Positions 1-64,000 of a DNA stretch of 64,000 nt are shown here, one piece after another. The first letter of the stretch is position 1. Each line of letters opens with the position of its first letter. The DNA is from Bolinopsis microptera. Taxonomy: Eukaryota; Ctenophora; Tentaculata; Lobata; Bolinopsidae. Below the pieces are notes generated by a model that was not told where the DNA came from, did no database searches, and saw nothing but the letters and a program-made list of their open reading frames with translations. The stretch covers positions 10,734,411 through 10,798,410 of the forward strand of contig NC_087073.1 in assembly GCF_026151205.1 (NCBI RefSeq). The letters run 5' to 3'. A program made the position numbers and the translations under genes.

Positions 1-520
1 GGAAAAGCAGCTGAGGTTTAAGATATTTACCTTCTTTCAGATTTCTTTTTTAGACTGAACTAAACTTTAAACGATAACCTCTGAATGATCTGAACAACTA
101 ACTTTAAGGACATCGATCCTAAGAAATGGCCGTTTTTAAAAGCTTTAAAAAATTTCAAAGGGTCTACACAATGTCAATAACGCGCGGCCGGCTGGCGCTA
201 GATATTGTAAAAGGCTTACGATTTTTTCCTTTATTCATCAGAAAGTCAATGTGGCAGACATAAAGAGCTAAAACTCTGTCAAAGCTTCTAGATCAATCTT
301 TCGATACTGTTTAGGCGGGAACTACAGGAGGTGCTTTTTTCAGGTCCGTCTAGATCTCTTATAGGAAAAGTTAGTGGATCACTGGATCCGTCCCTGAAGT
401 GAAACAAATGTTACTATCTTGCAAATGTTAACCATTTTATTTCGATTAGAATCGAATTCAACATACTTAAACTTGATATGATGTAATAATGAGGTACGTG
501 TAAAAATTAAGGGTATCCCT
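1..520. other. No gene seen
   Basis: AT-rich sequence with no convincing exon, RNA gene or tandem repeat on either strand. It ends at the target duplication of the hAT-like element that follows. Confidence 0.5.
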
Positions 521-807
521 CAGTGGCGTAACGTTGCCTGTTGGCGCCCCCCTGCCGAAAAGGCGCCCCCTGTTGGCGCCCCCTCCCCTTTTGGTGCCCC
601 TCCCTAAAATTGAATAAATTAGGTGATTTTAGAGGATACGCCGGTAAAATCTCTAAAAAAGTGTGTATCTAGAGCAAAACGCGCAGTTTTGCTAGTACTT
701 TAGTTAAGTTTTCGAAATTGTCCCACATTCAAACGACGATTTGGCGCCCCCCTAAGACGGCGCCCCCCTGCACAGCGGGGTCAGCAGGGCCCTTCGTTAC
801 GCCACTG
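521..807. mobile_element. Non-autonomous hAT-like element (MITE), 287 bp
   Basis: The element starts CAGTGGCGTAACG (521-533) and ends with the exact reverse complement (795-807). It is flanked on both sides by the same 8-bp direct repeat GTATCCCT (513-520 and 808-815). An 8-bp target duplication with CAGTGGCG-type ends is the signature of hAT transposons. The interior is rich in GGCGCCCCC-type repeats and has no coding capacity, so it would need a transposase supplied in trans. Confidence 0.9.
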
Positions 808-815
808 GTATCCCT

Positions 816-1528
816 CAAGCCAGTTCAGCTTGTGTAATATAACAAAATAAATAGGGAAAAATAAGGGAGAGTACCTGGTGCCATGCTGTGTCAACAGAAG
901 CGCTGAGGATAAATTCAGTGAGCATTAGTTGGAAAGGATTGTCATCAGTTACTGTGTGAGTTAGTGTTGTGGTGGACGAAAGGATAAGCCGCTGATCAGG
1001 GATATAGGCCCCTCCTCACAAACTCTCTGCTGTGTTGGCGCAACGAGTGAGACTTTGGGGTGGTCAAAAGATGTGATGGTCCCGTCAAGTCTTGGCGAAA
1101 CTCAACATAGGTCAGATAGGTAGAAAACAATGCCATTGGAAAACTCTATCCAATGCAATAGTCACATTATAGTCATTTCTAGAAAGAAAAAAACCTGGTT
1201 AATGTTGTTTAATGTGAGAGAATAAGATAAAAGAGTCGACCAATTTTTGTCAGTGTAAATATTGTCAAACAGCGGGCTCCAAAATCGTGTAGGGGGAAAG
1301 AGCCCTGAATATCAGCTATCTGCCAATTAGTACCTTGGCTCTAAAGTCTAAATTATGCAGCGATGACGACATAAAAAGTCGCTGTATCATGGCAAATCTT
1401 GCTTTGTCAGAACTAAAAGAAGGTTTAGGAGCAAAGTAAATATCAGACTTAAGATATGAAAGCACAGAAAGACTGAGTCAAATGTACAATTGTAGCTGCT
1501 GTCAGCTATTCTGCATCAAATAAAATAT
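816..1528. other. No gene seen; contains one copy of a dispersed repeat
   Basis: No exon-like sequence was found. A stretch of about 50 bp at 1075-1125 (CCCGTCAAGT..AACTCAACATAG) recurs in diverged form at 27916-27965, so it belongs to a dispersed repeat family of unknown type. Confidence 0.5.
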
Positions 1529-1531
1529 TAA

Positions 1532-2077
1532 GTGGCCATCTACTTAGGACGTCCAGCAAAAAGGGAGGGGGAGGTGGTTTTGGAATTTCAGACAAATCCG
1601 GACAGTGATAGGGAGTGGTTTCTGAAAATCCGGACGTCCGGAAATTTTGGCAGAATTAACGAAAAAGTCGCATTTATTTCAACTCTTTGACACTAATTAC
1701 TCAGTAAGTTTAGATCCCTGTATTTTGAACGAGAAGTCGTTTCCCAGAGCAGCTCATGAGAGCCGAGACACAACTCGCATATTCTGCTACTGCCTTAAAA
1801 CTTATTCCATTGGATGGCTACCTACTTAAGTACCTTAATGTAACTGTGCTAAACTTGTTCGACACTAAATGTATTATTGTCTATTCTAAGTGACTACACA
1901 TTTTATTAACAATGAATTTGAGTTGGTTTTATTTGTACTCTTTAAAGTAGCTGGAAATCCGGACGTCCGGGGGAGGGGGTTTGAAAATTCGGACACACCC
2001 GGACAGGGGGAGGGGGTGCTCCCCGGGGGTGGTCTGAAAATCTGCAATTTTGACGGACGTCCCAAGTAGATGGCCCC
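1532..2077. mobile_element. Inverted-repeat DNA element with GGCCATCTACTT ends, 546 bp
   Basis: The left end reads GTGGCCATCTACTTAGGACG and the right end is its near-exact inverse, with GGACGTCC just inside each terminus. Both sides are flanked by TAA (1529-1531 and 2078-2080), a candidate 3-bp target duplication of the kind seen in PIF/Harbinger elements. Subterminal motifs TCCGGACGTCCGG occur near both ends. No transposase is encoded. A partial copy lies at 11166-11330, which confirms that this is a family. The superfamily assignment is inference from the duplication length only. Confidence 0.7.
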
Positions 2078-2432
2078 TAAAGTCTAAACAAAAGTTCTCA
2101 AAACGTACACAACGAGAGAGTGTCGACCTACGCGTACTACATGTCAATGAAACAGACTGTTTCACTGTTTGAGACAACACGTGTGTTTGCGCGCAATTCT
2201 GGAATAATCCGAGAGATGAACTGTAGCGAGTGTAACTTTAGTGTGCAGATGAGTGTGTACTTCGATGTATACTATTTCTGCACGTACAGGATCCTTTGTA
2301 AGGGGTCATTCACATATTTAGTTATCACTCACTTTGCTAACCAATACAGCAATACTGGGGTAGGTTCACTGATAGTGTTTCTCAGAGATATAGATGGCTG
2401 TAAATTATGCTAATAAATTTATAAAAATAAAT

Positions 2433-2705
2433 ATGGTCAAATGTTAAACAATGAGATGATTTAAGAGAAGCAAATATTAGTGGACTGAAATTATAATCTG
2501 ATAAAGTGCAGCTGTGAACTCAAATGTATAAAACAAACTCACAATTCGGATCGAACAGTTTAAAATGAAACACAATAAGACAGAGTAATTGGTAAAATGT
2601 TAAACAATAAGCTGTTTTAAGACAAGAAAATATTAGTCGACTGAAATTATGATCTGATAAAGTGCAATGTGAACTCAAATGTATAAAACAACAGATCGAA
2701 CAGTG
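2433..2705. repeat. Diverged direct duplication (~155 bp apart)
   Basis: Sequence from about 2433-2560 (ATGTTAAACAATGAGATGAT...) recurs with substitutions and indels at about 2595-2705 (ATGTTAAACAATAAGCTGTT...). Both copies contain ACTGAAATTATRATCTGAT and AACTCAAATGTATAAAAC. It directly precedes the first unit of the 230-bp satellite. Confidence 0.6.
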
Positions 2706-2734
2706 TACAATAGTACATTTAACAAATGTACTAT

Positions 2735-2964
2735 TGCAAATGACAAAAGTGTAATAAGGTAACTGGTAACAAGTCTGCTGGTTATTCAAAATTTAACATT
2801 AAAATATGTCCCGGCCCTTTGAATCATCCGCCGAATGATCAACTGAATGATTGCAACAGACAAAGAAACAAGCAAAATTTGTTAAATGGAGTGCATGATC
2901 AAAGAAGGTATATTAGCTCCCTACAAAAATCTAATCCAATGATAAAATAAATCTAAAGTCCAAT
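2735..2964. repeat. First (detached) unit of 230-bp satellite
   Basis: This is a near-complete copy of the satellite unit found at 5798-8106, from AAATGACAAAAGTGTAATAAG to CTAAAGTCCAAT. It is separated from the rest of the array by the foldback element at 2965-5797. The unit junction CCAATTGC is restored if the element and one AAT are removed. Confidence 0.85.
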
Positions 2965-5797
2965 TAATCCTGGACCAGGCAAAAGTCCTGCTCACATTGG
3001 GACGTTCGCTAAGTTTCTCGATGTAATTCGACTTATATGACCCTAAATAACATAATTGACTCGGGTACACTTTTTCACCAGTGGGGCATTTCTCGGAATC
3101 ACGCCCTTTTTGACCGCACCCATATCGCGACCCCCACTATAAATCATCTCGGCTTCTGATTGAGATACAGACCTCAGCTATGAACCAAACTGTGCCTAAG
3201 ATGCATGTTTATATTAGTGCTATGAAGATACTTAAGGCCTAAGAGACTTAGTTTTTGAGAAATCGCCAAAAATCCGATTTTACTATATTAGCAGTCTCGA
3301 GAGTAACAATTATCACACTTATTTCAAGATATCTCCGCTTCTGATTGGAGCTAAGCGCTCATTTTGGGCATTAAAATGGTCAGAATCATCATATTGAGTG
3401 GGGTAGAGCATGGTTTCAAAGTCTTCAGACTTCAGGTTGTTGAGTTGTATGGATCTGTCCTGATAGATCCAGTGAAGAGCGTGCAGCAAGGAAGAACGTG
3501 GTTACTGACCTGAAGAAGAAGAGGGCTGAACAGACTCATCTCGACCACTACATCCGTAACGGAAGGTCTGTAGCCGTGTTAAGAAGGCACCATGATGACG
3601 TAATTCATGTTTCTCGGACACCGATCAGTATAATATGTACTTGTAGGAGTATTTTAAGAGTTTACGGACGTTATCTGTATTTGAGAGACAATTATATTAT
3701 ATAAATACAATATTATTTGATTGTTTCACACTTTTCACGTTTCATAATTTTATTACTAGGTGGAGGTGATGTTATTGAGACTTTGGGCGGCCAAAAAACT
3801 TCTGTTCTGAAAGTTGTCCTCTGTACTTGTTTCACTGACCCACGCTTTTTAGCATTTATACATTTCGGCCCATTTTATATGTTTGTTCGAATTGCTGTAC
3901 ATTTGTATACTTGCTATTTTGTAAAAGTTTCAAATCAAAAATCAGTTATTAGGTCAGATCCCATTTTTACGCTCTCGCGAGTAGCGATTGATGCACTTAT
4001 TTCAAGATATCTCAGCTTCTGATTGGAGCTAAGCGTTCATATTGGGCATTGAAATGGTCAGAATCATCACATTGAGTGAGGTAGAGCATGGTTTTGAAGT
4101 CTTGAGACTTGAGGTTGTAGAGTTATATTATTAGGTCAGATCCCATTTTTACGCTCTCGCGAGTAGCGATTGATGCACTTATTTCAAGATATATCAGCTT
4201 CTGATCGGAGCTAAGCGTTCATCTTGGGCATTGAAATGGTCAGAATCATCACATTGAGTGGGGTAGAGCATGGTTTCAAAGGTCTTCAGACTTCAGGTTG
4301 TTGAATTATTAGGTTAGAATATATTTTTACACTCTTGCGAGTAGCGATTGACACACTTATTACAAGATATCGCAGCTTCTGATTGAAGCTAAGTGCTTAT
4401 CATGGGCACTGAAATGGTCAGTATGATCATATTAAGTGGGGTAAAGCATGTTCCTAGTGCTAGAGGTTTTAGTGACATTTTACTGATATTTCTTGGCAAA
4501 CAACTTTTTCCTGGCGATTAATTACAGTTCATTTAATAAATATTTCCACCATTGCAGTGACCATTCTTGCAAGAGCATAAAAATAGGGTTTAACCTAATA
4601 ATTTAATAACCTTAAGTCTAAAGACTTTAAAACCATGCTTGATGCTACTTAATTTGATAACTTTTACTATTTTAATGCCCATGATGAACGCTTATCTCCA
4701 CAGCTCCACTCAGAAGTTGAGATATCTTGAAACAAGTGCATCAATCGCTATTCGCGAGAGCGTAAAAATGGGATCTGACCTAATAACTCAACAACCTGAA
4801 GTCTGAAGACTTTGAAACCATGCTCTACCCAACTCAGTATGATGATTCTGACCATTTTAATGCCCAAGATGAGCGCTTAGCTCCAATCAGAAGCGGAGAT
4901 ATCTTGAAATAAGTGCATCAATCGCTACTCGCGAGAGCGTAAAAATGGGATCTGACCTAATAACTCAACAACCTGAAGTCTGAAGACTTTGAAACCATGC
5001 TCTACCCCACTCAATATGATGATTCTGACCATTTCAATGCCCAAGATGAGCGTTAAACTCCATTCAGAAGCTGAGATATCTTGAAATAAGTGCATCAATC
5101 GCTACTCGCGAGAGCGTAAAAATGGGATCTAACCTAATAACTCAACAACCTGAAGTCTGAAGACTTTGAAACCATGCTCTACCCCACTCAATCTGATGAT
5201 TCTGACCGTTTCAATGCCCAAGATGAGCGTTAAACTCCATTCAGAAGCTGAGATATCTTGAAATAAGTGCATCAATTGCTACTAGCGAGAGCGTAAAAAT
5301 GGGATCTGACCTAATAACTCAACAACCTGAAGTCTGAAGACTTTAAAACCATGCTCTACCCCACTCAATATGATGATTCTGACCATTTTAATGCCCAAAA
5401 TGAGCGCTTAGCTCCAATCAGAAGCGGAGATATCTTGAAATAAGTGTGATAATTGTTACTCTCGAGACTGCTAATATAGTAAAATCGGATTTTTGGCGAT
5501 TTCTCAAAAACTAAGTCTCTTAGGCCTTAAGTATCTTCATAGCACTAATATAAACATGCATCTTAGGCACAGTTTGGTTCATAGCTGAGGTCTGTATCTC
5601 AATCAGAAGCCGAGATAATTTATAGTGGGGGTCGCGATATGGGTGCGGTCAAAAAGGGCGTGATTCCGAGAAATGCCCCACTGGTGAAAAAGTGTACCCG
5701 AGTCAATTATGTTATTTAGGGTCATATAAGTCCAATTACATCGAGAAACTTAGCGAACGTCCCAATGTGAGCAGGACTTTTGCCTGGTCCAGGATTA
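2965..5797. mobile_element. Foldback-type palindromic element, 2.8 kb
   Basis: The two ends are long, nearly identical inverted arms of about 480 bp (2965-3444 and 5318-5797), starting TAATCCTGGACCAGGCAAAA. Inside the arms are tandem ~180-bp subrepeats: roughly three in plus orientation (about 3930-4440) and four in minus orientation (about 4640-5317), each containing TTTTTACGCTCTCGCGAGTA. The element sits in a 230-bp satellite unit, and AAT is duplicated on both sides (2962-2964 and 5798-5800); AATT is an alternative reading. Long inverted repeats built of tandem subrepeats are the architecture of foldback (FB/Galileo-like) transposons. No transposase is visible. Confidence 0.8.
3445..3930. 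other. Unique core of the foldback element
   Basis: Within the palindrome this stretch has no inverted partner. It holds short open frames at 3498-3704 and 3717-4022 on the plus strand. The first begins VTDLKKKRAEQTHLDHYIRN and looks mildly coding-like, but I recognise no family. It may be a captured host fragment or a remnant of the element's own gene. Confidence 0.3.
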
Positions 5798-8106
5798 AAT
5801 TGCAAATGACAAAAGTGTAGTAAGGTAACTGCAGGTAACAAGTCTGCTGGTTATTGAGAATTTAACATTAAAATATGTCCCGGCCCTTTGAATCATCCGC
5901 CGAATGATCAACTGAATGATTGAAACAAACAAAGGAACAAGCAAAATTTGTTAAATGGAGTGCATGATCAAAGAAGGTATATTAGCTCCCTACAAAAATC
6001 TAATCCAATGAGAAAATAAATCCGAAGTCCAATTGCAAATGACAAAAGTGTAGTAAGGTAACTGGTAACAAGTCTGCACTCTGCTGGTTATTGAGAATTT
6101 AACATTAAAATATGTCCCGGCCCTTTGAATCATCCACCGAATGATCAACCGAATGATTGCAACAGACAAAGAAACAAGCAAAATTTGTTAAATGGAGTGC
6201 ATGATCAAAGAAGGTATATTAGCTCCCTACAAAAATCTAATCCAATGAGAAAATAAATCTAAAGTCCAATTGCAAAAGACAAAAGTGTAGCAAGGTAACT
6301 GCAGGTAACAAGTCTGCTGGTTATTGAGAATTTAACATTAAAATATGTCCCGGCCCTTTGGAGCATCCGCCGAATGATCAACTGAATGATTGCAACAAAC
6401 AAAGGAACAAGCAAAATTTGTTAAATGGAGTGCATGATCAAAGAAGGTATATTAGCTCCCTACAAAAATCTAATCCAATGAGAAAATAAATCTAAAGTCC
6501 AATTGCAAATGACAAAAGTGTCGCAAGGTTACTGCAGGTAACAAGTCTGCTGGTTATTGAGAATTTAACATTAAAATATGTCCCGGCCCTTTGGAGCATC
6601 CGCCGAATGATCAACTGAATGATTGCAACAGACAAAGAAACAAGCAAAATTTGTTAAATGGAGTGCATGATCAAAGAAGGTATATTAGCTCCCTACAAAA
6701 ATCTAATCCAATGAGAAAATAAATCTAAAGTCCAATTGCAAAAGACAAAAGTGTAGCAAGGTAACTGCAGGTAACAAGTCTGCTGGTTATTGAGAATTTA
6801 ACATTAAAATATGTCCCGGCCCTTTGAATCATCCGCCGAATGATCAACTGAATGATTGCAACAAACAAAGGAACAAGCAAAATTTGTTAAATGGAGTGCA
6901 TGATCAAAGAAGGTATATTAGCTCCCTACAAAAATCTAATCCAATGAGAAAATAAATCCAAAGTCCAATTGCAAATGACAAAAGTGTAGTAAGGTAACTG
7001 GTAACAAGTCTGCTGGTTATTGAGAATTTAACATTAAAATATGTCCCGGCCCTTTGAATCATCCGCCGAATGATCAACTGAATGATTGCAACAGACAAAG
7101 AAACAAGCAAAATTTGTTAAATGGAGTGCATGATCAAAGAAGGTATATTAGCTCCCTACAAAAATCTAATCCAATGAGAAAATAAATCTTAAGTCCAATT
7201 GCAAATGACAAGAGTGTAGCAAGGTAACTGGTAACAAGTCTGCTGGTTATTGAGAATTTAACATTAAAATATGTCCCGGCCCTTTGAATCATCCGCCGAA
7301 TGATCAACTGAATGATTGCAACAAACAAAGGAACAAGCAAAATTTGTTAAATGGAGTGCATGATCAAAGAAGGTATATTAGCTCCCTACAAAAATCTAAT
7401 CCAATGAGAAAATAAATCTAAAGTCCAATTGCAAAAGACAAAAGTGTAGCAAGGTAACTGGTAACAAGTCTGCTGGTTATTGAGAATTTAACATTAAAAT
7501 ATGTCCCGGCCCTTTGAATCATCCGCCGAATGATCAACTGAATGATTGCAACAGACAAAGAAACAAGCAAAATTTGTTAAATGGAGTGCATGATCAAAGA
7601 AGGTATATTAGCTCCCTACAAAAATCTAATCCAATGAGAAAATAAATCTTAAGTCCAATTGCAAATGACAAAAGTGTAGCAAGGTAACTGGTAACAAGTC
7701 TGCTGGTTATTGAGAATTTAACATTAAAATATGTCCCGGCCCTTTGGAGCATCCACCGAATGATTAACCGAATGATTGCAACAGACAAAGAAACAAGCAA
7801 AATTTGTTAAATGGAGTGCATGATCAAAGAAGGTATATTAGCTCCCTACAAAAATCTAATCCAATGAGAAAATAAATCTAAAGTCCAATTGCAAAAGACA
7901 AAAGTGTAGCAAGGTAACTGCAGGTAACAAGTCTGCTGGTTATTGAGAATTTAACATTAAAATATGTCCCGGCCCTTTGAATCATCCGCCGAATGATCAA
8001 CTGAATGATTGCAACAAACTAAGGAACAAGCAAAATTTGTTAAATGGAGTGCATGATCAAAGAAGGTATATTAGCTCTCTACAAAAATCAAATCCAATGA
8101 GAAAAT
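5798..8106. repeat. 230-bp satellite array, ten units
   Basis: Ten head-to-tail copies begin near 5800, 6030, 6268, 6502, 6735, 6966, 7196, 7426, 7656 and 7887, each starting GCAAATGACAAAAGTG or a close variant. Unit length varies from 230 to 238 bp, mainly through presence or absence of a short GCAGGTAA insertion. Copies are about 95% alike, which suggests recent amplification or homogenisation. Short frames on the minus strand are repeats of the same unit and are not genes. Confidence 0.95.
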
Positions 8107-8307
8107 ATTGTTTTCCTATACATTGTATATTACAATCACAATCCACGGACATGACTAAAAATGACTGACACGTCCCGCGCGGCATCAGAAATATGGGAGG
8201 AAATCTGGCACCACGATTTGTGGTGCCAGTTGTGGCCATGGATAGAGCCCTCTTTGCCGCCTCCGGCGGTCGCGCGCTACTGCAAGCGAGAGGGCTCTGG
8301 TTAGAGC

Positions 8308-9239
8308 AACCACAACCCTAACCCTAACCAGAGCCCTAAACAATCGAATTCATGTTTTACTAGCCTGTCACGTGACCAAAACGGTTTTTTGCCCATAACT
8401 CTCCAGGGAAGCATTTTTACCCTACGTCATGGGGGGTGATTCGGAATCAGCGTTCAAAAATACACAGATTGAGATCAATTTCATACCGAAAGGGCCTTTT
8501 ATGTTTTCACAAGAATTTTCTTAAAATTTGGGCGAGCGATTTAGTAGAAGCGACTTTAACGGGTGATACTGATGCTCGTAAAATATCTGTTCCATATATT
8601 GGACGTCGACGAGTCCAACTCGGCGCGCGTCCTGGTAGCAGGTAGGTTGTAAACCTACAACATCGACCGTAAGACGCGCGCGCTGACCATTGACCATTGA
8701 ATGGTTTTTAGCTCGTATTTCGGCCAGCACATTATTTCGTTGACCATTGTTAATGATCTGGCCCGGCGCGCGCTACTTCGTAGCTCGTGCCGTCGGGCCA
8801 TTTCGAGAAGAAAGCGGCGCGCGCTACTTCGAAGAAATTTAGACGAGTAACATCCGTCAAATTATTTCGGAAACAATCAAAAAGTTATAGTATTGTCTAG
8901 TCTAAAAGTAAACAAATATGAAATAGTAAACCAAACGTTTAACTGTCCTCCTTACGGATGCATGGTTTTAACTTATATATTATAAATACCGCTCCTACTA
9001 AATCGCTCGCCCAAATTTTAAGAAAATTCTTGTGAAAAGGCCCTTAGGCATGAACAATGAAAGTGATCTAGATCGGTGTATTTTTGGACGCTGATTTCGA
9101 ATGACCCCCCATGACGTAGGGTTAAAATGTTTCCCTGGAGAGTTAACGGCAAAAAACCGTTCGCGTTTTGGTCACGTGACAGGCTAGTAAAACGTGAATT
9201 CGATTATTCAGGGCTAGGGTTAGGGTTAGGGTTGTGGTT
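8308..9239. mobile_element. Inverted-repeat element with telomere-like ends
   Basis: Two arms of about 240 bp (8308-8547 and 8995-9239) are inverted copies at roughly 85-90% identity. Both contain GTCACGTGACCAAAACG, CCCTACGTCATGGGGGG and GGGCGAGCGATTTAGTA. The outer part of each arm is a short run of CCCTAA/TTAGGG. The core (8548-8994) is GC-rich with repeated GGCGCGCGCTACTTCG. The GGGCGAGCGATTTAGTA motif occurs a third time at 9349-9365, outside the right arm. No clear target duplication was found. It is most simply a non-autonomous palindromic element. Confidence 0.55.
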
Positions 9240-9978
9240 AAGATTATGGATAGCTTCGGGGTTATGGTTAGGGTTGGGATTAGGGTTTATGTAAAACCGT
9301 TTTGTACGGCTGCAAAACCAAAAAAACCAAAGTCACGTGAAATTTTTGGGCGAGCGATTTAGTAAGAGTCAACATATACTACAGAGATATCTGATGTCCA
9401 CGGGATGTTTTAGATACTCATGATCGAGTGTAATAAATTTTGATTCAACCTATATAACATTCGTTAAAAAACTTTAGGTCACCTGCATCATTATTCCCCC
9501 AAATTATTTTTCACGTATAATTTTCCTTGATTATGACTTTATCGATTTATTATCGAGCGTGCTAAATCACTTTACACTCGATCATCGAGATTTTTCAAAA
9601 AGAGCAGCCCGACAGTATAATTTTTCGTTAGCTAGGCCTAGGGTTACTAGTGTTACTGTTAGGGTTTCAGCATATGCTTTTTCATTTTGTTGTTCAGGGC
9701 CAGCTAGAGAACGGGTTGAAGAAGTCACGTGACAGCAAAGAAAAAAGTTAATTAACGATGTCAATTCATCTCAGCTCGGCGCGGCACAGTAGCGCATCTC
9801 ACCGATCATTGAGTGCGCGGCGCGGCACAGTAACGCATCGCGCTACAAGGAAAAAAGAAAATCGCGATAATTTAGGCCAAAAATCGCCGCGCCGCGACAA
9901 GCCAAACTAGGAAAAATCGAGGCGAATTCGCGTTCGCGGCGAAAGAAAATGTATTTCCAGAGTTAAGTTAGATGTCAT
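9240..9978. other. No gene seen; CG-rich patch
   Basis: This stretch continues with TTAGGG-like remnants at its left edge. It contains a CG-rich, locally repeated patch at about 9775-9850 (GCGCGGCACAGTARCGCATC, twice). No coding exon was recognised. Confidence 0.4.
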
Positions 9979-10930
9979 ATACTTTATCGGACCTTATTTG
10001 GACGGACATTAATTGAAAGCTGGATTGGAGGCGCTAACGACGTTCATCTTAACGTCCGTTCAAATGTCAAATAATATTATTATTAATGTCCGTTCATTTA
10101 ATTTTAAGGTCCGTCCAAGTTAAAGTTCGTTGAATTTTTTCAAACATTTTTCCACTTCGAACTTTTTGTCCAGAATATGACAACTATGAGAGCTTTATTA
10201 TTTTATTGTGCCGTAAGTTAACGACTGAAAGGTTCTCCTATCCTTGGTCTGCTGGAGGTACAGAAAACTCTACAAGTATATGATGTTTTCGAGGGTCACT
10301 TAGCGGAAAAAGTCAACGAAATTATGGCACTCAACAACATAGTTCATCATCATGTTCAACATGACAAACTTGTTCTAGCCTCTAGATATTACGGTAAATC
10401 GTATTGCCAAGGACATTGTCCGACGTTGTTATAGTTCATATTACCCAGGGGAGGTAATGAAACGGTGCTAGGAAAACTCCACGTGATGTTAAGGTTAACC
10501 TAAAGTTGTCTAAGATAAAACCACTTCACGCCGAATGTCTTGTAAAAGTTAACACTGAAATTGAAATGCAGGACCGGGGTAGTTTGATAAAAAAAGGTTT
10601 CCACAAAGCTAGAAATCACTGATGCTTTAAGAATGGACTATTTCATGCACGAAAACCCATTTAATGAAGGTGATATGTGATATTAGACACTGATCATGTA
10701 CACATATCTTAACATGTTTACTGCTTAACGACTGCTTTTCTTACTTACTGTATAACTATAAAAATGGATTTAAAAATCATTTGCTGAAATTAAAAAAACG
10801 TCAAAAAAATGAAAAAAATTCGGATTTTTGATGGTTTTAAATGCCTTCTAGCGTTTATAATTATATTAATGTCCGTACATAATTATGTCCGTTCATTTAA
10901 TGTACGTCCATATAAGGTCCGATAAGGTAT
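9979..10930. mobile_element. Inverted-repeat element with GTCCG motifs, ~950 bp
   Basis: The left end (TTATCGGACCTTATTTGGAC) and right end (the inverse of TTATCGGACCTTATATGGAC) form imperfect inverted repeats of about 39 bp. GTCCGTTCA and GTCCG motifs recur just inside both ends. No target duplication is obvious, so the exact borders are uncertain. The interior includes a coding-like fragment at 10246-10434. Confidence 0.5.
10246..10434 (+). pseudogene. Coding-like fragment inside inverted-repeat element
   Basis: An open stretch of 62 codons begins GLLEVQKTLQVYDVFEGHLA and ends at TAG, with no start codon at its head. The composition is protein-like (balanced charged and hydrophobic residues), unlike the AT-rich surroundings. 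I do not recognise a family. It lies between the inverted ends of the 9979-10930 element, so it may be a transposase remnant or a captured exon. Confidence 0.25.
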
Positions 10931-11165
10931 TCGTTAAAGTTAAACTAGCCAGCGTTAGTCTAGTTAGATTAGGGAGCGATAAGCAAAACAATAGTATATA
11001 CCATTTGACCAAAACCCATAATTGGGTAGAGTGGACCGCTGACAGTGTCTCACTTTCCCAAACAAAAGTTAGGAAATGATATTAATTTGATTGACCGTCT
11101 GCAAATGCAAAATGATAGTGATACCGAGAATGAAATCGATCGCTTACTTTTTCCATTCATTCACG

Positions 11166-11330
11166 GCTTAGGGGCCATCTACTTATAGGACGTCCGGCAA
11201 ATAGGGAGGGGGGGGGGGGCCGGGGGAGGTGGTTTTGAAATTTCGGACAAATCCGGACAGGGGAAGGGGGTGGTTTCTGAAAATCCGGACGTCCGGAAAT
11301 TTTGGCAGAATTAACGAAAAAGTTCTATTT
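11166..11330. mobile_element. Partial copy of the GGCCATCTACTT element
   Basis: The sequence TTAGGGGCCATCTACTT at 11169 and the following ~150 bp, including TCCGGACGTCCGG and TTTTGGCAGAATTAACGAAA, match the left half of the element at 1532-2077. The right half and closing inverted repeat are missing. It carries a run of 10 or more G that is likely length-variable. Confidence 0.7.
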
Positions 11331-11439
11331 ATTTCAACTCTTTGAATATTATTTCATTATTACCTACCCAATTACGAAACCGTAATTGGGCTCTCTGCAC
11401 GATTCCCATAAATATAATGATAATGCGGATCTAGCATCA

Positions 11440-11505
11440 ACCCAATCACCCAATCACACGCAATGAACAAACTCGTTATGCTTCATATCTCGGTCATCTG
11501 CGGGG
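11440..11505 (-). mobile_element. Fragment shared with the mariner-type element
   Basis: About 55 bp here (AACTCGTTATGCTTCATATC and flanks) is the inverse of sequence at about 17035-17095 inside the mariner-type element. Neither terminus of that element is present, so this is a relic or an independent copy of a shared internal repeat. Confidence 0.5.
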
Positions 11506-12559
11506 TAAACGGAACTTCAGGTAATAATTACCGAGCGTGGTGCTTCATAATGACTTAATCCTCCTCGATAGCGAATTAAAATGTGTTTAGAATAAAGTGT
11601 TACGGAAAGGTGCAAAGAAAAAGGTTTACTATTGCAATAGGTTTTAATTTTACAGCAAATTAATTAAGATAATTACAGGTTAGATAGCTTCACATCCAGG
11701 ATTGAATAGTGAAATATTAGTTGTAGTATAGTGACGTTAAACTGAATTATGCTAGCTAGAAGTAGTGAAGTTACTGATTCCTGAATGACGGTACAGATGA
11801 CACTACAGATAGATATTCGTTATTCTGCATTCTGCAGAATACTGGACATTTCATGCGCTGGACTTTTAAACAGTTCGTTAATGATGAAATGGGATACTTT
11901 AGTGAAATTGGTTTTTTGAATATCAACTTTAAATTTCGAGCTAACTTGAGTAGAAACTTCCGTTGCACAAATAAAGTTCAACAATTTGATATTAAATAAA
12001 CTGTTATTATATAGCACAGTTTATTAACTAATATCGGTACAAAATACATATGATCACATAGTAATAAATTAATTTGATTGAAAAAATTTAACATTTGATT
12101 TTGAAGATATTCAAAATAGAAAATGCAGAAATCAACGGCCACATTTTAGATCTGCAAGAAAACAGAATTTGAAATACAAAGAAATCAGTACAAATTTTTC
12201 AAGGATTAACGAAGAACACACCTTTATTTACGGCTGAGTAATAAATTTGAAATCAGACTTAAAAACATAGAAACTAACACAGGTTCCACACTTAATCTGA
12301 ATTCTGAGGATATGTTGCTTTCTGATACTAACAAGCATAATTTCAATAAATTATCATCATTAACATGTTATATATCTTAAAAATCACTGGAAACCATAAT
12401 CCAATTCTGTGAATTTAAATCAAAAACTTAAACACTGCTTCCTCGGCGAAAAGGAAACATTACTTTTCCTGTATACTCGAGTTCAAGAATCTTAAGAATA
12501 TCGCTTCTATAAATCAGTACGTAGCGACTTACGACCATCAGAGTAGCGATAATAGATCG
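11506..12559. other. No gene seen
   Basis: AT-rich sequence. Short frames on the minus strand have no start context, splice signals or family resemblance. Confidence 0.4.
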
Positions 12560-12695
12560 CAAGCATACGTTGTGCTTCCACCTACTATACCTTGCTTGCA
12601 AAGTTGTGCTTCCACCTACCTTGCTTGCAAAGTTGTGCTTCCACCTACCTTGCTTGCAAAGTTGTGCTTCCACCTACCTTGCTTGCAAAGTGTTA
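12560..12695. repeat. 29-bp minisatellite, ~4.5 copies
   Basis: The unit GTTGTGCTTCCACCTACCTT-GCTTGCAAA is repeated about 4.5 times. The first copy carries a 5-bp insertion (TATAC); the others are identical. Confidence 0.9.
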
Positions 12696-13040
12696 TAAAA
12701 TCAGTATGTACTGGATATGTAGGCACATGTTAATTGCACCTAGAAGTTAAGAAGTATCATTAAAAAAAACAAGATCCTCTCATTTAACAATATTACGCGT
12801 ATTATCCGACGAAGGTTTATGAAGCCAGAAGCAATGAGTAATAGTGTTGGCCCCTATTGACTACATATGAGCTAGAGAAACTAACTGTGCCCAATTTAAG
12901 TAACAGATTGAACCAATATTGAGTGAGGCACACATTACGCAGCAGTATATTATAAATATCCTGTGACATAACCGCACGTGCACCACCAGTCCACTCTGCA
13001 CGAAATAAAGGCACATAAGTGGGAGCTATATCACACTGTC

Positions 13041-13208
13041 TCATCCACAGTCTGTATCTTCAGCGCTGGAGAGATGGAGAGGAGTAACACTGTTCTGATA
13101 GGGCGTATCTAGGGGAGCTACGAATGTGTTGTTAAACTCGGCAGCTGACGCGTAGGATGAGGTGGTGCTTTTGGGGGAACTGCCCCGGGGTGTCTCGTAG
13201 AAGTTACT
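13041..13208 (-). CDS. Orphan 3' terminal exon, gene unknown
   Basis: On the minus strand a good acceptor (CTTGTGTTTTCAG) is followed by 55 codons ending in TGA at 13043-13041. The peptide begins SNFYETPRGSSPKSTTSSYA and ends SSAEDTDCG. It is Ser/Thr/Pro-rich and looks like a disordered C-terminal tail. The acceptor is doubled (CAGAG): using the second AG, at 13206, the exon would also be in phase with the donor at 31353 of the KH-Tudor gene, making it a possible alternative last exon. It lies about 0.7 kb downstream of the receptor gene on the same strand, but the one donor-like site in the receptor's tail does not join it in frame. Its parent gene is therefore open. Confidence 0.55.
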   Translation of the reverse strand, partial: SNFYETPRGSSPKSTTSSYASAAEFNNTFVAPLDTPYQNSVTPLHLSSAEDTDCG

Positions 13209-13806
13209 CTGAAAACACAAGGATGGTTAGTTGTTGCAATGCACAGGGGGTTAGACACAGGGTACAAATTATATTTGTTATGCCAGCTGTGCGAACCAGA
13301 TTAATTAACATCTAAAAGAGTTTTAAGATTTTCACTTGTTGGTGGTTGTTCAGGATTTAACTGACTTTAATAAGGGGTACAGTACTTTTTTATACGGAGT
13401 AAAGATATTTTTACAAGGAAAACCGCTTGAATTGACCGAAATCTTAACATTATATTACAAACAATCAATTTTGATTACAGTTCCCTCGACGTAGAAGTGA
13501 AGTATTTTCCCGCTCAATCCTGGCTACTATAGTTACTGATTCCTTAACAGTAACTCTAGTAATAATAACCGTTAATACTGTAGTTTTACTAGTAGTACTA
13601 CTCTGTAACTCTACTGTTACTCTCTCCCCGACTAGTTGGCAAAGTTGCTAAATTGGTTTGGAAAAAACGAAATCACACTTTTACAAAATAAGTCTATCTG
13701 TTAGAGTCTATCTAAATTGAATAACTTTATGCTACAGTGACGTCACCCCCGCAGTAATTTTAATTAATAAACGTTTTGATCAAGATTACTTATAGTTATA
13801 ATGAGA

Positions 13807-13812
13807 TTTAAT
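13807..13812 (-). promoter_or_regulatory. Candidate poly(A) signal of receptor gene
   Basis: ATTAAA on the minus strand, about 70 bases after the receptor's stop codon. It is the nearest common polyadenylation hexamer. Support is position and sequence only. Confidence 0.35.
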
Positions 13813-13882
13813 CTGGAGGATATAAACAAGAACACATATTTTTTTTAGTTCAGCGGACAGCGATTATAATTTATGAAAAGAA

Positions 13883-15061
13883 TTAGGATGGGGTTCGTTC
13901 GCGTCCACTGTTAAGACCTTTAAGAACCGAAGTTCTATCACATAATTTGCTCATAGTCAGCCTAGAGGTAAGTCCCAACCCTTTTGATTTTATTGTATTT
14001 GAATCAGCTGACTCACCCCGTAGTTTCTTCATTAAAAATTTTTTAAAACCAGTGCTACGAGCAGCAGTGATAAAAGGGTTTACAACTGATAAAACCAGTG
14101 AGCAAAACAATCCGTTAGCATAGAAGAAATAGTTAGCATGATACGGGAACCCGTCCCTCACGAATATAGAGTAGAGAAACTGGATGCAAACCAGGAGAAC
14201 AGCAGCCTGGATACCCCCTGACAACATGAGAATAGTAACGCAGCTTCGCCTATACATCTTCTGCTGGGTGTGCGCGCGTTTCCGCGTGTTGATTGTCGTA
14301 GTGCGCGTCCTGGATTTGTAGATCTCTCTCCCGGTGATCGCCGCGCACACTATACCTCCCATGGCAATGGTCATGAGTAATCCCCCGAATGCGAGTTCAG
14401 GCCAGTTGTCTATTTGTCCAGTGCCGTGTTTGAAGAGAACTAGTTTGAGTCGGTTAGTGCTGAATAGGAAGCGGTCCCATGTTGCGTTAAAATAGAAGTT
14501 AATACTGGTAATTAGCAGAGCTATGCCCATCAGCACCAACATGGGATAATCAATAGCACTCTTCCTCCGCAATACCTTCAGGGGACACTTGATACTGTAA
14601 GCTCTAGTGACGGTCATTATAGTGGTGGTACTGACGCTCATAAAGAGGATAAAAGCGAATACGGCGGAGTAAAGTCTCTGACCCAGAGTGGCGAGCACTT
14701 GATGAGGCAGAGGGATGGGGATGAGGAGTCCGTACACTAAGTAGGGGCACAAGATAGTGGTGGTAACAAAGTCCACCACGTTCAGAATCCTCAGTAGGAT
14801 AGTGAGGATGGTGGAGGACCGGGAGAAGTGGAACCAGAACAGAGCAGGGTTCAGGAGTCCGGAGATGATGAATGCGATGATGACGATAACAGCGTAGATG
14901 GTGTTCACAAGAGTGTCGTAGCGGGGGTCACCCACAATTCCATTCTCCTCGTCAGCGCAAAATATCATGTTCCTTCCCTCTGGGTGGTTTGTGGTTGAAA
15001 CTTTCATCAAATAATAGAGAATAATACAACAAGGAAACTTGGATAAAATCAATGGCGACAA
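13883..15061 (-). CDS. Rhodopsin-like (class A) seven-helix receptor
   Basis: An intronless 392-residue frame with seven hydrophobic segments, at about residues 50-78, 84-115, 122-152, 171-192, 222-245, 272-301 and 308-335. Family landmarks are visible: Asn71 in helix 1, Asp97 in helix 2 (the conserved Asp position), Arg153 at the end of helix 3, and NPF at 328-330 in helix 7 in place of NPxxY. The DRY motif is altered to TRA (152-154), and Lys/Arg-rich loops follow helices 3, 5 and 7, as expected for cytoplasmic faces. N191-A-T after helix 4 is a possible glycosylation site. The ligand cannot be inferred. The first Met gives a hydrophobic leader; Met19 is an alternative start giving a more usual short N-terminus. 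The DRY change is common in lineage-expanded invertebrate receptors. Confidence 0.88.
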   Translation of the reverse strand: MSPLILSKFPCCIILYYLMKVSTTNHPEGRNMIFCADEENGIVGDPRYDTLVNTIYAVIVIIAFIISGLLNPALFWFHFSRSSTILTILLRILNVVDFVTTTILCPYLVYGLLIPIPLPHQVLATLGQRLYSAVFAFILFMSVSTTTIMTVTRAYSIKCPLKVLRRKSAIDYPMLVLMGIALLITSINFYFNATWDRFLFSTNRLKLVLFKHGTGQIDNWPELAFGGLLMTIAMGGIVCAAITGREIYKSRTRTTTINTRKRAHTQQKMYRRSCVTILMLSGGIQAAVLLVCIQFLYSIFVRDGFPYHANYFFYANGLFCSLVLSVVNPFITAARSTGFKKFLMKKLRGESADSNTIKSKGLGLTSRLTMSKLCDRTSVLKGLNSGRERTPS

Positions 15062-16759
15062 AGAATGTTTAGGCTGGGAAAATGCTCGGACTATAAAATT
15101 CTCGGACTAAAAAATAGTTATATGAATAGAAAACTGTAGAACTAAATAATATTGAGAAACGAATTACTTGATAAATACAAGTAAAAGGAAAATAAATAAA
15201 AGGAAAATAAATATGTTATCACTCTATTAAAGTAAACCTTAAGAGCTAAGCGATTATGTATTTTCGTAACAACTAGAAAATACGCGATATCAGTTGGAGA
15301 AAGTCTTGTGAATTTTCTCTATAACATCTGAAGTAGTCCAACAAGTCAACAGAGTGATGATACCAAACAGCGGTTTAAAGCGAACTAAAAACATCAGAAC
15401 GGCACAAAGAGTATTGAAAGAGCTTTAATGTTTTGATGGTGTTGATCTGAGATCTCATTGAGTGAGATACAATAGTTGAGAAGACACTTTATATACAGTG
15501 ATATACAGTAGTTGGAAGGTTCATTTCAAGTGTTACTGTTCTTACTCAGTATTCCCACTATGTTCGCCCGAAAAACTGTCATCAGGAAAAATGCTCTGTG
15601 CAATGCATATAAGATATTATATAGTGAAATAGTTAGGTAAAAATGTAAGACTCACAAAAATCGAATACTCAACATTTTCATGTACTCAAAATTCCTGTCT
15701 ATCTTTTATTTGTTTTAAAATTGGCTAAAAGTCAATCAATTAGAGCAAGAGACAGGGGTGTAGGAATTTACATTCCTTATTGCTAGAATTCATTTTCATA
15801 AGATGTTTTTAAAGCTAGTAGAATAGATTTAGATAAATAAAAAATAAACAAAAATTGGGATAATTCTTAGTAAATATGAAATAAATGTTTGCTAAATCTC
15901 TTACTAAAAATTAATGTTGGGAGGGCAGTTCATTGTAAAGAATTAAACCCAAAGTCAAATCCTCCAGATGGCGACTCATTTCTCACTGCTTAGTATAAAT
16001 AACTTAAAGTTGTGCGATCGAAAAATGTGCCCTTCTATGGCCATTAATCATGAATTTGATATTCTATACTGTCAGTGAGTAGCAATGCTAGGTGTTAGAT
16101 TAAAGGACCGATCAAACAACTAGTAAGGGTTTGTTAAAGTCATTAATTAAAGCGGTGTTTCCTCTTGAACAAAGAATAAGAAAGAAAAAGGAAGAACTGC
16201 GAGAACCTGTGCAATAACTTGAGAAGTCTCACAAATAAAAGGGAGAATTTGTATAGATTAAAAGATTGCGGACCTTTCAGTTTACTTATTTACTTTAGGT
16301 AACAATATGTTTGAACTAAACTCATCAACAAGACTCCTTAACGTTGGGGCAAATAAAACCATTAACACTGATATTGTCTAAATATCGCTGTAAAACCTGT
16401 TCATTGCCAAAAACAGCATCCCTATTCATCGAAAAGAGCCCTATTGACTGTTATTGACTGTCATTGTACTTTGAGATAAGAGTATTAAAGTATCAAAGAA
16501 GAGTTTCTACTGCGAATAAGTCGTCAGGAAAGGTGTAAAACATGTATAACTACTACTAGTAACTAACTAGTAACTAGTAACTAACTAGTAACTACTGACT
16601 AGACGATACAAATAAACGTCTCTGGTGACAGAAAGTTGTGATCATTAACTAAATAACATGTATGTTACAATCAAACTATTTACTTGCAATTTGCACTTGA
16701 CCGCTCTGTGTCCAGTCTCAAAATGCGCGCAGTACTGAGTACAGTAAAATACGTAATAA
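15062..16759. other. No gene seen upstream of the receptor
   Basis: AT-rich 5' flank of the receptor gene. It would be expected to hold the promoter and any untranslated exons, but no specific element can be defended. ACTAGTAACTA-type microsatellite lies at about 16550-16600. Confidence 0.4.
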
Positions 16760-16761
16760 TA

Positions 16762-17529
16762 CAGGGTGGGCCAAAAGTCAGTGTGCAAACGTTGGCCTTA
16801 ATAGCTCAGTCACTGAGTGCCCAATTGAAATACTTCCTTCTGGTACGACTTAGCACCACCACTGGTTCGAGGAATTTGTCAACTCGAAAAATATTCGCGT
16901 TAATTTTTTTCAAATGGAGGTTCATTTTCACATTTATTTGATAGTTTGGATAGTCGGATCAAGCTAAATGTTATTGAATTGTGTTTGGCCATTCGAATTA
17001 CGTTTGTCCTGAAAGAATTAGAACTGTAGCTTCTCAGATGACCGAGATATGAAGCATAACGAGTTTATTCATTACGTGTGATCAGGTGATTGGTTTACCT
17101 AATCACGTGATAAGGTGACCCCGTTAACTACCCCGTTAAACATTATAGGAATTGTTAAAGGTGCCCAATTAAGGTGTCGTGTCACGGTGTCACATAATCA
17201 CCCAGTCAATTTTGTTAACGAGATACACAAAATGCTTAATAACTTCGTCATTTCTAATCCGTTTTGCCTCATGTTTTCAGATCATATGCAACATTTGATA
17301 ATCTACCGTCTCTGACAAAAATTAGGCGTTCAGCATGTTCAGAGAGAACAATATAGGTGTTTTAATATTGAATGGGCGTGGTCTAAAATATTCGAATTTT
17401 CAAATTTTGACGACGGAATCCTCGAACCAGTAAGTACAGTATGCCATCTGCAAAGCAACAGCTCTCAAATATAAAACACGGCGGAGGTATAAGACCCAAC
17501 GTTTGCACACTGACTTTTGGCCCACCCTG
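16762..17529. mobile_element. Mariner-type non-autonomous element, 768 bp
   Basis: Perfect inverted ends of about 34 bp begin CAGGGTGGGCCAAAAGTCAG, and each side is flanked by TA (16760-16761 and 17530-17531). TA target duplication with a CAGGGTGG.CAAAAGT end is typical of the Tc1/mariner superfamily. The interior has only short open frames and no recognisable DDE transposase, so it is an internally deleted or non-autonomous copy. Confidence 0.88.
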
Positions 17530-17660
17530 TATAATAAATTGAAATTTAATAACACCACTTTTATTTTAAGATACAACTTATACTCAGCAGTGTTTAAACT
17601 ATTCATCCCAGAAAATAACTTACTAGCATAATTAATAACAATACTTTTATAAAACGTACT
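17530..17660. repeat. Dispersed repeat, copy 1
   Basis: About 85-130 bp (AATTTAATAACACCACT..CTTATACTCAGCAGTGTTTAA) recurs at about 28228-28305 with roughly 90% identity. It abuts the right edge of the mariner-type element. The family is unknown. Confidence 0.6.
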
Positions 17661-18228
17661 AAAATACCTATCTGTATATAAGGCTACAAACCGGAATTTT
17701 AATATTTGTAACACTATTTATAGTAGATGTTACCCACCTGGGTACTAGTATAACAATGATGATGTGTATACTGTATAGTAGTGCTATTATAACAGGACTC
17801 ATATCACACAGTATATACCCTAATCAAGTATATTCTTTTGTCAATTTCCCCCACTTACGTAGTTTTCAGCAATATAATGCCGGGGTAGATATTGACTAGC
17901 AATAGAACGGTGTAGAATCAGTAGTCGGTATCTACACTGTAGATACCGACTACGCAGTCACTGGCATACCACAAATACCAACAGATTAGCAAGTCTAGTT
18001 TCCTCAAACTATATTTAGAACTGTTCATCACACCGTAATCCATAATCCCGCATGTTCCAGGTTCTAGATTGTGGGTTTGAAAATTTAGGTCAGATATTTG
18101 AGTTAAAATATGGATAAAATGAGGATATTTAATCAATCGTAGGATTTTAGGAGATGTAGCTGTGGGAATGTGTCAACAAGTGGCGGTTGGGAAGGTCTAG
18201 ATAAACACGTCGTGTTAAAACAGCTGAT

Positions 18229-18584
18229 ATTCACTAACACTAATAGCTACATCCCCGGATATTCACTAACACTAATAGCTACATCCCCGGATATTTACTA
18301 ACACTAATAGCTACATCCCCGGATATTCACTAACACTAATAGCTACATCCCCGGATATTCACTAACACTAATAGCTACATCCCCGGATATTCACTAACAC
18401 TAATAGCTACATCCCCGGATATTCACTAACACTAATAGCTACATCCCCGGATATTCACTAACACTAATAGCTACATCCCCGGATATTCACTAACACTAAT
18501 AGCTACATCCCCGGATATTCACTAACACTAATAGCTACATCATATCCCCGGATATTCACTAACACTAATAGCTACATCCCCGGA
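18229..18584. repeat. 32-bp minisatellite, ~11 copies
   Basis: The unit ATTCACTAACACTAATAGCT plus ACATCCCCGGAT is tandemly repeated about 11 times with almost no variation. One copy has a 4-bp insertion (CATA, near 18540) and one has T for C. Confidence 0.95.
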
Positions 18585-21500
18585 TATTCCCTGACACCTT
18601 TCAAAATGTATCCTCAATATAATATCCAATACCTTGCCAGCAGCTCGACAAGTAGTTACTAATAACGGGGGCTCGGAAAACAAAGGTCATTATAAAACTT
18701 CATAAATTTAATCAATAATACGGAGGAAGTAGTAACTATGGTAACTGGTTAGTAACCCTAGTTACTATATAACGAGGGAGTCTTCTGAACAGACAGGTAA
18801 CATTCTATAATGCCCATCACTAAGACAATCTATATTATAACTTTATAACATACCTTTGCGAACACGATATGGACAAAAACTCATGAGGGTAAAGGAAATA
18901 TTTCTACGAACATAATAAATGAATGATAAATGATAATGAAAAATGAACTAGGAGAATATGAACACAAGAAGGTATCAAGAAAGGTGAAGCAGCAGTAATA
19001 ATAGCACTAGCTCTAGCTACTGTACTAGTAATAAGCTACAACTGTTTTGTTATAGTTTCTTGTTTAACCCTGTGTGAACATGTTAGTTGCAACTTCAGCG
19101 GTAATAGTAAGTACAGTGAGCCCTACTTGAACTGATCAGCGCAGTTAGAGTGGAAAGCAGACCTAGTTTTAGAGAACTAAAGCATCTAACTCTAGTTGTA
19201 AAGTTACGGTACTCACGTAACCGTGGTTACAGTACTCAGGGGAGTGCTAAGTGTGAATACTGGTGTGAACACTGTTAAACAATACTTGAAGTACTGTTAA
19301 AACACACCCTCAAGTAACTTTTAAATATGGAAAGCAGTTCACTGGCGACCTGACTGTGCTCAGTGCTGGTACAATGTGTTCACATCCTGTTCACTGGGAA
19401 ACTACTAACACTAACAAGACTGTTCACTGGGAAACACGCTTTCGCACCTTGCTGGGGTCTCAGTTCGAATATGTTATTATAGTATATATGAGTCTAACTT
19501 ATAATCCAAAAGTTTCATACGTACGCATGACCGCCCACGTGCAAATTATATGAGAAATAGGAAGTTATATGGTAAAGAATACAACAACGCGCATTTGAAC
19601 GTGCAATGAATATTGGAGCGAAATTATGATCAGTTTTGTTGTCATATTACGTTGTGTGGAATGTTTTACATTTAAGTCAGCTGTATCTTCGATCGGGATG
19701 GATATCTTTTGATTTGGTAAAAACTGACTATCAAAGAGTACTATTATCTTTCTCCTTGTGACCACAGATTTAATAACAGCTAAAACCGTCCTCAGTGCGT
19801 GCTGGGAGAAATAAAATGAAATAAAAGCAAACCAACTGGTAAATAAGTGAGACGGTGAAAATAGTAGGAGTATGGATTGGGAGAGCCTTGTTCAAAAGAT
19901 TTACCGAATTGCTGCACTGGTGTTCTATTTTTATTCCATTTCCTTGTTTACCCATTGTTTTATGAATGATTATGTGATTTAAGGGGGAAATAGTAGGAGT
20001 ATGGAATGGGAGAACCCGCTAAAGTTCACAACGTAACACGTAAAAAGGGAAAAAAGTCAAGCTTATGCACTATGCAGCGGGAGGGACGGTCAAAGTGGCG
20101 AGACGTTTTTAAGTGCTCTCACGTGACATATTCTCGATATACCGTCCCACCGGCACAGATTAGGTTATCAATTAATTATCACATAATCATGATAATATGA
20201 TCTCATGCAATAGCCCAACTTGGGACAATTTCGACTTCGGAGTTTTGGCAGGAGTCATGCTGCATTATGATCTGAGAATAAGAAAGCGGAGAGGTCTTGG
20301 TTAATATTGGGTCACATCAAGTCATGGACTACGGAGACTGGAGAGGGTTAACAGTTCAGCATCTGAAGTCTATGCTCTGTAATGTGTATAGTGGGGAATA
20401 AAGAGAACGGTTCTCCAATTTACTGAATATAAACAGCTAATATAAAATGGACAAGAAATTGCAATTATTTTAGACAAATCTTTTGTTATATTATTGTCTT
20501 ATTGTTTTCTATCGATATTTAATATTTATATTACATTAATGCATGCTGAAAGCGCTGGCCAGTAACGAATGGCGACGAAGGGATATTTTAAATATTTATC
20601 AAGAACCATTTGACAAAACCAAACAAGTTCAAGGCTCTCGATGACAGATAGTTGCCTAGAAGTCTAAATGACAGCTGTTGTAAGATGAAGCTCAGTGGTT
20701 TAAATGGCACGATGTTACCGTGCCAACTGCCAGATGGACCATTACTATTTTAAAGGCAGGGCTTAAAGACAGAGGTAAAATTAAATAAAGAGTTCAAACA
20801 AACAGGTGTACGAGATAGACAGATTTAATCATGAGCTACATTAAATATAATTGGGCCTTTTAATTGTTACTAGAGGTAACAATCACATGACCTGACTGAT
20901 TTAAGTTGTAAACTTAAAACTAAGCTGCTCAAAATTGGTAGAAATTAATTTTAGTTTTTATAAATTACACGTTTAGTTACACAGAACCTCATAAAACAGG
21001 GAACTAATAATAACGCAAATAACGCTCTTATTGTTAGTCAATGATTGTGACAAATCCCAACCAAGCGTCCAGCTTAAAAACATAATATAAGACATCCAAT
21101 ATATTCTTCAGCCGGATTTCACTGTCGCAGTTAAAACGGTTTCAAAACTTTTAAATAAGTATTAACCCGTTAAGTCGACTGTTCGACCCGCTAAGTCGAA
21201 AAACCGCATCAGACTGCAAAAAATTGTCAGGCAAATATCAATCAAGATATGTTAGTAAAATTTCAAGTGACAGAAAAAAATTATAAATCATTACCAGAGA
21301 GGGTGAATCGGACACAATTAAACTTAATTAACATTTAGAAACGGAATGTTGTGTTCCAATCGAACTTTCTATAAAGTACCGCTCACTAGGCCGCTCAACC
21401 GACAATTAGTATCAAGGATGATATCAATTATCAGGGCGGTCTGGAAATATTTGGCATGAGGCAAATCCGCCCCTTCGCTCAGACCAAGGTGTTGTGATAG

Positions 21501-22540
21501 AACCAGACCTCGTCTATATTTCAGGTCGAATTGCCGCTACAATAAAAAGCAGCAAGTAACCTACGTGCCTTTTCCGTTCAATTCTGGTTATCTTAAACTC
21601 AATGCTTCATTACTTGTCTTAATTACTTGAGTTGTCTTCATAATTGATAATACTCTATGATTTAATTTAAAACGTATGAACTACTCCTTCAACCCTTGGA
21701 ATTTAAAAAGCTCAAAGTTGGAAAGGTTACTGCAAACAAACGTGGTACCTCCAGGTTCTGGCGACTAAAATGTGTTGCAAAATGTTAAGAAAAACTTGCT
21801 GAGTTTTTCAAATAACAAGGGTGAATTCCATCACACTTAGCGCGCTATCGTGTGAAATAGTTGTTATCTGTATCTGTGTTATTAACCAACGGATGGAGGC
21901 CAGTTGGTTATTAATGAATTATATCTTAGCACAGCCAGGCACAAACATTAACTTGACATGAGTTTTATTAGTTTACTTTTATTCAAAGTAAAATTAAGGT
22001 TAATACTTAATAGTTACAAATTTTTGGTATCATCGTGTAGTCAAAGCTTTTCACAGGGCTACCCTCACTCTACGCTTACTTGAGAACCAAAACATAACGC
22101 CAATTTTAACAAAATTATGTTTTTAACCTAACCTAATATAAAACAACCTATTTACTGAAGAAAGCGGTCAATGTACACGAGAAGGTACCTGTATTATGTT
22201 AAGCACTATTCCAAACTCAGAGCAGAGAACGGCGTTGTACCTATTTGCAGGGAACGGCATATCATACAGCAGATCAGCTATAATCTTAGGATATTTGTCT
22301 TGTCATATTGCAGCGTTTCTATGCTAATATTATATGTAATGTATATCATTATTATTGAGAATGGATGGTATTACCGACAGTGCTATATGAATTATCATTA
22401 CTCCGCATTACTAACTTAACATGATTATGTTAATACGGTTTCGACAGAGAATAAGACTAGTCTAAAGGCTAAGATCACAATCGTTTAACATATTTTAGGA
22501 CCCTCATAATTGGCTCAAATCTTAATATAGGTTGCATGTC
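18585..22540. other. No gene seen
   Basis: Nearly 4 kb of AT-rich sequence on which I could place no exon pair with splice signals. Open frames at 19356-19553, 19770-19955, 20006-20200 and 22171-22419 lack family resemblance and look fortuitous. Short hidden exons or noncoding RNAs cannot be excluded by reading. Confidence 0.4.
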
Positions 22541-22544
22541 CTTG

Positions 22545-23075
22545 TGTAGGTTGGTCTGCACGAAGCCTCCTACAAGACCCCTAGTATAACTAGGTAACTA
22601 GTAGTAGTATAGTAGTAGTAGTAACTAACTAGTAGTAACTACTAGTAGTAGTATAGTAGTAACTACCCGGCCCCCGCACAACAAGGACATCCACTAGGTT
22701 CACCAAGAACAAATGGACACCAAGTAGTGGTAGAAGTTGTCTTTATGGTAAACAGTTAGGGAAATAATTTCCATGTGTTTGAAGTCTCATATCACAATAA
22801 TCTTTCTTCAAAGTTCAAGTCAGATGTTTTGAGGGCTGTCAGCCGGCTAATAGCCATCTAACCTTTGGTCGGACACTGTAGGTTGGTCAGCACGGAGCTT
22901 CCTACATGAATCCTGGCATACCTAACCGTGCAACAAGGACATCAACTAGGTTCACTAAGTAAGACAAACACTTACCAGATAAAGGTTGGCTTTATAGTAG
23001 ACGATTAAGGAAATAATTTCCTTGTGTTTGAAGTCTGATATCATAAAACTCTTTCTTCAAAGTTCAAAGTCAGAA
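22545..23075. repeat. Diverged tandem duplication, ~300 bp units
   Basis: Two direct copies (about 22545-22835 and 22870-23075) share TGTAGGTTGGTC.GCACG, ACAAGGACATC.ACTAGGTTCAC, GGAAATAATTTCC and TCTTTCTTCAAAGTTCAA in the same order. A TAG/TAGTA microsatellite interrupts the first copy near 22590-22665. Confidence 0.75.
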
Positions 23076-23569
23076 GTTTTCATAAAATCTATTCTGTAGG
23101 TGGGTAGAGCGGGGAAGGAACTATAAAGCTCATAAGTTATGCGGAGTAGGAAGGCGCACGTTAACTTAAGGAATATGAAGCAACGGAAGTTAAAAAATAA
23201 TAAAGGCAGTGCTTGTCCGTATACTGCCGGAACAGCAGTTACAACTTAGGAACAACCAAGAAGGCAACAAATCAAAGAGAATCTAAGGAGTTTAGTAGCT
23301 ACCAAACCAACTATTTCGTTCAGTAACTAAAAAACCAACTATTCATTAAATTAACTGTTCTTGTTCTAGTTTTAGTTAAGATTATTCTAGCTCAATGAAG
23401 ACATACCATGCTAGTTGCTAAGTTACTAGTTGCTAAGTTACCAGTTGCTAGGCCACATGGGACGTGTTAAAATATCAACTTGACACTTGACAGGCAGGCT
23501 GCTTTACAGTCTCCACCTGGACAGTACTACCTGTTATACTACTGTAAACAGCAGCCTACATTACAAAGG

Positions 23570-24641
23570 TACTGAGAGTTATGCGGAGTAGTACTGAGAG
23601 TTATGCGGAGTACTACTGATAGTTATGCGGAGTACTACTGAGAGTTATGCAGAGTACTACTGATAGTTATGCGGAGTAGTACTGATAGTTATGCGGAGTA
23701 GTACTGATAGTTATGCGGAGTACTACTGAGAGTTATGCGGAGTAGTACTGAGAGTTATGCGGAGTAGTACTGAGAGTTATGCGGAGTAGTACTGAGAGTT
23801 ATGCGGATTAGTACTGAGAGTTATGCGGAGTAGTACTGACAGTTATGCGGAGTAGTACTGAGAGTTATGCGGAGTAGTACTGAGAGTTATGCGGAGTACT
23901 ACTGAGAGTTATGCGGAGTAGTACTGATAGTTATGCGGAGTAGTACTGATAGTTATGCGGAGTAGTACTGAGAGTTATGCGGAGTAGTACTGAGAGTTAT
24001 GCGGAGTAGTACTGAGAGTTATGCGGAGTACTACTGAGAGTTATGCGGAGTAGTACTGATAGTTATGCGGAGTAGTACTGATAGTTATGCGGAGTAGTAC
24101 TGAGAGTTATGCGGAGTAGTACTGAGAGTTATGCGGAGTAGTACTGAGAGTTATGCGGAGTACTACTGAGAGTTATGCGGAGTAGTACTGATAGTTATGC
24201 GGAGTAGTACTGAGAGTTATGCGGAGTAGTACTGAGAGTTATGCGGAGTAGTACTGAGAGTTATGCGGAGTAGTACTGATAGTTATGCGGAGTAGTACTG
24301 AGAGTTATGCGGAGTAGTACTGAGATTTATGCGGAGTACTACTGAGAGTTATGCGGAGTAGTACTGAGAGTTATGCGGAGTAGTACTGACAGTTATGCGG
24401 AGTAGTACTGAGAGTTATGCGGAGTACTACTGAGAGTTATGCGGAGTAGTACTGAGAGTTATGCGGAGTAGTACTGATAGTTATGCGGAGTAGTACTGAT
24501 AGTTATGCGGAGTAGTACTGATAGTTATGCGGAGTAGTACTGATAGTTATGCGGAGTAGTACTGATAGTTATGCGGAGTAGTACTGAGAGTTATGCGGAG
24601 TAGTACTGACAGTTATGCGGAGTAGTACTGAGAGTTATGCG
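23570..24641. repeat. 22-bp minisatellite, ~48 copies
   Basis: The unit TACTGAGAGTTATGCGGAGT plus AG is repeated about 48 times. Variation is concentrated at two positions: GAGAG/GATAG/GACAG, and AGTAG versus AGTAC before TACT. Blocks of several variants recur in the same order, indicating expansion by multi-unit duplication. Single isolated units (ATAAGTTATGCGGAGTAG) lie at about 23133 and 24788 on either side and may be ancestral or dispersed copies. Confidence 0.95.
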
Positions 24642-25284
24642 CAAAAAACATCAACAATCTGATTTAATCGCAGGTTATAATACAGAAATGTTACAGAACA
24701 TAGGCCACAGTTTACAGGCATTACGGTAAGTCGCCGGTAAGAACCCGTTTTTTGCGCGGTGGTTGGTTGACGATAAGTGTTTTAAGCTTATAAGTTATGC
24801 GGAGTAGCAAGGTACTATAATACCTATCAGTATAATATTTGATATTTTGTTACCTGGTAGGTCTTGTAAAAAATACAAAATACAAAATATGTGATGCTTC
24901 CCCAACAGATCACCCAGCAACTCATGTTACTAGAGCAGTACATCGTGTTATCTGTTAAGTAACATAAGTATCAGCAGGTGAGATCAGGAGAACTCTGAGT
25001 AGCCATTTTAACAATAGATGTAGAGTAGTAGGGCATTAGTGGGAACTAACCAACCAATTGTTATTGTGAGCACACTATCAATTGTTTATCTAACTATAAT
25101 AAATTGGTGTTCAGATTTCAGCTTGCCTCAAAAGTGAAAAGTACGGTCTCGAAAGAGGAATTTCTTTAACGGAGCGACTACTAATATTGTGTATGAGTAA
25201 TACACCACCTCACAAATAGTAGCGTCAGTAGCCGCTCAGTGGCAGATACTGGTAGATTATTGCCCACAAATCTTGCACCAAATA
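24642..25284. other. No gene seen
   Basis: Unremarkable AT-rich sequence between the 22-bp minisatellite and the next duplication. Confidence 0.4.
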
Positions 25285-25620
25285 TTTCCTGCAACGGAAT
25301 GGCTGAAGGAAAGTGTTGCAAATTACCCATTTATTTCATTTAGAAGACAAATGCTAATTTTTATCATCGCTTTGAAATGGCCTAGGAAGCGGTAGATTTG
25401 TTGTCAAAATTGCTCGGTGCTTGGTATCTCAAGGAAGGACAAAAATCTTGCGCAAAATATTTCCTGCAACGGAATGGCTGAAAAGACATTTTGCAAATCA
25501 CCTATTAATTTCATCTAGAGTTAGAAGACAAATGAAATTAGAAGACAAATGAAATTTTTATCATCACTTTGAAAAGGCCTAAGAAGCGGTGGATTTGTGT
25601 CAAAATTGCTCCGACTATTT
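25285..25620. repeat. Diverged tandem duplication, ~170 bp units
   Basis: Two direct copies (about 25265-25425 and 25438-25610) share AATATTTCCTGCAACGGAAT, TTTTTATCATC.CTTTGAAA and TCAAAATTGCTC. The second has an internal doubling of the AGAAGACAAATG motif. Confidence 0.75.
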
Positions 25621-27210
25621 CCTGCTAAACACTCGAACTAATTGCCTAATTTCTTTCAAGAATGACCACTTACAAAACGTTTATATTCTGTAAAGTGTTT
25701 TACGAGAAAGTGCACTTGTTATTTATTATAACGATGAATATTTAAATCGACTCAAGAGGGGCTAGATAAGGGGCTAGTAGTAGAACTAGATACGAGGGGC
25801 TACAATCGAAGGTTAAATATAAAAGAGAACACAGCTGTGTTGGGATTAGTATACTTAGTTACCTTGTTATTAAAAGTATTAGCTACTAACTACTTGTCAA
25901 TAGTATTGGAGGGAGACTTCTACTAATCTGTTATTTGTAGTTTACACTCTTGTTTGGGAAAGATAAAGATTGCTACCAGTGAATGGTAGAGATTTCATAT
26001 TATTGTTACCTTGGCAGTGATTCAACTTTAAAATTAAAACTACGGCCAATCGATACTACGCAAAACATGTTTACTTTACAGTTCTGTTCTATAAAGATGT
26101 GATCAGGAGCACGTGATAGAAGGATCACGTGGTTTCAATTATTCTTTATAAGGAGTAATTAGGGAGCAGTAATCATGTCCCGACTGCCAAAGTGCTAATT
26201 CTTAAGCTTCGACCTATCAAAATCCTAGTTCCGTCCTAAACTGATATAAACTACTATATACTTTATAAGCTGGTTCAATATCCTCGAGACTGGAGGGGGT
26301 CCTCAATGGTGTCATAACGCCCTGGGCTTCTCAGCCAACAAATAACATCGAGTAATAGTGACAAATAAACAAGACAGAACACTACATAACACTACATCGG
26401 GTATAAGGGAGCAGCGGAGGAAGCTTGCGGAGGAAGCAGCACTCATCCAGCTCATTAACACTAGGTAACAGCTTCAGAAAGCAGGATCCAGGAAGCTTGC
26501 GGAATAACAGCTTCAGAAAGACCCTCAAATTCACAAGTCGTTGTCACCGGTCCATTCCTTGATCTTTCCTTCCTACCCACTCAGGAAGCCTTGTATCTCA
26601 GAAAAGAATGTATTTGACATTCTTTTCTCATAGCACAATCAGTAGGGTATCAACAGGGTTTATTCCAGCACGTTCCATCGCATTTTAACTAGGTGTGAAG
26701 GTGGCTGATATCTGCTACAAAAACGTAAACGTTCCATAGCTACGCTAATTATGCTAATTATGCTAGTTATGAGCAGGGAAGGTCAAAGCGCTCAAATGGG
26801 CTTTAATCTGGTAATTTTCTAAGACTTAAAGTGCTCGAATATAGAATATAGATGTTAGTTCTTAACAAGAGAATATGTCGCAATTCAAATTCATGTTCAA
26901 TTGGTTTTCATTGGTTTCATCTAAACTCAATTTAAGAGTAAGTTAAACGAACTAAACTATACCATGACTCCCACTGAAGTGAGGTTAACCTGGTTACCTA
27001 GGTTACCGGGGTTCCGCTCTTTCCGCAGCTGATTAAAAACCGAATAATCAGAATGTGAGCCATATAATAAGTAAGTAAATAACATAACCAACGCGTCAAC
27101 TTTGAAATAACGGATTAAATGTAAAGTCTAGACTATAACAATATAGACTACAGTTGCATCAACGGGAGACTGGCCACTGGAGTGTCAGGAGTGCTAGCCA
27201 GAGTAGTATG
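25621..27210. other. No gene seen
   Basis: No supported exon. A short direct repeat (GGAAGCTTGCGGA and AACAGCTTCAGAAAG, each twice) lies at about 26420-26520. Confidence 0.4.
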
Positions 27211-27497
27211 CACTACTACTCCACTAGGTTAGTCGTGTCACCACTACTACTCCACTAGGTTAGCCGTATCACCACTAGGTTAGCCGTGTCACCACTAGGT
27301 TAGCCGTGTCACCACTAGGTTAGCCGTGTCACCACTACTACTCCACTAGGTTAGTCGTGTCACCACTACTACTCCACTAGGTTAGCCGTGTCACCACTAG
27401 GTTACCGTGTCACCACTAGGTTAGCCGTGTCACCACTAGGTTAGCCGTGTCACCACTAGGTTAGCCGTGTCACCACTAGGTTAGCCGTGTCACCACC
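27211..27497. repeat. 20-bp minisatellite with 11-bp longer variants
   Basis: The basic unit CCACTAGGTTAGCCGTGTCA is repeated about 12 times. Some copies carry an extra CACTACTACTC between units and GTCG for GCCG. One copy lacks a GC. Confidence 0.9.
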
Positions 27498-28782
27498 TAT
27501 GTTATTCTATTGTTACAACATATCACAACCTGTCATATGAAACTACTGCTCTTTGTAGCACGTGTTATTCTGATACGTTTAATGCTCCTTCTTGTCAGGT
27601 GCTGGGGAACCAAGCAACAACTAAAGATTCTGAGTGTAAATACGGGTGGTAACTTGCCTCATGTTGTGGGCCCGCCGCGCACGAGTGAGCGGCCATATCG
27701 TGGTTTTCGCCACGGTACTCATTATGAAATGAAATTACGATGAGGATCATCTTATTCATCAGTTAACAACTAATCATTAATCCTACTGCTATTTAGAATA
27801 TTTATTTGGAAACACTGGCTGAAATGCCGCCCGAGCACAACGATTTTTGGGATTTAGTCCACTTGACCTACCACTAAATCAATAACTACGCTAAGTAAAG
27901 AACTTAATAAATAAAATGGCCCCGTCAAGTTTTGAGGAAACTCAACATAGATCACATAGGTAGGTAACTAAAGAGAAATAAATATCACTAATAACGATAC
28001 AATGTTAATTAAAATAACTTGATCGATTATCGTTGCCATGGTAATATATAATGCAATGGGACTGATCACTATGTGCCACATAAGGTTCACTTGATAAGGA
28101 ATATTCAAAATTGAGACTCTCCTCACAAGTTATAATGAACGCACTTTAAAATAAAGGTTATAAAGTTATCAAGATTAACCAGTCATTAACATGGTTGATT
28201 GAATTAATAATTGCATAATTATCAAACAATATAATAATAAATTGAAGTTTAATAACACCACTATTAAGATAAAACTTATACTCAGCAGTGTTTAATCTGA
28301 ACATCCCAAAAAAGTACTTGAACAATAGATAAGGAGTAAGGACTGGTAAGTGGTAACTCAAGTACATGTCTCAAAATATACGGGTATGCAACATATTCCC
28401 ATCAACTTACTTTCCATCTTTATAATATGATGAGATATGAAGATTGGAGATTTCTCCCCAGAGACTATTACTTTTCTGGGGAATTACAATAAAGCCGTTC
28501 ATTCCCAACCTTTATATTTGACTTTTTGTTATATAATACGAAAAGAGGGCGATGGAAGAAATAGAATCAACATTTTGAAGGGAGGATGTTATTTTTCTTA
28601 CAAATAAAAAAACACGAATTAACCTAGATCTATACAATTAAAATATTTATAAGGGTAATGAGTCAGAAATTATGCCTTTAAACAAGACTTCAGTAAGTAA
28701 AAACGAAAATAAGATTCCCATACAGAGTTAACAGGAATAGTGAATCTGGTTTATGCTCTTTTCAGAAGAAGGGACCGCACAA
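27498..28782. other. No gene seen; two dispersed repeats
   Basis: Contains the second copies of the dispersed repeats of 1075-1125 (here 27916-27965) and 17530-17660 (here 28228-28305). A plus-strand frame at 27510-27743 shows no family resemblance. Confidence 0.4.
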
Positions 28783-30243
28783 CGACACAAATGTGACGGG
28801 TTGGGACCACACAACCACACAAAAGTGAATGGTTGGGACTGCACAACCACACAAAAGTGAATGGTTGGGACTGCACAACCACACAAAAGTGAATGGTTGG
28901 GACTGCACAACCACACAAAAGTGAATGGTTGGGACCGCACAACCACACAAAAGTGAATGGTTGGGACTGCACAACCACACAAAAGTGAATGGTTGGGACT
29001 GCACAACCACACAAAAGTGAATGGTTGGGACCGCACAACCACACAAAATTAAAAGTGACTGGTTGGGACCGCATAACCACACAAAAGTGACAAGTTGGGA
29101 CCGCAAAACTACACAAAAGTGACTGGTTGGGACCACACAACCACACAAAAGTGACTGGTTGTGACTGCACAACCACACAAAAGTGACTGGTTGTGACTGC
29201 ACAACCACACAAAATTAAAAGTGACTGGTTGGGACCGCACAACCACACAAAAGTGAATGGTTGTGACCGCACAACCACACAAAAGTGACTGGTTGTGACT
29301 GCACAACCACACAAAAGTGAATGGTTGTGACCGCACAACCACACAAAAGTGAATGGTTGGGGAGGCACAACCACACAAAAGTGACGGGTTGGGACCGCAC
29401 AACCACAGAAAGCTGACTGGTTGGGACTGCACAACCACACAAAAGTGAATGGTTGTGACCGCACAACCACACAAAAGTGAATGGTTGAGGAGGCACAACC
29501 ACACAAAAGTGACGGGTTGGGACCGCACAACCACAGAAAATTAAAAGTGACTGGTTGGGGACGCACAACCACACAAAAGTGACTGGTTGTGACTGCACAA
29601 CCACAAAAAAGTGACTGGTTGGGACCGCACAACCACACAAAAGTGAATGGTTGGGACCGCACAACCACACAAAAGTGACTGGTTGGGGACGCACAACCAC
29701 ACAAAAGTGACTGGTTGTGACTGCACAACTACACAAAAGTGACTGGTTGTGACTGCACAACCACACAAAAGTGAATGGTTGGGGAGGCACAACCACACAA
29801 AAGTGACGGGTTGGGACCGCACAACCACAGAAAAGTGACTGGTTGGGGACGCACAACCACACAAAAGTGACTGGTTGTGACTGCACAACTACACAAAAGT
29901 GACTGGTTGTGACTGCACAACCACACAAAAGTGAATGGTTGGGGACACACAACCACACAAAAGTTAATGGTTGGGGACGCACAACCACACAAAAGTGACT
30001 GGTTGGGACCGCACAACCACAGAAAAGTGACTGGTTGGGACCGCACAACCACAAAAAAGTGACTGGTTGGGGACGCACAACCACACAAAAGTGACTGGTT
30101 GGGACCGCACAACCACACAAAAGTGACGGGTTGGGACCGCACAACCACACAAAGGTGACTGGTTGGGACCGAACAACCACAGAAAAGTGACTGGTTGGGG
30201 ACGCACAACCACACAAAAGTGACTGGTTGTGACTGCACAACCA
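28783..30243. repeat. 32-bp minisatellite, ~45 copies
   Basis: The unit GTGACTGGTTGGGACCGCAC plus AACCACACAAAA is repeated about 45 times with point variants (ACTGG/AATGG/ACGGG; GGGACC/GTGACT/GGGGACG). Several copies carry a 5-bp AATTA expansion in the A-run. Because the unit contains no stop on the minus strand in any frame and 32 is not a multiple of three, all three minus frames stay open for hundreds of codons; this is a property of the repeat, not a gene. Confidence 0.95.
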
Positions 30244-30967
30244 TACTGATCGGGTCTCACATGAGGGACTGGTTGTGATTGGTGTGGTAGTATAGTTGGT
30301 GTGTGGCATAACGATTATAAAATATTAGGTTTTACCTCGACTAATGCCCTGTTAACGTAACTCCTCCCCTGGCCTCTTCCTCACATATTCTTATTATTAC
30401 CAACCTTATAATGCTATTAGTCATATTTATTACTATTAGTCATGTAACGGTGCGTCACGAAACTAGATTGTAATAAAACTAATGATCGTTATTGAGCACA
30501 ATATGCGGATTATTAAAGGAGACTCAAACTTTTAAAAACAGGCAAAAATGAAATAAATATTTGAGAGAATAGTTTAAGAATTAAAAATTAAATTAGACAA
30601 AGGGACAACATAATTACTTCATAAAAAGTTATTTGAATTATTCTTCATCATGTGATAGCCTACACACACGAGAGAGTAAATCACGAGCGAGTAATTCTTT
30701 ACAAATGGTAGATGGACATTGGATATAAATATTTGCCCCTGCGAAGCATTATATTATTTTATAATCATTATATTTTACAAAAGGCCACAACCCCTAAAAC
30801 TACCAATTATGTATCATATGACATATAATAATGACCCATAATTTTCCCGCAGCAGCCCTGAACAGGGATTAGACCTACTAATCTGAGTTCACTCTTTGTC
30901 TAGATTCCAATGCAATTGTTGATGTGAGTACTGAGTAGCGGCAATAAAGCCGCGATTTAGGAGCAGA

Positions 30968-31537
30968 CTAGACCCAGAGCAAGCTGGACTCATTGAACTC
31001 GGCAGTAAATACGTCTTGTAATAGGAAGGTATTAGGGCAGAGTGTTTTAGGACTGACAATGATAATGGGCTGCTCTGGCTGGCTGTGGTAGCGGTTGTTA
31101 GTATAGACATCAGACATTAGACCCTCGCTATGATAAAACAGGCAATTTAGGAGTATTATTTAACATAACAGAACAAGAGGACAACAAATGAGGCCCAGAA
31201 CAAAAAGACAACTAATAAGGCCCAGAACAAGTGAACAACAAAATAATTCAGGACAACAAGCCTGGGTGATTCCCGAACAACTACAGGATAACAAGCTAGG
31301 TTTATTCCCGGACAACAAGCTAGGTTTATTCTCGGGTGAACTGTGAACATACCCAAAACTGGAACGAAGCAAGGGTGATTTCAAGGGACAAGGAACTGAA
31401 CCTCCTGTTGGTGTATTACTGATGGTGAGGTCATTGTAGCGGGCAGGGGGTAGGAGCCCTCCGTCTTCCTTTATATAGAAAATAGAGTCATATCTATAGT
31501 CATCCTCTCGACCTATCAGCAGCCCCGAATCACACAA
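30968..31537 (-). CDS. Two last exons, probably of the KH-Tudor gene
   Basis: Exon 31353-31537 (after acceptor TTGGTGCAG, ending before GTATGTTC) encodes [20 protein letters not shown] and onward. Exon 30968-31127 (after TTTTATCATAG) encodes a stretch with [20 protein letters not shown] and stops at TAG. Their mutual junction is phase 2. The entry phase 0 matches the donor at 44296, so they can complete the KH-Tudor frame after a 12.8-kb intron that contains the 8.2-kb element. No domain was recognised; they could instead be the end of an unrelated gene whose earlier exons were missed. Confidence 0.55.
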
Positions 31538-34500
31538 CTGCACCAATCACCGGGCGTTTCATATTTGTGTACACTAGTTGCGAGGTTGCTAGCACTTGTA
31601 GCAGGGGTAAGGAACCCCGGTGAATGTAGCACCCGCAGTTTACAGGCTTGTTAGGCTGCTTACTGTGACACGTGGTAAGTAGTATGTTACCATAACAACT
31701 ATTGCTATAAGAACTGTTATTGGTGTGTTGTCATGACAACTGTGACTCGTGTGTGCTGTCACTTCTGTGTTAGACAGTGAGAGAGCAGGAACCGTTACTA
31801 AAAGTAAAACTAGCTATAAATAGAAACATAGAGGGAGGGATGTGTCTAGTGTTAAATTTAAGTGACAAATACCCTAAATAGAGGGAGTTTATTAAGATAC
31901 TGTAGTGCCCACACGACACTACTACACATCAAGTCTGTGCGACTGGTGATCTTATGGCTTATAACATTATTTAAACACTGTTTATACAGTAAAACCCTTG
32001 GCTTACTTAAACACTCTAACATGTTTATTTTCGCATTCCAGGCTAGTCAAAGTTCATACCAAGCTACTAGAGGCTCAGACCAAGCTACTAGAGGCTCATA
32101 CCAGGCTACTAGAGGCCAAGATTAATTCAACTATTTTCAATTCAAATTCCACTCAATTTCACTCTGATAGTGATAAAATTTAGAAATCGATCGGATATCC
32201 GGCTATAGTAAGTAGTTAAGAAGGTGCTTGGCCACATATCAATCAGAAATTTCATTAATTTTCATGAAAAATTCTCGAGGGCGAGGTCCCGAAAAATATT
32301 TTCGGCTCATAATTATCAAAGTAATATGAACACTGGAGAAAAGTTGTTTCCAGGAAAATGTTCGGTCCGAGTCATCCTCGATACGTACCTCTGAAGAGAG
32401 GCTCCCGCTTCCGAGCTCGCAATGCAAAGGGGAGGCCTGCCTTCCGAGATCGCATTACAAGGGGGAACCCTCGAGTCCAAAATCGTATATATATATATAT
32501 ATCGAAAAAACAAAAAATATTTTCGGCTCATAATGATCAGGGTAGTTTCATGAACTGTAGAGAAAAGTGGTTTCCAGGAAAACTTGACAAATTTTTTTTC
32601 GATTGATACGTACCTCTAAAGGCAGACTCCCCGCTTCCGAGGTCGTATTGCAAAGGGGAGGCCTGGCGCCTGCCCTTTGAGATTACAAAGGGAAGCCTTG
32701 ACTACTAGATCGGATATCGAGGGTGATGTAGGACTTCGAAATCGGGATAGAAAACATAAAAACTTATAAATCTCGGAAATATTTTTACAGGATTGTTTTC
32801 AGCTTGGAAAGGAAAAGTACAAAAATTATGATATTTGAAAAAATAATTATTTTACAATTTGTACAAAATTTATACAAGGGGGGGGGGGGGGGGGGGACCC
32901 TTGTGTCCGAGCTGGAAAATTGTTAAAGGTTGAAATACGATAAAAGGGCAAAAATTGTATTTTTGGTGTTCGAATTGATATTTAGATTCTAGATGAATAT
33001 TGTACTTAAATTATCTACTATGTACTATAAATAATGTATCTTAGCTAATAATAGTGGGAGCTATCAGTTAGTAAAATAGTAGGAAATAATAACAAGACTG
33101 TGATTAGACAAGACTTTAATATCGAGATATTGTGTTCTGTGGGGTTACTAACCTCTGATCTGAGGGATAACATTAAAGATTAAAAGTGAAAATAAGAACT
33201 ATTTTTAGACTGCTGTGTTCGTGCAAAATATAGCGGGTCATTGGTTACAAAATAACACAAAATAGCAAAAAGAATGGTCTACTATAATACTAGCATAGTA
33301 TTACTGTAGACTGCATTATATGGTATGCACGGTCTGGTAATTGATTAGTGGTAACTGATTACTTTTCTCGATGAAGGTGTTTATCTATATTGGAACATGG
33401 TTGAGCTTGTGATTGAGCAAGGCAAAACGCCCAACTGATCATGAAGCCACCTGCTACATTAATACTACACACCCCCCCCCCCCCCCTACTACTACTAGTC
33501 TCTCTTATAGCACGTATTGAATATATCAAGATATGACGTTCCACCTGCTTCATTATGGTCTAGTTGACATAGGATAACCTGACTGGAGACCAAATATTTT
33601 AAGCATATCATCTAGGGAGGTGATAACCGTCTAGAAATGGCTTTTAACACGAAAAGCTAACGAGTTCATGTTTCGTCTCGGAAATATGAACCCCTGGGCG
33701 GGATACCTATCAAGAAATTATACAAGTACCATTTATAAACGAACTCGCTTTACTACTTTATACTAGTGACTAATGACTATATTATATAGAATAACACTAT
33801 TACTAGAATTAAACTATTTAATCAAGTATTTATACTGATAATAGTGTAAGTACTAGTTATTATATTACTATTTACTAGAGCCATATTCTAATACTAGTTA
33901 CTAGTATTATTTTATCACTATACTATTACTTCGCCACTAGTTTAGTCACTAGTATAGTAATTACTCAATTAGTATCACACTACTAAAAGTGTTATCACGC
34001 GTACTCGACCTCCTAGTTTACCTCCTTTAAATAACTAAATAAATAATAAATAAAGTCACATTTTATACAGTTATTTATCGATAAATATTTGTGTCAGTTA
34101 AATAAGAAACTATAGAACAAACAATATCATAGAACTGTTAGTAGCACACCCGCTATATAAACCTCAGCAAGTTGTATTACTCGCAATATTAGAGTAATAC
34201 GGCTCTTCAAGAGGGCTAGAATCATCAACTTAATAACACCAGAATGTGTGGTGTGTCTGTTGTGTCTGTCTGTGTGTAATTTCCGAACGGTTATACAAAC
34301 AAAACGGTAAGAGTTACGGGACTGGTTTTTTTCAGGATTCGTGCGGACAAAAATCTGATGAAAGTCCATAAGCAAATTTTTTAAAAATCGGCCGGTGGAA
34401 AGTGGTTTAATTGACAGTTTTGTACCACATATGTTTGCATAAAATAGCTTGAGCAGAACGGCAAGAGTTACGGGGCTTGCTCTCTATATCTCATTACTGT

Positions 34501-37500
34501 ATAATAATATGTAGCTGCATTTAAGTAGCGTCATAATTGCGTTAGCCCGGGGAGATTCGCTGTAATGTAATACCATAAGCTTATTAGCAGGGGAGGGGGA
34601 CTGTTAGTGTTTGGGGTCTGTTTGGACTGCAGAGAGAGAGAGAGTTCATACGACAATGTTATGGCGTGTTTTCAAATATAATATGCGGGTGTGGTGCGGA
34701 TTTAACATGTAAAGGGGTTAATTTCTATAACGATTAAATAAAAATAGAAAGCGGTTCAAGACGGAGTGATGAGGTGTAATATTCGGTGTTCAGACCTTAT
34801 GATCGTGGAATGTGGTGCCTCATGCTAATAATGACTTAATTATCCACAAGAAATAACTGATTATGAAATTATTGTATAAGAAACTATTGAGTATTGGGTC
34901 ACCAAATACGGGTTTTGACTCAGCAGGTAATTACTCCTACCCTTTTTAACTGCGGCAGTGAAATCCCGGCCGAAGGCCGGGTTACACTTATTCTATATAG
35001 TTATGTAATCGACCGAAATACTTTAATAAACCGTCATAAGCGAAGACCACATCGGACAAAAAACAGTAAAATAGTGGTTAAAAAGTGGTTGTACACTATA
35101 ATACACAGTCTTAAATAGTATTTAAAACGATTAAAAGTTTGAAATTAAAAACATGTAACGTATGTTAACTAGCAGGTGTATTTAGCAACGAACTGAAAAA
35201 TAAATAAAAGAAGCTCCAAAACAAGTAGTATGATCTATATCATGAGAAATATGTACCGAGACCGTCTCCTCGTCTCCTCGTCTCGGATATTAATATAAAT
35301 TCTTTACTATGGATGTCTCCATATATTTTTTAGATGTTTTACAATGAACGAAGTATAGTAATGGGGGGGGTGTCATGTCCGTCTTGTCCGCTATGTCCTG
35401 TCCTTTTTGGATTCTATGAGACACCGGACGTGTTTTTTGGGGACATGGGCGGACACTGACGGACATTGGCGGACTCGGACGGACATAGGCGGACCCGGAC
35501 GACATAGGCGGGACTCGGGACGGACATTGGTGGACATTAGCGGACATTGGTGGACATAAGCGGACAAACATTTTGAGAATTTTCGCAACTTGTATTATAT
35601 TCTTGTACAAAACAAACGACTTATTAATCACACTAAAGCTATTAATAGGCTTTAACTTATTATATCAATTATATAACTATATAGGGACCCAGGAAAGGCC
35701 CCAGGGGAGGAGGAGTGGATGACTGGAGGAGGGAGGACTGTTGAGGACTGATGAGGAGGACTGAGGACGATGAGTAGGAGGAGGAAGAGAACTGGGGAGG
35801 ATCAGGAAGACCCAGGAGGGAGGACCCAGATGAGGGACCCAGGAGGAGGAGGATCAGAGGAGGACTGAGGAGGGATGACCTCAGGAGGAGGAGGACTCAG
35901 GAGGGGAGGACCTGAGGGACAAGGAGTAGGAGGAGGGACTGAGGAGGGGAGGAAGATGAGAACTGGGGCGGATTAGGAAAACCCAGGAGGAGGACCCAGG
36001 AGGAGGGCCCAGGAGGAGGACTATAGGAGGATGACTTAGGAGGGAGGAGGGACTCAGGAGGAGGACTGGAGGAGGACTGAGAAGGAGGAGGACTGAAGAG
36101 TACTGAAGAGTACTGAGGAGGATGGCTGAGGGAGGATGCTGAGGGAGGATGGCTGAGGAGGAGGGCTGAGGAGGATGGCTGAGGAGGGATGACTGGGGAG
36201 GATGACTGAAGGGGGAGGAGGAGGATCAGGAAGACCCAGGAGGAGGAGACCCAGAAGGAGGACCTAGGAGGAGGGAGGAGAACTGAGGAGGATGAGCTCA
36301 GGAGGAGGAGGACTCAGGAGAGGGAACTCAGGAGGAATGAGAAGGAGGAGGACTGAGGAAGATGGCTTAGGAGGATACTGAGAGGGGAGAGGAGGGAAGA
36401 GGAGGAGAGGACTGAGGAGGAGGAGGAGAAGGACCCAGGAGGAGAAGGGAGGGACCCAGGAGTGAGGAGGGACCCAGGAGGAGAAGGACCCCAGGAGGAG
36501 GACCCAGGAAAAGGCCCAGGAGAGGAGGAGGGACTGGGGAGGAGGGACTGTTGAGGACTGATGAGGAGAACTGAGGACGAGGAGGAGGAGTAGGAGGGAG
36601 GACTGAGTAGGGGAGGAGGAAGAGGACTGGGGAGGATCAGGAAGACCCAGGAGGAGGAACCCAGGAGGAGGAGGAGGAGGATGGTCCCCAGGAGGGAGGA
36701 GGAGATAAGGACCAGGAGGACTGAGGAGAGGAGCTGAGGAGGATGACTGGTGAGGATGGCTGAGGAGGATGGCTGAGGAGGATGACTGCACTGAGAGGAT
36801 GACTGAGAGGGAGGAGGAGGACCTCAGGAGGAGGACTCAGAGGAAGAGGACCCAGGAGGAGGACCCGGAGGAGGACTAAGGGAGGATGACTCAGGAGGAG
36901 GAGGACTCAGGAGGAGGACTGAGGAGGACTGAGAAGTGAGGAGGACTGAAGAGTACTGAAGAGTACTGAGGAGGATGGCGTGAGGAGGATGGCTGAGGAG
37001 GATGGCTGAGGAGGATGGCTGAGGAGATGGCTGTGGAGGATGACTGAGGAGGATGACCTGAGAGGGAGGAGGAGGATCAGGAAGACCCAGGAGGAGGAGG
37101 ACCCAGAAGGAGGACCTAGGAGGGAGAGGGAGAACTGAGGAGGATGACTCAGAGGAGGGAGGAACTCAGGAGGAGGGACTCAGGGAGGAATGAGAAGGAG
37201 GAGGACTGAGAAGATGGCTTAGGAGAATGACTGAGAGGGGAGGAGGAGGAAGAGGAGGAAGAGGACTGAGAGGAGGAGGAGAAGGAACCAGGAGGAGAAG
37301 AGGACCCCCCTAGGAGGAGGAGGACCCAGGAGGGAAGGACCCAGAGGAGGACCCAGGAAAAGGCCCCAGGAGGAGGAGGAGGACTGGGGAGGAGGGACTG
37401 TTGAGGACTGATGAGGAGAACTGAGGACGAGGGAGGAGAGTAGGAGGAGGACTGAGGAGGGGAGGAGGAAGAGGACTGGGGAGGATCAGGAAGACCCAGG

Positions 37501-40500
37501 GAGGAGGACCAGGAGGGAGGAGGAGGAGGAGGTCCCAGGAGGAGGAGGAGAAGGACCAGGAGGACTGAGGAAGAGGACTTGACGATGACTGAGGAGGAGG
37601 ACTGGGAGGATGACTGAGGAGGATGCTGAGGAGGATGGCTGAGGAGGATGACAGCACTGAGGAGGATGACTGAGAGGGAGGAGGAGGACTCTGAGGAGGA
37701 CTCAGGAGGAAGAGGACTCAGGAGGAGGACTTAGGGAGAAATGAGAAGGAGGACTGAGGGAGAACTGAGGAGAGAGGAGGAGGAGGGGAGGGACTGAATA
37801 GGAGATAAGTGGAGGGGGACTGGGAAAGGGACCCAGGAGGAGGGAGGAGGAGGACTCAGGAGGATGACTTCAGGAGAGGACTCAGGAGGAGGACTGAGAG
37901 TGGGACTGAGACGGAGGAGGACTGAAGAGTACTGAAGAGTACTGAAGAGGATGGTTGAGGAGATGACTGAGGAGGATGACTGAGGAGGATGACTGAGGAG
38001 GATGACTGAGGAGGATTGACTGAGAGGGAGAGGGAGGATCAGGAAGACCCAGGAGAGGAGGAGGAGGACCCAGAAGGGAGGACCTAGGAGGGCGAGGAGA
38101 ACTGAGGGAGGATGACCAGGGAGGAGGAGGACTCAGGAGGAATGAGAAGGAGGAGGACTGAGGAGGGATGGCTGAGGAGGGATGGATGCGGGGGGAGGAG
38201 GAGGAAGAGGAGGAAGAGGACTGAGGAGGAGGAGAAGGGACTGAGGGAGAAGGAGGACCCAGGAGGAGGAGGACCCAGGAGGAGGAGGGACTCAGGAGGA
38301 GGGACCCAGGAAAGGCCCCAGGAGGAGGAGGAGGACTGGGGAGGGGACTGTTGAGGGACTGATGAGGAGAACTGAGGGACGAGGATGAGGAGTAGGGAGG
38401 AGGACTGTAGGAGTGGGAGGAGGAAGAGGACCTGAGGAGGATCAGGGAAGACCCAGGAGGAGGACCCAGGAGGAGGAGGAGGAGGAGGACCCAGAAGGAG
38501 GAGGAGGGAGGGACCCAGGAGGACTGAGGAGGATGACTGACGATGACTGAGGAGGAGGGACTGAGGGATGATGACTATTGACTGAGGAGGATGGCTGAGG
38601 AGGATGGCTGAGGAGGATGGCTGAGGAGGATGACTGAGGAGGATGACTGAGAGGGAGGGAGGAGGACTCAGGGAGGAGGACTCAGGAGGAAGAGGACTCA
38701 GGAGGAGGACTTAGGAGAAATGAGAAGGAGACTGAGAGAACTGAGGAGGAGGAGGAGGACTGAATAGGGAGGATAAGGAGGGGGACTGGGAAAGGACCCA
38801 GGAGGAGGAGGAGGAGGACTAAGGAGGATCGACTCAGGAGGGAGGAGGGACTCCGGAGGAGGACTGAGGAGGACTGGAGACAGGAGGAGGAGCTGAAGAG
38901 TACTGAAGAGTACTGAGGAGGATGGCTGAGGAGGATGGCTGAGGAGGGATGGCTGAGGGAGGATGGCTGAGGAGGATGGCTGAGGAGGATGACTGAGGGA
39001 GGATGACTGAGAGGGAGGAGGAGGATTAGGAAGACCCAGGGAGGAGGAGGGACCCAGAAGGAGGACCTAGGGAGGGAGAGGAGAACTGAGGAGGATGACT
39101 CAGGAGGAGGAGGACTCAGGAGGAGGGACTCAGGAGGAATGAGAAGGAGGAGGACTGAGGAAGATGGCTTAGGAGATGACTGAGAGGGAGGAGGGAGGAA
39201 GAGGAGGAAGAGGACTGAGGAGGAGGAGGAGAAGGACCAGAGGAGAAGGAGGACCCAGGAGGAGGAGGACCCAGGAGGAGAAGGACCCAGGAGGAGGACC
39301 CAGGAAAAGGCCCCAGGAGGAGGAGGAGGAGGACTGGGGAGGAGGACTGGTTGAGGACGATGAGGAGAACTGAGGACGGAGGAGGAGGAGTAGGAGGGAG
39401 GACTGAGGGAGGGGAGGGAGGAAGAGGACTGGGGAGGGATCAGGAAGACCCAGGAGGAGGGACCCAGGGAGGAGGAGGAGGAGGAGGTCCCCCAGGAGGG
39501 AGGAGGAGAAGGACCCAGGAGGACTGAGGAAGAGGACTGACGATGACTGGAGGAGGAGGACTGAGGAGGATGACTGAGGAGGATGGCTGAGGAGGATGGC
39601 TGAGGAGGATGACTGCACTGAGGAGGATTGACTGAGAGGGAGGAGGAGGACTCAGGAGGAGGACTCAGGAGGGAAGGAGGACTCAGGAGGAGGACTTAGG
39701 AGAAATGAGAAGGACGACTGAGTGAGACTGGAGGAGAAGGAGGAGGAGGAGGACTGAATAGGAGGATAAGGAGGGGGACTGGGAAAAGGACCCAGGAGGA
39801 GGAGGAGGAGGACCCAGGAGGGATGACTCAGGAGGAGGGACTCAGAGGAGGACTGAGGAGGACTGAGACGGAGGAGGACTGAAGAGTACTGAAGAGTACT
39901 GAAGAGGATGGTTGAGGGAGGATGACTGAGGAGGATTGACTGAGGAGGATGACCTGAGGAGGATGACTGAGGAGGATGACTGAGAGGGAGGAGGAGGATC
40001 AGGAAGACCCAGGAGGAGGAGGAGGAGGACCCAGAAGGAGGACCTAGGAGGAGGAGGAGAACTGAGGAGGATGACTCAGGAGAGGAGGACTCAGGAGGAA
40101 TGAGATGGAGGAGGACTGAGGAGGACTGGCTGAGGAGGATGGATGCGGGGGAGGGGGAGGAGGAGGAAGAGGAGGTAAGAGGACTGAGGAGGAGGAGAAG
40201 GAACTGAGGAGAAGGAGGACCCCAGGAGGAGGGAGGACCCAGGAGGAGGAGGACTCAGGAGGAGGAGCCCAGGAGAAGGCCCCAGGAGGAGGAGGAGACT
40301 GGGGAGGAGGACTGTTGAGGACTGATTGAGGAGAACTGAGGACGAGGGATGAGGAGTTGGAGGAGGACTGAGGAGGGGAGGAGGGAGAGGACTGAGGGAG
40401 ATCCGGAAGACCCCAGGAGGAGGACCCAGGAGGAGGAGGAGGAGGAGGACCCAGGAGGAGGAGGAGGAGGGACCCAGGAGGACTGAGGAGGATGACTGAC

Positions 40501-43500
40501 GATGACTGAGGAGGGAGGACTGAGAAGGATGACGGAGGAGGATGGCTGAGGAGGATGGCTGAGGAGGATGGCTGAGGAGGATGACTGAGGAGGACTGACT
40601 GAGAGGGGAGGAGGAGGATCAGGAGGAGGGACTCAGGGAGGAAGAGGACTCAGAGGAGGACTTAGGGAGAAATGAGAAGGAGGACTGAGGAGAACTGAGG
40701 AGGAGGAGGAGGACTGAATAGGAGGATAAGGAGGGGGACTGGGAAAGGACCCAGGAGGAGGAGGAGGAGGAGGACTAAGGAGGATGACTCAGGAGGAGGA
40801 GGACTCAGGAGGAGGACTGAGGAGGACTGAGAAGGAGGAGGACTGAAGAGTACTGAAGAGTACTGAGGAGGATGGCTGAGGAGGATGGCTGAGGAGGATG
40901 GCTGAGGAGGATGGCTGAGGAGGATGGCTGAGGAGGATGACTGAGGAGGATTGACTGAGAGGGAGGAGAGGATCAGGAAGACCCAGGAGGGAGGAGGACC
41001 AGAAGGAGGACCTAGGGAGGAGGAGGAGAACTGAGGAGGATGACTCAGGAGGAGGAGGACTCAGGAGGAGGACTCAGGAGGAATGAGAAGGAGGAGGACT
41101 GAGGAAGATGGCTTAGGAGAATGACTGAGAGGGAGGAGGAGGAAGAGGAGGAAGAGGACTGAGGAGGAGGAGGAGAAGGACCCAGGAGGAGAAGGAGGAC
41201 CCAGGAGGAGGAGGACCCAGGAGGAGAAGGACCCAGGAGGAGGACCCAGGAAAAGGCCCAGGAGGAGGAGGAGGACTGGGGAGGAGGACTGTTGAGGACT
41301 GATGAGGAGAACTGAGGACGAGGAGGAGGAGTAGGAGGAGGACTGAGGAGGGGAGGAGGAAGAGGACTGGGGAGGATCAGGAAGACCCAGGAGGAGGACC
41401 CAGGAGGAGGAGGAGGAGGAGGTCCCAGGAGGAGGAGGAGAAGGACCCAGGAGGACTGAGGAAGAGGACTGACGATGACTGAGGAGGAGGACTGAGGAGG
41501 ATGACTGAGGAGGATGGCTGAGGAGGATGGCTGAGGAGGATGACTGCACTGAGGAGGATGACTGAGAGGGAGGAGGAGGACTCAGGAGGAGGACTCTGGA
41601 GGAAGAGGACTCAGGAGGAGGACTTAGGAGAAATGAGAAGGAGGGACTGAGGAGAACTGAGGAGAAGGAGGAGGAGGAGGACTGAATAGGAGGATAAGGA
41701 GGGGGACTGGGAAAGGACCCAGGAGGAGGAGGAGGAGGACTCAGGAGGATGACTCAGGAGGAGGACGCAGGAGGAGGACTGAGGAGGACTGAGACGGAGG
41801 AGGACTGAAGAGTACTGAAGAGTACTGAAGAGGATGGTTGAGGAGGATGACTGAGGAGGATGACTGAGGAGGATGACTGAGGAGGATGACTGAGGAGGAT
41901 GACTGAGAGGGAGGAGGAGGATCAGGAAGACCCAGGAGGAGGAGGAGGAGGACCCAGAAGGAGGACCTAGGAGGAGGAGGAGAACTGAGGAGGATGACTC
42001 AGGAGGAGGAGGACTCAGGAGGAATGAGAAGGAGGAGGACTGAGGAGGATGGCTGAGGAGGATGGATGCGGGGGAGGAGGAGGAAGAGGAGGAAGAGGAC
42101 TGAGGAGGAGGAGAAGGACTGAGGAGAAGGAGGACCCAGGAGGAGGAGGACCCAGGAGGAGGAGGACTCAGGAGGAGGACCCAGGAAAAGGCCCCAGGAG
42201 GAGGAGGAGGACTGGGGAGGAGGACTGTGAGGACTGATGAGGAGAACTGAGGACGAGGATGAGGAGTAGGAGGAGGACTGAGGAGGGGAGGAGGAAGAGG
42301 ACTGAGGAGGATCAGGAAGACCCAGGAGGAGGACCCAGGAGGAGGAGGAGGAGGAGGACCCAGGGAGGAGGAGGAGGAGGACCAGGAGGACTGAGGAGGA
42401 TGACTGACGATGACTGAGGAGGAGGACTGAGGAGGATGACTGAGGAGGATGGCTGAGGAGGATGGCTGAGGAGGATGGCTGAGGAGGATGACTGAGGAGG
42501 ATGACTGAGAGGGAGGAGGAGGACTCAGGAGGAGGACTCAGGAGGAAGAGGACTCAGGAGGAGGACTTAGGAGAAATGAGAAGGAGGACTGAGGAGAACT
42601 GAGGAGGAGGAGGAGGACTGAATAGGAGGAGGAGAAGGAGGGGGACTGGGAAAGGACTGAGGAGTAGGAGGACTGATGAGAAGGATGAGGAGGAGGACTG
42701 AGGACCGAGGATGAAGAGGAGGAGGATGAAGAGGAGGAGGAGGACCCAGGAGGAGGAGGACTGAGGAGGAGGACTGAGGAGGATGACTGAGAGGGAAGAG
42801 GAGGAGGAGGAGGACTCAGGAGGAGGAGGAGGAGGACTGAGGAGGACTGAGGAGGAGGAGGACTGAATAGGAGGAGGAGGAGAGGGACTGGGGGAGGACT
42901 GAGGAGGAGGACGGAGGACTGAGGAGAAGGATGAGGAGGAGGACTGAGAAGGACTGAGGACTGAGGAGGAAGAGGAGGAGGATGAAGAGGAGTTGGAGGA
43001 CCCAGGAAGAGGGACCCAGGAGGAGGACTCAGGAGGAGGATGGAGGACTGAGGAGAAGGATGTGGAGGAGGACTGAGGAGGACTGAGGACTGAGGGAGGA
43101 AGAGGAGGAGGATGAAGAGGAGGAGGAGGACTGGGGAGGAGGACTGTTGAGGACTGATGAGAGGGACTGAGGACGAGGAGGAGAGTAAGAGGACTAAAGA
43201 GGGGAGGAGGAAGAGGACTGGGGAAGATCAGGAAGACCCAGGGGGAGGAGGAGGAAGAGTAGGAGGAGGAAGCATCTAAATGTTATTTCCATTTTTGTCC
43301 GTTTTTGTCCATTTTTGTCCGTTTTTGTCCGCTCTATTTTTTGTCCGTTTTGAAAATATAGGGTACCGAACGGACAAAAAAACATGATCCTCCTATAACA
43401 GCAAAAATTGAACATTTTATTTAGCAATTTAGGTGTCCATTAATGTCCGTCTATGTCCACCAATGTCCGCCTATGTCCGTCTATGTCCGCCTATGTCCGC

Positions 43501-46500
43501 ATATGTCCGCCTATGTCCGCCTATGTCCGCCTATGTCCTGTCCTTTTTGGATTCTATGAGACAAGCGGACATAGACGGACGTGACACCCCCCCCAGTAAT
43601 AGTCTTCTGGATCAAATTAGCACAATTCCTCCCTCAACATATCAGACCTAACTGAGTGCTGTTACAAATTAATTAACAAGTTGAAGTTTAAATACTAACG
43701 ACTAGCTATCTAGCGCTACAGCAATCCCAATACAGAACTACAGTACTGCTAATACTCATTTTAACATAAGGATCTAATTTGGGATTTCAGTGTCAAGTGT
43801 GTGTCTGTGTCTGTGTTGACGAACTATGTCGGCGACCTATTTGAAGTGAAAATAATACTTATTATCCGTAAAAACGGAATAGCATTCCTCAATGCTATGT
43901 TCCAGATCTTTTGATAAATCACGAGAGCAAAGTTGCATTACATAATGGTCTCCATAACTACGATTTGGGAACATTTTGAATTTCCAATATAATAATGTTA
44001 TTCTAATTTCTTTACTAATATTCCTTTCCAAATAACAGATGTTACCCCCCCCAACCAATTGTTCAGTTAAATGTTACCCCCCGGCCCCCCCCAACCAATT
44101 GTTCAGTTAAATGTTACCCCCCCCCCCCAACCAATTGTTCAGTTAAATGTTACCCACCCCCAACCAATTGTTCAGTTAAATGTTACCCCCCCAACCAATT
44201 GTTCAGTTAGATGTTACCCCCCCCCCCCCAACCAATTGTTCAGTTAAATGTTACCTCCACCCCCACCCAACACCCAAGTCTTCATTAAGACGAACCTGAT
44301 CAGATTCTGAGATGTTATCTGAGTCGGATGTGGAACTGCTTTCTTGTGTACTGAACCGGTTCTTCCTCTGTGGTTGTGGGGTCGTCTGTAAAACGAGACA
44401 GTTAAACACTACACTCTCCGTAAATTCTGTCTCATCAATTAGCTTTTCTTAACAGTTATGCAAATTTATTATTAAACTTTGTTGTACTTTTAAACTCTAT
44501 TGTACGTATTTTAAATTCTTATTGTATTTAATTTAAACTTTATTCAATTTACACTTGTGACTTGTTACACATTTATGAAGAAGCATATTATGTTGCACGT
44601 CTTGCTTCATATAAAAATGTGTCAAACATTTTGCGGTTATACACTTTGAAGCGGTTGATGAAAATGATGGTTTCAGAGCGGCTGGGAAGTACAATAGTTG
44701 CCAACTAACTCTATAACTAATATAAGTGGGGTTTCTAAAATACATGAACATTAAGGGTTAGTAAGGGTAGCGCTACAAAATTTTACTAAGACTGAATTTA
44801 TCTATTAATATTTCTAAAAATTCTCAGACGCTTCCAATTATACAAGGTATTTGCAAACTTCATTGTTACTAATTACAACTATTCTGTCACAATCATAGTT
44901 CCAGTATTTTTATCTGGTATCCCCTAATATGTACGGTGCGCCTGTTCAATGCGACCCCACAATTCCAGGCTGTTATAATAGTAGTTAGTTACTAGTATGT
45001 AACTAGTAAGGTTTAATGAGCGACATCGCTTACTATCCCGAATATAGTGAATAATTGCGATAAATTATCTGTAATAGTGTTGAGATTTAATTATAACTGC
45101 GAATATTGGGCTATCATCGGTAACAGGTACACGATGCGGGTTTACCATTATTTCTACCATTAAAAGTAAAGTAATGTGTCTATTTTATTATTTTCACGTC
45201 GCTGGAAGACTCGTGATAAAGTTTGTTGTGTGTGCCAGCAAGGTAGGCAGGGCCAGCAAGGTAAAGGTAACCTCACACGGTTGTTATCTAGGCAACTATT
45301 CACCTTATTACTATTAGTATTAGCAATTTTACAATAAATACAGAAACTTAAAGAGAGCAAAGAAGAAGGAAATAAGACCTATTTTTATATAGTACCTGTT
45401 CTGAAGGATTATTGTTGGAGTCGGTGGATTCCCGTCGCTCCATGAAGGCGTTATTCTTGGCTTGTCCGCAAGTCTGAGGTCTGTATTTGGGGTTGTTCTT
45501 CTTGCACTGTGTACTTTGGGGAGTAATCTGAGGAAATTTATTGTTATTTTGGAGGGTAATCTGGTGGATTTCGGTGTTATTTTTGGGGTGATCTGATGTA
45601 TATTGTATTGGCAGTAGATGGAGGTAGCCTGCTTACTTGGTTGCCTAGGGAGAGTAGGAGGTTGGAGACGTTTTCCCGGGAAACAGGAAAATCATCACTG
45701 TCAGCGCTGTCACTGTCATCATCACAGGCAAACAGTTCTTCTAGTTCGTCGTCAACGTCATCAAAATCAGGGGAAACTAGATAAGCCGCACCTGGACCAG
45801 GTTGTTGTTAAAATCTCGAAAAATGGTTGCCATAAGAATGCCAATTTGAAGGGTGAAATTATGAGATAACTTTCTTACTTTTGCCACCGAAATTGCTTAA
45901 ATTTCTTTGGCTAAGACGATAATGATCGCTATAAAAATATTTGAAAATAAAATAATTAAAAATTGTAAATTAAAATAATTAAAAATTAAATAAACAAACC
46001 GGAAGCGAAGGAAGGGATGGGAGTGGAGAGGGTCTGTACTGCAGGTATCTCCATCTTGCTACTCCGAGCGTAGTCCATTGTACACAAACACTCACCCACA
46101 CTGTACTCCTTATCACTGGTAAAGTGAAATTTAGCTTTTTATGGAAATAAATTAAAACATAATTGTGAAATAAATTTCAATGATATAGCTAATTTCACAA
46201 TATATATTCACTTGTCGCAAAAACAGAATGACCAGAAATTTTGAATCAGAATCAACATATTTAATGTTTCCATGGGCCTGGGTGGCAAGTCCGTTCTCAC
46301 CTGTAGGGCTGATCATACAACTCCACACAGGGTTTACCGTGTCTCTCACCCACTACCACACATCTTAGCGGGTACCACTGTCCACATTGGGTCAAGGCAT
46401 CGAACTTGGCTGTAGCGTCCGGGGTCCACTGTCTGGTCGCTGCGGAGGGAGATATTAGAGGGGGGGGGGGGAGCAGTAGTTATATAAGAATATTGATTGA

Positions 46501-49500
46501 TAGGAAATCTATTTAAGGTTTTCATTTTCAGGTTCGCGAGAATTGCAACTTACTGATAGGGATGGTGTTTGCAAGGAAGCATTCTATAGCTTGGTAGGGT
46601 AACTCCATAAACTCTGCCCTGAGGTAGATAAACGTTAGAGTGGCCTAAGTGTTCCCACGGAGCAACATTATAATATAACATGATAATATCTACAGGGGGA
46701 TGATAACTATTAAACATAACTACAGAACTGTTTTGATCCCTCCTTTCACTACACTACTGCATGTTACCAAGGTAAAAAGAAGAAAAATTCCGTACTTTGT
46801 AATACACCACCTGCACCCTACTCTAACACCTAGGTTACGTTTCCTGCATATAATATAATATTTAAAGGTGTCTGGTGTTAGCGTAAAGAGTATTTGACTA
46901 TTTGGCACGTGCTCAATCCTCTGTTGCACGTGCTCAATCCTCTGTTGCACGTGCACAATCCTCTGTTGCACGTGCACAATCCTCTGTTGCACGTGCACAA
47001 TCCTCTGTTGCACGTGCTCAATCCTCTGTTGCACGTGCACAATCCTCTGTTGCAGGAGGTGACCGGCGGGACATGATTTCAGGCCTGACCGGGACCGGGA
47101 CCGGGATACAAAATGTGACTTGACCGGGACCGGGACAGAGATTATCAATTTACCGGGACCGGGACCGGGATGAAAAATGTGACTTGACCGGGACCGGGAC
47201 CGGGACCGGGATAGCTCAAAATTGCCAATCCCGGTACCGGGATTCCTGGTACCGGGAATTCCGGTCGATTACTGGTTAATTCATGATCATAATTTATTAC
47301 TCAAACTTGTTTAGCAATTTTAAACATTGTTGTATTTGGCTCAGAGGATGTTTAAAGATGAAATTCACAATGAATGAAAGGAAAAACTTAAAATCACAGT
47401 GAATGAAATTATGTAAAAGATCCCGGTCAAAATCCCGGCAAATTTGAGTGATTGACCGGGACCGGGACCGGGACCGGGACCAAGAATCCCGAATTAACCG
47501 GTACCGGGACCGGGATCATAAATAAATAAATCAGCATTTGACCGGGACCGGGACCGGGATAGCTCAAAATTTCCAATCCCGGTCACCTCCTGCTCTGTTG
47601 CACATGCACAATCCTCTGTTGCACGTGCTCAATCCTCTGTTGCACATGCACAATCCTCTCTGTAATAAAGTCTAGCTACATTGTATTATAATTTTAGGCA
47701 GAATAAGTGTTTACTGTAAGCTTGTGCCCACGCAAAACACAAACATTTAGTAGGATTTAGCTAACTTTATACGTACTATGCTGTACTGTGTTTCTATTGA
47801 TTTTATAATTTGTGTAAACATTAAACACTGATTCTTTAAATTCTTAAAAATTAATTTATGTAAGACTTTAACATTGTAACACTGTAACATTGTAACACTG
47901 TCCTCCTATTCTTATAACTTCCGCTCTATCATCCAGCTTCCCTGACGTAACTCTTTTTAAAAATCGATATCGAAAGTTTGAAGAATTGGAGATTTCTTAC
48001 GAACTTATAAAGATAATTAAATGGCTGATCCTTTTAATTGCTGCAGGATTATCTGCCTATCCTGACGTAACTATTCTTGATAAATATTGAAATATTTCGA
48101 GAATTCGTGATTTCTTAGGAACTTATCAACATATTATGTTCGCTGCTGATCCTTATGATGCATGTTGTTTGTCGCCGTTATATCCACTTTAAGGAGTGTA
48201 CCTAAATATGTTGCTCAATGCTCATCATGTTAACGAGAGATGTTAATAATTTGATAAAACCTCCCTGCTAGAATTAGCAAGTTTATCAATATCGAAAACT
48301 TGAAGAATTTGAGATTTATTTTAAATTCAGCACGATATATTGTCAAATTAATAATTAATGGTGTTTATATAAAGCAACAGCTGTCAAACAACAAATACAC
48401 AGCACAGGGCTCAGCTAAAAGCATGGTAAAGGACACTACCACCTATATTCTCACACACTTCAGTGATGACGATGACGATATTGACATCCTCAAAAAGGTG
48501 CGAACATCTTCTAACGATTGGAACAAATTCTAAGAGGGCAACATATTTTCGTTCTGTTTCTTTAGTTTGTACTTACATTAACTCCTCGAAAACACTTAAT
48601 CTGGCCCTGTTCATAACTACATAAGATAAACAACAACTACTACTACTAACACACGACCTCCTCAGGAGAAGGATGGCTGGTTCACTAATCGTAGGAAGGG
48701 GATTTTGTTCACAGTGGTCGGAGCTCTGTTCAGCTCCTCTGCCAGTGTCAGCATCAAACTAGCTGAACAGGTCCGCGATTAATTAATAATTAATTAATGA
48801 ACTAATTAACTTCTCGATCAATTTTAAAAATCCCACTGGAACAAAACTACAGTAACAAATATTCTCGGAGTGGTCTCCATGGTAACTAGGTGGTAACTAG
48901 GTGGTAACTATATGGTAACTAGGTGGTAACCAGGTGGTAACTAGGTGGTAACTAGGTGGTAACTATGATAACCCATCATCACCTGCAGGTAGTTCCAGTT
49001 CTACAAGTCCTCTGGTTCAAGTTCCTCGTAATGTTCATCCTAGTGGGTTCCACAATGATCTACACCAGACAGAACATAGACACGGAGGGACGACTCCTCT
49101 ACCTGTTCATCAGATCCTGTTTTGAGAACATAGCCATGTCTCTGGTACTGTTTGCTGTGATGTACCTTCCGGTCGGGGAGGCGACTGTGGTCATGTTCTT
49201 CAGCATGTCCCTGTTCATGGTGCTGATGGCTGCTGTATTCCTCAAGGAACCCCTAACCTGTAAGATCTACGTAGCTCTAATACTCGGACTAATTGGAGTC
49301 TTTCTGCTGGCTAACCCGGAGGATATCATCATGGAAAATACCTTCTCAACCGCACGACTTTACGGACTAGGAGCTGGGGTGGGACACGGTCTGTTCAGAG
49401 CCATGTCCTCCATTATGGTCCGGAAACTGGGGAGTGAGGTGGAGAGCAGCGTGGTTATATTCTATCACAGTGTATACGGACTGTCTATATTCACTATACT

Positions 49501-52500
49501 CATACTCCTAGGTATACTCTACTCCTTCCTCATGGGAGACTATCTGCTTTCTGAGATGTTCTTTCTGAGAATAGACGATAACTTCTTACTGGCTATTTGT
49601 CTTAGTATTGGAGTTCTCATGTTCATTTGTCAGAGTTTTGCGACCAAGGGCACACAGATCTGTGATAGCTCTATTGTAGCCACAGTGAGGAATGTTAGTA
49701 TTGTCTTCAGCTTCGCTTACCAGGTCCTTGTTTTTGATGAGATGCCGAACTTGTACGCGGCTATAGGGACTGGGTTTATTGGTACTGCAATAGGACTCAT
49801 AGTCACAGACAAATGACTAGGCGGGGGTAAGCGTACTCAGGAGTATGTCATGCCGAGACGAACAATCAGAACCTAAGATAACGAGTAAGGAGTGAGGAGT
49901 AAGGAGTAGGGAGTAAGGGAAGAGTAAGGGAAGAGTAAGGAGTAAAGAGGAGAGATGGAGATCAGAGAATGATGCTCCAATGAAACCGAAGGAATATTTA
50001 TTTTCTGTCATACTGTTTTGTGATTAAAAGATAATATACGATCTCTTTTCCTTCTTTAAGATATTCGATCTGAGATAAGGAAGAATGTTTTACATCACTA
50101 CCAAAATATTATAACTGTCCGATTGATCAGTTAAAATTTTGATTTTAAAGCCTATATCATGTGCATTTTAGATGACTGCTATGTGCATATTAGTAAAATT
50201 ACTGTCTCCATTTGAGTCACCACCTAAAATACTCCCTAAATATCTGGCAACATTAAGAATATGATCCACATAATATATTATATATTACTACTACTACTAA
50301 TGCTAAATATATAAAGAATCTTCTCAAATTCGTGCCAACTCTAATTCACATCAGTAACATTTACAGCCAAGTTCCTCACGTCCAAATATTCTCTGGATCC
50401 ATCATGACCGATAATAACCATCCCACTCCGACACATATTAGCTCGAAACTAAGTAGGATCCTGTACATGCTGTCATTAACTACCAATAATATCTGCTCCC
50501 TTAATCCCGAACAAGCGTGAATTATACATGTTTTGCCGAAGGAGCAGCTTACTGTTACACGTCTCTCGGGCAAGCATAATGCAGTGCCGACTGCCGGATA
50601 GTGTCAAGCACTGTACTCAGTAATTAGTTCTTCAGAAACGCTTGCGGAGTGAGCTCGTGTTTTTATTCCGGCCACTCGTAATGAAGAACTTGCGGCAATG
50701 CACTTACGAAGGTACTTACTACTACTATACACTTAAGGAGGTACTACTTCTACTACTAAATGGAATTCAAACTTGACGCACAATCACATGGTAATACATA
50801 CCTGATCAGACAGGAACACAACTCAGTCACATTTACAATTCAGGCTCCCAATTAAATAATCCTAGTTAGCCTTAAGGTTACAACCAGTAAAAAGGAGGGT
50901 TAGAAACCTGAGTTTGCGCGTGTGAGAGTGAGGGAGATGGACAGTGTCCCCATAGTCCATGTATTTAATGTAGAGCATGTCGGAGTTGTCCAACTCTTTG
51001 ATCTGTCCTCTCAGCCAGATCTGCTCCGAAGTGTGCCAAACTCCGCACATCTGAACACGTGGTATTGGTAATGAACATATCACGTGGGTAATGGCAGCTG
51101 TTAAACAGTTTCAATTTCAGTCAATCATTTCACACGAAAACACGAGATATCACGCATGGTATGCGATATATCACGCATGGTATACGGTAAAGCCACTACT
51201 GTACCACTACTATCAGGCACACTAGTATTAACATTGTAACAATCACTCGTATAATTATTAGTGGAATTATAATGAAGGACAGGTAATCTGAACAGTGTCA
51301 CAAAAAGGAAATATAAATTATGAGAAACTCAATGTTTGTCGATCTTATATTGATCTGGTTGCAGAACAGTATTTAAGGGTAATTATGGGTTAACCAATAA
51401 CCATGGCAATGGGATCTAGTAACCATAGTAACCATGGTAATGGTATCTAACCTGTCCAGGGACAGGATCCCAGGAATACTGAGGAAGAGTCTCCACTGAT
51501 CCGTAGTGCTGTGCCATAGCTGATTCTAACCGGTCCAGCTCTGATATGTTCTTACCACACGCCTGTACAACATACCAGGGGTTAAAAAGAGAAGTTAGAA
51601 GTTATCTCCACTTACTGTACGTCAGTGTGCGGACTTAACACTGTTAACACTGACAAGTCGAGAGGTAATAAGTCTTCCGCCAGACACATGGTATTTAATG
51701 TGGGTAATGACAGTGTTACCTTGTACCAACTATCCAATAACTAACGTATTCCTGGGGAAAACGTTCAAATCCTCCACCCCTATTTGAACAAAATCAATAT
51801 GTCATCTTAGTGAGGCAAGACTAAGGGAATCATTATATAAGACTATTGATTAAAAACAACACATTCCTGAATAGTGAATATAAACCTATGTTAAGCAGTT
51901 GTGAATAGTTGATTCACCTGAACATAGAAGTGGCCGGCGTTATGAATAGCTGAGACGTACACTAAAGAAGAACCATTGGGAAGTGAGACAGCCTCAGTAG
52001 GTTTAGGTGACGAAACGTAGGGCCGGTAATTGTTGTAAACAATCTGAGAGGGATTTGTTGTTAATAATCTGAGAGGGATTTGTTGTAAATAATCTGAGAG
52101 GGATTTGTTGTAAATAATCTGAGATGCAGTTATTCCTAGAAAATACTCTCAACATTATTGGTCAAAAGGGTTATTCAGGGTATGTTATTGAAATATTTGA
52201 CGCCTACTTGGCTATCCACTACAACTCCTACTTGAGTACCTAACACCTTTAACCTTTACTATGTTGAGTATGCTGACCTATACAGCAGAGTGTAGTAACC
52301 GTGATCGCACAAAAGCAAATCTAGACTAACATTCTTTCAGTGAGTAAGTACCTTGCATAACAGAGAAATATTCAATATTTATGTTAACCAGAAATTCCGA
52401 TGAAAGAACCTCCTAAAAGTTAGAGGGGCGTCATGGTTGATGCAAGTCAAATATTTGCAGTTTGAGAAACTCTAAGATAATAACAAGTTAGCAGTAGATC

Positions 52501-55500
52501 CAGAGCAGATCTCACCTGGCCCCCTAGCCCCCCCCCCCCCCCTGACTACTGGTTAGATGTTTAGTGTTTTAGTTTAGTTTAGTTAGTCATGGTTGATGCA
52601 AGTCAAATATTTGCAGTTTGAGAAACTCTAAGATAATAACAAGTTAGCAGTAGATCCAGAGCAGATCTCACCTGGCCCCCTAGCCCCCCCCCCCCCTGAC
52701 TACTGGTTAGATGTTTAGTGTTTTAGTTTAGTTTAGTTAGTCATGGTTGATGCAAGTCAAATATTTGCAGTTTGAGAAACTCAATGATAATAACAAGTTA
52801 GCAGTAGATCCAGAGCAGATCTCACCTGGTCCCGGTGTATCTTGACCCGTGGGTACTTGATTTCCTTGTTAGCGCCCATGTCTCGAGGGGTGACGGTAAC
52901 TACTTTTCCTATCAGCTCAGAACTTGCCACGTTTCCACAGCCACTAGCTCCAATACTCACACACACAGCTGAAAATACACGTGTAAAAACTGAGGATATG
53001 CGTGGCAAAAGCACAATAACATAAAGAATAAACAGTTGTAATAGTAGCTTACTACTGTCGGTAGCTTACTACTGTTAGTAGTTACTACTGTCGGTAGCTT
53101 ACTACTGTTAGTAGCTTACTACTGTTAGTAGCTTACTACTGTCGGTAGCTTACTACTGTCGGTAGCTTACTACTGTCGGTAGCTTACTACTGTTGGTAGC
53201 TTACTACTGTCGGTAGCTTACCACTGTTAGTAGCTTACTACTGTCGGTAGCTTACTACTGTCGGTAGCTTACTTCTGTAGGTAGCTTACTACTGTTGGTA
53301 GCTTACTACTGTTAGTAGCTTACTACTGTTAGTAGCTTACTACTTTTAGTAGCTTACTACTGTCGGTAGCTTACTACTGTCGGTAGCTTACTACTGTCGG
53401 TAGCTTACTACTGTTGGTAGCTTACTACTGTCGGTAGCTTACCACTGTTAGTAGCTTACTACTGTTGGTAGCTTACTACAGTGTTTATACAGTGTATTTA
53501 CCCATGCTTGATTTTAGCAGATAGGTCTAGGCAGAACTAATAATAGTAGGTCCTGTAATCGAACAAAGAAACAAGCGGTGACAAAACCAAAATGTGAACA
53601 GCTCAGGTAAGAAAACTTGCCTAACTGAGGTAGATTGAGCCTATCTAGATATAACTCACGCAGTAGTACTCTCACGAGATGACAGCAAACTAAAATCAAG
53701 CACACGAATATAATGTTTTATTATGAGCCGGGGGATAATAGTGTAAGCGAGGGCGGGAAGGTTAAAAGAGTGTGTAACAAGCAGTGCAACAGTGCACACA
53801 GTGAGTTACAGGTATTCACATATATCTGCTCCTCCGACTCCTCACACACCTGTTAAACAAAGTGCTCCACATGCAGCGTGAACTGGAAAGCAGGATTTAA
53901 AGAGAGTGATTGTGTGTGCGCTGTATTATCCGTTACGCGCTCTACAGTTTTAAGTACAACAAAAAGATTTTGGCAAGTACGAGTTTTAATAATATATATA
54001 TAATGAGAAGGGCTGTAAATCAGATATTTTCGGTTTAATAGTCGGGAAACAATTGAGTTTATTATAAAGGAGCAGGTGAGTAAGCGTTGTCCCCATTAAA
54101 CAACATGAGAAAAGGAAGACTTGAGTAGTATTAGTAGTAATAGCTTGTTGGGCCACACGCTTAACTAACCATGCATAGAGTCATATATTACATAACACTA
54201 ACCATTGTGCATTGTCATCAAATTATATTTTAACTGGTTCCCTTTTACAAAATCCCCTCCACTAATCTATTATGCGATACGTTGCCAATGGCGTCCACAG
54301 GAATTTTAAATACATTCTTATATAAAATCATTTAAAATTAATGATATTTTAATCTCAGGTGAAAGGCTACAAAATTGTTAAATGTTTTCGTTTAAGGCTA
54401 CGAAATCGCACGACAATTATTCTAAGACAATACTAGCCATAATTAATTAACAATACTAACCATAAACTAACGTTATTAACATAAAGTAAGTAAGTAAGTA
54501 TTAATATAAGGTTATTAACGTTACGTTTTAATAAGAGCTAGCGGACATGTGACCACTAAACTACAGTAAGTAAGTGGAGTGCTGAGCCTTGCTGCGGTGT
54601 GCGATCCGCATGTGGTACGAGTTTAGCATGGTGAAACAATGTCTCTATATGGCAACATTGCTACTGCTAGGTTTTCCGGTAAAACTGGCGGTGGATAAAA
54701 CATTAATTCTGTAAACTATTCGAGCATGCTCTGATACATGATAGTATTATAATGCTTTGTTTCAAAAGTGTGATATATTGTATGATACTGAAGGGGTATC
54801 CTAAGAAAATTCTTGATCGTTTGGCAGACCCTCCTCCTTATTTTACCCTCAACTATTCCAGCACCCACTTATAACCCACACCCACCCACTTATAACTCAC
54901 ACCCACCCACTCATACCACCCACTTATAACTCACACCCACCCACTTATAACCCACACCCACCCACTTATAACCCACACCCACCCACTTATAACCCACACC
55001 CACCCACTTATAACCCACACCCACCCACTTATAACCCACACCCACCCACTTATAACTCACACCCACCCACTTATAACTCACACCCACCCACTTATAACTC
55101 ACACCCACCCCCTTATAACTCACGCCCACCCAATAACGGCAACAGTAAGTCAATAGTAACTAACCAGCAGGGGGCAGTCCAGCCAGGTCCTCGGGCAGCT
55201 CCGTCAAACACTTTCTAGGAACTGCAAACACAACTCCTGTGTCCACATCGTAACACTCTACCAGAGTTTTAGATATAGACTGTAGGGTGATTATTCGGCA
55301 ATTCGTCCCCGTGGATTGGTCCATAAACAGATACAATCGATTCTGAAATTATACGTGTTGTAGTCACTCCCATTCCAATTAAGTCATCGTATTAATTTGT
55401 TCGACAGTCAAGCAACTAGCATGCATGTTATTGTATTAGTTCATGCGATTACTTAATACTTATTTATAGTTATCAGTTAGTGTAATATCTTGCAAATGTG

Positions 55501-58500
55501 AGTTAGTTGAAAACGGAGAGTTGACTTGTTGTTATAAGGGGGGGGGGGGGTGGATCCCCCCCCCCCCCCCCCCCGTTATAAGAACTGTTCCGACAGATAG
55601 GAGGCAGACCGGGCAACCAGCAGATAATCTGCGAGGAAATTTTCGGTTTTGAAGGAAATATGGTGCCAAAGAGGAAATTTTTAGAAGGCCTGACCTTTTT
55701 AAGGGCATAATATACAACATTTTTAGTAAGGATTGTTGGCTGTTTTGGGAAAATCTTATACATTGAAGATTTGAAGTTATCATTCCTCCACCACCCCATA
55801 TTAATAACCGCTGGTAAACAACTTACTTAAACTATTACAGTATTACTATTAACTTACAATATCGTATTCGTGCTGCACCAATAAATAAACACATAGTAGT
55901 CGCGATGTTTGAGTAGTTGGTTTGGAATTTGGATCAAATTAATCCAATCTTTATTGCGACGTCAAGTTAAAGGAGAATTAAATTACTGTCCTCAAGATAA
56001 TGAGATATCTGAACTCAGCTAAGCATATTTGGAGCCGAAGTTAGTCACGCCGACTTTTATGTACCATATCACGACCAACTTAACGGTTCATCGATATGAA
56101 ATAAACAAATAATTCTCATATTTTCAACTTTTCGAACGAAAGAGGTTGGATTTCTTCAATGTCATCAACAGATAAAATGCGGTAAGATCCGCGATATGCA
56201 ATCACGTGCACGAAAGCTGAAAATTTTCGAACGCGCGCGCGATCGAAATTTTGACCGAAGAGTTTTGTGACTACAAAATGTAATACGTCGTTCGCGCGCA
56301 ACGTTATCGACCCGTGTGTGCAGATGCGTTTCGCAATTTCGCGTGACTGTTTCAAGGTACCAGGGCCATGATGGCAAAATCAGCTAAGAAGTAGGTGACT
56401 GAGCGTTAAAGCAGTGGTGTAAGTTGTACACCACCGCCCCCGCTACCCTGCTATGCGGCACCCTAGATATCACTTACACAAAAGACATAAGGAACAGACA
56501 TAATTAGCAGAAAGATCATAGATCGCTTTTATGGAAACCATTTAGATCAAATAATATATATTTGATGAATAAAACGTCATAATTTCGACCAATCCTTCGT
56601 TAGACTTTCTCTTCTCGTATAGGCCAATTTTATAAAGTTAACTTGGAATTAACACAAACTATTACTTAGCTGGGTTTCCCTAGAAATAAGGCATGTCCAC
56701 ATTCCTAGCAGAGACTTGTGAGAATGTTTATTTTTGGTTTAAGATGATCAATGGAGAGGATTTTCTAAACGATTTATATTACAAAGAATATGATTTGTAA
56801 ATGAATAGCAGTAGCACTAATGTATAATTGAAGTGCTATTCATCTGAGTATATTTGGTGAATTTAATATATTCGCACGGCTGAAAGCTAGAGTTAAACGG
56901 AGATTATATCAATTGGGCTTCAGGTATTGTTATATGCATAAATAGTAAACAAATTTCCAGTCGACTAAGATGCCTTGATGCGCTGATATGTCCATATATA
57001 TGTATAATAAGTCAATACTTTTAGACAGCATATCGGCCTCGTGGCCTAATGGCTAAGGTGTCTGACTTCGAATCAGAAGATTGGGGGTTCGAGTCCCTTC
57101 GGGGTCGATTACTTTTTGCAAATTTAAAATAGATTAGAACGGCTTAATTTTTAACGGAAAGAAAGACCATTCATTTAATAAATTGCCTGTTAAAGACAGT
57201 AAAATGCTAACCATCTTGACAGAGTGTAGTGGAGAGAGTTGGCTGTACTCTGATAACATGTTGTTGATGATGGGTAGGCAGTTGGACTGTCTGTTGACTA
57301 TCCACACGTGACTGCAGCACTTTGCACACGTGATCACTCCCTCAAACTCCTCCCACTCCACTCTCATATCTACACTACCTGGGACAAATTCAAATTAATC
57401 TAGGCTTAGTACAGACTGCAAGGCTTAGTGCTGCAGACTGCAAAGTGTAAGCTTAGTGTGGGCTTAGCTGAGTGCAGGCTTTTAGTGCAAGCTTAAAGCA
57501 AGCTACGCTAAGCGAAGGCTGTAATGAAGGTGCTTGAGTCGATAAAATATTTGATCAAGGTGGTTGAATTTATATAGAAGGCCATTAAGAAGGAGATAAC
57601 ATAGTAGATAGCTCTGAACTGATAAAAAGTGGATAAGATAAGGTAGATAGTGTAGATAAAGTGTAGTTCTGAAGAAATGAAGATGTGTACCGTGATTGTA
57701 AGAGTAGACAGAGCATTCAAACAAGGCTTTATCAAGTAATGTATCAGGTAGTAATGTACCGGGCTCATCATGCACAAGCTCCCTGTAAAGTAATACAGCA
57801 AATAGACACAGTACTTACTAGTACTACTACTAACTACAAGTACTAGTTCACATACGTACTTCAGGTACTTAAACAGTTATTACCAGAGCGTGAAACTAGA
57901 CAACTTAGAGTATACCCCACAGAACATAAACTACAGACATGACCGGCTACAGTTTCCATGACGTAATCATGACGTAATCCCATGCTCAAGTGTAACCCAA
58001 ATCTAACTCACCCGTGGCCGTTCTTGTTAATCCCTAGCATTGACTTGAGGTTAAGTGTCATCTGTTCGTTAACTAGGTTGCTAGTGAGAGAGCTAGTAGA
58101 GCTACAAGTAGACCCCCCGTTAGTAGCGAGGTTAGAGATGTTGGAAGAGAGGGAGCTGGCGATTACTGTAACCTGGCTCTCGGAATCTAGGTGGTCATGT
58201 TAGTGAACTTTACAATCACATAGACTGTTCATGAATTTCAAATACATACTACAAATACGAATTCAATCTAGTTGCCAATCACAGTTTTGACAGTTGTAAA
58301 TAAGTGTCTCACCAATTTCCTCGTTTACTGATTGAATTGGAGATAGCGGAGGTAGACAGACACTGTCAAGCATTATGTTCGGATCAAAGTCTCTCTGGTC
58401 CTTTAAATATACCTGAAACACATATCTATTTAGTTGGGGTAATAATATATATCCCCTGATCGTGGATTAAATGGTAAATATTACCCCTGATCATGGATTA

Positions 58501-61500
58501 ATCTGAAAGATTGATTCAGGAGCTCCACCCAAGGCAAGTGTAAACAAGGCACCTAAGGCAAGTGCACCCAAGGCAAGTGTAAAGAACTTCACTGAATCAC
58601 TAGATAATATTACTTTAGTTGAAGCAGAGGCTCGGTAAAGGGAGTTATTCCTAGTTTTCCTAATTTTAATCCATGTTCAGTAGTAATATTTACCGTTTCC
58701 ACGTCCTCATCAATTCTCAAATCAGTTCTGATTTTATCGAACACAGATTCTGGCACCAGTGATTCTGAGGACATTTGCAGACTAAACCCCGAACTAGCTC
58801 TAGGTTCTAACATAGACAGGTCTGTTGCTTCTGTAGCTGTTATCTCCTCACATACCACAGTAGGCAGGTCCTCTTCAAAACACTCTTCAGGGCTAGGTAC
58901 CGCATCACTTGTCAGGTCCTCTTCTAGAAACTCAGATATAAGCTGTGGTTCAGGGCTAGGAGCCACTTCCACTGCCACTACTGACGAGTCTTGGAGTGGG
59001 TAACTCTTATGTGAGCATTTGTCATCTTCCTCACTCCTATCACTCTGACTATCACGTGACTTATCACTCTGACTATCACGTGACTTATCACTCTCATCAC
59101 GTGATTCTAAGGAAGTGCCGTTTACAGTGCTGGACAGGTAATTCTTCACTTCCTGAAATTCAATAATTCTTATTTTGCCGAGCAACAATTACAATTTTAA
59201 CCAGCACTGAACCTTGCAAACCTTGTGAACCTTGTAACCTTGTGAACCTTACCTGTCTATGTTCTCTTTTTCTTCGTATCTCTATCTCAGTTAGTATGTT
59301 GCCATCAATCAGCTGTTTTGCTACTTCTATTTCCTCTTTTGTACCTGAAAACAATTAGTGAGATTCACACAGATTGACAAGACAACAATATACAGCCAGT
59401 TACTACACTCTGCTACTCGTGATTGTTTCACAGAGCACCACCTTATTAGCTTTATACTGTAACACAAGCAATATGAGTAGACACGATGTAGCCCCCGGCC
59501 CCCATAGTTTTTCCTACTGCAACTGATCTCTTATCCCAAATATTGAGGTGTTCTATTTTTCCATCTCAATTCCTGCACTGGTTCTGCAATATTAATTAAA
59601 TGGGGTGGTCAGATGATGAAATGTAAATCCTTAAAGTTTGCGTGACTGTCGCACCATTACGTGACTACCATTACTTGACTACCATTACTTGACTACCATT
59701 ACGTGACCACCCCTGCAGATTACGTCGATTTCAGGTGCCGACAGGACCATAAAAATTAAAAGCAAACTTACATTTTTCCCCTAAAATCGAGCGCTTTCTG
59801 CGCAAAAAAATGACCTCAGCAGAAAAAATTAAACATGGCTTCAAATCCAAATTTGAACCAGAGATTTTTCACTTCCTCTTGATAAACTCAATTTTCAACC
59901 CAAAATAAAGTCTCAAAGGGGGAAATTACTCAAGTCAGGATTGTAGGCAATGATATGCCAAACCATACATTTTTGTAAATTCATTAAACTTTCAATTTAG
60001 CCTAAAACACCCTATTTCGCAAAATTTTTCCGGGGGGGTGCGCCCCCGAGCCCCCGCCAATGGGGTCCGCCCCTGGACCCCGCTGGGGGGTGCGCCCCCA
60101 GACCCCTGCCACAGTATGCAGCTTCGCTCGCCGACAGCCCCCCCCCCCCCCCCCAAAGAAAAATCCTGGCTACGTGCCTGAGAAAAATATAGGTTTAGGG
60201 CTTTTCAGATGATTTGGCTCCTCAACAGATAGTAGATACCGACGTACATAACGGTCAATACTCAATATGTAGTTTAGGTTTACCTGGTCCGTAGGTTACG
60301 AATGTGCCCGAGGAGAAAAAAAAGCAAACTTAAGAAGATTTCTCGGGAACTTAAAAGTTCACCTCAAAACGAAATCTGCACCTATGTTAACGTGACTACC
60401 ATTACGTGACTACCATTACATGACTACCATTACGTGACTACCATTACGTGACTACTATTACGTGACAACCATTACGTGACTACCATTACGTGACTACCAT
60501 TACGTGACTACCATTACTTGACTACCATTACGTGACTACCATTACGTGACTACCATTACTTGACTACCATTACGTGACTTTAAGTATTTTATCTAGATCC
60601 ACTTCCAACAACTATTTTGAGTATCAGAAATCAATTTAATTAAAAAAAATCAAATCCAACATATAATATCATCTTGTTAGCTTTAGATATTGCAGCTTTA
60701 ATCTGTTCATTCCAAAGCAAGGAATTATGGATTATAACCCCTAAGTCTTTTTCCTGTACAGATTCTTCTAGAATAACTTCATTGAAAAAATAACTTGATC
60801 TTAGGTTATCATTAAAGTCTAGATGCATAACTGAACATTTAGTAGAATTGAACCTCAAAAGCCACTTAATTTCCTACATTTCTAGTTCCTTTAAATCTTT
60901 AACTATAGTGTCATGCTGAGACGCATTTCCAATGAAGAGCATTTCTTGGCACATTTAAGCCTAAGGTGCTAAGAAGGTTAGGTGAGCGTGAAAAGTGAAC
61001 TGCCCCTTTCTGAAAATTTGCCAATATAATGACAACATAAGAGGCCAAAAGTGTCTGCAATTCTGATTTTGAGTACTGGTTTGAAATTTCAATAGGACTC
61101 TTCTGGTTGGTCTAGAGATTAATCATTATTCTAGTTGTTGAGGCTTCATTCTGTTGCACCCACTTATCTTCTAGATCCTTCCTAGTAGAGACAATATCTT
61201 ACCCTGTAACCCTGGTAACTGTGACCTTGGTGACCGTAACCCTGGTAACCATATCTAGCATGTCAGTTAAAGAGACATTCCCAGGACCCACGGAAAAACC
61301 TACATCCTGCTGCTTCTATCCCTGACAGTATACGATATTTACATCCTAGCTTACTTAGCCACCACAAAGACCTTCAGCAACCTCATTTCCTTCTGGTTCA
61401 TGCTAGTTTCTCTAGCATCAGTGGCCACGTTCCCCGGCTGTCTGGATCTCTGCTGGGTTTAAAACTGAGCCTAGTGCATACATATAGAGATCAGCCTGCT

Positions 61501-64000
61501 AACTGTGCAGTACCTGCTTCCTATCCTCGCTATCTTGGTTAGTATGGTAGTACAAGTGATAACAGGCTGGCAGCGTGCCAGAGCTAGAGAAGATACGGAG
61601 ACTATTCTGATAGCCTGGGGTCACATCAACACTACTACAGTGTTCCTGCTAGCAGTCTTATCATTCCTCTGTGACACTCTCCATCTCTGCTATCATAATC
61701 CAAGTCCTCATCACAACCTGCAGTGAACCTGCAGATTGGGTGTACAGCATGTTCGAAGCTCTCCAGTCTCTGAGCTTCCTCTTGTTAATGCTGTTCTGTC
61801 TCCTCTTGTCATAGTGTCCAGAAATTAGCGGATAAGACAGCACATTAGGAACTACTTTGTAGCTCTCTTTAGGGGTCAAGGAGAAGAAAATACTCCTAAC
61901 TAGAGTTACAAGGCCCCATGATGAACAAATAACTTAAAATTAACCATGTGATATTAGAAGAGCAGTAATGTTAAGACAATGGAACCAACCAGACTGAACT
62001 AATGACCTAAAATATTGTTAATTTCATCTCGATAATTAATGTTTTAGCAACATTTTTTTGATTTTATGATCTTTTTATATCCTTAACTGGGGACTTTTAG
62101 AAACTTATTTGCAATTATTTCCAATAAAAAAGGTAATTAAAATATGTTTTAAGAAGAGTTTGAAAGCTTGAGATAAGCTAAATGTGTTTTGAGTGCTATT
62201 ATTACTTACCTGTTTTTAATGATGGTTTTATTTACCTTCAATTGAGCAGAGTCGTATATCCTCGTTTCCCTCCACAGGTTCCTTACTAATAAGTATCCTT
62301 GTACCACTCTGTTCCCTGATATCCTTCAAATTCTCTCCTCCTTTTCCGATTATCTTACCGCAGTACTCAGCCCTGATTTCTATGTCTTCTGTTAGTATTT
62401 TGGGTTTTAGCTGGCACGCTTCCTGGACCATCTCCTGAAATTCACATTCAGTTAATACAAATTATGAACATTCATCTGATCGAACAATAAAAAATAAGGA
62501 ACAATAATATCTGAATATTATAACATTAATTTATAATAGCTGACTCAGTTTATTGAATCTTTAAAGTCGATTTTCTAAAAATGTTCTAGGCACTTTTATC
62601 AGATACCAGATGTCTTTATAAATAGCCAGTGCTTATAAACAGTATTTATAAAAAGTGTTTATAAATTGCTAGTTTCAAAGCAACATCACGATTCTAAACA
62701 ACTGTATAGCAAAGAACAAAAAACAATGAAACAGTATTGGCGGGTGTTTCGGCACATGGTGGCTTGTTACAATGATTAACACACGACTTGACTAAGCTAT
62801 CGAAGTTACTATGCAGATCACTCAAACTATGTAATATTATATATTATGAAAGAACTGTATACCACTTACTTATGTAAGCCTACTTTACATAAAATATATA
62901 TATATATATTGTCAAATTGATATTTATAAGCTCTAATAGAAAGTGCATATTAAAGACGTGATGCATCAGTGAACCATGTTAAGTTCCATATACTGCTCTC
63001 CCTGTTTAAAGTTCTCATCAGACTCCAGAAAGAGGAATCGTCTGGTCGGAAAAGATCAAAAGTCTTGAACACAACAAAAATACATATAAGAAGTGTAATA
63101 AAGCGGAATGTTAGGCAAGGTATTGATAATAACTTACTATTGCCTCTGTTATATCATCGTTACAGTCTCCCTTAACTTCAACTATCTGAGACGTGTTACC
63201 AGGGTTACAGTTACCAGGGTTACAGTTACCAGGGTTACTGTCTTCTGGGAAGGAGATCTTGACTCCGCACCGACTCTCAATGTCTTTAATAACGCAGCCT
63301 CTCTTACCGATCACAAACCTGAATACGTATCAGTTAATTGATACATGTAAGCAAAACCACGTGTTATACACGATAAACACGATTTCTTGCACGATTTGAA
63401 AATGTATGGTAGGACCACTAGTAACTAGAACTAAAAAACATACACACTACACGGCGAACTGAAAGATGAAAGAATGTAAATGAATGAATCAAATTGAATG
63501 AATGAATGCAATGAACAGGAGGTAACAGGGGTAAGAACGTGCAAACCTAGCAATTGCAAAAACAATTTCAGCCTTAAAAGTTAAGTAAATAATATTGTGA
63601 ATATACTGCATTATGTCATTATTTAAATATCGCCTCCAAATAAGTTTATAATAATTGATACTTTCAAGTGCCTATCTCAATAGGATATAATTCTAGATTT
63701 CATTTCTGATTTTGTAAAATACAATTTTAACTGATAAGTTATAAATTCCCTTGAATTTTGTCTTACAAGTAATAAATGCACTGTTAAGTAATAAACGCGC
63801 TAAGAAAGTAAGAAACTGACCTAACATCCTCCTTCTCGATAGTAGTGGTTCTAACTATCTTATCTTTGTTCTTCTTGACATGTTGCCTCTCATCCATACG
63901 ATCCCTCCTCCCTCCTGTCCCCTGTTTCCTCCCACGGTACCAGAGCAGAGCAAGTGGGACCAGAAACAGCACTGCTACAGAGCCTGCTACTACCACGTTA
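30968..64000 (-). CDS. TDRKH: TDRKH/Papi-like KH-Tudor protein (multi-exon, 5' end beyond window)
   Basis: Twenty minus-strand exons join with GT-AG introns and matching phases into at least about 1,123 codons. Order from the N-terminus: membrane anchor, two KH domains (GKRG and GKGG loops), a Ser/Asp/Glu-rich linker, two extended Tudor domains (the second with a canonical YIKYMDYGD core), an acidic tail, then two less certain exons. TDRKH (insect Papi) tethers Piwi proteins to the mitochondrial outer membrane by binding methylated arginine with its Tudor domain and helps trim piRNA 3' ends; the same role is inferred here. Vertebrate TDRKH has one Tudor domain, so the second is notable. AKAP1 has a similar layout but a single KH. 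The start codon is not in the window. Exon positions are given in the following entries. The KH and Tudor assignment is firm; inclusion of the last two exons is phase-compatible but unproven. Confidence 0.82.
31538..35356. other. Intron sequence with small repeats, no gene seen
   Basis: Holds a 21-bp repeat at about 32040-32108 (AAGCTACTAGAGGCTCAGAC, about 3.5 copies), a diverged direct duplication of ~220 bp (32298-32480 and 32518-32700, both with TTTTCGGCTCATAAT, TTTCCAGGAAAA and GATACGTACCTCT), an (AT)n tract near 32490, a run of 18 G at about 32879-32896 and a run of about 16 C at 33471-33486. No exon with splice support was found. Confidence 0.45.
35363..43594. mobile_element. 8.2-kb inverted-repeat element carrying a satellite
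   Basis: The left end is eight G followed by TGTCATGTCCGTC; the right end is the inverse, GACGGACGTGACA followed by eight C. Both sides are flanked by AGTAAT (35357-35362 and 43595-43600), a candidate target duplication (GTAA if the terminal T/A belongs to the element). Each end continues inward with an array of GGACATNGGC-type units of about 11 bp, oriented inversely at the two ends. A 27-bp core (CCTTTTTGGATTCTATGAGA) is present at 35398-35423 and 43537-43562 in direct, not inverted, orientation. The interior is the polypurine satellite; no transposase was found. The superfamily is unassigned. Confidence 0.72.
35690..43280. repeat. Polypurine GGA-rich satellite with higher-order units
   Basis: About 7.6 kb in which the plus strand is mostly G and A, built from variants of GAGGAGGACTGAGGAGGATG. 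A higher-order pattern is visible: the marker GAAGAGTACTGAAGAGTACT recurs at about 36094, 36948, 37924, 38895, 39881, 40845 and 41806. Two forms alternate: followed by GAGGAGGATGGCTG, or by GAAGAGGATGGTTG. The full period is therefore about 1.93-1.96 kb made of two ~0.96-kb halves. A second marker (GGATGGATGCGGGG) occurs once per full period at about 38184, 40140 and 42063. Open frames reading poly-Ser/Leu/Pro on the minus strand are products of the composition. The left part carries many one-base G gains and losses compared with the cleaner right part (after about 41000). Confidence 0.95.
44043..44262. repeat. ~31-bp minisatellite with variable C-runs, ~7 copies
   Basis: The unit AACCAATTGTTCAGTTAAAT plus GTTA and a run of 6-12 C. 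The C-run differs in nearly every copy; the rest is almost invariant. It lies just 3' of the last acidic-tail exon donor (44296). Confidence 0.9.
44296..45776 (-). CDS. TDRKH: KH-Tudor gene: acidic tail exons
   Basis: Exons 45637-45776, 45396-45527 and 44296-44385. The first is strongly acidic ([20 protein letters not shown]) and follows from the previous exon in phase; the next two are polar, Asn/Gln/Ser-rich. Donors are GTAAGC, GTACTA and GTTCGT; acceptors are TTATCTAG, TTTCCTCAG and TTTTACAG. All junctions after the first are phase 0. Such tails are common after Tudor domains in germ-granule proteins. Confidence 0.75.
46000..52043 (-). CDS. TDRKH: KH-Tudor gene: second extended Tudor domain exons
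   Basis: Exons 51918-52043, 51452-51562, 50908-51050, 46554-46618, 46301-46439 and 46000-46115, all phase-compatible. They encode [17 protein letters not shown] (entry strand), the barrel [21 protein letters not shown] with the conserved aromatic and DYG residues, the characteristic [12 protein letters not shown] helix, and the nuclease-like second half ending near VELYDQPY. This is a complete extended Tudor domain with an apparently intact methylarginine cage. The 4.3-kb intron between 46618 and 50908 contains the SLC35G-like gene on the opposite strand. Confidence 0.88.
46904..47657. repeat. 21-bp minisatellite interrupted by an element
   Basis: The unit CACGTGCTCAATCCTCTGTT plus G: seven copies at 46904-47052 and about three at 47593-47657. 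The two blocks were one array before insertion of the 540-bp element between them. Single-base variants are CTCAATC/CACAATC and CACGTG/CACATG. Confidence 0.9.
47053..47592. mobile_element. hAT-like element with GACCGG repeats, 540 bp
   Basis: The ends are inverted (CAGGAGGTGACCGG left; CCGGTCACCTCCTG right) and flanked by the 8-bp direct repeat CTCTGTTG (47045-47052 and 47593-47600). An 8-bp duplication points to the hAT superfamily. The interior contains many GACCGG/GGGACC hexamer arrays in both halves. No coding capacity. It inserted into a 21-bp minisatellite unit. Confidence 0.88.
48423..49816 (+). CDS. SLC35G-like EamA-family membrane transporter, three exons
   Basis: Exons 48423-48497, 48666-48770 and 48989-49816 join in phase 0 (donors GTGCGA and GTCCGC; acceptors CCTCCTCAG and ACCTGCAG) into 335 residues. 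The N-terminus [19 protein letters not shown] is acidic and cytoplasmic in character. About ten membrane segments follow, beginning at [20 protein letters not shown] (residues 35-54). EamA landmarks are visible twice: [20 protein letters not shown] in the first half and [20 protein letters not shown] in the second. SLC35G proteins belong to the drug/metabolite transporter superfamily; their substrates are mostly unproven. The gene lies entirely inside an intron of the KH-Tudor gene, on the opposite strand. A downstream ATG-like start in exon 3 would lose the first helix, so the three-exon model is preferred. Confidence 0.88.
48873..48963. repeat. 11-bp TGGTAACTAGG repeat
   Basis: About eight copies of TGGTAACTAGG with minor variants (CCAGG, TATAT) lie in intron 2 of the SLC35G-like gene and end about 25 bases before its acceptor. 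Confidence 0.85.
50023..50028 (+). promoter_or_regulatory. Candidate poly(A) signal of SLC35G-like gene
   Basis: ATTAAA about 207 bases after the stop codon, the first common hexamer downstream. Position-based support only. Confidence 0.3.
52041..52130. repeat. 25-bp tandem repeat of a splice acceptor
   Basis: Four copies of AATCTGAGAGGGATTTGTTG plus TAAAT (minus strand: TTACAACAAATCCCTCTCAG followed by ATT). The innermost copy is the acceptor used by exon 51918-52043; the others repeat the same CTCAG-ATT junction upstream of it within the intron. Confidence 0.85.
52431..52830. repeat. ~155-bp tandem repeat carrying copies of a splice donor
   Basis: Copies start at 52431, 52587 and 52741 with TCATGGTTGATGCAAGTCAA. 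The third runs into the end of exon 52826-52968. Each copy contains CAGATCTCACCTGG, that is, the exon's donor CCAGGTGAG on the minus strand, at 52511, 52667 and (genuine) 52821. A variable run of about 13-15 C follows the first two. Confidence 0.9.
52826..57378 (-). CDS. TDRKH: KH-Tudor gene: first extended Tudor domain exons
   Basis: Exons 57212-57378, 55165-55342 and 52826-52968 together encode about 160 residues with the extended-Tudor layout: an entry strand [17 protein letters not shown], a Tudor barrel around [30 protein letters not shown], and [18 protein letters not shown]. The barrel's usual DYG is replaced by DVDTG and the conserved Trp before the second strand is absent, so methylarginine binding may be lost or changed. 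Introns hold the tRNA gene, a 21-bp and a 17-bp minisatellite. The last exon's donor is embedded in a tandem duplication. Confidence 0.8.
53043..53478. repeat. 17-bp minisatellite, ~25 copies
   Basis: The unit GGTAGCTTACTACTGTC is repeated about 25 times with variants (TCGG/TTAG/TTGG). It lies in the KH-Tudor intron between exons 52826-52968 and 55165-55342. Confidence 0.95.
54862..55132. repeat. 21-bp minisatellite, ~12 copies
   Basis: The unit CACTTATAACCCACACCCAC plus C is repeated about 12 times, with ACTCAC in place of ACCCAC in some copies. A minus-strand frame reads VGVGYKW repeatedly because the unit is a multiple of three; it has no gene context. Confidence 0.95.
55538..55574. repeat. 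G13-TGGATC-C19 hairpin-like tract
   Basis: A run of 13 G is followed by TGGAT and 19 C, forming a near-perfect G/C inverted repeat. Such tracts are length-unstable and prone to sequencing error. Confidence 0.85.
57035..57107 (+). tRNA. tRNA-Arg (anticodon TCG)
   Basis: A 73-base cloverleaf: acceptor stem GGCCTCG/CGGGGTC (two G-U pairs), D-arm GCCTAATGGCTAAGG with the A box TGGCCTAATGG, anticodon stem TCTGA/TCAGA with loop CTTCGAA (anticodon TCG), and T-arm with the B box GGGTTCGAGTCCC. Discriminator base is G. A Pol III terminator TTTTT lies at 57112-57116. No intron. It reads CGA (and probably CGG by wobble) arginine codons. It lies inside a KH-Tudor intron on the opposite strand. Confidence 0.95.
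57691..59152 (-). CDS. TDRKH: KH-Tudor gene: acidic Ser-rich linker exons
   Basis: Four exons: 58694-59152 (153 codons), 58313-58412, 58012-58186 and 57691-57782, all with AG acceptors, GT donors and matching phases (0, 1, 2, 1). The peptide is disordered in character: a tandem SRDSQSDK block from a 24-bp coding repeat (about 59040-59105), then Glu/Asp-rich and Ser/Asn-rich stretches. No domain was recognised. In TDRKH the corresponding linker is variable between species. Confidence 0.8.
59253..62434 (-). CDS. TDRKH: KH-Tudor gene: KH2 exons
   Basis: Exon 62236-62434 encodes the start of KH domain 2, including the loop [12 protein letters not shown]. Exon 59253-59344 completes it ([15 protein letters not shown]) and adds a basic stretch RRKREHRQ. 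Acceptors are TGAATTTCAG and TTGTTTTCAG; donors are GTAAAT and GTAAGG; the junction is phase 1. Two KH domains in tandem separate this gene from AKAP1, which has one. The 2.9-kb intron between these exons holds the plus-strand pseudogene, the LINE remnant and a minisatellite with an inserted element. Confidence 0.88.
59640..60580. repeat. 14-bp minisatellite (CGTGACTACCATTA) split by an element
   Basis: About four to five copies at 59640-59706 and about 13 at 60390-60580, with CTTGAC/CATGAC variants. The intervening sequence appears to be an insertion. Confidence 0.85.
59715..60379. mobile_element. Putative element inserted in the 14-bp minisatellite
   Basis: The sequence interrupting the minisatellite begins GCAGATTACGTCGATTTCAG and ends with the inverse of GCAGATTTCGTTTTGAGGTG, giving imperfect inverted ends of about 20 bp. 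It contains AAAAAAGCAAACTT near both ends and a GC-rich block (60030-60165) with GGGGTGCGCCCCC repeats and a C18 run. No target duplication is clear. Confidence 0.45.
60640..60870 (-). pseudogene. LINE reverse-transcriptase remnant
   Basis: A minus-strand stretch reads [18 protein letters not shown], then [18 protein letters not shown], then [10 protein letters not shown]. This is the segment after the catalytic motif in CR1/Jockey-clade non-LTR retrotransposons (pattern FN..KC.VMH...EKDLGV......QI..A..KAN). Only about 75 residues remain, without the YxDD box or flanking domains, so it is a dead 5'- and 3'-truncated fragment. It lies in an intron of the KH-Tudor gene on the same strand. Confidence 0.75.
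61259..61807 (+). pseudogene. Broken multi-membrane-segment gene
   Basis: A chain of hydrophobic segments is spread over different plus-strand frames: [10 protein letters not shown] (61259), then after a frame change [20 protein letters not shown] and [20 protein letters not shown] up to about 61456, then [19 protein letters not shown] and [11 protein letters not shown] (61511-61670), then after another shift [20 protein letters not shown] and [20 protein letters not shown] to a TAG at 61807. About five or six membrane spans result. The break at 61457-61510 might be a 55-bp intron (GTTTAA to TGCAG, phase 0); the other two look like true frameshifts. I recognise no family. It lies in a KH-Tudor intron on the opposite strand. 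It may be a decayed membrane-protein gene or, less likely, sequence error in a live gene. Confidence 0.5.
63138..64000 (-). CDS. TDRKH: KH-Tudor gene: membrane-anchor and KH1 exons
   Basis: Exon 63821-64000 (continuing beyond the window) encodes a hydrophobic stretch [20 protein letters not shown] followed by a basic [11 protein letters not shown] segment. This is an N-terminal membrane anchor of the TDRKH/AKAP1 type. It ends in phase 2 before GTCAGT. Exon 63138-63318 follows a TACGTATTCAG acceptor and encodes KH domain 1 with the nucleic-acid-binding loop IGKRG, ending before GTAAGT. The variable loop after ISFPEDS carries three in-frame copies of NPGN(C) encoded by a 15-bp tandem repeat (about 63197-63240), an unusual insertion within a KH fold. 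Confidence 0.85.

Follow-up and report, generated by a model that had tools for sequence, protein, structure and literature searches.

The 8.2-kb element at positions 35363-43594 of the window (the whole stretch of 64,000 nucleotides analysed here, C2:10734411-10798410; the element itself is at C2:10769773-10778004) is very probably a copy belonging to a large family of non-autonomous terminal-inverted-repeat (TIR) transposons, within which a satellite was acquired and subsequently copied into most of the members. The element is a real non-coding, non-autonomous TIR DNA transposon, MITE-like except for its size, and about 390 copies of its family are found in the genome assembly that we searched (eukaryotic, 264.65 Mb in 232 contigs).

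Structure of the window element

The element is bounded by inverted ends of the form G8-TGTCAYGTCCGTC, with AGTAAT on either flank, and direct reading of the sequence agreed to the base with the preliminary description as regards its coordinates, the inverted G8 ends and the direct repeat abutting them. The left target-site duplication (TSD), AGTAAT at 35357-35362, is identical to the right one at 43595-43600. The left terminal inverted repeat (35363-35387, plus strand, with the G-run at 35363-35370), placed by direct reading and by the genome pattern search, begins G8-TGTCATGTCCGTC, and its counterpart on the other strand reads TGTCACGTCCGTC. The right terminal inverted repeat occupies 43564-43594 on the minus strand, where it reads G8-TGTCACGTCCGTCTATGTCCGC; on the plus strand this end is TGACACCCCCCCC, with C8 at 43587-43594, and it runs to 43594, where AGTAAT follows. 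A 31-bp segment (ATGTCCTGTCCTTTTTGGATTCTATGAGACA), absent from the preliminary description, was read near both ends in the same, direct orientation (35393-35423 and 43533-43563, both on the plus strand), so that the inverted ends are interrupted and the left end can be distinguished from the right. The end alignment shows this arrangement to be identical in all subfamilies.

Inside the ends lie two subterminal arrays of GGACAT-type units, the left at 35441-35572 (plus strand, from sequence analysis) and the right at 43434-43537 (minus strand, reading ATGTCCGCCT on the plus strand). They are mutually inverse in orientation, as had been described, but their units are spaced at 10 bp and not at the ~11 bp first given. 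A left subterminal spacer of 111 bp (35565-35675, plus strand) is kept in ~70 copies of the family as well as in the satellite-free copy L093 and in L095, and on the other side a right junction and spacer (GAAGCATCTAAATGTTATTTCC... AATTGAACATTTTATTTAGCAATTTAGG) extends over 43269-43433 on the plus strand, its second half being common to the satellite-free copies.

The interior, which had been characterised as a polypurine satellite with higher-order structure, proved to be so in both respects. The core (35684-43268, plus strand) is ~75-87% purine in nearly all 100-bp windows, and TRF resolved it into degenerate GAGGAGGAGGACT-type units of ~13 bp. Since blastn on purine cores gave little owing to their low complexity, k-mer diagonals were used instead, and for the window copy these revealed a higher-order period of ~935-970 bp together with its multiples. 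No transposase was found among the open reading frames of the window core, which comprise only low-complexity minus-strand frames of 162-175 aa; we rejected these as genes because they are low-complexity by-products of the pyrimidine-rich strand. Other tandem repeats are abundant in the window, and a scan of those arrays for flanking inverted repeats yielded nothing comparable.

Copies, target sites and satellite of the family

With one mismatch allowed, the end pattern GGGTGTCAYGTCCGTCTATGTCCG has 391 forward and 394 reverse matches genome-wide (785 in all), against none for the same pattern read backwards. Pairing of the ends, which covered some 34 Mb (C1 and the initial 8 Mb of C2), joined 42 pairs with lengths of 1.2-6.5 kb and a median of 2.6 kb, all of them exceeded by the window copy; ~390 copies of 2.6 kb would amount to an estimated ~1 Mb, or 0.4% of the genome. 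The first seven complete copies recovered each had a purine core and a TSD of their own. The G-run has a modal length of 8 and reaches about 30, and it differs independently between both ends of one copy, which is what slippage would give. Median identity among the right ends is 97.7%, pointing to a recent burst, and the flanking DNA is unrelated from locus to locus.

A perfect 6-bp direct repeat abuts the G/C runs in 22 of the 24 copies checked, the window copy included, while mispaired flanks agreed over 6 bp in only 4 of 552 combinations; together with the 785 versus 0 end matches, this excludes chance. The duplication differs between sites (e.g. ATTAAT, ATTAGC, AATAAA, ACTAGT), as transposition demands. 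The targets are AT-rich and dispersed, with TA at the centre of the 6 bp in 66% of 85 ends compared with 13% at a control position. The flanks of the window copy are unique and no empty allele of its site is present in the assembly. One sister copy, L074 (TSD ATTAAA), sits in a high-copy repeat that, as we read it, looks like the end of a non-LTR reverse transcriptase, and the other copies of this repeat show the empty site closed on one duplication: when the flanks of L074 are joined with a single ATTAAA they match at least 40 paralogous loci over the full length at 97-100% identity, for example with 180/180 bases at C12:119050-119229. The preliminary description had proposed to look for other loci with the same ends, for a direct repeat flanking each of them, for differences in cargo between copies and for empty sites. 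The first three lines of inquiry support it, as does the paralogous empty site of the sister copy L074, and the cargo does differ, in that array length varies and some copies have no satellite or a different one.

The features shared with MITEs are the dispersed common TIRs, a TSD of fixed length that is different at each site, the empty site at L074 and the lack of a transposase of its own. The family departs from them in size, since the miniature limit of ~0.6-1 kb is exceeded by the paired copies, by the 8.2-kb window copy and also by the satellite-free forms of 1.1-1.3 kb. Neither an autonomous copy nor a transposase with the family ends was found among the copies read, which included a sample of long or odd copies on C1-C3. 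Candidates for such a copy were rejected in every instance: one of 5 kb at C1:10054540 belongs to the purine type but is degenerate, L077 and L091 are of a second satellite type, and L076 has, between the left end and the core, part of the reverse transcriptase of a non-LTR element.

A 38-bp marker of the purine satellite has 569 matches genome-wide with up to three mismatches, and the purine right junction pattern has 577. Of the exact marker matches listed on C1, 34 of 35 are inside or beside an element, the lone exception at 16925801 having no listed end nearby. The purine satellite is therefore transposon-borne and essentially not free-standing, as originally claimed, and it differs in this from a classical satellite with its long free-standing arrays. 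The expectation that such an arrangement would let a satellite move is borne out as well. Across the family the purine array measures 1-8 kb, and the orientation of the purine strand relative to both ends is constant in the copies compared. The nearest relative of the window copy, L069, is an independent insertion 382 kb away with a different TSD (AATTTG). It runs collinear to the right-hand part of the window copy with a displacement of 3900 bp, which makes it about four blocks shorter. In L075, blocks of ~0.92-1.26 kb are repeated together with the right junction, which is present five times. The offset and these repeated blocks indicate that array length changes by whole blocks.

Sister copies and the origin of the satellite

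Rare members of the family have the same ends around other interiors. L093 (C2, TSD TATATC) and L096 (C4, TSD ACTATT) have the same TIRs and subterminal sequence and no satellite, and are 1.1-1.3 kb long. In L077 (C1, TSD ACTAGT) the family ends enclose a 246/499-bp satellite, unrelated to the purine repeat, with ~26 units over 6.5 kb, and the 1.3-kb element L095 (C5, TSD AATATG) holds ~3 units of this ~250-bp satellite, of which L091 is a further carrier. The ~250-bp satellite is also found outside elements, for example at 32292-32741 of the window and in other repeats. In the end alignment the left spacer is common to L093, L095 and the purine copies, and the inner right sequence is common to all sister types up to one shared point. 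The ancestral right junction is kept at only 6 loci, compared with the 577 matches of the purine junction. The ratio of satellite-bearing to satellite-free copies is roughly 60:1.

The interior of L093 and L096 consists of ~0.6-0.85 kb of other sequence, in which ~200 bp share 74% identity with a C12 locus situated on the 3′ side of another open frame. It also holds a 131-aa open frame that occurs at about eight loci. This frame has no Pfam match, and the only relationship found for it is with L097, in which it is situated on the 3′ side of an open frame of 264 aa, itself without a significant Pfam match; we therefore rejected it as a transposase remnant. Judging from these resemblances, the region is more likely a captured host fragment.

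The preliminary description had left two alternatives, a DNA transposon that acquired and amplified a satellite or a satellite that expanded inside a mobile element. The existence of the satellite-free L093 and L096, the varying array length and the near absence of the satellite outside elements favour a satellite that was both acquired and expanded inside an element already mobile. Because the subterminal sequence is shared, we infer that the order was from satellite-free to satellite-bearing, although the reverse, loss of the satellite from an older element, may have occurred instead.

It is conceivable, and we suggest it tentatively, that the TIR end-system is a platform on which tandem repeats were loaded repeatedly, the purine satellite in one lineage and the ~250-bp satellite in another, and whose satellite-bearing versions spread better than the satellite-free ones; the satellite would then contribute to the success of the family instead of being mere cargo. 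L077 and L095, in which the family's ends, 6-bp TSDs and subterminal sequence surround an unrelated satellite, would fit such a scheme, as would L091, another copy of that type, and the ~390 end pairs, nearly all purine-cored where examined, against six loci with the ancestral junction. However, copy number may reflect chance or founder effects, and the ~250-bp satellite, being found outside elements too, may have come in with another, nested element. Triplex or R-loop structures can in principle form on long polypurine arrays. It seems rather doubtful to us that the end-system repeatedly acquires unrelated repeats and that the long polypurine array raises transposition or host tolerance, hence the 60-fold excess.

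An old, free-standing purine satellite, into which a transposon inserted or from which it captured a piece, is improbable: capture of existing tandem repeats has been proposed for miDNA4 (PMC12628747), and the second satellite does occur elsewhere, but nearly all of the listed exact C1 marker matches are in or next to elements, the right junction is fixed and the core keeps one orientation throughout the compared copies. We give practically no credence to an explanation without any transposon, whether an ordinary tandem array with chance inverted repeats or a segmental duplication; the richness of the window in other tandem repeats could be cited for it, yet it is refuted by hundreds of near-identical ends, independent TSDs, the empty site and unrelated flanks. 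The probability is just as negligible for a Helitron or Helentron bearing tandem repeats in its centre, a type of element that often carries satellites, which would account for the central repeats and the dispersed copies, as in Cg_HINE (PMC7492417), and is refuted by the inverted ends and the 6-bp TSD at 22 of 24 sites.

If, as we prefer, the satellite was acquired inside a non-autonomous TIR transposon, the copies would owe their mobility to an autonomous partner, whose transposase would act in trans and recognise the G-run/TGTCAYGTCC ends and perhaps also the 10-bp GGACAT subterminal arrays; transposases of several superfamilies recognise subterminal repeats. A purine-rich tandem repeat would have entered the interior of a satellite-free ancestor like L093 and L096, most simply once, a single acquisition being a claim that rests on few satellite-free copies, and the purine-bearing version would then have been copied into most of the family. 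Between or after jumps, exchange or slippage would make the core grow or shrink in steps of ~935-970 bp. The window copy is an extreme case, about four blocks longer than L069. In the simplest view the satellite would be neutral cargo and would need no role of its own.

The origin and spread of satellites are usually inferred from end products, whereas this family shows tandem repeats boarding mobile DNA and spreading with it. Behind the same ends, one genome holds no satellite, ~3 or ~26 units of one satellite, or 1-8 kb of another, in copies that each have their own insertion site, and these copies make up a before-and-after series for the acquisition, expansion and dispersal of a satellite.

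Comparison with known systems

Tc1/mariner elements target TA, and Helitrons are not known to make a target-site duplication. The 6-bp TSD of the present family, in which TA is found only at the centre, excludes both groups, and the family further differs from Helitrons and Helentrons in having TIRs. The preliminary description had called a satellite cargo of this kind unusual, which is only partly so. Satellites inside non-autonomous transposons are known, including miDNA4 and Xstir in Xenopus, Pearl in bivalves and DINE in Drosophila (PMC12628747, PMC9659126), and satellite carriage has also been described in Cg_HINE and Tetris.

According to PMC12628747 and PMC9659126, miDNA4 of Xenopus tropicalis is a Tc1/mariner MITE with a satellite (Scalvenzi and Pollet 2014), and in the former the capture of pre-existing tandem repeats followed by their expansion is proposed. 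Like miDNA4, the present family is a non-autonomous TIR element with an internal satellite of variable copy number that is spread by transposition. Unlike it, the family has a 6-bp TSD in place of a TA target, a polypurine core with a ~950-bp higher-order repeat, copies of up to 8.2 kb and sisters that either lack a satellite or carry a different one. Among the Cg_HINE Helentrons of Crassostrea gigas, the central satellite-like repeats differ between elements whose flanks are related (PMC7492417), and this combination of flanking modules with differing central repeats is seen here too, although those elements are of the rolling-circle type and have no TSD. Tetris of Drosophila virilis is likewise a non-autonomous TIR-type element with internal tandem repeats, and its end sequence is common with the smaller MITE DAIBAM (PMC4079207). 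Foldback elements of the Tetris type have long TIRs made of tandem repeats, and in our family each end contains an array of 10-bp units, 100-130 bp long and inverted relative to the other; Tetris has its repeats in the TIRs and also as free satellite arrays, while the main array here is between the ends and is not free-standing.

Polinton, IS3EU/GingerRoot (PMC10045372) and Dada (PMC3706591) are superfamilies with reported 6-bp TSDs; their other marks are either absent from the family or not seen in it. The ends of IS3EU are TA..TA (PMC10045372), and neither these nor TG..CA termini are present here, where the TSD abuts the G-run; to read the ends as TG..CA one must disregard the G-run. Dada elements lack TIRs and integrate into small-RNA genes (PMC3706591), in contrast to the TIRs and the AT-rich, dispersed targets of our family. 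Polintons have their own DNA polymerase B and integrase genes, neither of which was found in the copies read; the family, whose TSD has the same length, might conceivably be a gene-less derivative of a Polinton.

By these tests the family belongs to none of the satellite-bearing systems compared. A satellite inside a non-autonomous transposon is already known, and the present family works like the known ones; what is new is the polypurine nature of the satellite, the size of the element and a series in which one set of ends encloses no satellite, a short array or a long one.

Closely spaced element ends, and open frames at other loci

At two places on contig C1, ends of the element family lie close together in the same direction, 0.4 kb apart at L059/L060 (C1:6269651 and 6270077) and 1.4 kb apart at L050/L051 (C1:4623808 and 4625236), and this spacing suggests nested or truncated copies. 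In L076 (C3:4238300-4248200), a copy with the polypurine core, the left end is separated from the core by a non-LTR reverse-transcriptase fragment, which has an open frame of ~400 aa. Locus L097 (C12:13668650-13670400) has a 264-aa open frame, and the sequence 3′ of this frame is akin to what the satellite-free elements carry internally.

Other tandem arrays of the window

Four further long minisatellites occur in the window, at 5798-8107 (230 bp x 10, 95%), 23569-24641 (22 bp x 49, 96%), 28771-30243 (32 bp x 45, 88%) and 53044-53479 (17 bp x 26, 91%), and a scan found no flanking inverted repeats comparable to those of the element at any of them. On the minus strand, the 32-bp array is open for 325-364 aa (28751-30309), with Cys-rich repeats (FVWLCGPNQSLLCGCA...), and this open stretch probably arises as a side effect of the tandem repetition. 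Within 3316-5446, units of ~180 bp make up two tandem arrays (3946-4450 and 4572-5446) that copy each other in inverted orientation and form a large, hairpin-like pair.

Repeats adjoining the element

An array of 33-36-bp units at 44039-44271, whose C-runs vary in length, lies 440 bp to the right of the element. On the left, at a distance of 3 kb, a repeat at 32075-32741 is akin to the interior of L077, a sister copy with the same ends and an unrelated ~250-bp satellite instead of the purine core. The match to that interior extends over 159 bp at 90% identity, and about two units of the ~250-bp satellite are found within the repeat, on the minus strand, at 71-75%.
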